NCBI GenBank assembly: GCA_001972305.1
Contig: BDDD01000272.1
Location: forward strand, 434,001-498,000
Direction: 5' to 3'
Length of the DNA: 64,000 nt
DNA from: Cephalotus follicularis
Lineage: Eukaryota; Streptophyta; Magnoliopsida; Oxalidales; Cephalotaceae
The notes beneath the pieces are model-generated. The model did not search any database and was not told the origin of the DNA. It worked only from the letters and a program-made list of their open reading frames with translations. This document shows, piece by piece, positions 1 through 64,000 of this stretch (within the stretch, counting starts at the first letter, position 1; the number at the start of each line of letters is the position of its first letter). Both the position numbers and the translations under genes were made by a program.

Positions 1-659
1 CTGCCAGGAAGAGGCAACCGACTGGACCTTGTGGGGAAGGAACCAGCTGCCTATTGTGAGAGACAGCCGGCTGGATAGTGTCGACAGGGACAGCCGACTG
101 CCAGGTCTAGGCACTCGACTGTCGATAGGTCTAGCAGCATAACGTGCGTGCCAGACTTTTGGTGCAAAAAGGGGGAGTGTTTTGTTTTAATGTGGCCAGA
201 GAAAGAAGAATATAGAGAAGGCTGTGTTCTCCATAAAAATGCGTTTTCTCTCCTTCAATCTTCACCATTTTCATCGAAAGGAGAAGAGAGTTCAAAGAGT
301 GTGAAGGAGAAAGGAGAGGAAGTGTGTGTGTGTGACCCAAAAAGCTGGGTGTTAGGCTGTGTTTTGGGAAGCTTGGACCAGTGACCGGAGAATCCGAATC
401 TGTTGGAGTTGCTGGACGAATTCGGAGGCTTGGGAACTTGGATTGGAACTTAAAGAGGTGGATTACAATTCCTAACTTGGAGTTCTAAGGTAGGGGTAAA
501 TCTCATAAATGTGATTCAAGTTTTGTTATAATGGACGTTAATGGGTGAAATGCATGTTATGAACTGTGTTATGAGCATAAATGTTTGTGGTTGTTGTTGA
601 ATGCTCGTATTTGGTTGGATTGAAGTGTGAAAGATGTGCATTTTAACTACTGTTCTTGC

Positions 660-1000
660 CTACTGGTGTAAGTCCAGTCGACTGCCAGGGCGGGCAGCTG
701 ACTGGCGAGCTTGAATAGCCTGTTGTTCAGCGCCAACAGCCGACTGCTCAATGGGAAACAGCCGACTGGACGTAGGAACCAGCCGACTATTCATACGTTA
801 GATAGAACATATCTGCAGAAGGTTGTGTAGTTGACTGCCAAGAGAGGGCAGCCGACTTGATGAGGGAGGAAGTCGACTGTCAAGAGTAGACAGCCGACTG
901 CTAGAGGAGGCAGCCGACTGCCAGAATTAGGACAGTCGACTATTGAAGGAAAACAGCCGACTGTCAAGAGACACAACCGACTGGTTAGGGACTGACCCGT
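660..1000 (+). repeat. Array of CAGTCGACTG / CAGCCGACTG words in LTR
   Basis: About a dozen copies of a ten-base word CAG(T/C)CGACTG or a close variant lie 20-35 bases apart, separated by unrelated purine-rich spacers. A second, smaller group sits at 20-130. The fully symmetric form CAGTCGACTG is its own reverse complement. The spacers are not conserved, so this is not a normal tandem repeat. Confidence 0.85.
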
Positions 1001-1295
1001 ATTTCGAGCATATCTTTGCATTGCATTTTGATATGGAATGGATTGTTGACAAAATGTGATTGAATTCTAAAGTGTTTTTATCATTTTAGAAGTGCATATA
1101 TGATTTTATGAAATCATTATTTTAAATGAAAACATGTATTCTGAAATGTGTGTTTTCAAGGGATTGAAACATGGTTTTAAAGATGAATTACATTTTGAAT
1201 AAATGTAGTAATTCCAGTATGTTGTAAATTATAAACTACTTGGAAATGGTTTGATTTTGGATTGACCTCGGATTGATTGATTGATGTTTGTGTTT

Positions 1296-1495
1296 GGATT
1301 GATGCTGCGCTAGTTCCGTGACGGAGGTGTCATGAGGACTAGGGGCGGGATTGTGCGCCTAGGGGCGAGGAGTTGGCTACGGACACCCACACTGATCGGA
1401 TTGATGATGCGCTAGTTCCGTGACGGAGGTGTCTTGAGGACTAGGGGCGGGATTGTGCGCCTAGGGTCCAGGAGATGGCTAGGGACACCCACAAA
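1296..1495 (+). repeat. Tandem duplication (~105 bp x 2) in the LTR
   Basis: Two adjacent copies, starting near 1300 and 1405, share the run from GATGCTGCGCTAGTTCCGTG through CGGAGGTGTC and ACTAGGGGCGGGATTGTGCG to GGGACACCCAC with few differences. It lies in the downstream half of the LTR. Confidence 0.85.
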
Positions 1496-2193
1496 CACTG
1501 TTTGCTTGACCTTTGCGCAAGAAACAACGAATTGATTGGATTGATTGGATTGGTCCTTCGGGACGTGACTGTTGGATTGGTAGTTGTGGCTACTTGGCAT
1601 GGCTGTGCCTTTGGTATAGATACATATACATACGTATATATGTATTATGGTAGATTATGTTTTGCATCATGTGTGCATTCATTTCATGACATTCATTATC
1701 ACCAACCTTGAATTACACTTATGGTTTAGCCGAATGAGGACAAAGGCTAACCCCCTACTATTGCAGATTGATTCTAGGTTGATGCGGCGAATTAATACCG
1801 TTGAGCTCCGTGGAGCGGATGGAGTTTTATATTGTTTTATTTGCTTAAGATCAATGCTAAACGATGTATTAAAACGTGTCTTATTTTTTTTGGGTTACTG
1901 TTTAATGTATTAATCAACTTTGATCACGCTCCGTTTGTGGGCAGTTGACAATGGTTCAAAAATGTTAAATGTTGGAATCATGTGGTATGGGACACATGAT
2001 TCAGTTTGTTTGTTCAGCTTATTATTAAGTGCTTCCGCAAATGCTAATGGAACCGAAGTTTTAAATTTTACCGTATTTTTATAAGTTGAATATTTGTGTT
2101 AAATTGCCATGACTTATGTTGTTAACGAAGCGGGGTGTGACATTGTTATTACAAGATAACCTAGCTTACAGGACTTACCCCTACATACCTAAT

Positions 2194-2675
2194 TGTTGAT
2201 ACAGAAATCAACTTCACAACAGTTCTCCATGTGTAGAGGTTTGATTTGTTGGGAAAACCGTAGGATTAATTGAAGAATGCACTGGATCTTGGTTCTTTGG
2301 TCTTCCCTGCACACAAAAAGAAGAAACTATCGAAAGTCCAGGAGTTTTTACTCCCGGGGACCCTCCGATGCTTAATTCAGTTGATAACAGAAAAGATAAA
2401 GTGAGTGTATCGTCAATTGGTTGACCCTTTCATTGTCATTCTTGGGGGTATTTATAGCCTTCCCTGGCTGTAACTGTCTCTGAATTGTTCATCATGATGG
2501 AGGAGGTTATTAGTCCCTTGGAAACTGTCCGAATTCTCGGGCGTTTCCCTACTTTTTAAGGGAGGAGTTATCTCGCCATTATCACCATGATCCTGGGTAT
2601 TTTAACAATGGGAAATTTGTTTTTACAGCTGACACATGTCAGTCCCTTATTTGGATAGGAATTTTTTCTGTATCA
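2194..2675 (-). repeat. 3' LTR of the gag-only element
   Basis: Starts TGTTGATACAGAAATC and ends TTTCTGTATCA, so the ends form a short inverted repeat. It shares with 6913-7240 the blocks GGTTTGATTTGTTGGGAAAA, CTTCCCTGCACACAAAAAG and CAGTCCCTTATTTGGATAGG. It is 482 bp against 328 bp for its partner. Confidence 0.85.
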
Positions 2676-2869
2676 AATGCCCCTCTGATCCTTCTTCTCT
2701 AGACTTTGCAGAGGAGGAGGAGCATTTATGAGGTGGTCGTGTTGGAGCAAGTCTTTGATGCTCTGACTGCTCCTCGGCTAGGAGTCTTTGTATAAGCTTG
2801 TATTCAAGCTTTAAAAAGAGTCTGCTTCAGACTAAGAGAGCTATGGTCATTTATCAAGGCCCTGATCTG

Positions 2870-4100
2870 ACTGCTCCCTTGGGAGTCTTTAAATAAGCTT
2901 GTATTAAAGCTTCATAGAGATGTGGTCTTGTATTAAGGACCTACTTGTATTGCTCCCTTGGGAGTCTTTAAATAAGCTTGTATTAAAGCTTTGGAGAGCT
3001 GTGGTCTTGTATCAAGGACCTGCTCTGATTGCTCCCTTGGGAGTCTTAAAATAAGCTTGTATTAAAGTTTTGGAGAGCCGTGGTCCTGTATCAAGGGCGT
3101 GCTTTGATTGCTCCCTTGGGAGTCTTTAAATAAGCTTGTATTAAAGCTTTAGAGAGCCGTGATTGTATCAAGGACCTGCTTTGATTTCTCCCTTGGGAGT
3201 CCTTAAATAAGCTTGTATTAAAGCTTTGGAGAGTCATGGTAATGTATCAAGGACCTGTTCTGATTTCTCTCTTGTGAGTCTTTAAATAAGCTTGTATTAA
3301 AGCTTTGGAGAGTCGTGGTCCTGTATCAAGGACCTGCTTTGATTGCTCCCTTAAGAGTCATTAAATAAGCTTGTATTAATGCTTTGGAGAGTTGTGGTCC
3401 TGTATTGAGGGCCTGCTCTAATTGCTCTCTTAGGAGTCTTTAATTAAGCTCGTATTAAAACTTCATAGAGATGTGGTCCTGTATTAAGGACTTGGTTTGA
3501 TTGCTCCCTTGGGAGTCTTTAAATAAGCTTGTATTAAAGTTTTGGAGAGTCGTGGTCCTGTATCAAGGACCTGCTCTGATTGCTCCATTGGAAGTCTTTA
3601 AATAAAGTTATATTAAAGATTTGAAGAGTCGTGGTATTGTATTAAGGACTTGCTCTAATTGCTCCCTTAGGAGTCTTTAATTAAGCTTGTATTAAAGCTT
3701 TGGAGAGCTGTGGTCCTGTATCAAGGACCTGCTCTGATTGCTCCCTTGGGAGTCTTTAAATAAGCTTGTATTAAAGCTTTGGAGAACCGTGGTCATGTAT
3801 CAAGGACCTGCTCTGATTTCTCCATTGGGGGTCTTTAATTAAGCTTTTATTAAAGCTTTGGAGAGCCGTGGTCCTTTATTAAGGATATGCTTTGATTGCT
3901 CCCTTGGGAGTCTTTAAATAAACTTGTATTAAAGCTTTGGAGAGATGTGGTCCTGTATCAAGGACCTGCTCTGATTGCTCCCTTTGGAGTCTTTAAATAT
4001 GCTTGTATTAAAGCTTTGGAGAGTCGTGGTCCTGTATCAAGGACCTGCTCTGATTTCTCCCTTGAAAGTCTTTAAATAAGCCTGTGTTAAATCTTGGAAG
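2870..4100. repeat. ~78-bp tandem array, about 16 units
   Basis: A head-to-tail array with a period of about 78 bp. Each unit reads TGCTCCCTTGGGAGTCTTTA, AATAAGCTTGTATTAAAGCT, TTGGAGAGCCGTGGTCCTGT, ATCAAGGACCTGCTCTGAT with scattered substitutions. Most units contain two AAGCTT sites about 12 bp apart. The array sits between the coding part and the 3' LTR of the gag-only element. Tat-lineage elements are known for hypervariable tandem repeats in this position. A single diverged version of the unit is present at 28735-28910 in the complete relative. Confidence 0.9.
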
Positions 4101-4149
4101 GAGTCTGCGTCAGACTTGGAGAGCTATGGTCATGTATCAAGGGCCTGCT

Positions 4150-4262
4150 TTGACTGTTGAAGGTTGTTCAGAGGTTTAAGGATGTGAACATTGAACCTCC
4201 TGCTCTGACTGTTGAAGGTTGTTCAGAGGTTTAAGGACGTGAACATTGAACCTCCTACTTTG
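4150..4262. repeat. ~57-bp direct repeat, third copy at 4850-4905
   Basis: The sequence ACTGTTGAAGGTTGTTCAGA followed by GGTTTAAGGACGTGAACATT and GAACCTCCT occurs twice in tandem here and again at 4850-4905. A single version is at 28927-28970 of the complete relative, next to its single 78-bp-like unit. Confidence 0.85.
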
Positions 4263-4394
4263 ATTACTACCTTGGGAGTCTTTTCTTGTAGGAACTGTTG
4301 AAGCTCTGACCTATAGGTCTTTAACTATAAAACCCTTTGGAAGATTTGGTATTGAAAACCAATTGTTTTAGAGAAGGGTTCACGTAGTCTGCAC

Positions 4395-4605
4395 GGTCTT
4401 AGGGCTTTCCTTCAAGCACTGAGGTCTGCCTTCAAGTACCAAGGTCTGCCTTCAAGTACCGAGGTCTGCTTTCAAGCACAGATGTCTGCCTTGCAAGCGC
4501 AAAAGTCTGCTTTCAAGCACTGAGGTCTGCCTTCAAGCACTAAGTTTTGCCCTCAAGCACTGAGGTCTAACTTCAAGCACTGAGGTCTACCTTCAAGGCT
4601 TGCTC
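4395..4605. repeat. ~23-bp tandem repeat, about nine units
   Basis: Degenerate tandem copies of a 23-base unit based on CTGAGGTCTGCCTTCAAGCA. It is a second, unrelated array in the same untranslated part of the gag-only element. Confidence 0.85.
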
Positions 4606-5317
4606 TAATCGAAGCAGACTTCGAGAGCTATGGTCCTGTATTAAGGACTTGCTCTGATCCAAGCAGACTTGGTGAGCTATGGCCCTGTATTAAGGACTCT
4701 GATCCAAGCAGTCTTGGAGAGCTATTCGGCTAGGAGTCTTGAATAAAGATGTATTAAGGCTTTAACCTCCATACTGTTAAGCCTGTATTAATGCTTTATC
4801 CTCCATACTGTTAAGCCTGTATTAAGGCTTGGAGAGCTCTGACAGAAATGTTGAAGGCTGTTCAGAGGTTTAAGGACGTGAACATTGAACCTCCTACTCC
4901 TTGCAAACTTGGAAATGTATTAACGAAATATGATCTTTATTGAATGGACTAACCATTTATACATTTTTTCACTGATAGTACTTCTCTTCTGTAGACCAGA
5001 CAAATACATCTCTAATATTTTTAAGGATCATAATCAGTTCCTTTGTCTCCCCTCTCTCAGCTGAGAACCATTCTTAAGCAAAAAATGGTGTGTATTACAC
5101 ATGTAGGTTGTCATGAGGGAGACGTAATCCCTCCAAATCCGACTCTGAGAAGGATATCACCTCCTCTTCTCCACCTTTAATCTTCAAACTTTTTCCCAAT
5201 GTGTGTTGTTGAACGGAAAAAGTCTGTCTTGCATAGGCCTTTCTAGCCAGACTGTGATTGTCTCCAGATCCCTCTAGAAATGGTATGTATCACACCTCTA
5301 GATTGTTGCTCCGCTCC

Positions 5318-6861
5318 CTACTCTAGAGCTTCTTCTCTTTGCTTGCTTCTTTCCTGGAGAGCATCCTTATCCACATACTTCCTCAGATGACCCTTGCGGA
5401 TCAAGTCTTCAATCTTATTTTTTAACTGCCTACACTCCTCCGTATCATGCCAATGATCACGGTGGTATCGACAGTACTTGCTCGAGTCCCTCTTGTCTGC
5501 CGGGGATCTCAACAGAGCTGGCCACTAGATTGGGACTTTTTCCTTCTCTATTGCAATGATTTTGGTCTGTGTCTCTAGGGGAGGGGAGAAAGTATTATAA
5601 TTGGGGATCGGTAATCCCCTTTTTGGTGAGTCCTCCCACTTGGAGAGTTTGTGCCTCAGGTCACCTTCCGTTAGCTCTAGCCCCCCTTTCCTCTTCTGTT
5701 GCTCTTATTTCTCCTGATAATCAGACCAGGAGGTCTTCTGCTTTCTTGATGCCAGACCCTCCTCTATATTTACGTATTTTTCAACTCTTCTAAGGAGGTC
5801 TAGCATATCTAGAGCAGGCTTCTTCATAAGGGAGAAAGTGAAAAATGAGTTGTCTCTCAACCCACTGTTCAACACTGCAAGAGCAAAATAATGTTCTAGG
5901 TCTTTTACCATCAGTGACTCCTTCTTGAACCGACTCAGGTAGTCTCTGAGGGATTCATTTTTTCCTTGCACCACGTTAATCAGATGATTAGAGTTCTTTC
6001 TCTGGTGGTGCTGTTAAGGAATTTTGTGACAAACATCTCACTGAATTAGGTAAATTTTGTCATTGACTTTGGAGGCAACGTGGAGTACCACGTCTGAGCT
6101 GCTCCCGTAAAGATCACCGGAAGTCCTTGGCAGAGGACTGCGTCTGAAGCTTGGTGCTCCAATATGATCTGGGAGTAATATCTCACATGCTGGATTGGGT
6201 CAGAGGACCTGTCATATTCTCTGAACGTTGGGAGTCTAAACCCTCTCGGAATAGGCTCTCTTAGTATCTCTAGAGCGAAGGGAATGCAATTTACGTTCCG
6301 CACCTCTGACAAGTATCCCTTCATCCGGTCGGCTCCTCTGAGACTTTTCTCCATCTCTGCAAACCTCTTATTCATGATCTGCTTGATATCTTCTTGGTCC
6401 CTAGTCTTGCTAGAGACCTGCAATGGCCCTCCGATTGGTCTGACCGAGTAGTCTGACCTATTTCTCAGCCGTGATTCAGTCTTACGAAACGTGTAGGAAT
6501 GTGCACGGGGCTCCTCTGCGTAGGACTCTGAGTAGTCTTCCTCCATTGGATCTTGCTCCGGTAGGTCCTGTTGGGGATCATAATTATAATGCGGATTTTG
6601 CTTGGCCTTTGCTCTCAGAGATGTATTAATCTCTGACCACCTTGGAGGACGCGTAACCCCCCTTTGCGGGTTTTTCCTGGCCTCTTGAGGCTATGGTTGT
6701 TCTGGGGCAGGGTTGCTTGGTCTAGCCTGATACTGACTGGCCAAATTGTTTGCCAGCAACGTAGTGAGTTTCCCCATCACTTGGAGGAGGTGGTTGAATT
6801 GCTCACTAGTGAGAGGAGATTGACCTGGAGCAGCCGCTGGGTTGGTTTTCTTCGGTGGCAT
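5318..6861 (-). pseudogene. Tat-lineage gag remnant
   Basis: Starting at 6861 (MPPKKTNP...), this region encodes the nucleocapsid/capsid polyprotein of a Tat-lineage Ty3 element. Recognisable blocks are the region around IPRGFRLPTFREYDRSSDP, the capsid-like segment ending in TGAAQTWYSTLPP, the tract VQGKNESLRDYLSRFKKESL (5915-5974), and a later segment YCRYHRDHWHDTEECRQLK (5430-5485) with a C-H-H-C arrangement typical of the Tat nucleocapsid. It aligns by eye with gag at 33213-34663 and 18805-19914. It is broken in several places and should be treated as a fossil. Confidence 0.8.
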
Positions 6862-6893
6862 TGTTTAATTGTTGTAGCAAATCATGTCGCGTT

Positions 6894-6910
6894 TCCCACA
6901 GAAGGTGCCA
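6894..6910 (-). promoter_or_regulatory. Primer binding site of the gag-only element
   Basis: Two bases from the 5' LTR, on the minus strand, lies TGGCACCTTCTGTGGGA. The complete relatives have TGGCGCCGTCTGTGGGA or TGGCGCCGTCTATGGG in the same place, so this is a decayed version. The first nine bases of the relatives' site complement the 3' end of plant tRNA-Asp. Confidence 0.7.
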
Positions 6911-6912
6911 AC

Positions 6913-7240
6913 TGTTAATGCAGAAATCAACTTCATAACAGTTTTCCACATGTGGAGGTTTGATTTGTTGGGAAAAGCGTAAGATTCACCGAAGAGTGCA
7001 CTGGATCTTGGTTCTTTGGTCTTCCCTGCACACAAAAAGAAGAAACTATCAAAAATTTTTACTCTCAGGGACCCTCCGATGCTTAAGTCAGTTGATAACA
7101 AAGAAGATATAGTAAGTGTATCGTCAATTGGTCGACCCTTTCAGTGTTTTTCTTGGCATGGGCGTTTTAACAGTGGGAACTTTGTTTTTGCAGCTGACAC
7201 ACGTCAGTCCCTTATTTGGATAGGAATTTTTTCCGTATCA
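6913..7240 (-). repeat. 5' LTR of the gag-only element
   Basis: Starts TGTTAATGCAG and ends CCGTATCA. It is the shorter partner of 2194-2675; most of the middle present in that copy is absent. Confidence 0.8.
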
Positions 7241-8190
7241 CCAATAAACATTTTTATCTTTGTTTTCTCATTCCTTCCTCAATTTTCATCACAACATATG
7301 CATCAACAAAGTTTAGTTTTCTTTATTTTTTTAATCTTTCATTCTTATTTTTGTTTTTTTTTTGAGTTAATCTCTCTCACAAATTTCTTGAATTTTTTTA
7401 TTTCAATTGCTTTTTAAAAAAAATGAAGATTCTTGTTATCTTGATTTTTCTTAATTATTTAAAATATTATCTTAACCTTACACCTTAATTCTTGATTGTT
7501 TTCTTTGATAATCATTGATTTGCCTACCTATTTCATTTGCTATTTTATTTTCTTGATTTATTTATTCAGAACAACTTTGGATTGTATCATCATATTTTTG
7601 TAGTGTTAACTTGATTCAATTGATGATGATTATAAGTTTACAATGAATTTTCATCTTTATAAATACTCAATTTTTATTAAAATACTTGATAAATTATTGA
7701 CATCGTATTTTTTATAAAATTTTTCATGCTTATTAAATTCTTATCATAAATGATGAATAAATTTAATAATGAATATCGTTATAAAATATATATATAGAGA
7801 GAGAGAGAGTCGATATTGACAGCAAACAACGGCACAAGTTTTAATAACTTCAAATAGGTTTTAACCAATGGATTTTAATGCTTGGTTGACATTAAAACTC
7901 AGTAAAAAAAAACGCATCTCTCTCTTTATCTCTTCTCCCTCTTTCAAAGCAATAAAACGCACCTGCCTCTCTCTCCCTCTTCTCCCTCTCTCTTCCCCGA
8001 CCTCCAACTCCGGCAACGGCGTCACAAGTTCAACATCCGCCATACAGTTTCTGATTGTTTAAATCTAATCAAGTCTGTTTGATTTTTTCCTTTGTAGTTC
8101 TATGACAAGTTCAACATCCTCCATAACATTGCCGAACTGTTGGAATATTTGGTGAGAAAGAAAATAAGCAGAGAATCTTTTTTTTTGTTA
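7241..8190. other. AT-rich intergenic DNA with pyrimidine tracts
   Basis: No gene is recognisable. The first 550 bases are AT-rich. A short TA/GA microsatellite lies at 7787-7810. Bases 7900-8010 on the plus strand are strongly CT-rich with repeated CTCTCTCCCTCTTC, resembling a plant 5' leader. A short segment ACAAGTTCAACATCCGCCAT near 8024 is nearly repeated near 8103. I see no start codon with a credible reading frame behind it. Confidence 0.6.
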
Positions 8191-8201
8191 TGTTTTTTTT
8201 T

Positions 8202-8580
8202 TCTCTTTTGTTGCGAAACGAGCAGAAAACGCTGCTCTTTGCTCGTGGTGCCAATTCTAGCTACTTATGGCAAAGATTCCAATGTCGTTTGAAGCGTCGA
8301 CATGAGTGAAGAAGATCTAGGTATTTTTTATGTTCTTATTGGCTTGGGATCGACGGGATTGGAAGTCGGCAGGAGCAAAATTCTTTGGCTGGCGCGTTTT
8401 GGCATTTTCCATCGATGGTTGGGTTTGATTCTAGCATATATTGACATATTGATGCACCACGATTCCTAATCTATAGATTTTGTTATCTGAAACATGTTCC
8501 ACCATAAATTCGAATTTTCAAATTACCATGTTTCATTTTTGACTGGCGCGTCATTTTTGCCAATGCAACACATTTCGCAG
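8202..8580 (+). repeat. Left long inverted terminal repeat
   Basis: The arm runs inward from TCTCTTTTGTTGCGAAACGA to CAACACATTTCGCAG. Inside it, CGAGCAGAAAACGCTGCTCT can itself form a small hairpin near the outer end. Relative to the right arm it carries an extra ~18 bp around GACTGGCGCGTCATTTTT. Its inner end abuts the first captured exon exactly. Confidence 0.85.
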
Positions 8581-10038
8581 GATTATCAGCAATGGCGCAT
8601 TATTCAACGAATGGTAAGAATTGGTCCTATGTTTTTTTTATGATCACCCCTATTCCGTATGTGCAAAATCTTCTCCTCCTCTGTAGGTTCTCAATCTCAA
8701 TTCGCAACCTCATATCTATGGTTTTGTTGAGAGTGGAGAGATATGAAAGGATGATGGCATGATTCTTTATAATGTTCAATGAAAGAAGGCATTCGTTTTC
8801 TACGAACATAATGTGATTGATAGTTTTAATGTTTGGAAGAATAATTTAGATTCTTCCTACCATAGGTTGTGATTTTCTTGAATTGCTTTATCCCAATCTG
8901 GTAAGTCGTGATCATGGTATTAGTGTATAGATTGTTGATGTTTGTTGGTCTGGAGTAGAAAGACGAAAGTTTATATTTATGTAGTTTTGGACAAATTAAA
9001 TGGAAAACTCTTATTGTTGCTATTGTTCTTAAGCGTGGAAGTTGTGTCATCACTGCATTTTCAAGCCTTAACAATTGAGTTTGGGATTTAGGCTTTGAGC
9101 ATTCCTGAATCATTGGTTCAGTTTGTCTTTTTTATGTGGCTAAGTTCATACAAAGCTCCCCTTTTCTTGTTCAGCAAAATGTTAATGAATGATGTCATGT
9201 AAATTATGTAAGCAATAAGAGAAGATTATTTGCTGATTATCCCCTTTTAACTCTTTCAGGTCTGAGATCTTGATTTTCCTATAGAAGTTATAGGTTCTAA
9301 TATAGTGCGTGATAATGATGGCCTTGCAATGAGTTCACGCAATGTGTATCTCTCACCTGAAGAAAGGGAGAAGGTTCTCAATTCTGCTTCAAATTTTTAA
9401 TTATTGCATATCAGTTTATAACTCTGCACAAGAGAATTTATATTTCATTTTTCACTCTCACTTCCTTTGTCTGCTAGCTTATAGTGCGATGTAAGGGAGA
9501 AGGTTCTTAATGCTGCTTCAATTTTTTAATTATTACCTATGACTCTAAAGCTATGCACCGGAGAATTTATATAATCATTTTTCACTCCAATTTTTTTGTC
9601 TACAGCCTTATAGTTAGCAGTGCGATGTTTAAGTTATCTCATCTACCCTAACTTCAGTTTGATTAGTTGTTTGATGTTTAAGTTATCCATTTTTTTTAGA
9701 TACTACTTTTGTTGATTAACTATATGCTGCAGGCATTATCTATAAACAAGTCATTGTTGAGCACTAAATCAGCCGCAGAGAAGGGTCAAGTTGATTGTAG
9801 AGTGTTAAGTGATTCAATCATCCAATCAACAACCGAAGCTGGGGGAAGAATTGACTATGCTGAGGTGAAGCTTGAAATATCAGTCTTTCTCAATCTCTCT
9901 TCATGCTTTAGACAAATATATGTGTTAAGAAAATGAAGTTGGTGAAGTTCTCTGTTCACAAATGCAACAATGATTGCCTTCTGAAGTTTATAAAAGTTGC
10001 GAGAATGTTTAATGGAAATCTAACAAATTCATCAAAGT

Positions 10039-12695
10039 TGTAACGCCCCGTTGCTGTTTTGAAACTTTTTCTATGATGTATAATTTTTTTTTATGGGCTT
10101 TGGACTTATTTGAGTAAGAGAGGAAAGTTAAATGTTGATTTTGTTATAAGCCCAAGTGTAAAGTGTGATTAGAAATAGTTGGAGGACTTAAATGCAAAGC
10201 TTGTTGAGGAAGTTTCCAAATCCCAGGGTTTAATTACGGTTTTGTGGAGATTAGCAAAGAGATATTTTCTTTTGAGTTCTGGCCATCCTTTCTTCTAGCT
10301 TCAGCAGGTTAGAGAGTTTTAGAGAGAGAGTGTTCTAGTTTTCTTCTTCTTCCCGTTCTTAGCGCTTGGACCAGTGGAAGCTTGAAGCGTTCGACCCCAG
10401 TAAGAAGAACAAGCGGACAAGGAAAGAAGCAGTCAAGCCAAAGGAAGAGCATAACAGAAAAGAAGAGACGTTAGCGTCCAAGGAAGTTGCAAGAACTGTG
10501 AGTGGGACATCCCTTCTATGTTTCTAGTTGTTTCATGATGTTCTTGATAACTCATTCAGTTTTCAATTTCCAGTACAGTGAGAGCTTTCTAACGGGAATT
10601 TGTTTCCCTAGCGTCTTTGTATGTTTTCCTTGACAGAAGAGAGAGAAAGAGAGTTTCCAAGCACTAGAGCTCAAGTTTGTTCTAAGTGAATTAGTCACTT
10701 TCCAAAGATGGTAACGCGTACGTACTCAACCCAACTCCTCGGCCTACTATTTTCTATGATGGAAAGTCGAGCGAGTCTGCCCCTATGTCCTACCTGGATA
10801 TCCTTTACACTATTGTCTATGATGGTGTGTAGGGTTTGAGTGCAGCCGAGCACTATGTACATAGCTCCAACCTCCTCGGTCTACTATTGTCTATGATGGG
10901 AAGTCCAGCGAGACTGTCCCTAGGTCCTACCTGGATCTCCTTTACACTATTGTTTATGATGGTGTTTAGGGTTTGAGTACAGCAGAGCTAAGTTGCCAGA
11001 GTAGAGATTAGAGCCTTTCAGTAAGTCTTCTAGAGGAGGACTTTGTCCTCGGCAGTCATGCCTTCAGCTCAGATAAGTAAGTAAAGTAAGTAATAGCAAG
11101 CTCAGAGGAGAACCATGGGTTCTCGGCAAATACTGCCAAACAGGCATCGGCCTAGCTCAGCTCAGCTCAGGCCACTATAAGTTGACAACTATATTATGTA
11201 AACAGCAAAACAAGCATAGCAGAGAAAAGCCAGTTCCCAGCTTAGTTGTTCTCCTCGGGTTTTTAGCCGAGAAGGACCCCTGTTCTTCTTCAAAACACTT
11301 TCTTTCAACAGTTGTATTCATAAGTTTATTTCAGCTTTCATTAACATTCTAGAATCAGCTAAGCAGAGAAAAAAGTAAGTTTTTCAAGTATTTTGAGCGT
11401 TTCTTTATTGTATACCATGACATATGTTTTGTTTACAGTCTTTTCCCTAGTTGGGATAGTTATTCATGCTCATGGTAAGTTTTCTTCAGCGCATTCCTTT
11501 ATGAATGCATTAGAGGATATTCTGTTCTCAGTCACTTAGTCAGTTAGACTAATCCCCTCACAAATTGTTTTGTAGACCAGCCAGCCGGAGGAGATCCACC
11601 AGCTCAGCAGTAAATAACTAAACAAGGTAGTTTTGAGCTCGGCATCTTGGAACGTCAGCTCGGGCGTTTAGCATTGTATAGCATTAGGCATTCTTTTGGG
11701 TTTCTCTACCTCCCTTTTGTAGTAGAGTAGCTGAGAGCTTTTTCTTTTGTATAAGATATGTTATTCTTTTTGCCGAGCCAGAGGAGGCAGTGTATGTTTA
11801 TACCAGGGATCAAACTTGTAATGATTTTATACTTTCAAGAAACTTTATGGATGTTTTGAGTTGGTAGATTTGTTTATCTTGTGATTTCATGGATATTTTC
11901 TGTTATGAGTTTTGTGTTCTCAAGTCTGACCGGGGAGCTAGAGAGTCCCCGGCTTGTATAACAGAGATGAGCTTAGCGGAGGAGAGTAGTTTAAGGCTAA
12001 GGTGGATGCTTTAAGTTTATAGAGTTTTACCCGAGGAGGTGGGGTGTCCTCGGGTAAAGGTTGGGCCTTTCACCTATGATGCCGAGAAGGAGTCCTCAAG
12101 TCATTGTCAGAGGAGACTAGTTAGAAGAAGGCCAGGGACGAGTTACAAGTTTTAAGAAATAGTGTTTTAAGTTATGCTGTGCGTTTTGATGTTAGTATAG
12201 TAGTGTTTTTGGTTGAGCATGGGAGAAGGGTAGCAGGGGACAAGGTGCGTCCTCGGGGTTTGAGCATATCTTAGAGTTTATGTTTTCACGTTAGGCGTGC
12301 GTGCATCTCTCCCCGGGCATGTTTTTTCTACAGGTTGTTAAGTGAGCTCGTGAGTTGCACGTGTGTGCTCTCCTCCGGGGTTTTGTGTTGTTGCGCGTTT
12401 AGCCCAGGCCTTCGCCTCGAGTTTTTTTGCGCGATAAGTTAAGTGATCATGTGAGGAACACGTGGGTGTTTTCCTCGGGCATAAGTGATGCGGCACGTTT
12501 TGGAGCTTTGGTTGAGTTGTGCTGGGGACACAAGCAAGAGAGGAGTTGGATCCTCTGCCCCGATTACCGTGTTAGCTGCGCGCCCAGCCCAGGCTTTCTC
12601 CTTAGGCAGTTTTAGTTTTGAGAGGGTTGTTGGCAAGGAGTGTCATCCCCGGTAGAACACGTGCCCCATAATTAGAGCGGGAACGGGTCCTGACA
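10039..12695. mobile_element. Solo LTR (2.66 kb) inside the captured gene's intron
   Basis: Starts TGTAACGCCCCG and ends GGGTCCTGACA, flanked by AAAGT on both sides (10034-10038 and 12696-12700), a perfect 5-bp target duplication. There is no coding domain, primer binding site or internal region, so it is an LTR left by recombination between the two ends of a long-LTR Ty3 element. It contains a ~135-bp tandem duplication (about 10730-10860 and 10865-10990) and at least eight CCTCGG/CCGAGG hexamers. It is a different LTR family from the CAGTCGACTG-rich ones. Confidence 0.88.
10725..10990. repeat. ~135-bp tandem duplication within the solo LTR
   Basis: Both copies contain CTCCTCGG(C/T)CTACTA, TTTCTATGATGG or TGTCTATGATGG, GTCCTACCTGGAT and CTCCTTTACACTATTGT, followed by ATGATGGTGT and AGGGTTTGAGT. 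They differ at a handful of positions. Confidence 0.85.
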
Positions 12696-12700
12696 AAAGT

Positions 12701-13724
12701 AGTAGTCCTATTCAACGAAGAATCATCTTTTTGACACCTCTTTACTGAATCCTTTTTAATTTCTACATATGGAAGAATCTTGCATTTCCTATTTATCTAA
12801 GAATTACCTTCTTTATTGCAGAATCACCTTCTTTATACTTGTTTATTGAAACCTTTAAACTTTCGTCATATGGCAGAATCTTGCAGCCACTTTATTAATA
12901 AACTGTCATCTCCATCCTTGCAGAGTTGTCACTAGATTATGTGATAGCTGTCATTGGTGTAAAGGGGTTTCATTGGTGGCTGGAAGGATGGTTATTGGAA
13001 ATACAAGAAGGGGCACAAAGGTCTGCTGGATACAAATATAAGAAAAGCAAGGTGCACATATTTACTTCACTAACCCTCCTCTGTCCCAGGCTCATATACA
13101 GTATGAGCCCTTCTTGTAAATTTTATGATCCTTGCTATACATGTGCACTTGGACTTGCAGTTGCTGAGTTTTGAATGTACTGAGAAAGCTCAATTCAGTA
13201 ATGAAAGTTTGGCCGTGTAAGATTTTCAAAAGAGGGACTGGAGAAGGTTTGGCCTATTGGTGTTGCATTTGCTGGAACAATCTCAGCAATTTTTCATCAT
13301 TTGAATATTTTAGGTGGTTATTGAGTTCTAAGGACTAGACAAAATTTGCATAAGATTACCTGCCAAAATGCACCAACCCAACTTGACCTTCTTATTGTGA
13401 TGGTGGCAACTTTCTGATGATTTTAATTCTCTTGCTTGTTGCGCACTTGTGAAGGCTTACTTGCTCCCTGTCAGTCACCCATAATCATATAATCATACCT
13501 TCATATGTTTGTTCTCAATACAAATATTTATTTCTACGATATATGTCTTGGACTAAACAAAACATGTTCTCTTTGATGCTTAATATGATAATGCACAGAC
13601 ATGTTTGACAAAAACATTAGAAATTGAAGCTGAATATCAGATTGGATTGGCACTGTTTTTGAGTTATGGCCATGACTGTTGAAATGTCTATTTTCAGTTC
13701 TTAATAAAATGATTTTTGACCTAG
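12701..13724 (+). other. Remainder of captured pantothenate synthetase intron
   Basis: No coding similarity is seen. Near 12765-12800 and 12870-12895 the words ATATGGAAGAATCTTGCA and ATATGGCAGAATCTTGCA recur, with intervening CTTCTTTATTGCAGAATCAC, so there is a weak local repeat. An 82-codon open frame at 12926-13174 has no recognisable domain and is probably chance. Confidence 0.55.
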
Positions 13725-13844
13725 CATATTGTAGAGCAAGAGTGTTTGGAGGCTATGAATGAAATCATGAATTCTGTTGTGTTCTGTGTTGCTGCTTGGT
13801 TTGGGAAGGTGAGTCTGATAAACAACATGGAAATCAACATATGA

Positions 13845-14591
13845 AAGCACCATCCAGTCTTATGTTCAACCTTTCCTGCTAGGAATGGTCTTCACTGCAT
13901 ACACTGTCAAGTTCAATGTGGAACTCATTTCCCCCTCTTTCTTTCCTTTATGTTTGTACTGGACCAAGAACCACACATCATTTGCAGTCCCATTACTTCA
14001 TTGTTGGTTGATAAAGCCCATATTATTTCTTTATTATTAGGTTAGGCATCCAATTTGATTTTTTCTTCCCTCTTGGAAAGACTATAGAGTTGATAGACCA
14101 AATTTTATCAGATTCAATAAGATACAAGATGAAACTAATGTGTCGTCTCTTGATGGTTTTTTTTATTTTCTGTCCAAGCGTAAATCCATAAAGAAGTTAT
14201 GAGTGAATGAACTATACTCATAGAGTTCTCAACATTATTCACGAATAAGCAAATACATGAAATGTTACATAAATCAGAATAAAAATGTTAACGAATTGAA
14301 TTGGGTAACTGCAGATGAACATGGACAGTGAATTGTATTATCAAATGAAATAAGGAATTGTAATTGGATAGTAAAGATGGTTTGCAAAAGAAGGAATAGC
14401 ACACAGTAATTGGACAACCAATGAAGTTTCACAAAAAAAGGAAACGTGAACTTGAAACTATACAAGCAGTGTCTTATCATATAGGATGAAGTGGCACATG
14501 GAACAAAAATTTATAAGTGACAAGCATCAAATTAACTTCACAACTGAGAGCACAATGCACTAGTGAGAGTCCTAAAATAGAGCAAACAACA
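13845..14591. other. Junction between the two captured fragments
   Basis: This stretch separates two convergent stop codons, so it should hold the 3' untranslated or downstream sequence of both captured genes and the fusion point. I see no sharp boundary and no third gene. Confidence 0.5.
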
Positions 14592-15546
14592 TCAACATTT
14601 GAAGCCACCACATGCGGATAGAACTATGATCAGAATGAGAGCAACTAGGATACCAAGGACTATCAGCTCTATCTTCATGTTTTGGAACCACATCTTCCTC
14701 CTCATCTGGGTTCCCTGTTGCCTAAAATCTTATGCCTGTAGCACATCATCATGGATATGTCAATAAATAAACAAAGATTCAAAATCCTAAAATTCTTTAT
14801 GGGACTAATAAAGATGAAACTAAGCCAAACATTTAACTCCACCCAAGTTGAAAAAGATTGACAACACCAATAAAAGGAACAAATTATGGCCAATACAATT
14901 TCTGTTTTTAAACTGTTTCATGGACCTGTCTACTTAGAGTTGAAAATATATCACATATCGACAAATTTTCAACAATCTCATCAGACATTCATGCAACTGC
15001 AAGTATATATACAGCAGATTTTTAGGCATTGCTGACCTGGGAGCGCAGGTTTTCTATTTTATCCACTAAAAGCTCAATTTTCTCTCCTCGATCAAGGACC
15101 TGCACAATAAAATATCATCATTGGCTAATGTCCAGAGTTCTAATAGAACAAGACAGGAAATCTAATAGAGAAGGCTCTTCAAACATACTTTACATCCTAT
15201 GAATATGGAAAACATAAGAGATAACTTCATCTACATATCAACAATCCGTTACCTTCTCAATGTTTTCCATCATAACTCCTTTGACTTCTGAAACCTGAGT
15301 TTTCACTTTGGCGAGCTTGTTGATCTCCTCTGGATGATCCACACAGTACTGCATCTACTCCTTCAATTTGGACCTATATCATTGAGAACACTACTACACA
15401 TTACTGTATGTAATAACACAATAAGCACATCTCATTTCATTTAACATGAAAGGAAAAAGATACCCAAACTCCTTGTTTAGGCTATTAGCAGTTACTGTTG
15501 CAGCTTTTCCACTACCCTATCTCTTGGTAAATTCCTCCTTAACTCG
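14592..15546 (-). pseudogene. VAMP72-type R-SNARE, captured 3' exons
   Basis: VAMP72 proteins are plant R-SNAREs that drive vesicle fusion at the plasma membrane and endosomes. Four exons on the minus strand match: 15464-15546 (RVKEEFTKR ... GKAATVTANSLNKEFG), 15253-15373 (SKLKE ... [34 protein letters not shown]), 15037-15099 (VLDRGEKIELLVDKIENLRS) and 14592-14735 ([19 protein letters not shown], then membrane anchor [24 protein letters not shown], stop). The layer-zero Arg region and C-terminal membrane segment are present; the N-terminal longin domain is missing. Three sense codons have become stops: after TKR (Tyr in the family), after SKLKE (His), and Gln before DFRQQ. It is therefore a pseudogene. 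GT/AG borders and phase fit the plant family. Confidence 0.9.
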
Positions 15547-15834
15547 CTATAGCATTCAAATAGATAGCAACACAGATAGTAAAACATCATTCTTAAGTCT
15601 CAATCATCGAAGCATCCTTTAAAAAATAAAAAACATAAAAGCATCAGGTTATAGTTACAATAAACACAGATTGTGATGAGTGTTCAGTTGTAGTTACCGA
15701 ACCATTCAAACAAAAAATATCTACGAGAAAATGCAACACAAGGTATAAGTGAAAAGAATGGTGTGCATACCTGGTACTCGGTTTACAAACGCTGCCAGTT
15801 TCTCTTTGACTAAAGTTGCTACCAATTTCTTACT
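15547..15834 (-). other. Segment between VAMP72 fragment and right arm
   Basis: Mostly AT-rich. On the minus strand 15777-15832 is open with a plausible donor after it (KLVATLVKEKLAAFVNRVP then GTATGC), which could be a further captured exon, but I do not recognise the peptide. Confidence 0.4.
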
Positions 15835-16192
15835 TGCGAAATGTGCATTGGCAAAAATGAAACATGATAATTTGAAAATTCAAAATTATGGTGGAACAAG
15901 ATTTAGATAACAAAATCTACAGATTAGGAATCATGGTGCATCAATCTATCAATATATGCTAGAATCAAACCCAACCATCGATGGAAAATGCCAAAACACG
16001 CCAGTCAAAGATTGTTGCCCTGCCGACTTCCAATCCCGTCGATCCCCAGCCAAATCAGAACATAAAAAATACCTAGATCATCTCCACTCATGTCGACACA
16101 TCAATGGAATCTTTGCCATCAGTAGCTAGAATTGGCACCACGAGCAAAGAGCAGCGTTTGCTGCTCGTTTCACAACAAAAGATAAAAAAAAT
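15835..16192 (-). repeat. Right long inverted terminal repeat
   Basis: Reverse complement of 8202-8580 with scattered substitutions. The outer end reads GTTTCACAACAAAAGATAAA toward 16192. Its inner end lacks the 33-bp captured exon that sits at the same point on the left, although a GTAAGAAATTGG-like sequence follows on both sides. Confidence 0.85.
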
Positions 16193-16376
16193 GTTCACGT
16201 AAAAAGAATGTTTTAAAATTTATACTGCAAATGTACGGTTGTGCAGTAACGGGTCGAACACTAGGAAATCAAGTTAAATTAATTTTAATCTATTCAACCT
16301 AGGCATAACATGCAAAACAAAAGATTATTATCCAAATCTACTCATAAATATGCAAAATAAACTAAACTAATTAAAA

Positions 16377-16520
16377 CAGGCAGGACAGCGTCGACGCTTT
16401 GTCAAGGCGTCGACGGTTATAATGAAAAACAAATAAAGCATCGATTTAAGCCGTCGACGTAAAACTAAACAAAACAAGAAAGCGTCGACGCTATCAAGGA
16501 AAGCTTCGACGGTTAACCCA
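16377..16520. repeat. Cluster of GCGTCGACGC-like words, recurring at 17300-17735
   Basis: Six copies of GCGTCGACGCTTT or a one- to two-base variant occur in about 140 bases here, and others at 17092, 17309, 17400, 17660, 17685, 17705 and 17725. The core GTCGAC is self-complementary and is shared with the CAGTCGACTG arrays in the Tekay-like LTRs. Confidence 0.75.
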
Positions 16521-16679
16521 CTGGATTGAAAACTAAGAAATTTGTAACGCATGCAACTATGAATTATCAAAGCAATAAATTGAAGGGAATAAAATATGCA
16601 AATTAAAGTCGGTTTTAGGGTATAGAAACTCACCATACATTATATTGAACAATTCACTTAGTTGAACGATCAAACCTTG

Positions 16680-16850
16680 ATAACCAACGGCAGCTAGGTC
16701 GATATGGATTGTGACTGTGATGACAAATCGTATGAGTAGTCATGGTAGGTCTATACGGAGTACAATAGCAGCGGCAAATCGTATGAGTAGACATGCTAGG
16801 TCTATACGGAGTGTGTTCGGTGTGACAAACCGTATGAGTAGACTCCATTG
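16680..16850. repeat. ~57-bp tandem repeat, three units
   Basis: Three units each contain (A/T)GCTAGGTC(T/G)ATA and CGGAGT or TGGATTGT, then GACAAA(T/C)CGTATGAGTAG. The minus-strand frame stays open through the units and repeats a Thr/His/Pro-rich motif, which follows from the repeat and is not evidence of a gene. Confidence 0.8.
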
Positions 16851-17105
16851 ATCGCGTTAAAAATCGTTTATTCATCAACGTTCATATTCACTGACAAGAT
16901 GTTTGTGGATTTTAATCAGACAGACAAAGTGTGTGTGAAGGCAAAAAATTGAAGAGCAAATCGAATATTCCAGGATTTTTATTGATGGAATTGAAGCAAT
17001 ACAATCTAGGCTTTGTTCTAACCCAAAAACCTTAAAGGTAAAAAACTGACTGAAAAGAAAAGAGAAGGAAGAGGCGGCCATTGTGTAAGAAAGTGTCGAC
17101 TCTGT

Positions 17106-17140
17106 TTGTGAAGCCCCCTCTCCTCTATTTATTGATTACA
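17106..17140 (-). promoter_or_regulatory. TATA-like core promoter
   Basis: On the minus strand TCAATAAATAGAGGAGAGGG lies about 50 bases upstream of an ATG in ACACAATGGCCGCC at 17081. The spacing and pyrimidine-purine context suit a plant core promoter, probably that of the enclosing repeat. Confidence 0.4.
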
Positions 17141-18804
17141 AAATACATAATGGAAAAGGAAAATAAACTTAACCTAATTAATCATGTTCAAGAAAGGATT
17201 ACACTCCTAAAAACTTTCCTAAAATACTAAACAATCAACTGCTAAAACAATCTAACAATTGCCGACAAATCAAGCCCACGTGCGCAACCTTCTATTCAGA
17301 ACAGGCCACAAAGCGTCGATACTCTTAGTATGTGTATTTGAACAAAGCGCCGAGATGCGCGTATAACATTTGGCGCTTAAGGCCTAAAGTGTTGTCGGTG
17401 TCGAGTGAAGCGTCGGTGCTTTGAGCATAAAATCATATTGTAAATGTGACTTGCCGAGCAAAGCTTGAGGTGTTGACATGCACTGAGGACAAAAATGTCG
17501 AGCTGAGAATGAACTTGCCAAGGTGCCTAGCATGTGAATATAGTGTAGAGCAAACCATGGAATACAAGTATGAGGTGGACTTGAGGTGTTTGCCAGGCTA
17601 GAGATGAGTTATTGAGCATAGCCAAAGTGCCGAGCATGCAAAACCAGAGATAAACACAAAGCATCAACGCTTTTAATTGAACCGTCAGCGCTTTAAAGTT
17701 AGGCATCGACGCTTTAAATGAAAGTGTCGACGCTTTATACTGTAATTTGCAGAATTTGAACCAATTTCACTGCACTTTGATATCTTCCCCATTGTACTTG
17801 TAAATCAAATAAAAACAACCCAAGTAATCTGATCCAAGCGTAAAAATATAACAATTAACTTATTAAAAACAACATATTTTTGTGCTAAACAAATACCCCC
17901 ATACTTGAACTTTGTTTGTCCTCAAGCAAACCAAATTAAAAGCTAAAGGAGTAAAACAAAAACAAGAACTAGAAAACAAGAACTAAACAAAACAAAAATT
18001 AAGACAGGAAAACTAAACAAAAACCATAACTCACTTTCGTAGGAATCACGATTGCATTTAGCATATGTAACAAGCCGTTAAACCCCTAGGTGGCCCTAGT
18101 AGACGAGTTTTGTCTCGTGAGTGTTTTTCAAGCGAATAAACACACAAAATTCAGTTCATCAAAACTTTGACAATAGGCAAAATGTATCTATACTTAAAAA
18201 TTTATAGGCAACCCCCATACTTGAATTTTATTATCTCATTCCAAGTTCTAGAATCAAAATACATCTCAGTTAAGGAGCATTTAGCAAATTTTTCTATTAT
18301 TTCGCCATTAATAACCAATCAAGATATGCCTTTGCAGCAAAATAAAATCCTACTTTGGAGTTAGACAAAAGAACTTTTAGCACTCACATATATACATATA
18401 TATATTTCTCTTTCTTTTTGCTTGTTTTTTATTGAACTCATTCCTCCACTCTTTTCCATCTGAATTGTCATGGATGGAGCAAACACCAGACATTCAAAGT
18501 ACTAAGTAGCTTAAGAATTTGCAATTCATGTATGAGATCTGTTCACGTAAAAAGAATGTTTTAAAATTTATAGCCGCAAGTGCACGGATCATGCAGTAAC
18601 GGGTCGAACGCAGGGAAACGTAAATTAATTATAATTTATTCAACCTAGGAGAAGTATACCAATTTATGAGATAAATTAACAAACTACTCCTAATTATGCA
18701 AAATAAAATAAATAGCAAGAAATTTAGACGTTAATGATTGAAAACGATGAATTTAAATTACTAAGAAATAAAGCATGCAATAAATAAAAGTGAAGAAAAG
18801 AGGC

Positions 18805-19914
18805 AAAAGACGGCTCCAGGTCCTTCACTGTAAGAGATTCTTGGTTAAACCTGGTGAGATAATCTCTCAACGTCTCATCCTTACCCTGCACTACGTTGAT
18901 GAGGTGGGTAGAATTTCTCCTCTGCGTTGTGCTGTTGAGGAACTTCGTCACAAACAGCTCCGTGAACTGATCGAAGCTCTTCACTGAATTCTTAGCCAAG
19001 GTAAAGTACCATGCTTGGGCAGCTCCAGTTAAAGTCACTGGGAATCCTCGGCAAAGCATGGCGTCCGAGGCCTGATGCATCCACATTGCCTGGATATAAG
19101 TGCACACATGTTGGATGGGATCCGTGGACCCATCGTATTTATCAAGAATGGGGTTTCTGAACCCACTAGGGACTGGCTCTGCTGCGATCTCAGCTGTGAA
19201 GGGGTGTGCATTAATATTTTGCACCTCGGATAGGTGTCCCCTTTGTTGTTCCACTCCTCGGAACCACCTCTCCATGTCTGCAAGCCTCCTGTTCACTGAC
19301 CGTTCCACCTCTTCTATGCTTCTAAGTCTGCTAGAAACATGAGACCCTCCAGCCACTGAGGCTGGGGGATTGGCCCTGCTTCCTCGGGCTGTATCAGCTC
19401 TACGTGGAGCATTAGAGCGCACTTGTGCCTCCTCTGCTCTCCTCTCCTGCTGCCGAGGATCCACATCCATAGGCTGGTGCTGAGGACGTCCCCTCCTGGG
19501 ATCATTAGGATGATCCCTTGCAGTCGAGGACTCTTCTCTATGAGATGCATCGATCTCAGGCCTCCTTCCCAGGGGATTATTGTCCCCTGACCGCCCAAGG
19601 GGAAGTTCATCTCCCCTCGGCGGGTTTCGCCTGGCACCACGTGGGCGCCTTGTCTCCACCTCTGGCCTCTGGGGGCCAGATACTCCTCGGACCACTGGCT
19701 GAGCGGGCCCTGCTTGCTGCTGTTGGTTGGCTAAAGTAGTGACCAACCGATCTGCGACACGCTCGAATCTTTGGAGGAACTGGTTAAGTAGCTCCCCTGT
19801 TACGGGGACTGGATCTTGGGCCGCTATTTGAACGGCTTCTGGTGGAGGAGCTGCAACCTCTTCTTCTTGTCGGCTGCGAGTGGCTCCAACATGGGTGTTC
19901 TTCCTTGGAGGCAT
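18805..19914 (-). pseudogene. Tat-lineage gag, N-terminal part
   Basis: Starts MPPRKNTHVGATRSRQEEE at 19914. It has a Pro/Gln-rich N-terminus, an Arg-rich linker (about residues 90-180), then the capsid-like region SEVQNINAHPFTAEIAAEPV, PSGFRNPILDKYDGSTDPIQ and GAAQAWYFTLAKNSVKSFDQ, and the conserved VVQGKDETLRDYLTRFNQES. Gag would package element RNA into virus-like particles in the cytoplasm. The nucleocapsid end is absent because the fragment stops at the adjoining repeat. Confidence 0.85.
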
Positions 19915-19940
19915 GATTAACGATGACTTTTCGTAGCTTT

Positions 19941-19957
19941 TCCCACAGACGGCGCCA
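19941..19957 (-). promoter_or_regulatory. Primer binding site
   Basis: TGGCGCCGTCTGTGGGA on the minus strand, two bases from the LTR. The first nine bases complement the 3' end of plant tRNA-Asp. Confidence 0.8.
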
Positions 19958-19959
19958 AC

Positions 19960-20878
19960 TGTTGATACAGAAATCCTTCTCTCAACAGTATCCTACGTGG
20001 AGGACTTTGATTTGTTAAGAGAAACGCTTGTCACTGATGCCTGTGAGGAAGAAACTGATCTCGGACACCTGCACAAGTAGCAACAATGGTGAAGGCCCAT
20101 GAGGTTGTTCTCCCGGGGACACTTCGACGCTCAAGTTAGTCAAGTGCAGATGAAATATTATACTCTCTTGAATGTAAAAATTACTGACCTTTGTTCAGTG
20201 TGTTGAACTTGTATTTATAGTGGATTTTGGTAACTGGTTGAGCGTGTAAATCGGATTGATTGTTATCCCCTAGGAAGTGCCGAGGATCTCGGACATCCCC
20301 TTATCTCCGCCTATAATGTAGCTGCTTTCCTTTATCTCTTCCTTGAATATCGTCTCTTTCCTTTTGTAGTTGTTGATTGGGATTCTATCTCCTTAACTGG
20401 ATAAGATTAAATCCCAACGAATCTGGTAATGATTATCCCCTTATCCTGTTGATAAGGCTGAGGTCCTCCATTATTGGTTGTGATATCTCTGCAGAGGAAA
20501 GTGGGTCTGTGCTGTGGTTCCGAGGATGGAACAAGTATGAGGACGTCCGAGGAAGAGGTCCTCAGTTTCTGTGTACAGGAGACCGTATCTCCTGTTCTCC
20601 ACCTTATAAACACTTTGGGCCAAGGGAGTCCTTGGCCCCTGCTCCGTGAATATGATCTTCTGCCTTTGAGTCCGAGGAGTGTCCTCGAACTTGTGGTCCC
20701 AGAGTGTTGTTCTTCAAGAAGTTATGATCCTCGGCCCTTGGTCCGAGATGGCCATCCTTTGCCATGAGTGTGCTCCTCGGTAGGGTCTGCTAACAAGCTT
20801 CTAGTCTTCCCTGGACAGCTGGTCAAGTCTGCTGTGGACACGTGTCCTTGTTTTTATAAACATATTTTTCCTCCATCA
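19960..20878 (-). repeat. Retand-like LTR, 919 bp
   Basis: Starts TGTTGATACAGAAATCC and ends TTTTCCTCCATCA. It shares the opening with LTRs at 24274, 34719 and 58222 but is about 400 bp longer. The extra length holds six exact CCGAGG/CCTCGG hexamers between about 20280 and 20790. Confidence 0.85.
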
Positions 20879-21244
20879 CCTTTTATGCAATAATGGTCCG
20901 ATTAGATTTTTTTTTTTCCACTCAGAAATAGATGAATAGCACAAATTCCATGAAATCTTTGTTTTGTAAGACTAAAAATAAGTGTTCAAACTTCAAAGTA
21001 CATAAAGATTTCAATCATATGAAGTTTAAAATGCCACAATTATTATACTCGAAATAGTCTATAGGTATGTTTAGATTTTTAGGCCGTTTTTCTTGTAGTA
21101 TTTTAGGGGTTTTATGAACCGGTTTTACGAGGGAACTTAACATATATATTTTTTTTTATTTGTTGATTATATTTATTATCTCCATAATATACTTTATCTT
21201 AGTGTGGACATATTTTTATATTTTATTTATTTATAATTTGTTTT

Positions 21245-21495
21245 TCGTAATTCTAAACTATTCAATATTGAATCTATGTAAATCATTTATATCAATTTTT
21301 AAATTTATTAAAAATCTTTACCTATTGTCTCAACATATACAAATTTCAAATATTATATATGTTTTTCATGAAATTCATGTAACAATTAAATTTTTTATGT
21401 ATAGAATGAATGACTAGAGATATTCGATTGACTTAAAAATTTGTATAAATGATCTACATAGATAAAGTATTGAATCTAACGGTTAAAATTACAAA
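21245..21495. repeat. MITE-like inverted repeat, copy A
   Basis: Left arm near 21255-21322 (CAATATTGAATCTATGTAAA, TCATTTATATCAATTTTTAA) pairs with the reverse complement of 21425-21482 (CGATTGACTTAAAAATTTGT, ATAAATGATCTACATAGATA). The loop is about 100 bp. The arm is related to that of copy B. Confidence 0.65.
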
Positions 21496-21829
21496 ATACA
21501 GACTATTAAATGAGTGAAAATAAAAGGTAAGAGGAGGTGACTCTATATTCACGTGGGGTCAAATATTCTCCATTTATTAACATTATTAATTTTTGATTGA
21601 TTCATTTTAATAATTACTAATAAAAAATAATCTTAGGAAGTATATTACAGCACTCTTGTGGTCTTTTTAACAAAACCTATGTTTTAGTAACAGTAAAACA
21701 AAGAAGAACCCCTTAATCAATAGTCATTGACTACCCAAATCTGATGTAGTTAAAAATATCAAAAACTATAAGACATTTAATTGAGAATAAATCTTCTCTA
21801 TACGCTTTCATATTTATCTTTTATTATAT

Positions 21830-22115
21830 CATATAATCATATTTTTTAAATCTAACATTTGAATTTTGTCTATTATATAAATAGATTGTGCATATCAATT
21901 TTCAAGTCGATTGTAAATCTATAGGTGTATTTTTTAAAAAGAGATTATTTAATGTTATATGTAAAAAACTATATAAGGTCGAATTTGTTACGTGTCAAAA
22001 ATATATTAATAGATTTTCGATCGACTTAAAAATTGATATGCGTAATCTATCTAAATAGTTGATGAAATTCAACGGATAAACTTAAAAAATAAAATTATAT
22101 AATATAATGATTTTA
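21830..22115. repeat. MITE-like inverted repeat, copy B
   Basis: Left arm at about 21830-21925 (ATTGTGCATATCAATTTTCA, AGTCGATTGTAAATCTAT) pairs with the reverse complement of 22012-22110 (ATAGATTTTCGATCGACTTA, AAAATTGATATGCGTAATCT), with roughly three in four bases matching over 95-100 bp by eye. No autonomous partner or clear target duplication is visible. Confidence 0.7.
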
Positions 22116-24273
22116 ATGACTGAGTTTTTTCGTGTAACAAATGCTGTATAGCATTATTTGGTTGGGCATTGATCTAAGCAAAAACCTTCTCCTTAGTTTA
22201 CTGCTCAATAAGAGAGTCAAAGTTTGTCACTTTTGGCTGCTCCTCCAGTAATTATATAAAGAGAAGCAGAGAGGACCCTATGCTTGTTGGTCAAAGAGAA
22301 TACACTGTGTCTCATGCAGAGGGGGCCAAATTATAATAACCAAATACCAAATATATATATATTGGCCATGTAGACCTATGTATAAATAATTCAATACATT
22401 CTAAAAGAGTGGATAAAATGGAATTAAAATAATGAGAAAAGGAATATAAAGAATTGAAGTGTATTTTTTAATGAGAAAGCGATGGCACAGAAGTGACATA
22501 TAACGTGTTTTTTGGAGGGACATGTTAATCCCATCATGTGCACTTCTGTTCTTCCACATGCAAAAGAAATCCATTCATGTTCCTCTTCTATTGTGTGCTT
22601 CTCCTTTAAAACACAGAAGATTAGATCTCCAAATCAAACTGCAACATAAAGCTGACAAGTGATACCTCACACTTGTCATTGGATTAGAAATTGGAAATGC
22701 AACCTTTAATAATTTGGGTACAGAGATCTTCTTTCTCATTATTACATATTGTTGTTATGAGTTATCAAGTTTCAATAAAACCATATGAATCCTTATAATG
22801 AGGATCATTTATGTGGTGTTTGTTTGTTGTTTCTTATTTATGTTTTTGAAATTTATTGTCAGAAAAAACTTTGAAAACTGTTTTGAAAGTATTTTTTATT
22901 TATGAGATGCTCTTAGTATGATATTTTTAAAAACTATTAGGAAACCAAAAAATCATATTGGTATTTTTATTTGAAAGCTATTCCTTTTGATAATACAAAT
23001 GGTCGTGAATTGCTTTAATGAAACAATTTCACTTAATAATGCAAAAATTGAAATATGAAACGATACAAAACTATTTTCAAGGCAATTTACAAATTTTAAA
23101 ATCTGTTTTCCCTTTAAAAAAAGAGTTTTTAAAAAACTGTTAACACATAACATTTTTAATACTCAAAAATACGAATTTTTTGTCTTGCAAACAAAAAACA
23201 CTATTCAAACCAATGAACAAAACATAACCTTTTTTTATTTCAACTTAGTCTTTAATTTCTGTCACTCAAACATAAAGTAATCCATTCACAATTGAAGAGC
23301 AGTGGGGTCATTATTTTGGACGAATAATACTACCGAATATAATTGTGATACTATTATAATTATCATATCAAAATATCACTATTAATAATATTTTAATATT
23401 TAATAAAATAAACGTTAATAATATTTTAATAATTCAAATCTTAATTTTGATTAATAATATTATTAATGCGCCTTGAATACATGATTGACTTTGTGATGCA
23501 CAATTAATCAAAGAGATTAGTTGAGGTTTATAAAAGTTAATTAAATCCCACAGTAAGCACTAAAGTACCCAACAATAAAATTTGTTAATGAGGGCCATTA
23601 AACATGCTTGCATGATTAATAACAATAATTAAATCCAACTTAATTAATACTTAATCAACTTACCAAAATCCAAATTGCAACTTCAAGACAGTAAGCATGC
23701 TGCATTCTGCGTCAGTCTCATTATTACCATCTCTTCCACTTCTCGAGTGTGAACTAGGCGATTCATTATTTTCTAGTTTACATCCCGTGATTTTCGGGTT
23801 TTTTTTTTCTTCTTACACTATTTTGCCATTATTTTTGTCGTGGATTTTGGGTATCCCATGTGGGCTTTGCCTTTTGTGGGGGATAAGTGATAACGGGATA
23901 CTCGTGAGTCGTGCCTAATAAACGAAAATTGTACATTTAACAGTTTTTAATTGAAAACCGAACTAGTGGGCCGTTCTCTGGCCCCAGTTACCGGTGTCAG
24001 TGTTCAATATTCTCCGTAACATATGCGTAAAGCCCTATATTTTGGGCCCCATTTTTATTCCTCACACAAACAAATTGCTGCTCCATTTTATTTTGCTTTT
24101 TATCTTTTTGTAGCTTAACGTTAGCAGTACCTACAGGCAATCTGTGTAGCCCAATCAGCAAGAATATTTATTCATATTTAGATTGATCATCGTTTAAGAG
24201 CCCTTCAAAAAAAGTAAAATTCTTAAAGCAACATTAGATTTTACAATATAATACTCTCATCCTTAATACTATA

Positions 24274-24787
24274 TGTTGATGCGAAAAATCTCCTCAACAG
24301 TCCTCTGACGTGGAAAGATCTGATTTGTTAAGGAAAACCCTTCATTGCCTCGAAAGAAAGTATTTAATGAGTGTTGATCGTCTTCCCTGCACAAGGAGAA
24401 CAAAGAAATCGTAGGTCTAGGAAGGTTTACTCACGGGGACACTCCGATGCAAAAGATAGACAAGGCAGGAAGAAAAACAACACAAAGGTGCTTTAATAGT
24501 ACAAAAATGACGGACCTGTGTTAATTGTTTGATTCCCGTATTTATAGGAGATTATTGTAATTGCCTTGTTTGATTTTAGGAGGTGATGAGTGTTCCCCTA
24601 AGGAAATGCCGAGTATCTCGGCCATTTCCTTGATTCTCCACCGGATTTAGCGCCTGGACGTTATGGCGCATTATCTTCCCAGATTTTATGTAACGTTCAA
24701 CCACTTGTCTATGGCTCTAGACGACATCTGGCGTCTTTCCCCGAGGACACGTGACACTATTCTTTAAGTGGAATTTTTCCCACATCA
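24274..24787 (-). repeat. 3' LTR of the Retand-like element
   Basis: Starts TGTTGATGCGAAAAATC and ends TTTTTCCCACATCA. Immediately inside, on the minus strand, is a purine run containing GGGGGGGC (about 24790-24800) that would serve as polypurine tract. Confidence 0.9.
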
Positions 24788-25456
24788 TATGCCCCCCCGG
24801 TCCTTCTTCTTTGGCCGTGGCAGAGGAGGAGGAGCAGAGTTGAGAATTGTTACTCGGGCAGAGCTTCGTTACAGAGGTGAATTTAAACTGGCCGAGGATA
24901 AAGAACAGATGGTATATGGCTTTGAGCGGGGCTTGCCGTTTGTAGATATAATAGATCCAATCTTCAGTTGGGCCTGGTCTTGCGGCCCGAGTCGGGTATT
25001 GATACGACGTGACATGAAAAGCGTCATCTTTACGTCATATCTCTTTAATTAATTCCCATCATTGTGTCAAAGTTGAAAAGTTTTGCATGCTTTGGTCTTT
25101 TCGGTTCCCGCGCATAAAACCCTTCGTTTCTCGCGCCTGACTTGACAAGCCAATCTCCACCGTCCAGATCAACAGTGATCCAAAGGCCAGGAAGCAATCC
25201 TGGTTTCTATAAATTCCTTCTTTCTCTGTTGAGTGTCTCTTTCGCTCTCTTGCACTCTAGAATTCTAAAGCTTTCTGAGATTTTTTGTTTACCCAGTCTT
25301 CAAGATAATTTTCTTCTTTGATTCTTCGTCTTCATAATATCCAGATGAATAGTTCTATCTCTCTTGTTTTCATTTCTCTGTTCAAGTACCCATAGGTTTT
25401 TTCTTGTCCTCAAAATCTTCATCTCTTTCTCTTTCTCTCTATGCCTATCATCCGTC

Positions 25457-28112
25457 ATGGCCAGAATCAAGCAAACCAAGAGATATCTTAGAACTCCCGA
25501 GGAGGTAGCCCAAGCTAGTGGGGGGGGTTGCCATTGGCGAGCGTCCTCTGGGCCCTTAGGTAGACAAGGAGGTCACTGCTGCTGGTGCTCCCAACGTTGC
25601 CTCCACTGAGGCTGGGGTCCAAATCTTCAAGACTCATTTCGAGCAAAGTATACTGCGCCCGAGGAAGATGAAAGAATTAACTACAAAATTCTCTTTCCCG
25701 AGCAGCCTGGAGTATGAAATTCCCGACAATCCCTCAGTGATCACGGAGAGTAGGCCTGGCCTGTTCGTGGTATTCTCGGATGCTCTAGACCACGGGCTAA
25801 GGTTACCTCTCCCGACCTTTGCCATTAGCATCCTGAGGCATTATCAAATCCACCCGTCCATGCTTCAAGCTCAGTCCTGGGGGTTCATCATCGGCTTCCT
25901 AGTGAGGTGCTTGAAGACCGGGGTGATAGCTATAGTGGGGCTATTTAAAGAATTCCACACCATCAATGCCTCCCTAGGAAAGCTTGGCTTTTACTTTAAG
26001 TCTAGGGTGAGCCGGGCCAAGCTGCTGACAGAGAATACCAAGTCGGTCAAGGGTTGGAGAGGGAAATACTTCGTGGTCAAGAATCTCCCTGGCTTCATAG
26101 CCTGTCCATGGTGTGATACCATTGATACTGGGCGCCTGAATCAGAGGATAGTTCTGAGTGAGACTGAGAAGGTTGATATAGAAAAGCTTTTGGCCCTTAC
26201 TCCCGAGGACGTAAGCTCCCTAGTGTTTGAGGATCGCTTGCGTCGGATCGGGCTAAGTGGATCCATTGGTCAAGCCAATCGCCTGGAAGAAGTGGAAGAG
26301 GTCCCCGTGGGGGTAGAAAGAGAAAGAGGCCAAGGTGCCCGAGATGAAAATTTATCCTCGGCAGTTGTAGAAGGAGAGAGCCGTAGTGACATTTTCTCTG
26401 AATATTGCCTTTGTTTTTGTGTTATGCTTTGCATGCATTTCTAATCGTCTTTTCGTGACTTTTGTCAGAGATGACATCTCGCTTACCCACCATGAACATC
26501 CTGAGGGCTGGTTGGGAAAGTGCCCAAGCTACCATTCCCGAGGAGGCGAGACGAGAAGCTCTGAAAAAGAAAACGACGGAGGAGAGGGTTGCTGACTCAA
26601 AGAGGAAGAGGGCAGCCAAGGAAGTCGATGCCGCTGAGGAACGAGCTTAGGCTCGGCTGCTAAGGCAAAAGCTGATGCCCAAGATAAAGCCGATGTTGAG
26701 GCTAAGGCCCGGGCTCAGGTGGAGGCCGAGGAGACTAGGGCCGAGATTTCCCATGGAAAGAGACTCGTTGCGGACCCATTACCTCGTCCTTCAAGAAGGA
26801 AAAGAATAGCCGACGAGGGGGATGCGCCTCAGGGTGAGACTGCCGAGCCGAGCTCCCAGGATTCTGAGTTCCTTGATCCTCCTGAGGAGATCAACAAAAT
26901 AAGACAAATCTTGATGGAGCTGGGCAGCTCAAGTGTTAGTTGGAAGACACCAGGAGTTGCGATCGGGCTTGTTAGGTTAGGGCTCTTCCCTCCAGAGGTG
27001 GAGGTCAGACAGGGATGGTCCGTGGGCCAGTTATGGGCTCACGTCTTCCAAAGTAATTTCAGGGTACGTAACCCTTACTAATCTCCTCCATAATTAACTT
27101 CTTGTGCTCTTCTTTTAAAGTCGGGCTCCTTTTCCAGGCCATGGGTGACTCCTACTTTCTACTGGAGAAGTTCAAAGAGGTGGAGGCGTTAAACAAGTAG
27201 CTCGGGGCCGAGAATGACAAGGTTAAAAAGTCCTTGGACGCTACTCGTGCTCAGCTAGAGGAGGTGCTCGAGGCACAATAATCAATACAGGCATAGAGGA
27301 GGGCGGCTCTTGAGGAGTTGGCCATGGAGAAGAGGAGCAGGCTGGCCGTAGTTAATCACGACATCCAACTTGAAGGAAAGTGGAAGGCTTATGCTGAAAA
27401 GCTCGACAAGTTTGACGAGCTGGAGGGACCTCAGACTGCGGCTGCGGTGGACAGAGCAATCCTGGACTTCAAGGCATTCTCAGAATTTAAAGAACTGGTG
27501 GATGCTCGGATCGCAGCAGCGGTGGATGGAGCCATCTCAAACTTCAAGGCGTCCTCGGAGTTTCAGGATGCCCTAACCAATGGCATGGATAACTTTAGGG
27601 CCTCAGAGGATTTTTCCAATGAGGTCCTTAAGGAGTCCTCGACCCTGTTTCGTCGGGGGTTTTACACCTTCCGTAACTTGGTGGGTTGTCATCCTGAGCT
27701 TCCGTTGGACTCCATCATATGCGGTTCCTTAGTGACTGATTATGAATACCTTCCTGACGGAGTCAATGAGGCCTAGGAGGAAGCTTTTCAAGCCTATGAT
27801 GAGGAGCAAAGTCATGCTCAGGAACCTGAGTGGTCGCCTGATGGTCATGACATGGTCCCGTTCACTGATGCCGCCGCGAAGACCGAACATGAGCCTTTAG
27901 CTACGTAACCTCTTTCACTTCTCCTAGCCGAGGATCCAGCTCTTGAGCCAGAGACTATGGATCCTTCTACCGAACTTGTCGTAGATCCCTCTCCCCAGGC
28001 CGTGGCCAAGGAATCTCCATCTGCACCTACTCCCGAGGACCCCACTCTTGGGCCCGTTGCCAAGGATCCCCCAATTCCTCCAATTGTACATGATATCCCC
28101 TCAGGGGACGAG
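25457..28112 (+). pseudogene. Antisense ORF of Retand-like element (gypsy-type transposase-like domain)
   Basis: Runs opposite to gag-pol. It starts MARIKQTKRYLRTPEEVAQA at 25457. The main domain (25668-26380) contains FSNALDHGLRLPLP-like and ILRHYQIHPSMLQAQSWGFI segments and FYFKSRVSRAKLLTENTKSV, matching the plant 'putative gypsy type transposon' family (Pfam Transposase_28, from memory). A GT/AG-bounded gap follows, then Lys/Glu/Ala-rich sequence with coiled-coil character (26470-27080, 27318-27776) and an acidic, Pro-rich end near 28112. Antisense ORFs in this position are known in Retand/Grande-type elements; their function is unknown. It is a broken copy. The N-terminal six residues resemble the histone H3 tail. 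Confidence 0.8.
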
Positions 28113-29062
28113 ACTTATATTAGATGTTCCTTTTTTCTTTCTATCATGTAACCTTTTTTTTTCTTTTTCGCAATGTAATATATTTTCCAATGAATGAAAT
28201 ACAAATTTTTTGCATCTCGGACTTCTTCCTTTTCAGCTTTTTTTCTTGCTTTGCTTTGAATGCTTTGGATTTAATCCGAGCACTTCCAGTTCCCTTATGA
28301 TAATAAGCAACATGACTTGTGCTTCACGTGAGCATCATAATCCCACTGAGAGATTTTGAGTTAGCCTATTTTATAGGCCATTTAAATTGTGGTCTTACAA
28401 TTTTCAGACCTAGTTATCCAAGCTTTCTAGTCCCCGTAGGACACTTTGTTTAAAAAGCACTTAAGCAACAACACTCAGTCTTTACGAGTTCCTTTGTGTT
28501 CTTAGACCAAGTTTTAAGTCTGCTCGGACAAGTTCTAACGGGTTTGCCGAGCAGGATCTTGTCTGGTCCGTTACATTCTAGACCAGGTCGTCTGAGTTTG
28601 CAGTCCTCGTAGGGACACTTGTTTCAAAGTGCTCAGTCCAATGAACTTGATCGTTACAAGTTCTATATGGATTCGCCTCTCAAGACACGATATTGGTCTG
28701 GTCAGGTAAAGGAATACCGACCAGTGTTTGCTCCCTTGGGAGTCTTTAGCGCTCATCGGAAGGAGTCTTTGTTGCTCCTCGGAAGGAATCTTTATTGCTC
28801 ATCGGAAGGAGTCTTTGTAAGACTTGGAGAGCTCGGGTCCTGTACCAGGGCCTGCTCTGATTGTTCCCTTGGGAGCATGTCGGACATGCTTGTATTAAAG
28901 CTTCTTGATTGAGGGAGTTGATCGGTGGCTGTTCAGAGGTTTAAGGACATGAACATTGGGCCTCCGGTCCCTTGCAAACTTGGAACTATGATCTTGCATA
29001 CATTTTTGAATCAAAAATTGAATTTTATTGATATCTTTCAATGTATGTACAACTTACAATAG
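28113..29062. repeat. Untranslated middle region with single-copy version of the array unit
   Basis: No coding sequence. Bases 28735-28910 hold TTTGCTCCCTTGGGAGTCTT, three short GCTCATCGGAAGGAGTCTTT repeats, TGTACCAGGGCCTGCTCTGA and GCTTGTATTAAAGCTTCTTG, corresponding in order to one 78-bp unit of the array at 2870-4100. Bases 28927-28985 match the 57-bp repeat and the sequence after it in that element. Confidence 0.8.
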
Positions 29063-30107
29063 TTATTGGTAATACTTCCTCATATGCTCAGCATTCCAAG
29101 CTCTAGGAATTTCCTTGCCCCCCAGAGTTTCAAGTTTGAATGTCCTAGGTCGGAGCACTCTTTTAACCTTGTAAGGGCCTTCCCAGTTAGGGGCTAGCTT
29201 TTTTCTGGTACCGGTTGGATCTGCGATAGCCGAGTTGTGGAGGACTAGATCTCCTTCTCTTAGTGGTCGGGGGTTTTCCCTTTTGTTATAATAACGGCTC
29301 ACCCTTTGTTGGTAGGCTGTAACTTTTATGGCAGCCTTATCCCTGAGCCCTTGTACTAAGTCGACGAGGTTCCTCAATCCTTATTCATTATTTTCCTCTG
29401 TGAAATGCACAACCATTGGCGACTGTACATCAATATCCATCGGTATCATGGCTTCGACCCCAAAACAAAGGCTGTATGGGGACTCACCAGTCGTGGTCTG
29501 AGGAGTGGTTCTATATGCCCATAGTACACTCGGTAGCATCTCAGTCCATCTTCCCTTACTATCCTCAAGGCGTTTTCTTAAGTCCGAGATGATTTCTCTG
29601 TTGATCACCTCGGCTTGAACATTGCTCTAGGGGTAGGCTACTGAAGCAAGCCTGTGCTCGATTCTCCACTCTTTGCAAAAATCACGGAAGGCTTGGCAAT
29701 CAAAACTGTTTACCATTATCTAAGACTATTGTCCTCGGCACTCCGAATCTATATATGATGGATTTCCAGACGAAGCTTTCCGTGTTTTTCTCCGTAATTG
29801 TGGCAAGAGGTTCAGCTTCTACCTACTTGGTGAAATAGTCTACTGCCAAAATAAGATACTTCCTCTGCCCTGTTACTACTGGAAGTGGTCCGACGAAGTC
29901 CATTCCCCACTGTGCAAAGGGTCAAGAGGTCGTGATAGACGTTAAAGGCTGTGAAGGTCTTCTGCTTATGTTAGAGTTCCTCTGACAGTTATCACACCTC
30001 CTTACCAAGTCTATGACATCTTGGTGTATGGTCGGCCAGAAATAGCCCTGTCTCAACAATTTGTTGGACAAGGTTCTACCCCAGTGTGATTGCCCAAACT
30101 CCTTCAT
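29063..30107 (-). pseudogene. Integrase region of Retand-like pol
   Basis: Integrase inserts element cDNA into nuclear DNA. The zinc-binding HHCC end is seen at 29922-30107 (RQGYFWPTIHQDVIDLVRRC then DNCQRNS), the core's later part at 29381-29608 (WAYRTTPQTTTGESPYSLCF) and the C-terminal region at 29063-29377 (LREGDLVLHNS, NWEGPYKVKRVLRPRTFKLE). There is no chromodomain, as expected for the Tat lineage. Broken. Confidence 0.85.
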
Positions 30108-30274
30108 GGACGTCCCTTAGAGCATAATCGGCCTCTAAGGGAGTCAAACATCTCGGCCAAGGAAAAGAAAAAATACCTTTTGTAGAGGATCCCATCTCGA
30201 AGCTAATATCTGTTTGCTCTGTACACTAGTTTTCTCGCATCCGAAAGGTCCTCGGGAAAAATTTTGTTTCTCAG

Positions 30275-32155
30275 TCAATTGATAAGTGGAGTCATCCAGT
30301 TTGGCTCCTGTGGTGCATATATGTCCATCACATCAATCTCTGAGATAGTGGGTCTATCCAGATAGTCCATTAGCACGGTTTGATTTTTCTGTAATTCCTC
30401 CGTTGTTGCTAGCTTGGACAACTGGTTTGCTAGGACATTTTCTGCTCTGGGCACCTTCAACATTCTAATCATTTGGAAGGCTTACTTCAAACTCTAAAAG
30501 TGTGCTATGTACTTAGCCATGGTATCTTCTCTAGCTTCATACTCCCCACTCACCAGACCAACTACCAGCTGAGAATCATTGGAGACTTCTATTTTTTGGA
30601 CCTCTAAGTGCTTTGCAATCGTCAGTCCAGCGATTAGAGCTTCCCACTCGGCTTCGTTATTTGTGGCCTTGAATCCGAATCTTAGAGCATACTCCAAGGT
30701 CCACCCATATGGACTTGTTAACACCAATCCTGCTCTACTTCCAGAGACACAGGATGAGCCATCCACGGATAACTTCCATAACCCCTTCTCTTCTTCAGAG
30801 GTGTCTTCTTCCATACACTCCGTAAGTGTATGATCTCCTAAAAAATCGGCCAAGACCTGTGATTTTATTGCTGGCTTGGCTTCAAACTTCACGTCATACT
30901 CACCCAACTCGACCGTCCACTTGATCAACCTGCCCGAAACGTCTGGCTTTGCTAGAACTTGTCTTAGTGGTTGGTCGGATAAAACCTTGATGGTATGGGC
31001 TTGAAAGTATGGCCTCAGCTTCCTCGCAGCTATGATCAGGGCATAAGAAAATTTTTCTACTTTTGGATACCTCCCCTTAGCATCGTTCAAGGCCTTGCTG
31101 ACATAATACACTGGCCTCTGAACTTTCTCCTCTTCTCTGACAAGCACTACACTCACTGCACCCGTTGTTGCCGTAAGGTACAAATACAAGTTTTTTCCAT
31201 CCTTAGGTTTTGAAATCAGATGAGGGGAAGCCATGTACTCCTTCAACTTATCGAAGGCTGCTTGACACTCATCCAACCAAGAAAATCCCTTGGGATCTCT
31301 CAATACTTTGAAAAAAGGAAAGCATTTTTCTGCTGATTTTGAAACAAACTTGCTCAGGGATGCTATTCTACCATTGAGTTTCTGTATATCCCTGATGGTC
31401 GTCTGAGGAGGCCTCATGCTCTGAACTGCTGAAATTTTCTCCAGGTTGGCCTCTATCCCTCTGCTTGAGACCATGAACCCGAAGAACTTGCTAGAGGTGA
31501 CCCCAAAAGTACATTTTGAAGGATTGAGCTTCATCTTGTATTTCCTCAATACTTCAAAAGTTTCCTCCAAGTCTTTAATGTGGGGACTCTTCACTGGCGA
31601 CTTGACGAACATGTCGTCAATATAAACCTCTATGTTTCTCCCGATGTGAGGTTAAAATATCTTGTTGACTAACCATTGGTAGGTCGCCCCAGCGTTCTTC
31701 AATCCAAAGGGCATGACTTTGTAGCAGTACATGCCTCTGTCAGTGATGAAGGTTGTCTTGTTCTCATCGGACCCATACATGGGGATTTGATTGTATCCCG
31801 AGTATGCGTCCAAGAAGCTTAACATTCTGTATCCGAAAGTCGCATCCACCAACTGATCAATCTTTGAGAGAGAGAAATGATCCTTCGGGCAAGCTTTGTT
31901 TAAATCTATGAAGTCGATACACATCCTCCACTTGCCATTTTCTTTCTTGACTAGGACCGGGTTCGCCAGCCAATCAGAATAGTGTACTTCCCTGATGAAC
32001 TCCGCTTGCAATAGCTTGCTCACCTCCTCGGCTATTGCCCGTTGCCTCTCGGGAGCGAAAATCCTTTTCTTTTGCTTGGTCGGAGGCCTCATAGGATCCA
32101 CGATTAATTTATGGACTGATCCCAGGGACCTCCTCTGCCAACCAAGCAAATACAT
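30275..32155 (-). pseudogene. Reverse transcriptase and dual RNase H region
   Basis: Reverse transcriptase motifs include RMCIDFIDLNKACPKDHF and [13 protein letters not shown] (31652-32155), with the connection and first RNase H in 30494-31612 (FFKVLRDPKGFSW, YLYLTATTGAVSVVLVREEE). A second RNase H-like domain follows (WKLSVDGSSCVSGSRAGLVL, FGFKATNNEAEWEALIAGL), which is diagnostic for the Tat/Ogre group. It copies element RNA into DNA in virus-like particles. Broken in a few places. Confidence 0.88.
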
Positions 32156-32194
32156 CCTTATTGTTTTTGAGGAACGTTATAAGTTCCCTTTTCT

Positions 32195-32967
32195 TCACCT
32201 CTCCAAGTTGTGAGCTGACTTGAAAACTCTTTCTGCATTGCCCTCCTCCAAGGTCACTTGCACTACATCTTCAACAGGTTGTGGATGCTTGGGCTCCACT
32301 TCTCCTCTTAGCTCCATATTTACTATGGATAAGGCATTCTCTTTTCCCTTGTCCATCACGGCAGTTTTGTAGTACTGCCTTACTACCTGTTGATCTCCTC
32401 GGACCTCCTCCACGGCAAACATTGTTGGGAATTTCATTAGTAAGTGTCTCGTGGACACTATCACCTCCATCAGATTTAGTCCCGGGTGCCCAATTATGGC
32501 ATTGTAATGGCTTAGCGTGTCCACCACCAGGAACGTCATCTATACTTCAGTCTGATGTGGGGCTGTTCCTGCAACTACGGACAGGTGATGAATCCCAGAG
32601 GATGAACGATCTCTCCTGCAAAGCCCACCAGTGGGGTTTTTACGGGCCTAAGTTGGTCGATCGGTATCATTAGTTGATTAAAAGCATGCTTGTACAGGAT
32701 ATCTGTCGAGCTCCCGCTGTCAATCAGGATCCTCTTGGTAGTGAAAAATGCCACCTGAAGAGTTACCACCACTAGATCATCATGGGGGAGACGTACTCCC
32801 TCATAGTCTGCCTCGGAGAAGGATATCACCTCCTCCTCTCCTCCAGTACTCAACCTTTTGCTGTGCTGGTACTGTTGCACAGCAAAGGTTTGCCTTGCAT
32901 AGGTCTTTCTGGAATTTTTATGGTCGCACCAGACGCGACCCCTCAAAAGATGGTGTAGATGACACAT
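32195..32967 (-). pseudogene. Protease region of Retand-like pol
   Basis: The aspartic protease signature is ILIDSGSSTDILYKHAFNQL within 32575-32967, followed by FLVVDTLSHYNAIIGHPGLN in 32195-32539, the usual second conserved block. It would cleave the gag-pol polyprotein. Broken copy. Confidence 0.85.
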
Positions 32968-33212
32968 CTGGGCTACTGCTGTTGCTCCTCTGGTTGCTGT
33001 GGAGCCTCTTCTCTGCGCTCCCTCCTTTCCTAAGGAGCATTCCTATCCACATACTTGCGTAGGTGCCATTTGCGAATCAGGTCTTCTATCTGATTATTTA
33101 GGTACCTGCACTCTTTGGTATCGTGTCCGTAGCATGATGATACTGACAATATTTTTTTGTATCTCTATTCTCAGCTGAGGACCTCATTGGTGCGGGCCAT
33201 TGGATAGGGACC

Positions 33213-34663
33213 TTATCCTTCTCTACGGCAAGTATCCTGGTGGTGTCTCAAGGAGAGGGGCAAAATTATTATAGGCCAGGATTGGCATCCCTCCTCTTGG
33301 TGAATCCTCTCTCTTGGAGAGCTTGTGACTGAGGTCATCATTGGGCAGCTCGGACCTCTCCTTCCTCTTCTCTTTCTTCTCGAGAGCATTTCGTGAATGT
33401 TCCCCTTTCTCCACCTGATGGCCCGACCAAGATATTTTTTGTTTCCTAGCGGCCATCCCCTCCTCGGCGTTGACATATTTTTCTGCTTTCCTCAGCAGGT
33501 CTGACATATCCACCGCGGGTTTCTTCATCAATGAGAAGGTGAAGGGGAAATTGTCTTTCAGACTATTCAGAGCTGCTAGAGCAAAGGACGACTCTAGGTC
33601 TTTCACTGTGAGTGACCCTTTGTTGAACCTGGTGAGGTAGTCTCTCAGTGATTCATCTTTCCCTTGCACCACGTTGATCAGATGTGTAGAGTTTCTCCTT
33701 TACGTGGTGCTATTGAGGAACTTGACCACGAACAGTTCCGTAAATTGCTCGAAATTTGTCACCGATCCCTCTGCCAGGGTAGAATACCACGACTGGGCAG
33801 CTCCAGTCAGTGTTGCCGGGAATCCTCGGAAGAGGATAGCGTCCGAGGCCTGGTGGACCAGCATCACCTAGGTGTAATATAGTGCACGTGATGAATTGGA
33901 TATATGGACCCATCATACTCCTTGAGACTCGGGAATACGTTCCTTCATGATCTCAGATGTGAAAGGAGTGGCACTGATGTTGCGTACCTAAGACAGATAT
34001 CCCCTCTTGTGCTCGGCTCCTCGAAGCCTTCTCTCCATCTCTGTAAGCCTCATGTTCATTGGTTTCTCAACGTCTTCTATGTTCCTAGTCCTGCTAGAAA
34101 CATGTGACTGTCCAGCCAAAGTGGCTGAACGTGCTGACCTACTCCCACTCACCGTCTCAGTCCTGCGCAATACATGGGAATGTGCTCGGGCCTCCTCGAC
34201 ACCCGTTGGGTGATCCACTTCCATGGGATCCTGCTCGGGATGCTGGGGCCGAGGATCATTGTTGTGATCCCTGGCAGTTGATGACTATGCCCTAAGAGAT
34301 GTATTAATCTCTGGTCTCCTCCTCAGGGATGTATCAACCCCTGATCGTCTTCGGAGGAGCATGCCCCTCCTTGGCGGGTTACGACTCTGCCCACGGGGGC
34401 GTTGGTTCTCCTGGGCCGCCTTGCTCATACCAGATTGTTCTCGGATGATTGGTTGGGCAGGTCCGACCTGATTTTGCTGGCTAAGCTGGTGGCCAAAAGG
34501 TTGGTGATGCGCTCCACTCCCTGGAGTAGCTGACTGAATTGCTCCCAGTGATGGGAGCTTGCTCAGTAGTGGCAGCAACCTGGCCGGCGGCAGGTGGGTT
34601 ATTTCCAGTAGTAGCCTGGCTGCCATCAGCTGCAGAGTTGTTGTTGTTTCTTCTCGGAGGCAT
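33213..34663 (-). pseudogene. Gag of Retand-like element
   Basis: Starts MPPRRNNNNSAADGSQATTG at 34663. The conserved VQGKDESLRDYLTRFNKGSL, FTFSLMKKPAVDMSDLLRKA and EKYVNAEEGMAARKQKISW are at 33370-33672. It aligns by eye with gag at 18805-19914 and 5318-6861. Several interruptions lie between the N-terminal and capsid parts. Confidence 0.85.
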
Positions 34664-34700
34664 GATTGAAAAGATTGTTTGAAGGCTTTTTGAAGCATTT

Positions 34701-34716
34701 CCCATAGACGGCGCCA
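34701..34716 (-). promoter_or_regulatory. Primer binding site of Retand-like element
   Basis: TGGCGCCGTCTATGGG on the minus strand, two bases inside the 5' LTR. The first nine bases complement the 3' end of plant tRNA-Asp. Confidence 0.85.
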
Positions 34717-34718
34717 AC

Positions 34719-35231
34719 TGTTGATGCGAAAAATCTCTTCAACAGTCCTCTGACGTGGAGATGTTTGATTTGTTAAGGAAAACGCTTGATTTCCCCTAGG
34801 GAAAGTATTTAATGAGTGTTGATCGTCTTCCTTGCACAAGGAGAACAAAGAAATCGTAGGACCATGAGGGTTTACTCCCGGGACACTCCGATGCTAAAGT
34901 TAGACAAGGCAGGGAGAAAAACAACACAAAGGTGCTTTAACAGTATAAAAATGGCGAACCTGTGTTAATTTTTTGATTCCTGTATTTATAGAAGATGATT
35001 GTAACTGCCTTGGTTGATTTTAGGAGGTGATGAGTGTTCCCCTAAGGAAATCCCGAGTATCTCGGGTATTTCCCTGATTCTCCACCGGATTTGGCGCCTG
35101 GACGTTATGACGCCTTATCTTCCCAGATTTTGTGTAACGATCAACCACGTGTCTATGACTCTGGAGGACATCTAGCGTCTTTTTCCGAGGACACGTGGCA
35201 CTATTCTTTAAGTGGAATTTTTCCCACATCA
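34719..35231 (-). repeat. 5' LTR of the Retand-like element
   Basis: Starts TGTTGATGCGAAAAATC and ends TTTTTCCCACATCA, like its partner at 24274-24787. CTATA follows directly. Confidence 0.9.
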
Positions 35232-36095
35232 CTATATTTGGTTTGGATAGAGAGAGTTAAAGAAAAAAGTAAAGAAATGAAAGAGGGATAATTCATATCT
35301 CTTGTTTGAAAATTTATTATAGAGGAGAGGGAAAGAATAATAAGGAAACCAGTTTTCTCATTGTACTATTTTGTTATCCCTCTAAAAATAGAAAGATTAG
35401 GAGAGAAAGAAAAATTGGTTTAATAAATTTTTCAAAATACCTATTTTACCATAAAAAAATGTAATATAACTCTAGCAAAAAAATCAAAGAAATCACTAGA
35501 GATATAAAAAAAAAGTTGGTTTAATGAATTTTAAAATACTTATTTGATAATAGAAAAAACGAAAGGTAATTGTAACAAAAAATATCAAAGATATTACTAG
35601 GGGTATAAGGCTAACAAATATATATAATATTTTCATTTCCTTTCTTTTCTCCACTCTAAACAAACATAAATTTTTCATATTTTTTTCTTTTCTCTTCAAC
35701 TTATCCAAACAGAAAAAAATAATTTCTCTCTTTATCCGATCATTTCTTTTTCTTAGGTATTACCCATATATTTTCTTTTGTTTTTTTCTTCAAAAACTTC
35801 CAAACATAGTGTCGATAAATACTTGACAGTGAAGATTTTAAAATTAAAAAAAAGAAAGATAAAGAGAACAGAAAATAGGGTAGAGGTATCAAAATCCCCT
35901 ATGTGATAGAATAGATTTAGGCTTCGTTTGTTTGGAATAAAAGAACATACATTAGGAAAATAATTTCAACGAAACAATCCTACGTGAAAAACAATGAATT
36001 TTCCTGTTTTTGGTGTTCACTCTGAAAGATATTTTCCTCTGTTTAGTATACACTATGAAAAAAAATTTCTTAATAAAAAAAAGCCAATATATTTT
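35232..36095. other. AT-rich intergenic DNA
   Basis: Starts with the CTATA target duplication. A weak internal repeat is visible: AAATTGGTTTAATAAATTTT near 35411 resembles AAAGTTGGTTTAATGAATTT near 35510, each followed by similar sequence. No gene seen. Confidence 0.55.
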
Positions 36096-36610
36096 TGTCA
36101 CACCCCGTTTCTAGAACAACACTTAGATCATGGCAATCAACACGATATTCAGCTTATATAAAATTACGGAAAAAATTATAACTTTCCAAATCATATAAAA
36201 TCATGGCGGAAGCATTCATAAATAAGTTGAATTAAAACATAATATGCATCACATACTACATGTCACAATTTGTTTGACAACAACATAATTAAACCATTGT
36301 TAATTGCCCTTAAACGGAGCGTGAACAATAACATTCGATACAATAATACAGTAGTCCATACTCAACAATTATCCAAATGCATAATCCATTACACAATACA
36401 CAACTTAACATTTCTCCAAAGAAACTACAATTTAAAACTCCAAGTCGCTCTCCAAAACTCAACGGTGACGATCCGCTGCATCAATCTGAAATTGTAGGCA
36501 TTAGTCTTTGTCCCCACTCAGCTAAGTAGAGAAATTATAAATACATTTTAGGGTCAATGATAATGAATGTGATGTATGAATGTATCGTGATGCAATACGT
36601 AATATATAAC

Positions 36611-36666
<56 letters not shown>

Positions 36667-38420
36667 TATCAATAGATGAGCAACTATACCAAGTGGCTAC
36701 AACCAGCAATCCATCAATACACGAAGGCATCGCCATCTCCTGGCCCAGATACACAACTCCTCACTCCAGTCCCGTCTCCGGACGGCTTGAAGCAGGTCAC
36801 AATCCAATGTTACTTTCGCACTATGGCTAAGTAACCAACATCATGGGTTCTTCCAGCCATCTCATGGCCTCTAGAGTCCAACCCTGCCATTAGCGTCAGT
36901 TGTATCTCCACCACCGCGACTAATGAGGCAAAAATCCAATCACAATCCAATTCAAGTAATTTATATATAAATAAATACTTGAAAACATATATTTGTTCAA
37001 ATATATAACAATCCTCTTTCAAGTAGTTTATGTGTCGTAAAATACTTGTCACAACATATTTACTCAAAATATGTCTCAACCCTTTGAAAATGTATTTCCG
37101 TTTTGAACATCATATTTATATAAAATTAATGATTTAAAGTAAATCATGAATGCAACTTCCTAAAATGATAAAACATTTTACAAGCAATAACAATCCAATC
37201 CACAATCCAACAATCAATCCACAATCCAATTAACAGCTAAATATGCAATGCAAACATATTCTCAAATGCAACCAGGTTCTTGGCGTCGCATCTATGTTTT
37301 ACCACTTTCTCTAAGGGTCGATTATTTCCTTAATCAATCGGTAGTTTCCTCTAACAGTCGGTTGTTTCATTGAGTAGTTGACTGTTCTAGGTCGAGTAAC
37401 ATATGAGCAGTCGACTGTTTCTGCGAAACAGTATACATACGATCCTCCCAGTGATATCCTGTCATATCTTGGCAAAATAACACATGCCCAGTCGACTGTT
37501 TTCCTTTAACAGTCAGCTGTCTACCTTGAACAGTCAGCTGTTTTCCTTCAACAGTCGGAATTTCTGCGAAACAGCAATATGCAATCATTCTATTTTATCC
37601 AAACAGATTATCGCAAGCTATTTAACCATATTCATACATGCAATTCAGTTGATTATTCACTCAGAACATAACATGCATGGCAATTTAGCAAGTCACAGTA
37701 ACCATGACATCAATCCAACAATCCACAATCCATAAACTCATACATTTCACCAATGAATTTTTGTTATTTTTGAACTCAAATTTGCATGTATAAATCCCCT
37801 ACCTTTGATTCCAAATTAGGAACCGAAAGTCCACCTCTTTAAGTCCACGGAACAGTAGCTTTAAGCCTCCCTGGTCCGGTTTTACAGCTCCAATCCGAGC
37901 TCCAAAGCTCCTCTCTTAGTTCAACAATGGAGAATAGAATTCTCTATCTCTCTCTCTTCTTTTCTTTCTCTAACTTCCTTTGTTTTTCTCTTTCACAGGT
38001 GCTGGGCGAGAGATGAAGAAGAGAGTCTTATGCAGGTGATCTTTTCTCTCCCTCTCTCCTAACCCGTTTGCATGGCGCCTAAGTGCCATTTCCTTCCCTC
38101 TCCATCAGTTTGCATGCGCCACCTAGTTCAATCCTATTTACATCCGCCTGAATGGAGTACAAGTGGCATTTTCTTTCTCTCCTTTGGCCGCATGACGCAC
38201 AAGTGGCATCCATTTCCTTCCCGTCAGTTGCTGCATGTGATCTCTTCACATGTTATTCTGACATAGCGTCGTCCAGTCGACTGTTATTCTCTAACAGTCG
38301 ACTGTTTCTTAAACAGTCTCCTAGTCGACTGTGTTCTAATGACAGTCTGCTGTCTCCTTCAGAATCGACACTTCACTCTTCACATCGACGCTTTGAGTGC
38401 ACTTTCCCATAATTCAATTC
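36096..38420 (-). mobile_element. Truncated Tekay-like LTR
   Basis: Begins TGTCACACCCCG, the end of the Tekay-like LTR family in reverse orientation, and carries the same landmarks: a GGAAGCATT block, GGAGCGTGA near 36315, the CTCCTGGCCCAG / CCCGTCTCCGGACGG block near 36735-36785, then CAGTCGACTG words at 37325-37560 and 38270-38350. The expected other terminus GGGCGTTACA is not found, so it is cut short near 38420. It is more diverged than the LTRs of the complete element. Confidence 0.8.
36611..36665. repeat. (TA)n(TG)n microsatellite
   Basis: About 20 bases of TA followed by about 34 bases of TG, inside the truncated LTR. The complete family members have a shorter TA run at the equivalent place near 51925. 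Confidence 0.95.
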
Positions 38421-39009
38421 ATTACTCAATTTGGCAACATTATCAAATTCGAAAGTCCATCATTTGATTAATTCCTATTTCAATTACAATGGGAAATACA
38501 AAGAATGAAAATTTTGGAAATTACAATTTTTTTAATTTGTAAATTCCATATTGCTCTCCATTAACATGTTTTTACTAATGAAAGTAGCAGTATTTGTATC
38601 ATTGAAGAATAAAGAATGGATAAATCATGAACAAAAAAAATCATAAAATCACATAAGGTTCTGACAGATAATTTAAAGGACAGACTAGTATATTGAAATG
38701 GTAAGCCCCTTGTTCAACTTATAAATTAAGGAGCTTATGTAAACATTCAAAGGGTCGATCCTTTAAACTTACAATGAAGCTCACTAGTTAAAAATGCACT
38801 TTTGGATTGCCCATTAGTGTACCTACTATAACAATACAAAATATAATACCAAAACATATAATAATATCCAAGTTCAAAGTTGCTAACATAATACCACCAC
38901 AACATAATATCCAAGTTCAAAGGTTCTAGCACATATAGTACTATCAAAATATAGTATCCAAATTCAAGGTTCATAACATTATATAACCAAAGCGTAAATA
39001 GTCACCAAA
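38421..39009. other. AT-rich intergenic DNA with short tandem repeat
   Basis: At 38865-38975 a unit of about 45-48 bp with ATATCCAAGTTCAAAGTT, GCTAACATAATACCA or variants is repeated about three times. The rest shows nothing recognisable. Confidence 0.6.
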
Positions 39010-39561
39010 TCAGAAATCTTCATGCCCTCCCCTATGATGCACAAACTTCTCAATGAGGAATTTCTCCATCCAAGCCCTTCGAAGATTAACGTTTTCAGCC
39101 ATAAATACTTTTGCCTGCCTCTTATATTCCATAAGAAAATCAAACGCATCCACAAGAACTGATTTGTCGAAACCTTCTGTCTTCGTTACTTCTCCATAAA
39201 TGTCATTAATAACATATTGACCATGATCTTGATTAAGGCTCCTAATAAATAATGCAATCTCACCAAGTTGTTTAGCTACATGATCAAGCTAGGTACTTTG
39301 ATCACAAGTTCTTTTTCTATGAGACCTTATAGTATTCCAAGTAGTTTTGACAGTTCTAAGGTGATTTTCAACATTCTCACGTATGTATTCAATTTTAAAT
39401 TTTAAGGATATTACTTTAGCTACTAGAGTAAAGGAACAAGCTTTAGAAAAGTTTGAAAGTTTATTCCCTTTGGTACTTTCCTCAACAAGAATTTCAAGAA
39501 ACACAACCTCTATTGGTTTTGTCCACATCAATTGTTTTCCTTTTTTCATTTCTTTGACCAT
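39010..39561 (-). pseudogene. Myb/SANT-like domain protein remnant
   Basis: The minus strand reads MVKEMKKGKQLMWTKPIEVV, FLEILVEESTKGNKLSNFSK, then EYIRENVENHLRTVKTTWNT at 39289-39561, the layout of the plant Myb/SANT-like domain (Pfam Myb_DNA-bind_3, by recall): a Trp-start helix, a basic middle, and a final helix with LKTxW. Downstream sequence (GFDKSVLVDAFDFLMEYKRQ, AWMEKFLIEKFVHHRGGHED) is in line after an in-frame TAG near 39287. Such genes occur as PIF/Harbinger partner ORFs and as host genes; no Harbinger transposase is seen nearby. Function would be DNA binding. Likely a decayed TE gene. Confidence 0.65.
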
Positions 39562-39959
39562 TCTTACGCCAAACCTTCATAAATATTTTATATATCATAT
39601 AAAGAAAAGAATAAATCTTGTCAAAAGAATAAAGTAGCACACAATGTATTAAATTATAGTGAAATAAGAAATTAACACTCTTCAATCAAATAAGTCTGCA
39701 AATATTAATAGAAAATTGAAAAGAATTAATCAAATATCCATACAAAAATCAAAGCATACAATCAAAAACAATAAAAACTGAAGCAGAAGTTTTAATTCAA
39801 AACAAGAAAAATGTCTATACGCGTCCTATAACGCTATAGTCAGCCCACATGGCATTATTTATGTTATCCCTTTTAACCAACCTTTCTCTATTTTCCTCTC
39901 TCTTTCTCTTCGCGTATGCCTTTCACTTTGTGACCGTATTTCATCGTCTTCCTCTTGAA

Positions 39960-40774
39960 CCATCGGGTCATGAAGATCAACTCCGAGCACATGATTGTGA
40001 ATAACTTTGAAATAAGTTATCTGTTGACAATGTAGCTACTCCTGAAATAGCTTCTAAGATATTCGAGATGGCTTTTCATCCATATATATAATAACTGATT
40101 ACAGCCGATGAAACGGTCTCTCCCCCTTTTTGGCAATCATTCAAAGATCGAAAAGTCTCTGCCAATATCACAGGTATAAGATTCATGCCAAATTCTATCT
40201 GCTCCACGAAGTAAACTACCCCCTCGTTAACATGACTCATAATCTTGGAAAAAAGTACCCAATTATAAATTGCCAAGACTACAAATATCACTACATAGTC
40301 TTCCTTTGGGCTATTCAAGATAAAGTCTCGTAGGATCGGCCAGGTAACTTCATCACTCAGTTCATAGTTCTTTGCCCGATTTCAAATAATTCTTTCCAAG
40401 CTTTGAAACAGTTTTATTGACCAAATTGATGGATCTAGGTTCGACTACTGGGATGGCATACTCCTCAATAGAGCCATGTCAACGGACCCAAAGGAAAAAC
40501 ATTGATAAGGTATGTTGTAGAATTGGAGCATGGCTCTCAATAAATTCCCGTCGATAGAGCTAAAAAGAAGATATGCTATATGTCCATACAAATCACGAAG
40601 TTTCTTACGCTTTGTGTCATCCCATTTTACCACTTCTTTCAATTCTGAGAGTTCCTTCCGGGTGAGATTTAGATACCCCATCTTCGACAGTTCTTCGGTA
40701 CCCAGTTCCCTGTCTTCATACTGCCATAACATCCTTTCAGATTCTTCAGTTATACCCATCCAATTTTCCAACAA
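39960..40774 (-). pseudogene. DUF7745-like repetitive plant gene remnant
   Basis: Minus-strand segments GYLNLTRKELSELKEVVKWD, KLRDLYGHIAYLLFSSIDGN, LLRAMLQFYNIPYQCFSFGS (40445-40774) and DYVVIFVVLAIYNWVLFSKI, PVILAETFRSLNDCQKGG (40076-40318) resemble a plant repetitive protein family that I recall as DUF7745, whose members are abundant and of unknown function. At least two in-frame stops and a lost C-terminal half make it a pseudogene. It lies just outside the CACTA end at 40822. Confidence 0.5.
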
Positions 40775-40821
40775 AAACCCATTCTCATATTTGGATGTTG
40801 TAAATAATCATGTAGTACTAA

Positions 40822-41110
40822 CACTACAAAAAAAAAAAAATCAATCAACGGCGAGGGCACTTCCCTTCGCCGCAAACTCCCTCGTTGTCAATACAATGAG
40901 AGTATGGCGAGGGCACGACGAGAGTTACCTACCCTCGCCGTAGATTACCCTCACCACTTGCAAGGATATAGCGAGGGTACGTACTCTCGCAGATATCTGC
41001 TTGTTGCATGCCTCTCCCCTCGCTTACCCTGGCCGTGACAAATTGTTGCAGAGTGATAAAGGCATTACCCTCATAATGCCCTTATCATGCCCTCGCCATT
41101 CTGTAATTTC
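40822..41110. repeat. CACTA terminus and subterminal repeats
   Basis: Eight or more copies of GGCGAGGG(C/T)A or its complement follow the CACTACAAA terminus. In CACTA elements such subterminal words bind the TNP1/TnpA protein during transposition. The same word fills 60284-60485. Confidence 0.85.
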
Positions 41111-41339
41111 TGCTGATGGATTCATCGACAGAATCCATTCCACATATCCAAGCAAAAATTGCAATTCAATTTTCAACAGCCAAAATAACAGTTCATATTT
41201 CAATCTTCCAATAAACTCCATCCATAAATGATCAATGAAGCATTTAATTCACATTGTAGTAACAAAACAATATAACTGAACTTTATAAAAGTGTAATAAG
41301 TTTACAAAAGAAAAATATTAAACTATGTCCAAATCAACA

Positions 41340-42620
41340 AAATTAACAAACTACGACTCAGAATCTCTATTGTCCGACTCTGGAGATGACTGGGATAGAG
41401 GGTACCAGTTCTGCGACGCACTCTGGTCAAATGTAGATCGTCTCGATTACGACACCACCTGAGTGACTATCATCTGAGTCAACTGATTCATTTGAGCAAA
41501 AGTAGCATCCAACGATGTCTACACCTAGGACACCTGCTGTTGAACCTCTGAAACCTCCTTGCGAACAACTGCTTTCGTCCCACGGCCAGCAGCGGGTGTC
41601 TGTAGAGTGAAAGGGTGACTCCGACTACCCATTCCCAACGGAATACTTTGAAGTGCTTGTGATAGTATCTTGTTGAAGTCATGTAGTTCCTCAAGCCACA
41701 GATCTGGACCTTCCGCAGACCTCTGGTCACCTCTATCCATGCCACGAAGTTGAAGGGAGCCAGCCTTCTAAAACCGTCGGGCCCAATCACACTATCTGAC
41801 CTGGTAGCAACCTTGTACTTCTCCTATAAAAGATACAAGATTAATCAGTTAAATAATTAACATTTAAAAGGAATTGTCATATTCATTTCAGTTTGTGACT
41901 CACCATCCTCTCCACCACAAAAGGAGGTGAAAGAGTATACTCTTTCACCCTCCGATGGATGCCATAGAATACATCCACAACCTTTTTCCCTTTTGCCTCT
42001 TGCAAGTCAAATAATATTTCAAATAAGTTTGAAACGCAAATTAAGCTTATTAATCAACTATAATTACCAATTAAATTTATTATTAGCGCCAATCTTAGGT
42101 TGCATTTCCATTGTATAACTACCGCTAGTATAGGTGGTGTGTAATTCCTTCGCTTTCTATTGGTAGCATTTGTTCTAGTCATCTTCTGAAAATCCTCAAA
42201 CATTCAAATGTTTACCATTTTACCCACACTGAGGTATCTTTGTAGGGGCTATGCTGCCTACACTCGGGAGTTATTTAACGCACACCAGCACTGGTCATTG
42301 CATTCTTCATATAATTACACATCCACTTTGGGTAATTCACTTGCATGTAACTGTGAAGTGCAGGTCTACTGTGTGCATTAGACAACAGAAAGTAGAAGTC
42401 TAACAAAATATCACTGTCAAAGAACAAAAATAAAAATATTCTGAATAATATTAATTGTTGACTACAACAGTCTTACTCACCAATAGCTTCTCCCACATTA
42501 GTTCTTTCTCTGAATCTGGCCACTGACTCTACGTGGTCCAAGATTGCAGTATTCTGCCCTTAATGGGACCCGCTATGGTATTCTTGACGTAGATGTCCTC
42601 AAAACAGCTACAATTAAATA
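41340..42620 (-). pseudogene. TNP1-like (Ptta/En/Spm-type) region
   Basis: Minus strand shows EGPDLWLEELHDFNKILSQA at 41640-41700, then a Gln/Ser-rich segment SHPFTLQTPAAGRGTKAVVR and a heptad-like tail EVSEVQQQV, and another frame piece EKYKVATRSDSVIGPDG. Its position at the 3' side of the CACTA element and composition fit the TNP1/TnpA gene, which binds subterminal repeats. Exon borders could not be fixed and several frames are needed, so it is decayed. Assignment rests more on position than on motif. Confidence 0.5.
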
Positions 42621-43214
42621 AATATTAACACTAACATGATAGGTTAGTTTTAAAAAAATGTACTTAAATTACTTCTTACTTACCCATTGGCAGTGATATG
42701 CTGAACTGGCCTAAAATCCTCCACTCCCTGCGGGGACAATCCACCCCCCTACTACCCCCATTCATCCGTCGCTGATGAGAGCCAGATTCAAAAACATGAT
42801 AACGTTTGACTATAAATATATATAACAAAATATAACAAAAAATATTCAATAATACAAAAAACAGTTTAAAGTCAAATATCGTGACATAACAAATTTCCTT
42901 ACAAGCACTAAGAGCATCGGTATCCTTATCTCGTGTGTCTAACTCCATGGAGTCCAACTCGAAAAACGTATATCAGAATGCTATGATGAAATCTCTAGGA
43001 ATGGAGGAACGTGTATCCCTACGCAACATATCTGCATGAACTCACTACATTTAAAAACGATACAAGTTATATGCAGTTGTCATGCTATATATTATCAAAT
43101 TATAATATCATGTCAAATTAAAAGATTAAGAATACCATTGCAAACATTATTTACTGCATATACTACACTATTAACTTACAATTTAATCTATGTTATCAAT
43201 ATCCATGTCGTCTT

Positions 43215-43900
43215 GACTATCATAATCATATTCCATCATTTCGTTCTCCTCATCCGTGTCAGAAACATCGTATTCCCATTCATCTTCCTCGTCATCCGTA
43301 TTGTCATGGTCTGACGTAAGATCCCTAATTCGAACATTTGGTCACAATACTAGCTCCTCCCCTTCCCCATCTCCTCGAAGAGAACCTTCATTTTGAAAAC
43401 TTACATTATCTTCTTGCAATGTCATCCATACGTAAATCGTCGTCATCTTTTTCTTCATAGTCAGGAAGGCTGTAGGCTGTACCTACGATCGTTGGAAACG
43501 CTTGGTGCATAGAACACCTGCACAACTTGACTTGACAGCATGAACAACTCGTATGTAGGGAGTTCCTTTTCTGGGTTCAGACGAACAATCCCAAACTCAT
43601 CCACTATGGTACCTCTCCGAAGTGTTAACCCAATCACACTTAACAACTTTGTTGTCTTTTCCATAGAAATCAAGCTCCACAACATCGACAAAGGCTCCGT
43701 AGAAATCACTACAGCTATCATTCCAAGTGTTTTCCTTGATCATTACACCCAAATTTTAAGTTGTTGATGTCTTCAATGTATCTTTAGTGTGAAACTTGTA
43801 CCCGTTGACGCCATACCCCTTCCACGACCTCACTTTTGTAACAGGTACACTTGCTAAATTTCGTAAACAAACGTCAACTTTCTTGTCATTCTTAACCTAT
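43215..43900 (-). pseudogene. CACTA Tnp2 C-terminal region (DUF4216)
   Basis: The minus strand reads KVRSWKGYGVNGYKFHTKDT, FYGAFVDVVELDFYGKDNKV, VKCDWVN and ELFMLSSQVVQVFYAPSVS, the typical order of the DUF4216 domain of plant CACTA transposases (asn-gly-tyr-lys-phe-his core and SQVxQVFY end). A strongly acidic stretch (DDEEDEWEYDVSDTDEENEM at about 43240-43310) follows. In-frame stops are present, including between the two halves. Confidence 0.8.
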
Positions 43901-44185
43901 TAAGTGTGCAATGTATACATGTAATATAGAACTCAACATCACCAATTAAAAATTATGAAAATTATAGACGCTTTGTTTACATAATCTGGCATTACTTACA
44001 CGGCTTTGAAACCATTTCACAAAGTATGCATCGCGTCCTTCTTCAATTTGTTTGGATGTAATGTTAGGATTTAATTCACTGATTAGTTGTTCGCACTCAT
44101 TACAACAAAGAATATAATTGAGATATGTTCAAATTACACAATTCATATAAATAAAGTATAAACTTAGTACAAAATATATGTATAC

Positions 44186-44800
44186 TTACTCAACCAGAGG
44201 GCTAACTTCGTCGCAGTTCAGAAAGATGTACAAATATGCAGACTTGTATTCTTGGTCTGTCATATGTCTGTTCTTTGTCTTGCCCGTTGCTTTACCGAGA
44301 TGAGTAAATATTGATAGCAATCCGTTACTAGCAACGACGCCCCCATCCCAGTTTCTCTCAGGTCTATTAAGTCTCGTCAGGACATCATGTTCGAAATAAT
44401 ACGAACAAAACGTTGTCAACTTGCGAACGATATATACCTCGACAATCGACCCTTCCACACGAGCTTTGTTCTTGACCATCTTCTTTATATCAAACAGCTC
44501 TCTGCAATTAAATATGTAATTAGAATATATGACAAATAGATGGACATTACCAGAAAGAGAAACGAGTAACTGTATCTCTCAATGGGATACATCCATGTAT
44601 TCTGAACCGGCTCACATACTTTCGCTTCGTAAGCTAGGTGGACGAGAAGATGTTCCATCGAATCAAAAAACGATGCAGGAAATATCTTCTTTTTTTTTGC
44701 AAACTGTTTGAACAATGTAATGGTTGTAGTCGTGGTCTTAGATTTACTATTTACATCATGTCAAAGACTAAGTATTTTTTTATTTTAGTTTTCAATGAAT
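44186..44800 (-). pseudogene. CACTA Tnp2 region (DUF4218)
   Basis: Reading on the minus strand, KKKIFPASFFDSMEHLLVHL, AYEAKVCEPVQNTWMYPIER (44485-44715) and NKARVEGSIVEVYIVRKLTT, FCSYYFEHDV (44186-44479) match DUF4218, the domain after the Tnp2 catalytic core (the PVxxxWMYPIERY and NKARxEGSI signatures). The two parts are split by an intron-like gap. The family's initial lysine-rich LKK/KYV segment lies in the gap. Confidence 0.85.
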
Positions 44801-44851
44801 TTTTACGAAACTTATGTGTTTCAAACGTAAAAACTCGTTAACCTTCAATAT

Positions 44852-46680
44852 TGTCACACCCCACTTGCATTAACAACATACAACATGGCAAATTAACAAA
44901 CATCCAGCTTATACAGAGAACAATAAAACTTAAAACTTTTAATCAGACATCAAACTTGCGGAAGCATTTATATATATAAGCTGAAAGCAAACGGAACCAT
45001 GCGTCCCATACCACATGACACGGTCTCAAATAAGTCCAAAGGACTACACAAAACACGGTTCACGATGGGTACGAAGAGCGTCGCCAACTCCTGACCCCAA
45101 CGTCGTACATCCCGTCATCGACCCCGACTCCGGACGGCACGAAGCAGGTCACAATCCAGTGAGTCACCCAGCCAACTCCTGGCCCCTGAGTCGACCCGAC
45201 CACTAGTCATCGCTAGCATCTCTGTCACGCAACTAGTACGGCCACAATCAGTAATCACAGTCAAGCTCAATCACAATCACAATCATCTCGATGCTCAAAA
45301 CAGTTTTCCAAGTAATTTATAAAACAAAATACTTGAAAACAAACTCATTTTCACGATGTCATGGTTCTCGGTTCTCAATATCATAAAACTCGGTTCACGA
45401 TGTTTTTGAAAGTCATTTTCACGGTTCGAAAATATATATTTTCTCAAAACATACATTTTCGTGTAAAGTAATGATTTACATTAAACTACAATGCATTTCT
45501 AGAAAGGTGATATAACAGCTCAAACTCAATAATCACAATGCTCAAAACAGTTCATAAAGCTTTACAAAGCAGCTCATCACAATATACGATGCATACACAT
45601 GTTCACAAGGAAAAACAGGCCCTAACAGTCGACTGCCTCCCACTGACAGTCGGCTGTTCCCCTTAAAACAGTCGGCTGCCCAACCCATGCAGTCGGCTAC
45701 ACACACTGGACAGTCGACTATCTCTCTCGACAGTCGGCTGTCCACACCCAACAGTCGGCTGCTGACCTACAGCAGTCGACTATACAACCTCTGCAGGCAC
45801 ATCCCAGAGACACATGGCAGTCGATTGGCCTCCCAAGAACAGTCGGCTGGACCCATTAAGCAGTCGACTGCCCAACACGGGCAGTCGGTTGGATTCTGCA
45901 GAAGATGTAGAAAACAACTATACAAGCCACAACACACTCCCAACTCAATCCAAAATAGCACATTTATGCAACAACACATTCCAGGCTCACAATATAACAC
46001 AAACATGCATTTCGTTTCATGGAAAACATTAACAGTTGAAATTAAGTGCAAAAACGACTTTCCCCCTACCTTAGAACTCCAATTTAGGAGCTGCAATCCA
46101 CCTCTTTAAGTCCAAATCCGAGGCTTTTGCACTCCTCAACCCGTTCAGCAACCTCCACTGGTCCGGTTGCTCCAAGCCCACGGTTCCACACAAAGCTCCC
46201 TATATCCACAACACACACACACTTTCACTCCATTTTCTCTATTTCAAACACACTTAAACTCTCTGAGAAAGATGGAGATTTGAGAAGGAAAGCTTGTGTT
46301 TTCATGGAGAAACCCAGCCCCCCTCTCTGTTCTCTGCCATATAAAGCCAACACCCCCTTTTTGTCACTTCAAGCCTGACAGCACGTGTGCTATTTGGCGC
46401 CTGGCAGTCGGCTGCCATGACTTGGCAGTCGGCTGTTTCTGCCAACACCCACACCAGCCGGCTGTTTCCTCACAACAGCTGGCTGCCGCCCCCCAGCAAG
46501 GGATCCAGTCGCCTGCTTCCCTAGGGCAGTCGGCTGCCCCCTACACAGAAAACACACCAACACACTTTCTTGCAACTTTTCAACACACAAAAGAGGGAAA
46601 ACACGGTTCTTATTAACACAAGGTGTAAAATTACATTGGAAAAGCAACATTACACTTTAACGAAAACCTCGGGCGTTACA
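44852..46680 (-). repeat. 3' LTR of the Tekay-like element
   Basis: Plus-strand ends are TGTCACACCCC and GGGCGTTACA. Clusters of CAGTCGGCTG-like words lie at 45620-45900 and 46385-46540. An open-frame trail through these clusters is not a gene. Confidence 0.92.
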
Positions 46681-46693
46681 TTCACCCCTCCTT
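46681..46693 (-). promoter_or_regulatory. Polypurine tract
   Basis: AGGAGGGGTGAA on the minus strand directly precedes the 3' LTR; it would prime plus-strand DNA synthesis. Confidence 0.8.
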
Positions 46694-46725
46694 CGAGGAA
46701 TTTCATCCCCGAAATAAAGGCAGTA

Positions 46726-48600
46726 CTAGAACAAGTGAGAGTAACGCTCCCTCATCTCCTCTTCACGTTCCCAAGTTGCTTCTTCAGGACGGTGAAACTG
46801 CCACTAAACCTTTACCATAGGAATGGTTCGGTTCCTCAACACCTGCGTCTTCCAATCTAGGATCCGCACAGGTAACTCCTCGCAAGATAGGTCATCTCGC
46901 ACCGGAACTGAAGCAAAATCCAGAACATGCGAAGGATCTCGGATATATCCCCTCAACATGGATACATGAAAGACATCATGCACACCTGACAGTGCAGGAG
47001 GTACGGCAAGCTGGTAAGCCACCTCCCCAACTCTCTCCAGAACCTCAAAGGGACCGATGTAGCGTGGAGCTAACTTGCCCTTTTTCCCAAACCTCTGAAC
47101 GCCTTTCCACGGTGAAACCTTCAGGAACACATCATCACCGACGTCGAAGGTTAAAGGTCTTCTCTTGACACTGTCAACATAGCTCTTCTGTCGGCTTTGA
47201 GCAGCAAGCAGTTTCTCCTTTATGAACCTGACTTTCTCAGAAGTCTCCTCCACCAAGTCTGAGCCCAACAAAGGTCGCTCGCCAACCTCGTCCCAACACA
47301 AAGGGGACCTACACTTCCTCCCATACAGAGCCTCAAACGGTGTCATGCCAATACTGGAATGATAGCTGTTATTATAAGAAAACCCTATCAAAGGAATATG
47401 GTACTCCCAAGTACCAGCAAAATCAACAACACAAGCTCAGAGCATATCCTCCAGGGTCTGGATAGTGCACTCTGACTGGCCATCCGTCTGTGGGTGGAAA
47501 GTTGTGCTCAAGTTCAGCTTCGTCCCAAACGCTGTCTGAAACCTCTTCCAAAAGTTGGAAGTGAAGATCGAGTCTCTGTCACAAACTATACTCACAGGAA
47601 CACCGTGTAGTCTCACTATCTCCTTCACATACAACCGAGCCAACTTGCTCGCAGAGTCAGAAACATGAGTAGGCAAAAAGTGAGCTGACTTAGTAAGCCG
47701 ATCCATAATCACCCACACTGCATTGTGGCGGTTCCGAGTCAAAGGAAAACCCGAAACAAAATCCATCGTCACATGCTCCCACTTCCACTCTGGAATCGGT
47801 AGGGGCTGTAACAACCCTGCTGGCCTCTGATGCTCGGCCTTAACTATCTGGCAAGTATAACACTTCGCAACATAGTCCGCTATCTCCCTCATCATGACGG
47901 ACCACCAGTAGTTCCTTTTCAGATCTTGGTACATCTTAGTGCTACCAGGATGTATACTGTACTGAGACTTATGTGCTACATTCAACAACTCACTCCTTAT
48001 CCAAGCATTACTAGGAACGCACACTCGTCCCTTAAACCTCAGAGCACCATCAGCATGCAACTGAAACTCAGACTCTGGACCCAGATTCTCTCGAATCTCA
48101 AGCAACTCAGGATCACACAGCTGTGCATCCTTTATATGGTCCAGAAGCGCTGGCTGTGCACGAACACTTGCAACAAGGATCCCTGGTGCCCTGCAATAAG
48201 GCGACCATTTCTGGAAGTCCTCCAACAACTTCCACTGAGACACCATGGCATTGGCAACCATGGCCTTACGGCTTAGGGCATCCGCGACAACGTTCGCCTT
48301 CCATGGATGGTACTGAATATTGCAGTCGTAGTCATTAAAGAACTCAACCCAACGACGCTGCCTCATATTCAAATCATCTTGACTGAACAAATACTTCAGG
48401 CTCTTGTGATCGGTAAAGATCTCAAACTGTGCTCCATACAGGTAATGTCTCCATTTCTGAAGAGCAAAAACGATAGCTGCTAGCTCGAGATCATGAGTCG
48501 GATAGTTCTCCTCATACGGCTTCAGCTTCCGCGAAGCATAAGCGATCACCCTGCCTCGTTGTATCAACACGCAACCCAGGCTCTTGCCGAAGCATCGCTG
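46726..48600 (-). pseudogene. RNase H, integrase and chromodomain region
   Basis: RNase H ends with IFTDHKSLKYLFSQDDLNMR and QRRWVEFFNDYDCNIQYHPW (48200-48440). The integrase zinc end is at about 47830-47960 (HPGSTKMYQDLKRNYWWSVM ... CYTCQIVKAEHQRP), the DDE core starts at WEHVTMDFVSGFP and includes FHPQTDGQSECTIQTLEDML, and the C-terminal part (46804-47391) has YGRKCRSPLCWDEVGE and VHDVFHVSMLRGYI. The tail IRDPSHVL ... LRNRTIPMVKVQW, EEATWERE is a chromodomain, which in chromoviruses directs insertion by binding chromatin. Interrupted copy. Confidence 0.9.
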
Positions 48601-49577
48601 TACACTGTAAAGCCCTAATTACCCTCGGGTAATGCCAGAATAGGAGCGGAGATCAGCCGATCCTTCAGATCACAGAAATTGGTTTCACAATCATCATCCC
48701 AAACAAACAAGGTCTTCTTCTGAGCCAGCCTTGTCAAAGGTACTGCTATCCTCGAGAAGTTCTGGATGAACCTCCGGTAGTATCTCGCCAAGCCAAGGAA
48801 ACTACGTACCTCCGTCACATTTCTCGGACGCGGCCAATCTCGCACCACCTCGGTCTTCGACGGATCCACCGCCAAACCCTCTCCAGACACGATGTGACCC
48901 AGGAAGATCACATGGTCGAGCTAGAACTCACACTTACCAAACTTAGCAAACAACTTATGCTCTCGGAGAGCCTGCAAAACTAACCTCAGATGATAGACGT
49001 GCTCTTCCTCACTCCTTGAGAACACCAGTATGTCATCTATAAACACCACCACAAACTGATCCAGATACGGTCGAAACACGTCGTTCATCAGGGACATGAA
49101 CGCTGCTGGTGCATTGGTGACACCAAAAGGCATTACCAAGAACTCATAGTGACCATACCTCGTTCGGAAAGCAGTCTTCTCTACATCTCATTCCTTCACC
49201 CTCAGCTGGTGATAACCCGACTTCAGATCGAGTTTGAAAAACACTCTCGACCCTTGCAGGTGGTCAAACAAATCCTCGATATGGGGAAGAGGATATTTGT
49301 TCTTGATAGTCACCTTATTCAACATCCTGTAGTCGATACAAAGCCTCATCGACCCATCCTTCTTCTTCACAAAAAGCACTGGTGCACCCCACGGAGAAAC
49401 ACTGGGTCGCACAAAACCCTTATCGATTAAATCTTGCAACTTCAACTTCAACTCTCGCAACTCCGCATGAGCCATACGGTAAGGCGCCTTAGAAACAGGA
49501 GCCGTACCCGGTACCAGATCAATTACGAACTCCATACTCCTCTTTTGTGGTAAGGACACTAGATCTGGAGGGAACAC
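48600..49577 (-). pseudogene. Reverse transcriptase region
   Basis: Motifs in order on the minus strand: [40 protein letters not shown] (49188-49577), [20 protein letters not shown] and [19 protein letters not shown] (48921-49139) with the catalytic D-D pair, then [20 protein letters not shown] and [14 protein letters not shown] (48615-48911). This is a standard chromovirus polymerase. It contains a few breaks. Confidence 0.92.
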
Positions 49578-50077
49578 ATCCGAAAACTCACAACAGGAAC
49601 CTCCTCCAGACTCTTGCCTTTCTCCTTCCTTTTGTCAACCACATCCGCGAGGAACCCTTCGCACCCTTTTTCCAGATACCTTGATGCACGAATAAAGGAT
49701 ATAATCGGCATCGAGAAGCCTCTGTCTCCCTGGAACTGAGAAGTAGTCCCATTAGGCAAGTAAAGATCCACCACCTTGTTGTAACAGTCCAACTGTGCAC
49801 GATAGGTTGACAACCAATCCATACCCAAGATAACATCAAGGTCATAGAGGGGTAACACGATCAAGTCTGCACACAACAAAACACCTGCAACAGAAAGCTC
49901 ACAACCTCGGTACACCGAGTCTGCACACAAAGAACCTCTAAAAGGTGTGCTCACATCAAGAACAAAAGGCATACAAACAGGAGACACATCCAAACATGAT
50001 GCAAAACAGGAAGCAATGAAAGAATATGACGCTTCTGAGTCCATCAAAGCTCTAGCAGAGAAACCATAAACATACAC
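49559..50077 (-). pseudogene. Protease region
   Basis: YGFSARALMDSEASYSFIA corresponds to the aspartic protease active-site segment, followed by VLLCADLIVLPLYDLDVILG and MDWLSTYRAQLDC, the usual flap and second conserved block before reverse transcriptase in Tekay-like elements. It would process gag-pol. Confidence 0.85.
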
Positions 50078-50145
50078 AGTACCTCACACAACAGAAGTAG
50101 ACTCTGGAACCTTTGTCTAAGTGAGAACAAAAACTCTACCCTTCA

Positions 50146-51321
50146 CTATGCCTTTGCCGGTATCTCTTCGCTGTGACAGTCCTGTGCAGAAGTACTACCA
50201 CTAGCTGGCCCAGTGGGTACTATCGTCGTTCCTCTCGGGCAATCCCTCACGGAGTGCCCCGCTGTGCCACACCTCAAACACAACCCTTTCTTTGCCCAAC
50301 AGTCTTTCTGCTGGTGACCTGTACGACCACAGTGAAAGCAAACCCCAGTCCTCGCATCACTCCCCTGACTAGGAGCACCCTGTGAAGCTGTCTGCTGAGA
50401 CCTGTTCCTCGGGGACTTCGTCGGGGAACCACTGCCCTGCCACTTTGACGATGCGGGTCTAGACTGATTCTGTGTCTGCCTGCTCTGTTGTGCTCGGGCC
50501 CTCTCAGCCCTGTCTTCATTCAATACACTTTCCAACAGCCTTGCTTTCTGGGTAACCTCCACAAAGGTACCAAGCTCCATCACTCTAATCCGAGACTGAA
50601 GATCTGGTCGCAAGCCCCTCAGAAACCTCCGAATCTTCTTTTCCTCATCTGTCACCAAATAGGTTGAATGTCTGGCAAACTCAACAAACCTGGCCTGGTA
50701 CTCGGCCACAGTCATCTCCCCCTGACGTAGCTCCAAGAACTCCGTCTCTCTCCGCTCACGCTCAATGCGTGGCACATACGCATCCAGAAACTCCTCTTGG
50801 AACCCCTCCCATGTGCCTACAACTCCAGTATCCTCCCATTTAGCACTGACCATCTCCCACCAGTGAGTGGCCTCTCCCCATAAACGGTACACAGCAAACC
50901 TCAGTTTCTGCCTGTCAGTACACTCCATCACCTCGAAGATCTTCTCAAGGTCCTGTAGCCACCTCTCAGTGGCGGTAGCATCCAACTCTCCCCTGAAACT
51001 GGGTGGATTCTGTCTCATGAACCTCTCTAGGTTTCTGCCAAACCAGCTACCATCATCATGCACACACTGAGCTGGAGCCATCGGCTGAGGCTGAGCTTGA
51101 ACATACAACCTCCGCATCTCCTCAATATTCACTACATTAACGGCCATCTGTTGCTGATTAGCAGCTATCTGCTGCTGGATATTGTCAGTGATGCGGTCCA
51201 TCGGATCTCTCACATTCGGTACTGCCTCCGGTGGAGCATTATGATCTCCTCCAATATTCACTTCCTCAGGGACATCCTCATTCACGGCCCTACACCTTTC
51301 GCGCCTTCTCCGACCGTCCAT
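50146..51321 (-). CDS. Gag of the Tekay-like element
   Basis: A 391-residue frame starting MDGRRRRERCRAVNEDVPEE. It has an N-terminal Gln-rich helix (about residues 45-80), the retrotransposon gag domain (FMRQNPPSFRGELDATATER, WLQDLEKIFEVMECTDRQKL, ETEFLELRQGEMTVAEYQAR, residues about 90-260), a Ser/Gln-rich linker, and two CCHC knuckles (CFHCGRTGHQQKDC and CLRCGTAGHSVRDC, about residues 330-365) that bind element RNA. Length and order are normal for the Tekay clade. It looks open from start to end; the link to the protease frame was not followed. Confidence 0.92.
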   Translation of the reverse strand: MDGRRRRERCRAVNEDVPEEVNIGGDHNAPPEAVPNVRDPMDRITDNIQQQIAANQQQMAVNVVNIEEMRRLYVQAQPQPMAPAQCVHDDGSWFGRNLERFMRQNPPSFRGELDATATERWLQDLEKIFEVMECTDRQKLRFAVYRLWGEATHWWEMVSAKWEDTGVVGTWEGFQEEFLDAYVPRIERERRETEFLELRQGEMTVAEYQARFVEFARHSTYLVTDEEKKIRRFLRGLRPDLQSRIRVMELGTFVEVTQKARLLESVLNEDRAERARAQQSRQTQNQSRPASSKWQGSGSPTKSPRNRSQQTASQGAPSQGSDARTGVCFHCGRTGHQQKDCWAKKGLCLRCGTAGHSVRDCPRGTTIVPTGPASGSTSAQDCHSEEIPAKA

Positions 51322-51413
51322 AGGTTCCTTTAAGAAAGATGTGATTAGTCCTATTGAGAAAACATGTTAATTGCCGAGGATAGTATCCAAGCTAAGCATA
51401 TACATAGATATAT

Positions 51414-51425
51414 GCTCTGATACCA
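51414..51425 (-). promoter_or_regulatory. Primer binding site, initiator-Met type
   Basis: TGGTATCAGAGC on the minus strand, four bases from the 5' LTR, is the standard complement of the 3' end of plant initiator tRNA-Met. Confidence 0.92.
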
Positions 51426-51429
51426 CTAC

Positions 51430-53720
51430 TGTCACACCCCGCTTGCATTAACAACATACAACATGGTAAATTAATAAACATCCAACTTCTACAGAGAACG
51501 ATAAAACTTAAAACTTTTAATCAGACATCAAACTTGCGGAAGCATTTATATATATAAGCTGAAAGCAAACGGAACCATGCGTCCCATACCACATGATTCC
51601 CACAACATCCACAGCAAAACATACTTAAAAAGCCCGCAAACGGAGCGTGATCCAAAGGTCGATACAACAACCACATAAACATTAGTACATGAACCAAAGT
51701 ACAACATGTTTACACACTGCTTTACAAAACACTTAAAGCATAAAACTCCATCACTTCACTGTCTGATACGGCCATGCCCGTCGATATCCAAAACACAGCA
51801 TCAATCTGCAACAGTAGGGGGTTAGCCTTTGTCCTCACTCAGCCAAAGTCATAAAAGAAACATAAGATCAACAAAACCAAAGTATGAATGCAACAGATGC
51901 AGTACATACTATATTTCGATGCACATATATATATATATATAGATATGCATATGTCAAACCACGATGTCACGATGTCACAGTAATCACGATTCACAGTCTC
52001 AAACAAGTCCAAAGGACTACACAAAACACGGTTCACGATGGGTACGAAGAGCGTCGCCAACTCCTGGCCCCAATGTCGTACATTCCGTCATTGGCCCCGA
52101 CTCTGGACGGCACGAAGCAAGGTCACAATGCAGTGAGTCACCCAGCCAACTCCTAGCCCCTGAGTCGACCCGACCACATGTCATCGCTAGCATCTCCACC
52201 ACGCAACTAGTACGGCCACAATCAGCAATCACAGTCAAGCTCAATCACAATCACAATCATCTCGATGCTCAAAACAGTTTTTCAAATAATTTATAAAACA
52301 AAATACTTGAAAACAAATTCATTTTCACGATGTCACGGTTCTCGGTTCTCAATATCATAAAACTCGGTTCACGGTGTTTTTGGAAGTCATTTTCACGGTT
52401 CAAAAATATATAATTTCTCAAAACATACATTTTCGTGTAAAGTAATGATTTACATTAAACTACAATGCATTTCCAGAAAAGTGATATAACAGTTCAAACT
52501 CAATAATAACAATGCTCAAAACAGTTCATAAAGCTTTACAAAGCAGCTCATCATAATATACGATGCATACACATGTTCACAAGGCAAAACAGGCCCTAAT
52601 AGTCGGCTGCCTCCCACTGACAGTCGGTTGTTCCCCTCAAAACAGTCGGCTGCCCAACCCAGGCAGTCGGCTACACACTGGACAGTCGACTGTCTCTCTC
52701 GATAGTCGGTTGCTCACTCTCGACAGTCGGTTGCTCACTCTCGACAGTCGGATGTCCCTCAGGACAGTCGGCTGTCCACACCCAACAGTCGGCTACTGAC
52801 CTACAGCAGTCGACTACACAACCTCTGCAGGCACTTCCCAGAGACACACATGGGCAGTCGACTAGCCTCCCAAGAACAATCGACCGGACCCATTAAACAG
52901 TCGACTGTCCAACACAGGCAGTCTGCTGGATTCTGCAGAAGATGTAGAAAACAGCAGCTATCAAGCCACAAGACACTCCCAACTAAACCCAAAATAGCAC
53001 ATTTATGCAACAACACATTCCAGGCTCACAATATAACACAAACATGCATTTTGTTTCATGGAAAACATTAACAGTTGAAATTAAGCGCAAAAACGACTTT
53101 CCCCCTAACTTAGAACTCCAAGTTAGGAGCTACAATCCACCTCTTTAAGTCCAAATCCGAGGCTTTTGCACTCCTCAACCCGTTCAGCAACCTCCACTGG
53201 TCCGGTTCCTCCAAGCCCACGGTTCCACACAAAGCTCCCTATATCCACAACACACACACACACTTTCACTCCATTTTCTCTACTTCAAACACACTTAAAC
53301 TCTCTGAGAAAGATGGAGATTTGAGAAGGAAAGCTTGTGTTTTTATGGAGAAACCCGGGCCCCCTCTCTGTCTCTGCCATATAAAGCCAACACCCCATTT
53401 TTGTCACTTCAAGCCTGACAGCACGTGGGCTATCTGACGCCTGGCAGTCGGTTGCCATGACTTGGCAGTCGGCTGTTTCTGAAGACACCCACACCAACCG
53501 GCTGTTTCCTCACAACAGCTGGCTGCCGCCCCTCAGCAAGGGATCCAGTCGGCTGCTTCCCTGAGGCAGTCGGCTGCCCCCTGCACAGAAAACACACCAA
53601 CACACTTTCTTGCAACTTTTCAACACACAAAAGAGGGAAAACACGGTTCTCATTAACACAAGGTGTAAAATTACATTGGAAAAGCAAAATTACACTTTAA
53701 CAAAAACCCCGGGCGTTACA
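51430..53720 (-). repeat. 5' LTR of the Tekay-like element
   Basis: Plus-strand ends TGTCACACCCCG and GGGCGTTACA. It contains a TA microsatellite near 51925 and two clusters of CAGTCGGCTG/CAGTCGACTG words at 52595-52930 and 53440-53580. On the minus strand, GGCTTTATATGGCAGAGACA (about 53370-53390) places a TATATGG box that could be the core promoter. Confidence 0.92.
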
Positions 53721-53725
53721 AATAT

Positions 53726-56700
53726 ACTCAAAGATATTATCATTACAATATCCCAAAATATATTCATCTTTAAATAATTAATCATTCAATTTTAGTTAAA
53801 AGGTCAACATACAATTTATATATCTAAGCATGCGATCGATTAAGAATTATTTAATTTAGCCTTTAATGAACTTTTACAAAACTTACGTTACATGTGTTCA
53901 AAAGATAAAAGGTCATCGACCTTTGAATATATCTCAAATATTCCAAAATATACATCCTTGGGTAAAGTTAAACCAAATTGAACTTCACACAAAAATGGTC
54001 CCAAAGACCAAAATTAAAAAATTGAACAAAGGTAGAATTCAAAAATGCATTAATCTAACTTGAAGCCCAAAAGAGGAAAAGAAATGCTTGTATGTGATCT
54101 TGGGGTTCAAATGCATGAAAGTAACAACATAAACTACGCAGGACAAAATCAATATTAACACCTACGTTGATGGGATTTTGGGTTCTCCTTGGTTGTATGG
54201 CCTAAGTTGATTATATTTGAGCTTTGCTATTGTCTTCATCATAGATTTAACATAATGTACATTGTTTTGTTATAGGATCATCCAGCTACTGATGATCCAG
54301 CTATCAGTTACAAGAGTGACAAGGATGACAGTGAACACATTGAAAGTATGGGTGATGAGAAAGACTTTGATAACGATAAGTGATGTTTATTTGTTATCTG
54401 TTTGTTAAATTATTCTATCTAGAATATTTTGAAAATTAATCGTCGAGTGTGTTTGACAAGTTTTGGATTATTATTAGATACTTTAACAACAGATTCATGT
54501 TTTTATGTTGCTGAATCTTGAATTTCTTATAGTATGTATTTTTTTAGTTATAGTATTATTATTGATGATTATTTTTGGTATTACTAGTAAATATTGAAAA
54601 GCAGGTAAATAATGTTTTAGTTTGCCACTGACTGTTAATACAATAATATAAGTTGGTCACAGATTATTGCGTGCCAAACAAATTTGCTTATGATGTTACC
54701 AAAAATTGTCACAGATTATCATGTAACAAATTTAAATAGCCACATACTCATTTTGAATGTCTTGCCACACATACATCTCGTTCGACCACATTTTCAATAT
54801 GTGGTTAACTTTATGACCAAACTCTAACCACATAATTTATCGGTGGCTAATTTAGGAATGGAACTTTATCAACGGGTTTTTTAAAAATTAGCCACATTTT
54901 TGTGACAGACTTAAGCTGTAATAAACTCTTATATGGAATAAGTCCAACTATCTTGTGCTGGCTAACTATATATTAGCCAGTGATTTGTTTATTGCTCATT
55001 TTGAGACGAAAATAAGGGTTTGTGCCTATTATTATCAGTCACAATGCTTTTAGCCAAAGATTGCGTGATTACAATTTTATGCGACTAAAAGGGTCATGCC
55101 ATTGATTGTATACAAAAACCCTCCTACAATTTAGACTTATTAACATTTTACCCCTATGTTTTTAAATATTACAAAAACCCTTTCAGGTTTGAGTTCGATT
55201 AACCATTAACAACCTCTAGTTTGAATCCGTTAACGATTAACCCCTCAGTTTTGAGTCCATTCAACCATTAACCTCATGTGTTATAAACATAAATTATAAG
55301 TCAGAGGGGTATATGTAATATATAAAAATAGAGAGGGCAAAATATTAACGAGTCCAAACCTTAAGAAGTTTTTTGTATTTTACCTTTTTTATAATTAACA
55401 ACAAATTTTATCTAGTGGTTACAACCTATGTTTCTTGTAGAATGATTCAATATAAATAAATACAAGACATATTTAGTATATAAAAAATTTTAGAAAAATG
55501 ATTTACATCTCTTCCGTCGTGATTATCCAATCCTCACAAACACAAATATAGTATTAAGCTTGCGTCACTCCCCTATAATTAAAGAGAAATCTTGTAGATC
55601 TTCTTTCTAAGTTATGCCCAACGCCTGACAACTAAAGTCCTTTTAGGAATAGTTTATGATACATTACCGGTACTTAAATAATTAAAAGATAAATTATGAG
55701 TGTCACACACAAAATATACTTATTTCTATAATTAAGAATATGAAAGGCAATCTAAGAGAGATGTAACATGCAAACACATTATTTGTAAAAAATAAAACAA
55801 TGATGAATATAATAATTAACATTTAACAAGAAAGTCACTCAATAGATTACCTTAATTTTTTTTTTGCCGGTACCGCCCATTCCAAGAAAGAAAAGGATAA
55901 AAATTGATAGTTCATTTATCTTTTGTCGTAACTCCTACGAAAAAAAAAATTGAGAACAAAATATATTTAAGGTTAAGAAACTAAAACATAAAATCAATAC
56001 TCAAATGCTGAAAAGTGAGCATGCTGTCCAAGCAATGGGTATTATAAAGAAACAACTATAACCATTTTCATAAATTTACTAATCTATCCCAAAAACATTG
56101 ACTTAGCCTTCATGTAAATGTCAATATCCATATTTTAATCATAAGCCAACTAAACGCATTTGTACAAATCTTCAACGGAATTAATATGAAGTCACAGACT
56201 TTCAATTCAACATTGGATTACATTTTTTCTAAAAAAAAATTGCATGAGTGATATACCCTGTACTTTTGTTCGAGGGACTCGTGTGTTGAATCTTCATAAA
56301 CATGGAAATTTTTAGCTACGAATTTATGACTTATGAGACATCTTTTAGAAACATAATCATGAGATCAAATGAATTAAATCATATTTCAAGTTGATGCATT
56401 AAACATGGTCCAAAATCCAATTGGTGCTAACTAACACATACCCTTGACTGAAAAACCATAATCAATAGGTAAAATTTGATAATGATCTAAGAATGTTTCC
56501 TTAATTCAACACTGATTTTGAACTTCAATTTTTTCCGCTTTTTCTAATTGACAAAGGAGTCGAAAATATACATCAAACCAAGTAATATAAAACACACCAA
56601 AAAAAAACAATAAAAAAAAGTGATGTGAGGTATGGTGTTCATTATATGATTGTTACCGGATAGAGTTGAAGAGCCAAATCGCAAGTGTTGGGTCCTTGAA

Positions 56701-58221
56701 GGGCTTCACGGCATGGCAACCCATGTGTAGAGAGCCATCGACGGAGGGTCAGTGAAGAGGGAACCGGCTCCTTTCCGGTTGTTCTATAACTAGACATTGC
56801 TCAATGCTTTCAATTCTGCTTCAACAGTGTATTATGCAACTGATATAGAAGGTCATGATTTAATGCATTTTCTATTATTGTTCTTGTAAAGCGTGCCCTG
56901 ACATGAGGACATTGTTGTATAGCAAAACCAGTGTATGTATAGTCACGCGGACGTGGATACTTATGGACAGATATCTGAAATGAAGTCAAAGCTGCAGGAT
57001 TTTGATTCACGAGGAGTCCTCGATATATGTAATGTTTTGGATTATAGGTCTTCGCTTGTTTTCATTTGTAATAATTGAATGCCAACTTTTTCACGTGGAG
57101 CCGACGTGAGGTGTGGTATTAAAGGTATTTTAATTTCTCTGTTATGAAAATGACTTTTTTAGTTTTTATAATAAATAGAATTAAATTTATATATAGAATA
57201 AAGTATTTTTTTTAATTTATGTGTTTTTATTATTAAATATTGAAAAGCATTTTATCTTTTATCTTAAAATAATTATTAATAATTAATAAACAGATGAATT
57301 AATGTATTTGATTAATGTTCATAATCAAAGAATAAAATACATATTATCATAATAAATATATTAGAGTGTTTTTTATACCAAAACACATGAATTAAATTAT
57401 ATTTTATTCATTTTATTATTATTTAACCTCATGTAGATAATTATATAAAAATAGAAAAGAAAAAAAATGAGAATTATATTTATTTTAAACAATAATTTGA
57501 TATTTGTAAAAAAAAATAATGAAAATATAGGGATTACAAATAAAGCAAAATGTATTAAAACATATTAAATAAAATAAAATAAACGATTACAAAAGAAAAC
57601 GAAAAGATAATATAATATAATATAAAATGAAAATGATTATTCTTATTTTTTTTTTTACACCTTACAATAATTTTTTTTAAAGATTTATTTTTTACCGATC
57701 CATAGATGGATTTGATGTTATAATGGACCGTGTATTCTAAATTTCAAACTTCTACCTTGCATTATATACGGGTGTACGAATAACTTTCCTCGTTTAATAT
57801 ACTAGCTTTATTATTACTAACATTTAACCGGCATTATATGCCATATTTGCATTAATACAATTTTAAATCATACAGATCTATATAAATATTGAATATAAAA
57901 AAAAAACTTAAATTGCAACTATCATATCTTCATAAAATCATATAAAAGAGAATATGATTTCTTTAAATATAAATAATGGTAAATTCATTCAAATTATAGA
58001 ATTAACTAATAAAAACTCATTTTTTAAAAAAATTATAAGAGGTGAATAATGGGACAGAAAAAATCTTAGCACAATTGTAGAATTATCTTTTATATTATGA
58101 AAATATATTTAAAGAATTAGAATAATATAACAAAAACATATATTAAAAATAAAAATTATATGAAATTCATGCATAAACATATAAAATAAAAAATATATAA
58201 TTAACATATTTACATAAGATC
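53726..58221. other. AT-rich intergenic DNA
   Basis: The sequence resumes after the AATAT duplication. Around 53860-53920, AATGAACTTTTACAAAACTT and nearby text resemble 44790-44830 on the other side of the insertion, so both sides may be one non-coding part of the CACTA element or a local duplication. An isolated exon-like stretch lies at 54276-54383. Bases 54600-55090 hold scattered TTAGCCAC / GTGGCTAA-like words. Bases 55100-56600 and 57100-58220 are very AT-rich with no gene. Bases 56640-57060 are richer in GC, with a 66-codon minus-strand frame (56810-57010) that I do not recognise. Confidence 0.55.
54276..54383 (+). other. Possible last exon, acidic C-terminal tail
   Basis: After TTTTGTTATAG, a good acceptor, the frame DHPATDDPAISYKSDKDDSE, HIESMGDEKDFDNDK ends in TGA at 54381-54383. 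The acidic composition suits a protein tail, but no upstream exon is recognisable. It could belong to a truncated host gene or be chance. Confidence 0.35.
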
Positions 58222-58731
58222 TGTTGATACAGAAATCATCTACTCAATAGTATCTCACGTATAGGACTTTGATTTGTTGAGAGAAACACTGTGAAAGCTC
58301 CGAGAAGAAAATGAGGATGGTGATGTAATTGTATTCCATGCACAAGTTAGCAAACAAATCGTAGGTCCATGAGGGTTTACTTCCGGGGACACTTTAATGC
58401 TTAAGTTAGATAAGGCAAGCAAGAATGCAATCACATGGTGTTTTAGTATATGAAAATGACTGACCTGTGTAATATCGTTGATTCTTGTATTTATAAAAGA
58501 TGATTGTAACTGTCTGTTTGACTTTCGGAATTGATATGTGTTCCTTTAAGGAAATACTGAGGATCTCGGTATTTCCCCTGATCTCCACCTGATTTCTCGC
58601 CCTTGGCGTTATGGCACGTTATTGCTTCAAATTGTAATGTCTGACCACGTGTCTGTGACTCTAGTGGACATCTGGCGTCACGACCCGAGGACACGTGCCA
58701 CTATTCTTTAAGTAGAATTTTTACCATATCA
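58222..58731 (-). repeat. 3' LTR of the second Retand-like element
   Basis: Starts TGTTGATACAGAAATC and ends TTTTTACCATATCA, 510 bp. It shares long blocks with 24274-24787, including CCGAGGACACGTG and CACTATTCTTTAAGT. A purine run on the minus strand next to it (GGGGGACAT, about 58733-58742) is the likely polypurine tract. Confidence 0.88.
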
Positions 58732-59305
58732 TATGTCCCCCTGGTCTTCATTTTTGGAGTTTGGCAGAAAAGGAAGACCATTATGGCCTGGCTTCATTCC
58801 GAGCGGGGCTTATTGTCCGAGGACGTGATGAACCAAGTCTTTTATTGTACTTGGTTGTTTGGCCCAACTATTGCATTTAATGTGATGCAATAAAGCAAAC
58901 AAAAACGCTCCAATTAATGATAATCATTGCGCCGAAGTTGAAGGGGTTTTACACGCTTGTCTTTTCGATTCCCGTGCATAAGCTCTTCGTTTCCTGCACC
59001 TGACTTGACAGGGCGATCTCCACCGTTAAGATCAAAAGAGATCCAAAGGTTAGAGTGCAGTCCAAGGTTCTTTAAATACCCCCCTCTTTTGAATGTGTTC
59101 TTTTTACGCTTCCCTGCTTTCTAGAACCCTAAACTCTCTGTGAAAACCTTGCTCTTCCGGTCTTAAAATTTTCTTCGTTTCTTCGTCGCATAGAATCTCA
59201 GGTAATCTTAACTTTTTCACACCCTTTTGATCGATTGTTCAAAGGCTTTTCCAGGCTCCTGTTCCTTTGTCTCTCTCTCTTTCTCTCCTATTCACCAAAA
59301 CATCC

Positions 59306-60283
59306 ATGGCAAGAACAAAGCAAACCAAAAGGTTTATTAGAAACCCCGAGGACATACCCCGAGTGACAGGAGGGGTTACTATGGCCCATCATCCCCTTGA
59401 TGCGGTGGTGGAAATGGAAGCCACTGCTGTGGGCGCTCCCAACGTTGCTTCGACCGAGGCTGGGGTCCAAGTTTTTGAACAAAGCAAGCTTCGCCCGAGG
59501 AAGGTGGGGGAGCTTGTCAAAGAATATTCCCTCCCTGGCAACTTGGATTATGATATTCCCGACGATCCCCAAATGGCCACAGAGAACAAGCTCGGCTACT
59601 TCGTAGTGTTCGCGGACACTCTGGAGCACGGACTGAGGCTCCCCCTGCCGTCCTTTGCTGTAACTGTCCTAAGGCACTACCAAATTCACCCATCGATGCT
59701 CCAGGCTCAATCTTGGGGGTTTATCATCGGCTTCTTGGTAAGGTGTTTTGAGTCCGGGGTGACAGCCACCATGGGGTTATTCAAGGAATTTCACACCTTA
59801 AGCTCCTCTCCAAACAAACGTGGCTTCTACTTCAAGTCTCGCGCATGTCAAAAAAAGCTATTGGCGGAGAACACCAAATCGGTCAACAGCTGGATGGGGA
59901 AATACTTCATGGTCAAGAATCTCTCCGGCTTCATGCCCTGTTCATGGTGCGATACCTTGGACACTGTGCATCTTAATCAGAGGATAGTTTTGATCAGGCC
60001 TGAAAGGGCCGACCTGGGGAGACTTTCTACCCTGGCGCCCAAGGAGGTGAGCTCTGTGGTCTTCAAGGATCGTTTGCGCAGAGTTGGGCTGAGCTTGTCC
60101 CTAGGACGTCGGGTTCGCCTGGAATTTGAAGAGGAGATCCCCTTAGGGATTAGAAGAGAGGGGGGCCTGGATGCCAGAGATGAACCTGCATCCTCGGCCA
60201 CTATCCAAGGAGAGAGTTGTATTATGCTTTCCCTTGGATTATTTTTAATTTGTCTCTATTCTTTGTTTTTGATGTGCTTCTAA
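59306..60283 (+). CDS. Antisense ORF of Retand-like element, N-terminal exon
   Basis: Open from the ATG at 59306; an in-frame ATG at 59267 exists, but 59306 matches the start of the homologue at 25457. It begins MARTKQTKRFIRNPEDIPRV. The domain at about residues 65-240 (EYSLPGNLDYDIPDDPQMAT, GYFVVFADTLEHGLRLPLPS, FAVTVLRHYQIHPSMLQAQS, WGFIIGFLVRCFESGV, FYFKSRACQKKLLAENTKSV) matches the plant 'putative gypsy type transposon' family (Transposase_28, from memory). It has a W/C/D-containing segment CSWCDTLDTVHLNQRIVL. The coiled-coil C-terminal half seen in the other copy is absent because the CACTA fragment follows. Function unknown. The first six residues after Met equal those of histone H3. 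Confidence 0.8.
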   Translation: MARTKQTKRFIRNPEDIPRVTGGVTMAHHPLDAVVEMEATAVGAPNVASTEAGVQVFEQSKLRPRKVGELVKEYSLPGNLDYDIPDDPQMATENKLGYFVVFADTLEHGLRLPLPSFAVTVLRHYQIHPSMLQAQSWGFIIGFLVRCFESGVTATMGLFKEFHTLSSSPNKRGFYFKSRACQKKLLAENTKSVNSWMGKYFMVKNLSGFMPCSWCDTLDTVHLNQRIVLIRPERADLGRLSTLAPKEVSSVVFKDRLRRVGLSLSLGRRVRLEFEEEIPLGIRREGGLDARDEPASSATIQGESCIMLSLGLFLICLYSLFLMCF

Positions 60284-60485
60284 CCATGGGCACGGCGAGG
60301 GCAATTAGTGCCCTTGCCGTGTATTTTGAAAATGGTGAGGGCATGGCGAGGGTACTAGTGCCCTTGCCATGCCTTTTTTTATAAAAACAAAAAACAAAAC
60401 CCGGCTCAACGGCGAGGGGATTCAAGCGCCCTCGCCATGCCCTTGCCATCTACCCTCGCCATTACCCTATTTTCTTGTAATTCTA
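60284..60485. mobile_element. CACTA end fragment
   Basis: Dense GGCGAGGG(C/T)A and TGCCCT(C/T)GCC words in both orientations, as at 40822-41110, ending TATTTTCTTGTAAT, a decayed form of the CACTA terminus TTTTCTTGTAGTG. No matching terminus is visible on the left, so it is the end of an element that lost its other side, or a small derivative whose arrival removed about 3 kb of the host retroelement. Confidence 0.7.
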
Positions 60486-63400
60486 GGAGACTGTACACCA
60501 ATCTCCACCGGTATCATAGCTTCAGCTCCAAAACAAAGGCTGTATAGGGACTCACTAGTTGTGGTCCGATGAATGGTTCTATAAGCCCATAGTACACTTG
60601 GTAGCTATTATGTTCATCTTCCCTTACTATCCTCAAGGCGCTTCTTCAAGCCCGAGATGATTTCTCTGTTGATCACCTCGACTTGACCATTACTTTGGGG
60701 GTAGGCTACCGAGGCTAGTCTATGCTCTATTCTCCATTCTTTACAAAAATCACGAAAAGCTTGACAATCAAACTGCTTCCCATTATTTGAGACTATTACT
60801 CTCAAGACTCCAAATCTACAGATGATTGATTTCTAAACGAAACTCTCCATGTTTTTCTTCTTGATTGTAGCTAGGGGCTCGGCTTCTACCCATTTGGTGA
60901 AGTAATCCACTACAACAATCAAATACTTCCTCTGCCCAGTTGCTACTGGAAGTGGTCCGACGAAGTCCATCTCTCACTGTGCAAAGGGTCAAGGGGCCGT
61001 GATAGACGTTTGAGGCTGTGAAGGTCTTCTGCTTATGTTAGCGTTCCTCTGACATTTATCACATTTCCTCACTAAGTCTATGGCATCATGGTGCATGATC
61101 GGCCAGAAATAACCCTGCCTCAACAATTTGTGGGACAAGGTTCTGTCCCCCGTGTGACTACCACAGACTCATTCATGGACTTCTCTTAGAGCATAATCGG
61201 TCTCTAGGGGAGTCATACACCTCAGGAAAGGGAAATAAAAAGACCTTTTGTAGAGGATCCCATCTCGGAGTTGGTATCTATTTGCTCGGTACACCAGTTT
61301 TCTCGCTTCAAATGGGTCCTCGGACAAAATTCTGTTCCTCAGCCAATTGATAAACGGAGTCATCCAGTTTGGATCCAATTGTGCATCTATGTCCATCACG
61401 TCTACTTCCGAGATGGTGGGCCTATCCGGATAGTCCATCAGCATTGTTTTATTTTTCTGCAATTCCTCCGCTGTTACTAACTTGGACAACTGGTCTGCTC
61501 AGGCATTTTCTGCTCTGGGTACCTTCAAGACTCTAAGCACTTGGAAGGTCGACTTCAAACTCTGAATATGTACTAAGTACTTAGCCATGGAATCTTCTCT
61601 GGCCTCATACTCGTCACTCACCAAACCAACTACTAGCTGAGAATTACTGGAGAATTCTATTTTTTAAACCTCTAAGTGCTTTGCAATTGTCAGCCCGACG
61701 ATCAAAACTTCCCACTCGGCTTCATTGTTTGTGGCTTTGAATCCAAATCTCAGAGCATATTCCAAGGTCCACCTGTCTAGACTAGTCAACACCAACCCTG
61801 CTTCACTGCCAGAGACGCAGGATAAGCCGTCCACGGATAACTTCCACAACCCCTTCTCTTATTCAAATGTGTCTTCTTCCATACACTCCGTAAGTGTATG
61901 ATCTCCTACAAAATCTGTCAAGACCTGTGATTTTATTGTTGGTCTGGCTTCGAATTTCACATCATACTCGCCCAACTCGACCGACCACTTGATCAGCCTT
62001 CCTGAGACATCTGGCTTTGCTAGGACTTGTCTTAGTGGTTGGTCGGACAGGACCTTGATGGTATGTGCTTGAAAGTATGGCCTCAACTTCCTTGCTGCTA
62101 TAATCAAAGCATAAGCAAATTTTTCTACCTCTGGATACCTCCCCTCAGCATCATTCAAGGTCTTGCTGACATAATATACCAGCCTTAGAACTTTCTCCTC
62201 TTCTCTGAAAAGCACTGCACTCACTGCACCCGTTGTTGCCGTAAGGTACAAATATAAGTCCTATCCGTCCTTAGGTTTTGATATCAAAGGAGGGGAAGCC
62301 ATGTATTCCTTCAACTTGTCGAAGGCTGCTTGACATTCTTCCGACCAAGAAAATCCCTTAGGATCTCTTAATACTTTGAAAAATGGGAGACACTTCTCTG
62401 CTGACTTTGAGACAAACCTGCTCAAGACTGCTATTCTTCCATTCAACTCCTTTATATCCCTGATGGTTTGAGGAGGCCTCATGCTCTAACTATTGAATTT
62501 TTCTCCGGATTGGCTTCTATTCCTCTGCTTGAGACCATGAACCTGAGGAACTTGCCAGAGGTGACCCCAAAAGTACACTTCGAAGGATTGAGCTTCATTT
62601 TATATTTTTTCAGCACCTAAAAAGTTTCCTCCAAGTCTTTAATGTGGGGACTCCTTGCTAGCGTCTTGACGAGCATATCGTCAATATAAACCTCCATGTT
62701 TCTCTCAATCTGAGGTTCAAAAATCTTGTTGACCAACCGTTGGTAGGTCGCCCCAGCATTCTTCAACCCAAAGGGCATGACTTTGTAGCAATACATGCCT
62801 CTATCAGTGATGAAAGCTGTCTTATTCTCATCGGGCCCATACATATGGATTTGATTATACCCCGAGTATGCGTCCAAGAAGCTTAACATTTTGTATCCTA
62901 AGGTCGCATCCACCAACTGATCAATCTTCGGGAGAGGGAAGTGATCATTCAGGCAAGCTTTGTTGAGGTCTGTGAAGTCAATACACATCCTCCACTTGCC
63001 ATGTGCTTTCTTGACTAGGACCAGGTTCGCCAGCCAGACAGAATAGTGCACTTCCCTGATGAACCCCGCTTGCGATAGCTTGCTCATCTTCTCGGCTATT
63101 GCTTGTTACCTCTCGGGAGCGAAGTTCCTTTTCTTTTGCTTGGTCGGAGGCCACATAGAATCCACGCTTAATTTATGGACCATCACCTCTGGGCTGATCC
63201 CAGGGACCTCCTCTGCCGACCAAGCAAATACATCATTGTTATTTTTGAGGAACGTTATAAGTTCCTCTTTCTCCACCTCTCCAAGTTGTGAGCCAACTTG
63301 GATAATTCTTTTTTCATTGCCCACCTCCAAGGGCACTTGTATAACTTCCTCAATAGGCTGTGGACGCTCGGGCTCCACATCTCCCCTTAGCTCCATATTT

Positions 63401-63530
63401 GCTATGGACAATGCCTTCTCTTTTCCCTTGTCCATCATGGCAGTTTTGTAGCACTGCCTCGCTACCTGTTGATCTCCCCGGACTTCTCCCACGTCAAACC
63501 TTGTTGGGAATTTCATCAGTGTCTCGTGGA
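60486..63530 (-). pseudogene. Integrase to reverse transcriptase region, second Retand-like element
   Basis: On the minus strand: integrase core pieces (NNGKQFDCQAFRDFCKEWRI, EHRLASVAYPQSNGQVEVIN at 60614-60805), the link region (61169-61489), second RNase H-like domain (WKLSVDGLSCVSGSEAGLVL at 61800-61849), RNase H (62000-62251), and reverse transcriptase ([40 protein letters not shown] and the [11 protein letters not shown] catalytic segment at 62617-63087). It is colinear with 29381-32155. Several interruptions. Confidence 0.87.
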
Positions 63531-63533
63531 CAC

Positions 63534-63904
63534 TATTACTTCCATCAGATTCAGTCCCGGGTACCCAATTATAGCATTGTATGGGCTCGGGTGTCTACCA
63601 CCAGGACAGTTATATATACTTCGGTCTAACGTGGGGCCGTGCCTGCAACCACGGACAGGTTGATGGATCCTAGATGATGGACCATCTCCCCTGTAAAGCC
63701 CACCAATGGGGTTTTCAAGGGCCTAAGTTGGCCAGTCGGTATCCTCAGTTGATCAAAAGCATGATTGTACAGGACATCCTCCGAGCTCCCGCTATCAATC
63801 AGTGTCCTCTTCGTAGTGAAAAGTGCCACCTGAAGAGTTACCACCACTGGATCATCATGAGGGAGACGTACTCCCTCGTAGTCCGCCTCAGAGAGGGATA
63901 TCAC
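63534..63904 (-). pseudogene. Protease region, second Retand-like element
   Basis: The active-site segment TKRTLIDSGSSEDVLYNHAF is in 63626-63904, corresponding to 32575-32967 in the other element. The gag/protease junction continues to the window end. Confidence 0.83.
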
Positions 63905-64000
63905 CTCCTCCTCTCCTCATGTCCTCAGCCTTTTGCTATGTTGGTACTGTTGCACAGCAAAGGTTTGTCTTGTATAGGCATTTCTGGAATTTTTATGGTC

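Follow-up and report, generated by a model that had tools for sequence, protein, structure and literature searches.

The ORF at 59306 of the 64-kb window (the whole stretch of DNA analysed here) raises the question of why a protein encoded by an apparent retroelement should start like histone H3, and whether the likeness arose by chance, by descent from a histone gene or by selection. Nucleotides 59306-59326 read ATG GCA AGA ACA AAG CAA ACC, which gives M-ARTKQT, and KRFIRNPED follows. The H3-like start claimed for this ORF in the preliminary description was confirmed in the sequence, and the homologue at 25457 does share the start with one change, reading M-ARIKQTKRY. The features of the ORF are:

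59306..60283, + strand: antisense accessory ORF, 325 aa; Pfam PF04195 Transposase_28, E 2.9e-10, aa 100-165
59309..59326, + strand: ARTKQT, encoded by codons 2-7 and matching residues 1-6 of mature histone H3 exactly (sequence, selection tests)
59327..59350, + strand: codons 8-15, KRFIRNPE, a second conserved block, weaker and not H3-like; the third family described below has other sequence there
59603..59800, + strand: TRP28 domain (Transposase_28, PF04195), from Pfam

The last ~25 residues of the ORF are probably read-through into an intron. A single-sequence AlphaFold model was uninformative (pLDDT 35.8), and a PDB sequence search with the 23-residue N-terminus gave no match, the query being too short for this to mean much. 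No relatives were confirmed in viral and prokaryote contigs, a result that says little about plants.

The ORF is antisense to pol in a putative Retand-type element

The window carries a second element with a homologous antisense gene. The parts of the two elements are:

58219..58780, no strand given: LTR-like stretch, 74% alike to the LTR of the 24.3-35.2 kb element
62617..63087, − strand: reverse transcriptase fragment (RVT_1, E 7e-25), assigned to the 59306 element by assumption
25457..26444, + strand: antisense gene of the second element, homologous to the 59306 ORF; it starts M-ARIKQTKRY and has a broken frame in its tail
26383..26468, + strand: probable GT..AG intron following the first exon of the second element's gene (alignment)
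24274..24790, no strand given: second element, LTR on the 3' side when read in the element's sense, 90% identical to 34719-35235
30494..32155, − strand: two ORFs of the second element, with its reverse transcriptase and RNase H
34719..35235, no strand given: second element, LTR on the 5' side when read in the element's sense, 90% identical to 24274-24790

The stretch at 58219-58780 is probably the 3' LTR of the 59306 element, judging from its sequence, in which case the sense of the element would be the minus strand and the partner LTR would lie outside the window. Because reverse transcriptase is on the minus strand and the LTR-like stretch is at 58219-58780, the ORF at 59306 is placed antisense to pol, in the interval from pol to the 3' LTR. 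The element type was assigned by this architecture, namely PF04195 on the + strand, RT/RNase H on the − strand and an LTR-like stretch beyond. The same arrangement, with a TRP28 (PF04195) ORF on the strand opposite pol in the stretch that separates pol from the 3' LTR, is described in passages of Vicient 2025 (PMC11963269) for Retand-lineage elements, among them maize Grande, rice RIRE2 and Silene Retand. The paper covers 122 clusters from 34 species. According to the same passages, antisense TRP28 ORFs occur in all but two clusters of Retand elements and in 97% of the recently active clusters, with 4,800 Retand copies in Silene and 15,904 in maize, and the role of the ORF is given as unknown (PMC11963269). 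The words "histone" and "ARTK" are absent from the main text of that paper, and the H3-like N-terminus is the part that is new here compared with its description of the lineage.

Inspection by eye of 25457-27776 suggested that the antisense gene runs on downstream of TRP28, crossing two gaps that look like introns, to a part that is charged and resembles a coiled coil; the comparison across copies covered the first of these gaps. At 60290-60480, again by eye, GC-rich imperfect repeats (gcccttgccatgcc and similar) come after the ORF, at the place taken in the second element by its next exon. Retand elements are reported to have tandem repeats in the region after the antisense ORF.

The H3-like start is abundant in the genome

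A codon pattern for ATG plus ARTKQT matched 2,551 sites (1,278 + 1,273) in the window's own 1.577-Gb genome, compared with 0 + 2 for the reversed control pattern in the same genome. The R2 codon was written MGN in the genome pattern, so AGY was also admitted. The next two codons were [KR] and then MG (Arg, or Ser via AGY) in 1,210 of the matches, and Ala, or Ser written TCN, and then MG (Arg by the first two bases only) in 751. Only 14 of the 2,551 matches continue with ARK, the class where true H3 genes fall, and true H3 genes were therefore rejected as the source of the genomic matches. The K4R form followed by [KR]R was matched 6 times, against 1,210 times for K4.

Five of the 14 ARTKQTARK matches have element-style AGR codons, and two of these (L159 and L160) were read. 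L160 has an F1-like tail and begins MARTKQTARKTITPEE, that is, MARTKQTARK, which is nine residues of H3 including K9 (the domain lies outside the stretch read), and L159 joins its ARTKQTARK match to a related but broken tail.

Codons 2-7 are under purifying selection

The copies compared, all from one plant genome, were picked for the selection tests by the downstream TRP28 domain, independently of the N-terminus. A search of the genome with the TRP28 region of the window ORF gave 13,250 candidates, of which 150 matches were scored and 90 of the 150 read. We added 20 of 150 Pfam-model matches, hand-picked to span the list (10 of a second family, F2, and 10 distant). Before codons were counted, L014, L047 and L058 (unrelated DNA in place of the tail), L118 (tail deleted) and a duplicate of the window copy were dropped, and the counts rest on 97 copies, including the second element of the window.

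The preliminary description had proposed comparing codons 2-7 with the twenty that follow, and codons 2-7 proved the more conserved, with pN/pS of 0.12 versus 0.46 in 97 copies of one genome (0.121 with a bootstrap range of 0.095-0.147 for codons 2-7, and 0.459 for codons 8-27). The values elsewhere were 0.203 for codons 8-12, 0.359 for 13-15, 0.538 for 16-64 and 0.295 for 65-249. A tree was made from 95 copies (two further duplicates were left out) using codons 16-249 only, and parsimony was used to assign the changes of every codon to its branches. For codons 2-7 this gave 1 replacement and 27 silent changes on internal branches and 44.5 and 33.5, respectively, on terminal branches (Fisher P 2.8e-7 with rounded counts), and the internal N/S was 1/23 both in F1 alone and on branches with support of at least 0.9. 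The corresponding internal counts were 56.5 N and 60.5 S for codons 8-27, 120 N and 125 S for codons 16-64, and 235.8 N and 348.2 S for the domain; terminal counts were 541.5 N and 310.5 S for codons 16-64 and 1178.3 N and 914.7 S for the domain. The terminal N:S ratio of codons 2-7 did not differ from that of codons 16-64 (P 0.22), and terminal changes per codon numbered 13.0 in codons 2-7, 17.4 in codons 16-64 and 11.3 in the domain. Since the terminal N:S is like that of codons 16-64 and the terminal rate is not below that of the domain, codons 2-7 are not unusually cold for mutation; they are under purifying selection, with neutral decay at the tips. When all six-codon windows were ranked, 16 of 243 had no internal replacement, 15 of them in the domain, and codons 2-7 came 17th; none of those 16 matched the 27 internal silent changes of codons 2-7, the maximum being 18.

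These data bear on three other accounts of the likeness. The first is chance: the preliminary description had cautioned that six residues could agree by accident, and this was rejected by the genome count, by pN/pS and by the changes placed on the tree; ARTKQT is found in F1, F2 and F3 (see below), and 2,551 matches stand against 2 for the control. The second is that conservation acts on the nucleotides, through start-codon context, a sense-strand signal or the youth of the copies. Element copies are alike by descent and GC after ATG makes a favourable start context, but the silent sites of codons 2-7 are highly variable (pS 0.57; GCA/GCC/GCT/GCG, ACA/ACC/ACT and AAG/AAA are all common), and this synonymous variation, with the 27 silent changes against 1 replacement on internal branches, refutes the explanation, which we hold to be the least probable of all. 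The third is that the element captured a fragment of a histone H3 gene and that the match is a functionless relic. A few elements do read ARTKQTARK, but likeness to H3 is not seen past about residues 6-10 and purifying selection is not expected of a relic; a histone fold after the tail was not found, Pfam giving only Transposase_28 in the window ORF and in L006. The selection test thus makes a relic very improbable.

ARTKQT is kept in three families but not in a fourth

In F1, 88 copies had the six codons aligned (three replaced tails included), and ARTKQT was exact in 49 and carried one change in 32. The ten copies of F2 (L109-L118) have the same start as F1 save for L118, which is deleted, and L111, which is damaged; ARTKQT is exact in 6 of 8 and has one change in the other 2. 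F3 was found via L005-L007, which were among eight genome-order-first matches selected for ARTKQT, and the set of F3 and F4 copies came from two domain searches with F3 members (150 matches scored in each), from which 20 + 20 upstream stretches were taken by rank. F3a copies mostly begin MARTKQTAR[PS]SPPLEVEPLAMVV. Of 19 F3a copies, 14 have ARTKQT exactly and 5 differ from it by one change; in a twentieth, L136, the start is replaced. F3b copies begin MARTKQTSRSSPPLDVEPLAMV, with 7 exact and 3 with one change among 10. Across F3 the residues after ARTKQT are mostly [A/S]R. pN/pS in F3 was 0.099 for codons 2-7 and 1.20 for codons 8-10. The window ORF is identical to F3 at 73 of 136 positions of the domain (54%) and at 17 of 54 in residues 8-64 (31%), the latter a weak likeness that was reached by 3 of 300 shuffles. 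Although domain and tail have diverged between F1 and F3, ARTKQT and R9 are common to both, which indicates that these residues outlived most of the tail.

F4 (L149-L158) mostly begins MASQEQ[ST]SGSSSSSPLAVEPLAMVV, and ARTKQT is present in 0 of 10 copies. This family came from the lower-ranked half of the picks in the second F3 domain search and is called related by domain and tail; it keeps the following tail (PLAVEPLAMVV) like F3, with ASQEQ[ST] standing in most copies where F3 has ARTKQT. From the sequences, ASQEQ[ST] may represent either a natural loss or the state before the gain. ARTKQT was likewise not seen in the ~520 bases upstream of ten distant TRP28 matches (L099-L108), which are among the better-scoring PF04195 matches of the genome. 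Since F4 lacks ARTKQT and none was seen upstream of the distant matches, the motif is not needed by every TRP28 element. The expectation that it would recur across family members therefore held in part: the H3-like residues are specifically conserved in the tested copies of three diverged families, with free synonymous change, but not in F4, and they were not seen in the ~520 bases upstream of the ten distant matches.

Start codon, promoter and gene structure

A free H3-like N-terminus depends on the ATG at 59306 being the start used, as the preliminary description had assumed. In the window copy a stop lies in frame upstream of 59306 and no ATG stands between the two, so an internal Met was rejected for this copy. 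Of 29 F3 copies, 16 carry a TAG immediately ahead of the start position; all 16 are F3a, and the ATG is intact in 15 of them; the adjoining TAG means that no in-frame upstream extension is possible in those copies, and the start is thus fixed in 15 of 19 F3a copies. No ATG of any kind occurs in the 90 nt upstream in 42 of the 83 F1 copies with an intact ATG. An adjacent ATG (MM) is present in 14 copies of F1 and F2 together. The assumption is less secure in 8 of 9 F2 and 9 of 83 F1 copies with an intact ATG: these 17 have an in-frame ATG 42 nt (14 codons) upstream and remain ambiguous, and if the upstream ATG were used, ARTKQT would be internal in them. In every one of these 17 upstream ATGs the base at −3 is C or T and that at +4 is A, C or T. 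At −3 of the main ATG, 77 of 83 F1 copies carry A or G and 9 of 9 F2 copies carry C, so context gives the F2 main ATG little favour.

A candidate promoter element was recognized from the sequence upstream of the ORF:

59071..59078, + strand: TATA-like TTTAAATA, at a distance of 235 nt from the ATG

Of 68 F1 copies, 43 have a site of this kind 180-300 nt upstream, and both dinucleotides of the intron-like GT..AG at 26383..26468 are retained in ~80% or more of 71 aligned sequences. The TATA-like site and the intron-like GT..AG would fit a gene with its own promoter, and the gene of Grande is reportedly credited with its own promoter in the title of a paper on that element.

A putative mimic of the H3 tail around lysine 4

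In our view this ORF is probably an antisense TRP28 gene belonging to a Retand-type LTR retrotransposon, and the six residues after Met have probably been selected to imitate the H3 tail in the region of lysine 4. The main rival takes the N-terminus to be a short basic tail that serves nuclear import or DNA binding and resembles H3 by coincidence. The block conserved in F1 and F2, ARTKQT[KR]R.[IV]R, is strongly basic, and the exact hexapeptide ARTKQT (49 of 85 F1 copies) is little ahead of KRFIRN (45 of 86). F1 conserves codons 8-12 too, so a basic tail may account for some of the signal in that family, and for a relative, Grande, nuclear location and predicted DNA binding are reported in excerpts of PMC11963269. 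Nevertheless, F3 keeps ARTKQT without the KR.IR block, and a basic tail leaves the holding of T3, Q5 and T6 unexplained: in H3 numbering, T3, K4 and T6 were never replaced on internal branches and Q5 was replaced once, and each of the four collected 2 to 8 silent changes there. The H3K4 position is K in 94 and R in 1 of 97 copies, whereas position 8 varies (K in 83 and R in 12 of 96, with 2 internal replacements). The constancy of T3/K4/Q5/T6 and the rarity of K4R fit a ligand of an H3-binding pocket better than a plain basic tail, though the rarity of K4R may come partly from mutation bias. We consider the basic tail unlikely.

A little less likely again is that the exact N-terminus is selected for something else: it might, for example, act as a degron, be modified by a methyltransferase or kinase, or make contact with Gag or the TRP28 domain of the same element. 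The selection seen on codons 2-7 says nothing about the ligand, and F4 does without the motif; on the other hand, identity to H3 at 6 of 6 residues, and at eight or nine in some copies, would be unlikely for an unrelated site.

The protein is most likely, as judged from its sequence, an H3K4-region mimic that would dock on readers or erasers of the H3 tail. It would be transcribed from its own internal promoter. The initiator Met is cleaved when Ala is the next residue, an established rule, and its removal here would expose A1-R2-T3-K4-Q5-T6; the tail peptides concerned are ARTKQTKRFIRN and ARTKQTARPSPP. Plants can also acetylate an N-terminal Ala, which would block many H3 readers and counts against the mimic reading. 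The exposed tail would enter the pocket of a nuclear H3K4-region reader or eraser, for example a PHD finger or an LSD1-type demethylase, and the TRP28 domain may anchor the protein to the element or at some other nuclear site. H3 residues 1-4 are a main ligand of PHD fingers. Because PHD fingers bind these residues, the UHRF1 PHD finger binds the H3-like PAF15 and VIM proteins keep a PHD, we judge the H3K4-region mimic to be the best reading.

The likeness of PAF15 and DPPA3 to H3 is only partial, and both are host proteins, whereas here the carrier is a retroelement and residues 1-6 are identical to H3. The PHD finger of UHRF1 is described as recognising 1-ARTK-4, and its affinity for the H3-like start of PAF15 is close to that for H3, with Kd values of 2.2 uM and 1.5 uM, respectively (PMC7060239, in part). 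PAF15 thus resembles the present proposal in having an N-terminal H3-like sequence; according to the same part of that source its N-terminus binds a PHD finger as H3 does, whereas for the present protein binding is a proposal. DPPA3 is bound by the same finger, according to a portion of PMC11187062, and the Arabidopsis VIM proteins retain the PHD, except VIM6, according to a portion of PMC8594673. Another genetic parasite with an H3-tail-like sequence is influenza A, in its NS1 protein (PMC12937675, in part), but the NS1 mimic is C-terminal and described there for H3N2 influenza, whereas the one proposed here is N-terminal and belongs to a plant retroelement.

The likeliest benefit to the element would be permissive chromatin at its copies, obtained by recruiting or titrating such a factor, although the direction of the effect is a guess. 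The VANDAL elements of Arabidopsis are DNA transposons, unlike the present LTR retrotransposon, and we know of no histone-like tail in their VANC proteins. Our guess that anti-silencing is the likeliest purpose is by analogy with VANC, a plant transposon accessory protein that counters host silencing (PMC10398659, in part); for the present protein such an activity is only proposed.

The broadest form of the proposal is offered tentatively, and we hold it less firmly than the selected imitation itself: a plant LTR retrotransposon group may encode, antisense to its replication genes, a nuclear DNA-associated protein with a free N-terminal H3(1-6) mimic that captures H3K4 readers or erasers and steers the chromatin of its own copies, the mimic being absent in some families (ASQEQS) and extended to ARTKQTAR[K/P/S] in others, in the manner of an arms race. 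A selected H3-tail start would offer the antisense TRP28 gene a concrete role, contact with the H3K4 reading or erasing machinery; if true, one genome would harbour a histone mimic in roughly two thousand or more retroelement copies, with F4 as a natural non-mimic group and a built-in control. No report of an H3-like start of the antisense TRP28 protein was found among open-access papers, judged mostly by title and the start of the abstract, and the sole match to MARTKQTK in that partial search was a Chlorella centromere paper. As far as searched, histone mimicry and the antisense TRP28 gene are each known and their union is new.

The window also contains a separate LTR retrotransposon at 44846-53670, with long direct repeats that are 85-97% alike and ~7 kb apart. 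Its gag is at 50146-51321 (− strand), and ORFs at 46804-48366 (− strand) resemble pol by eye.
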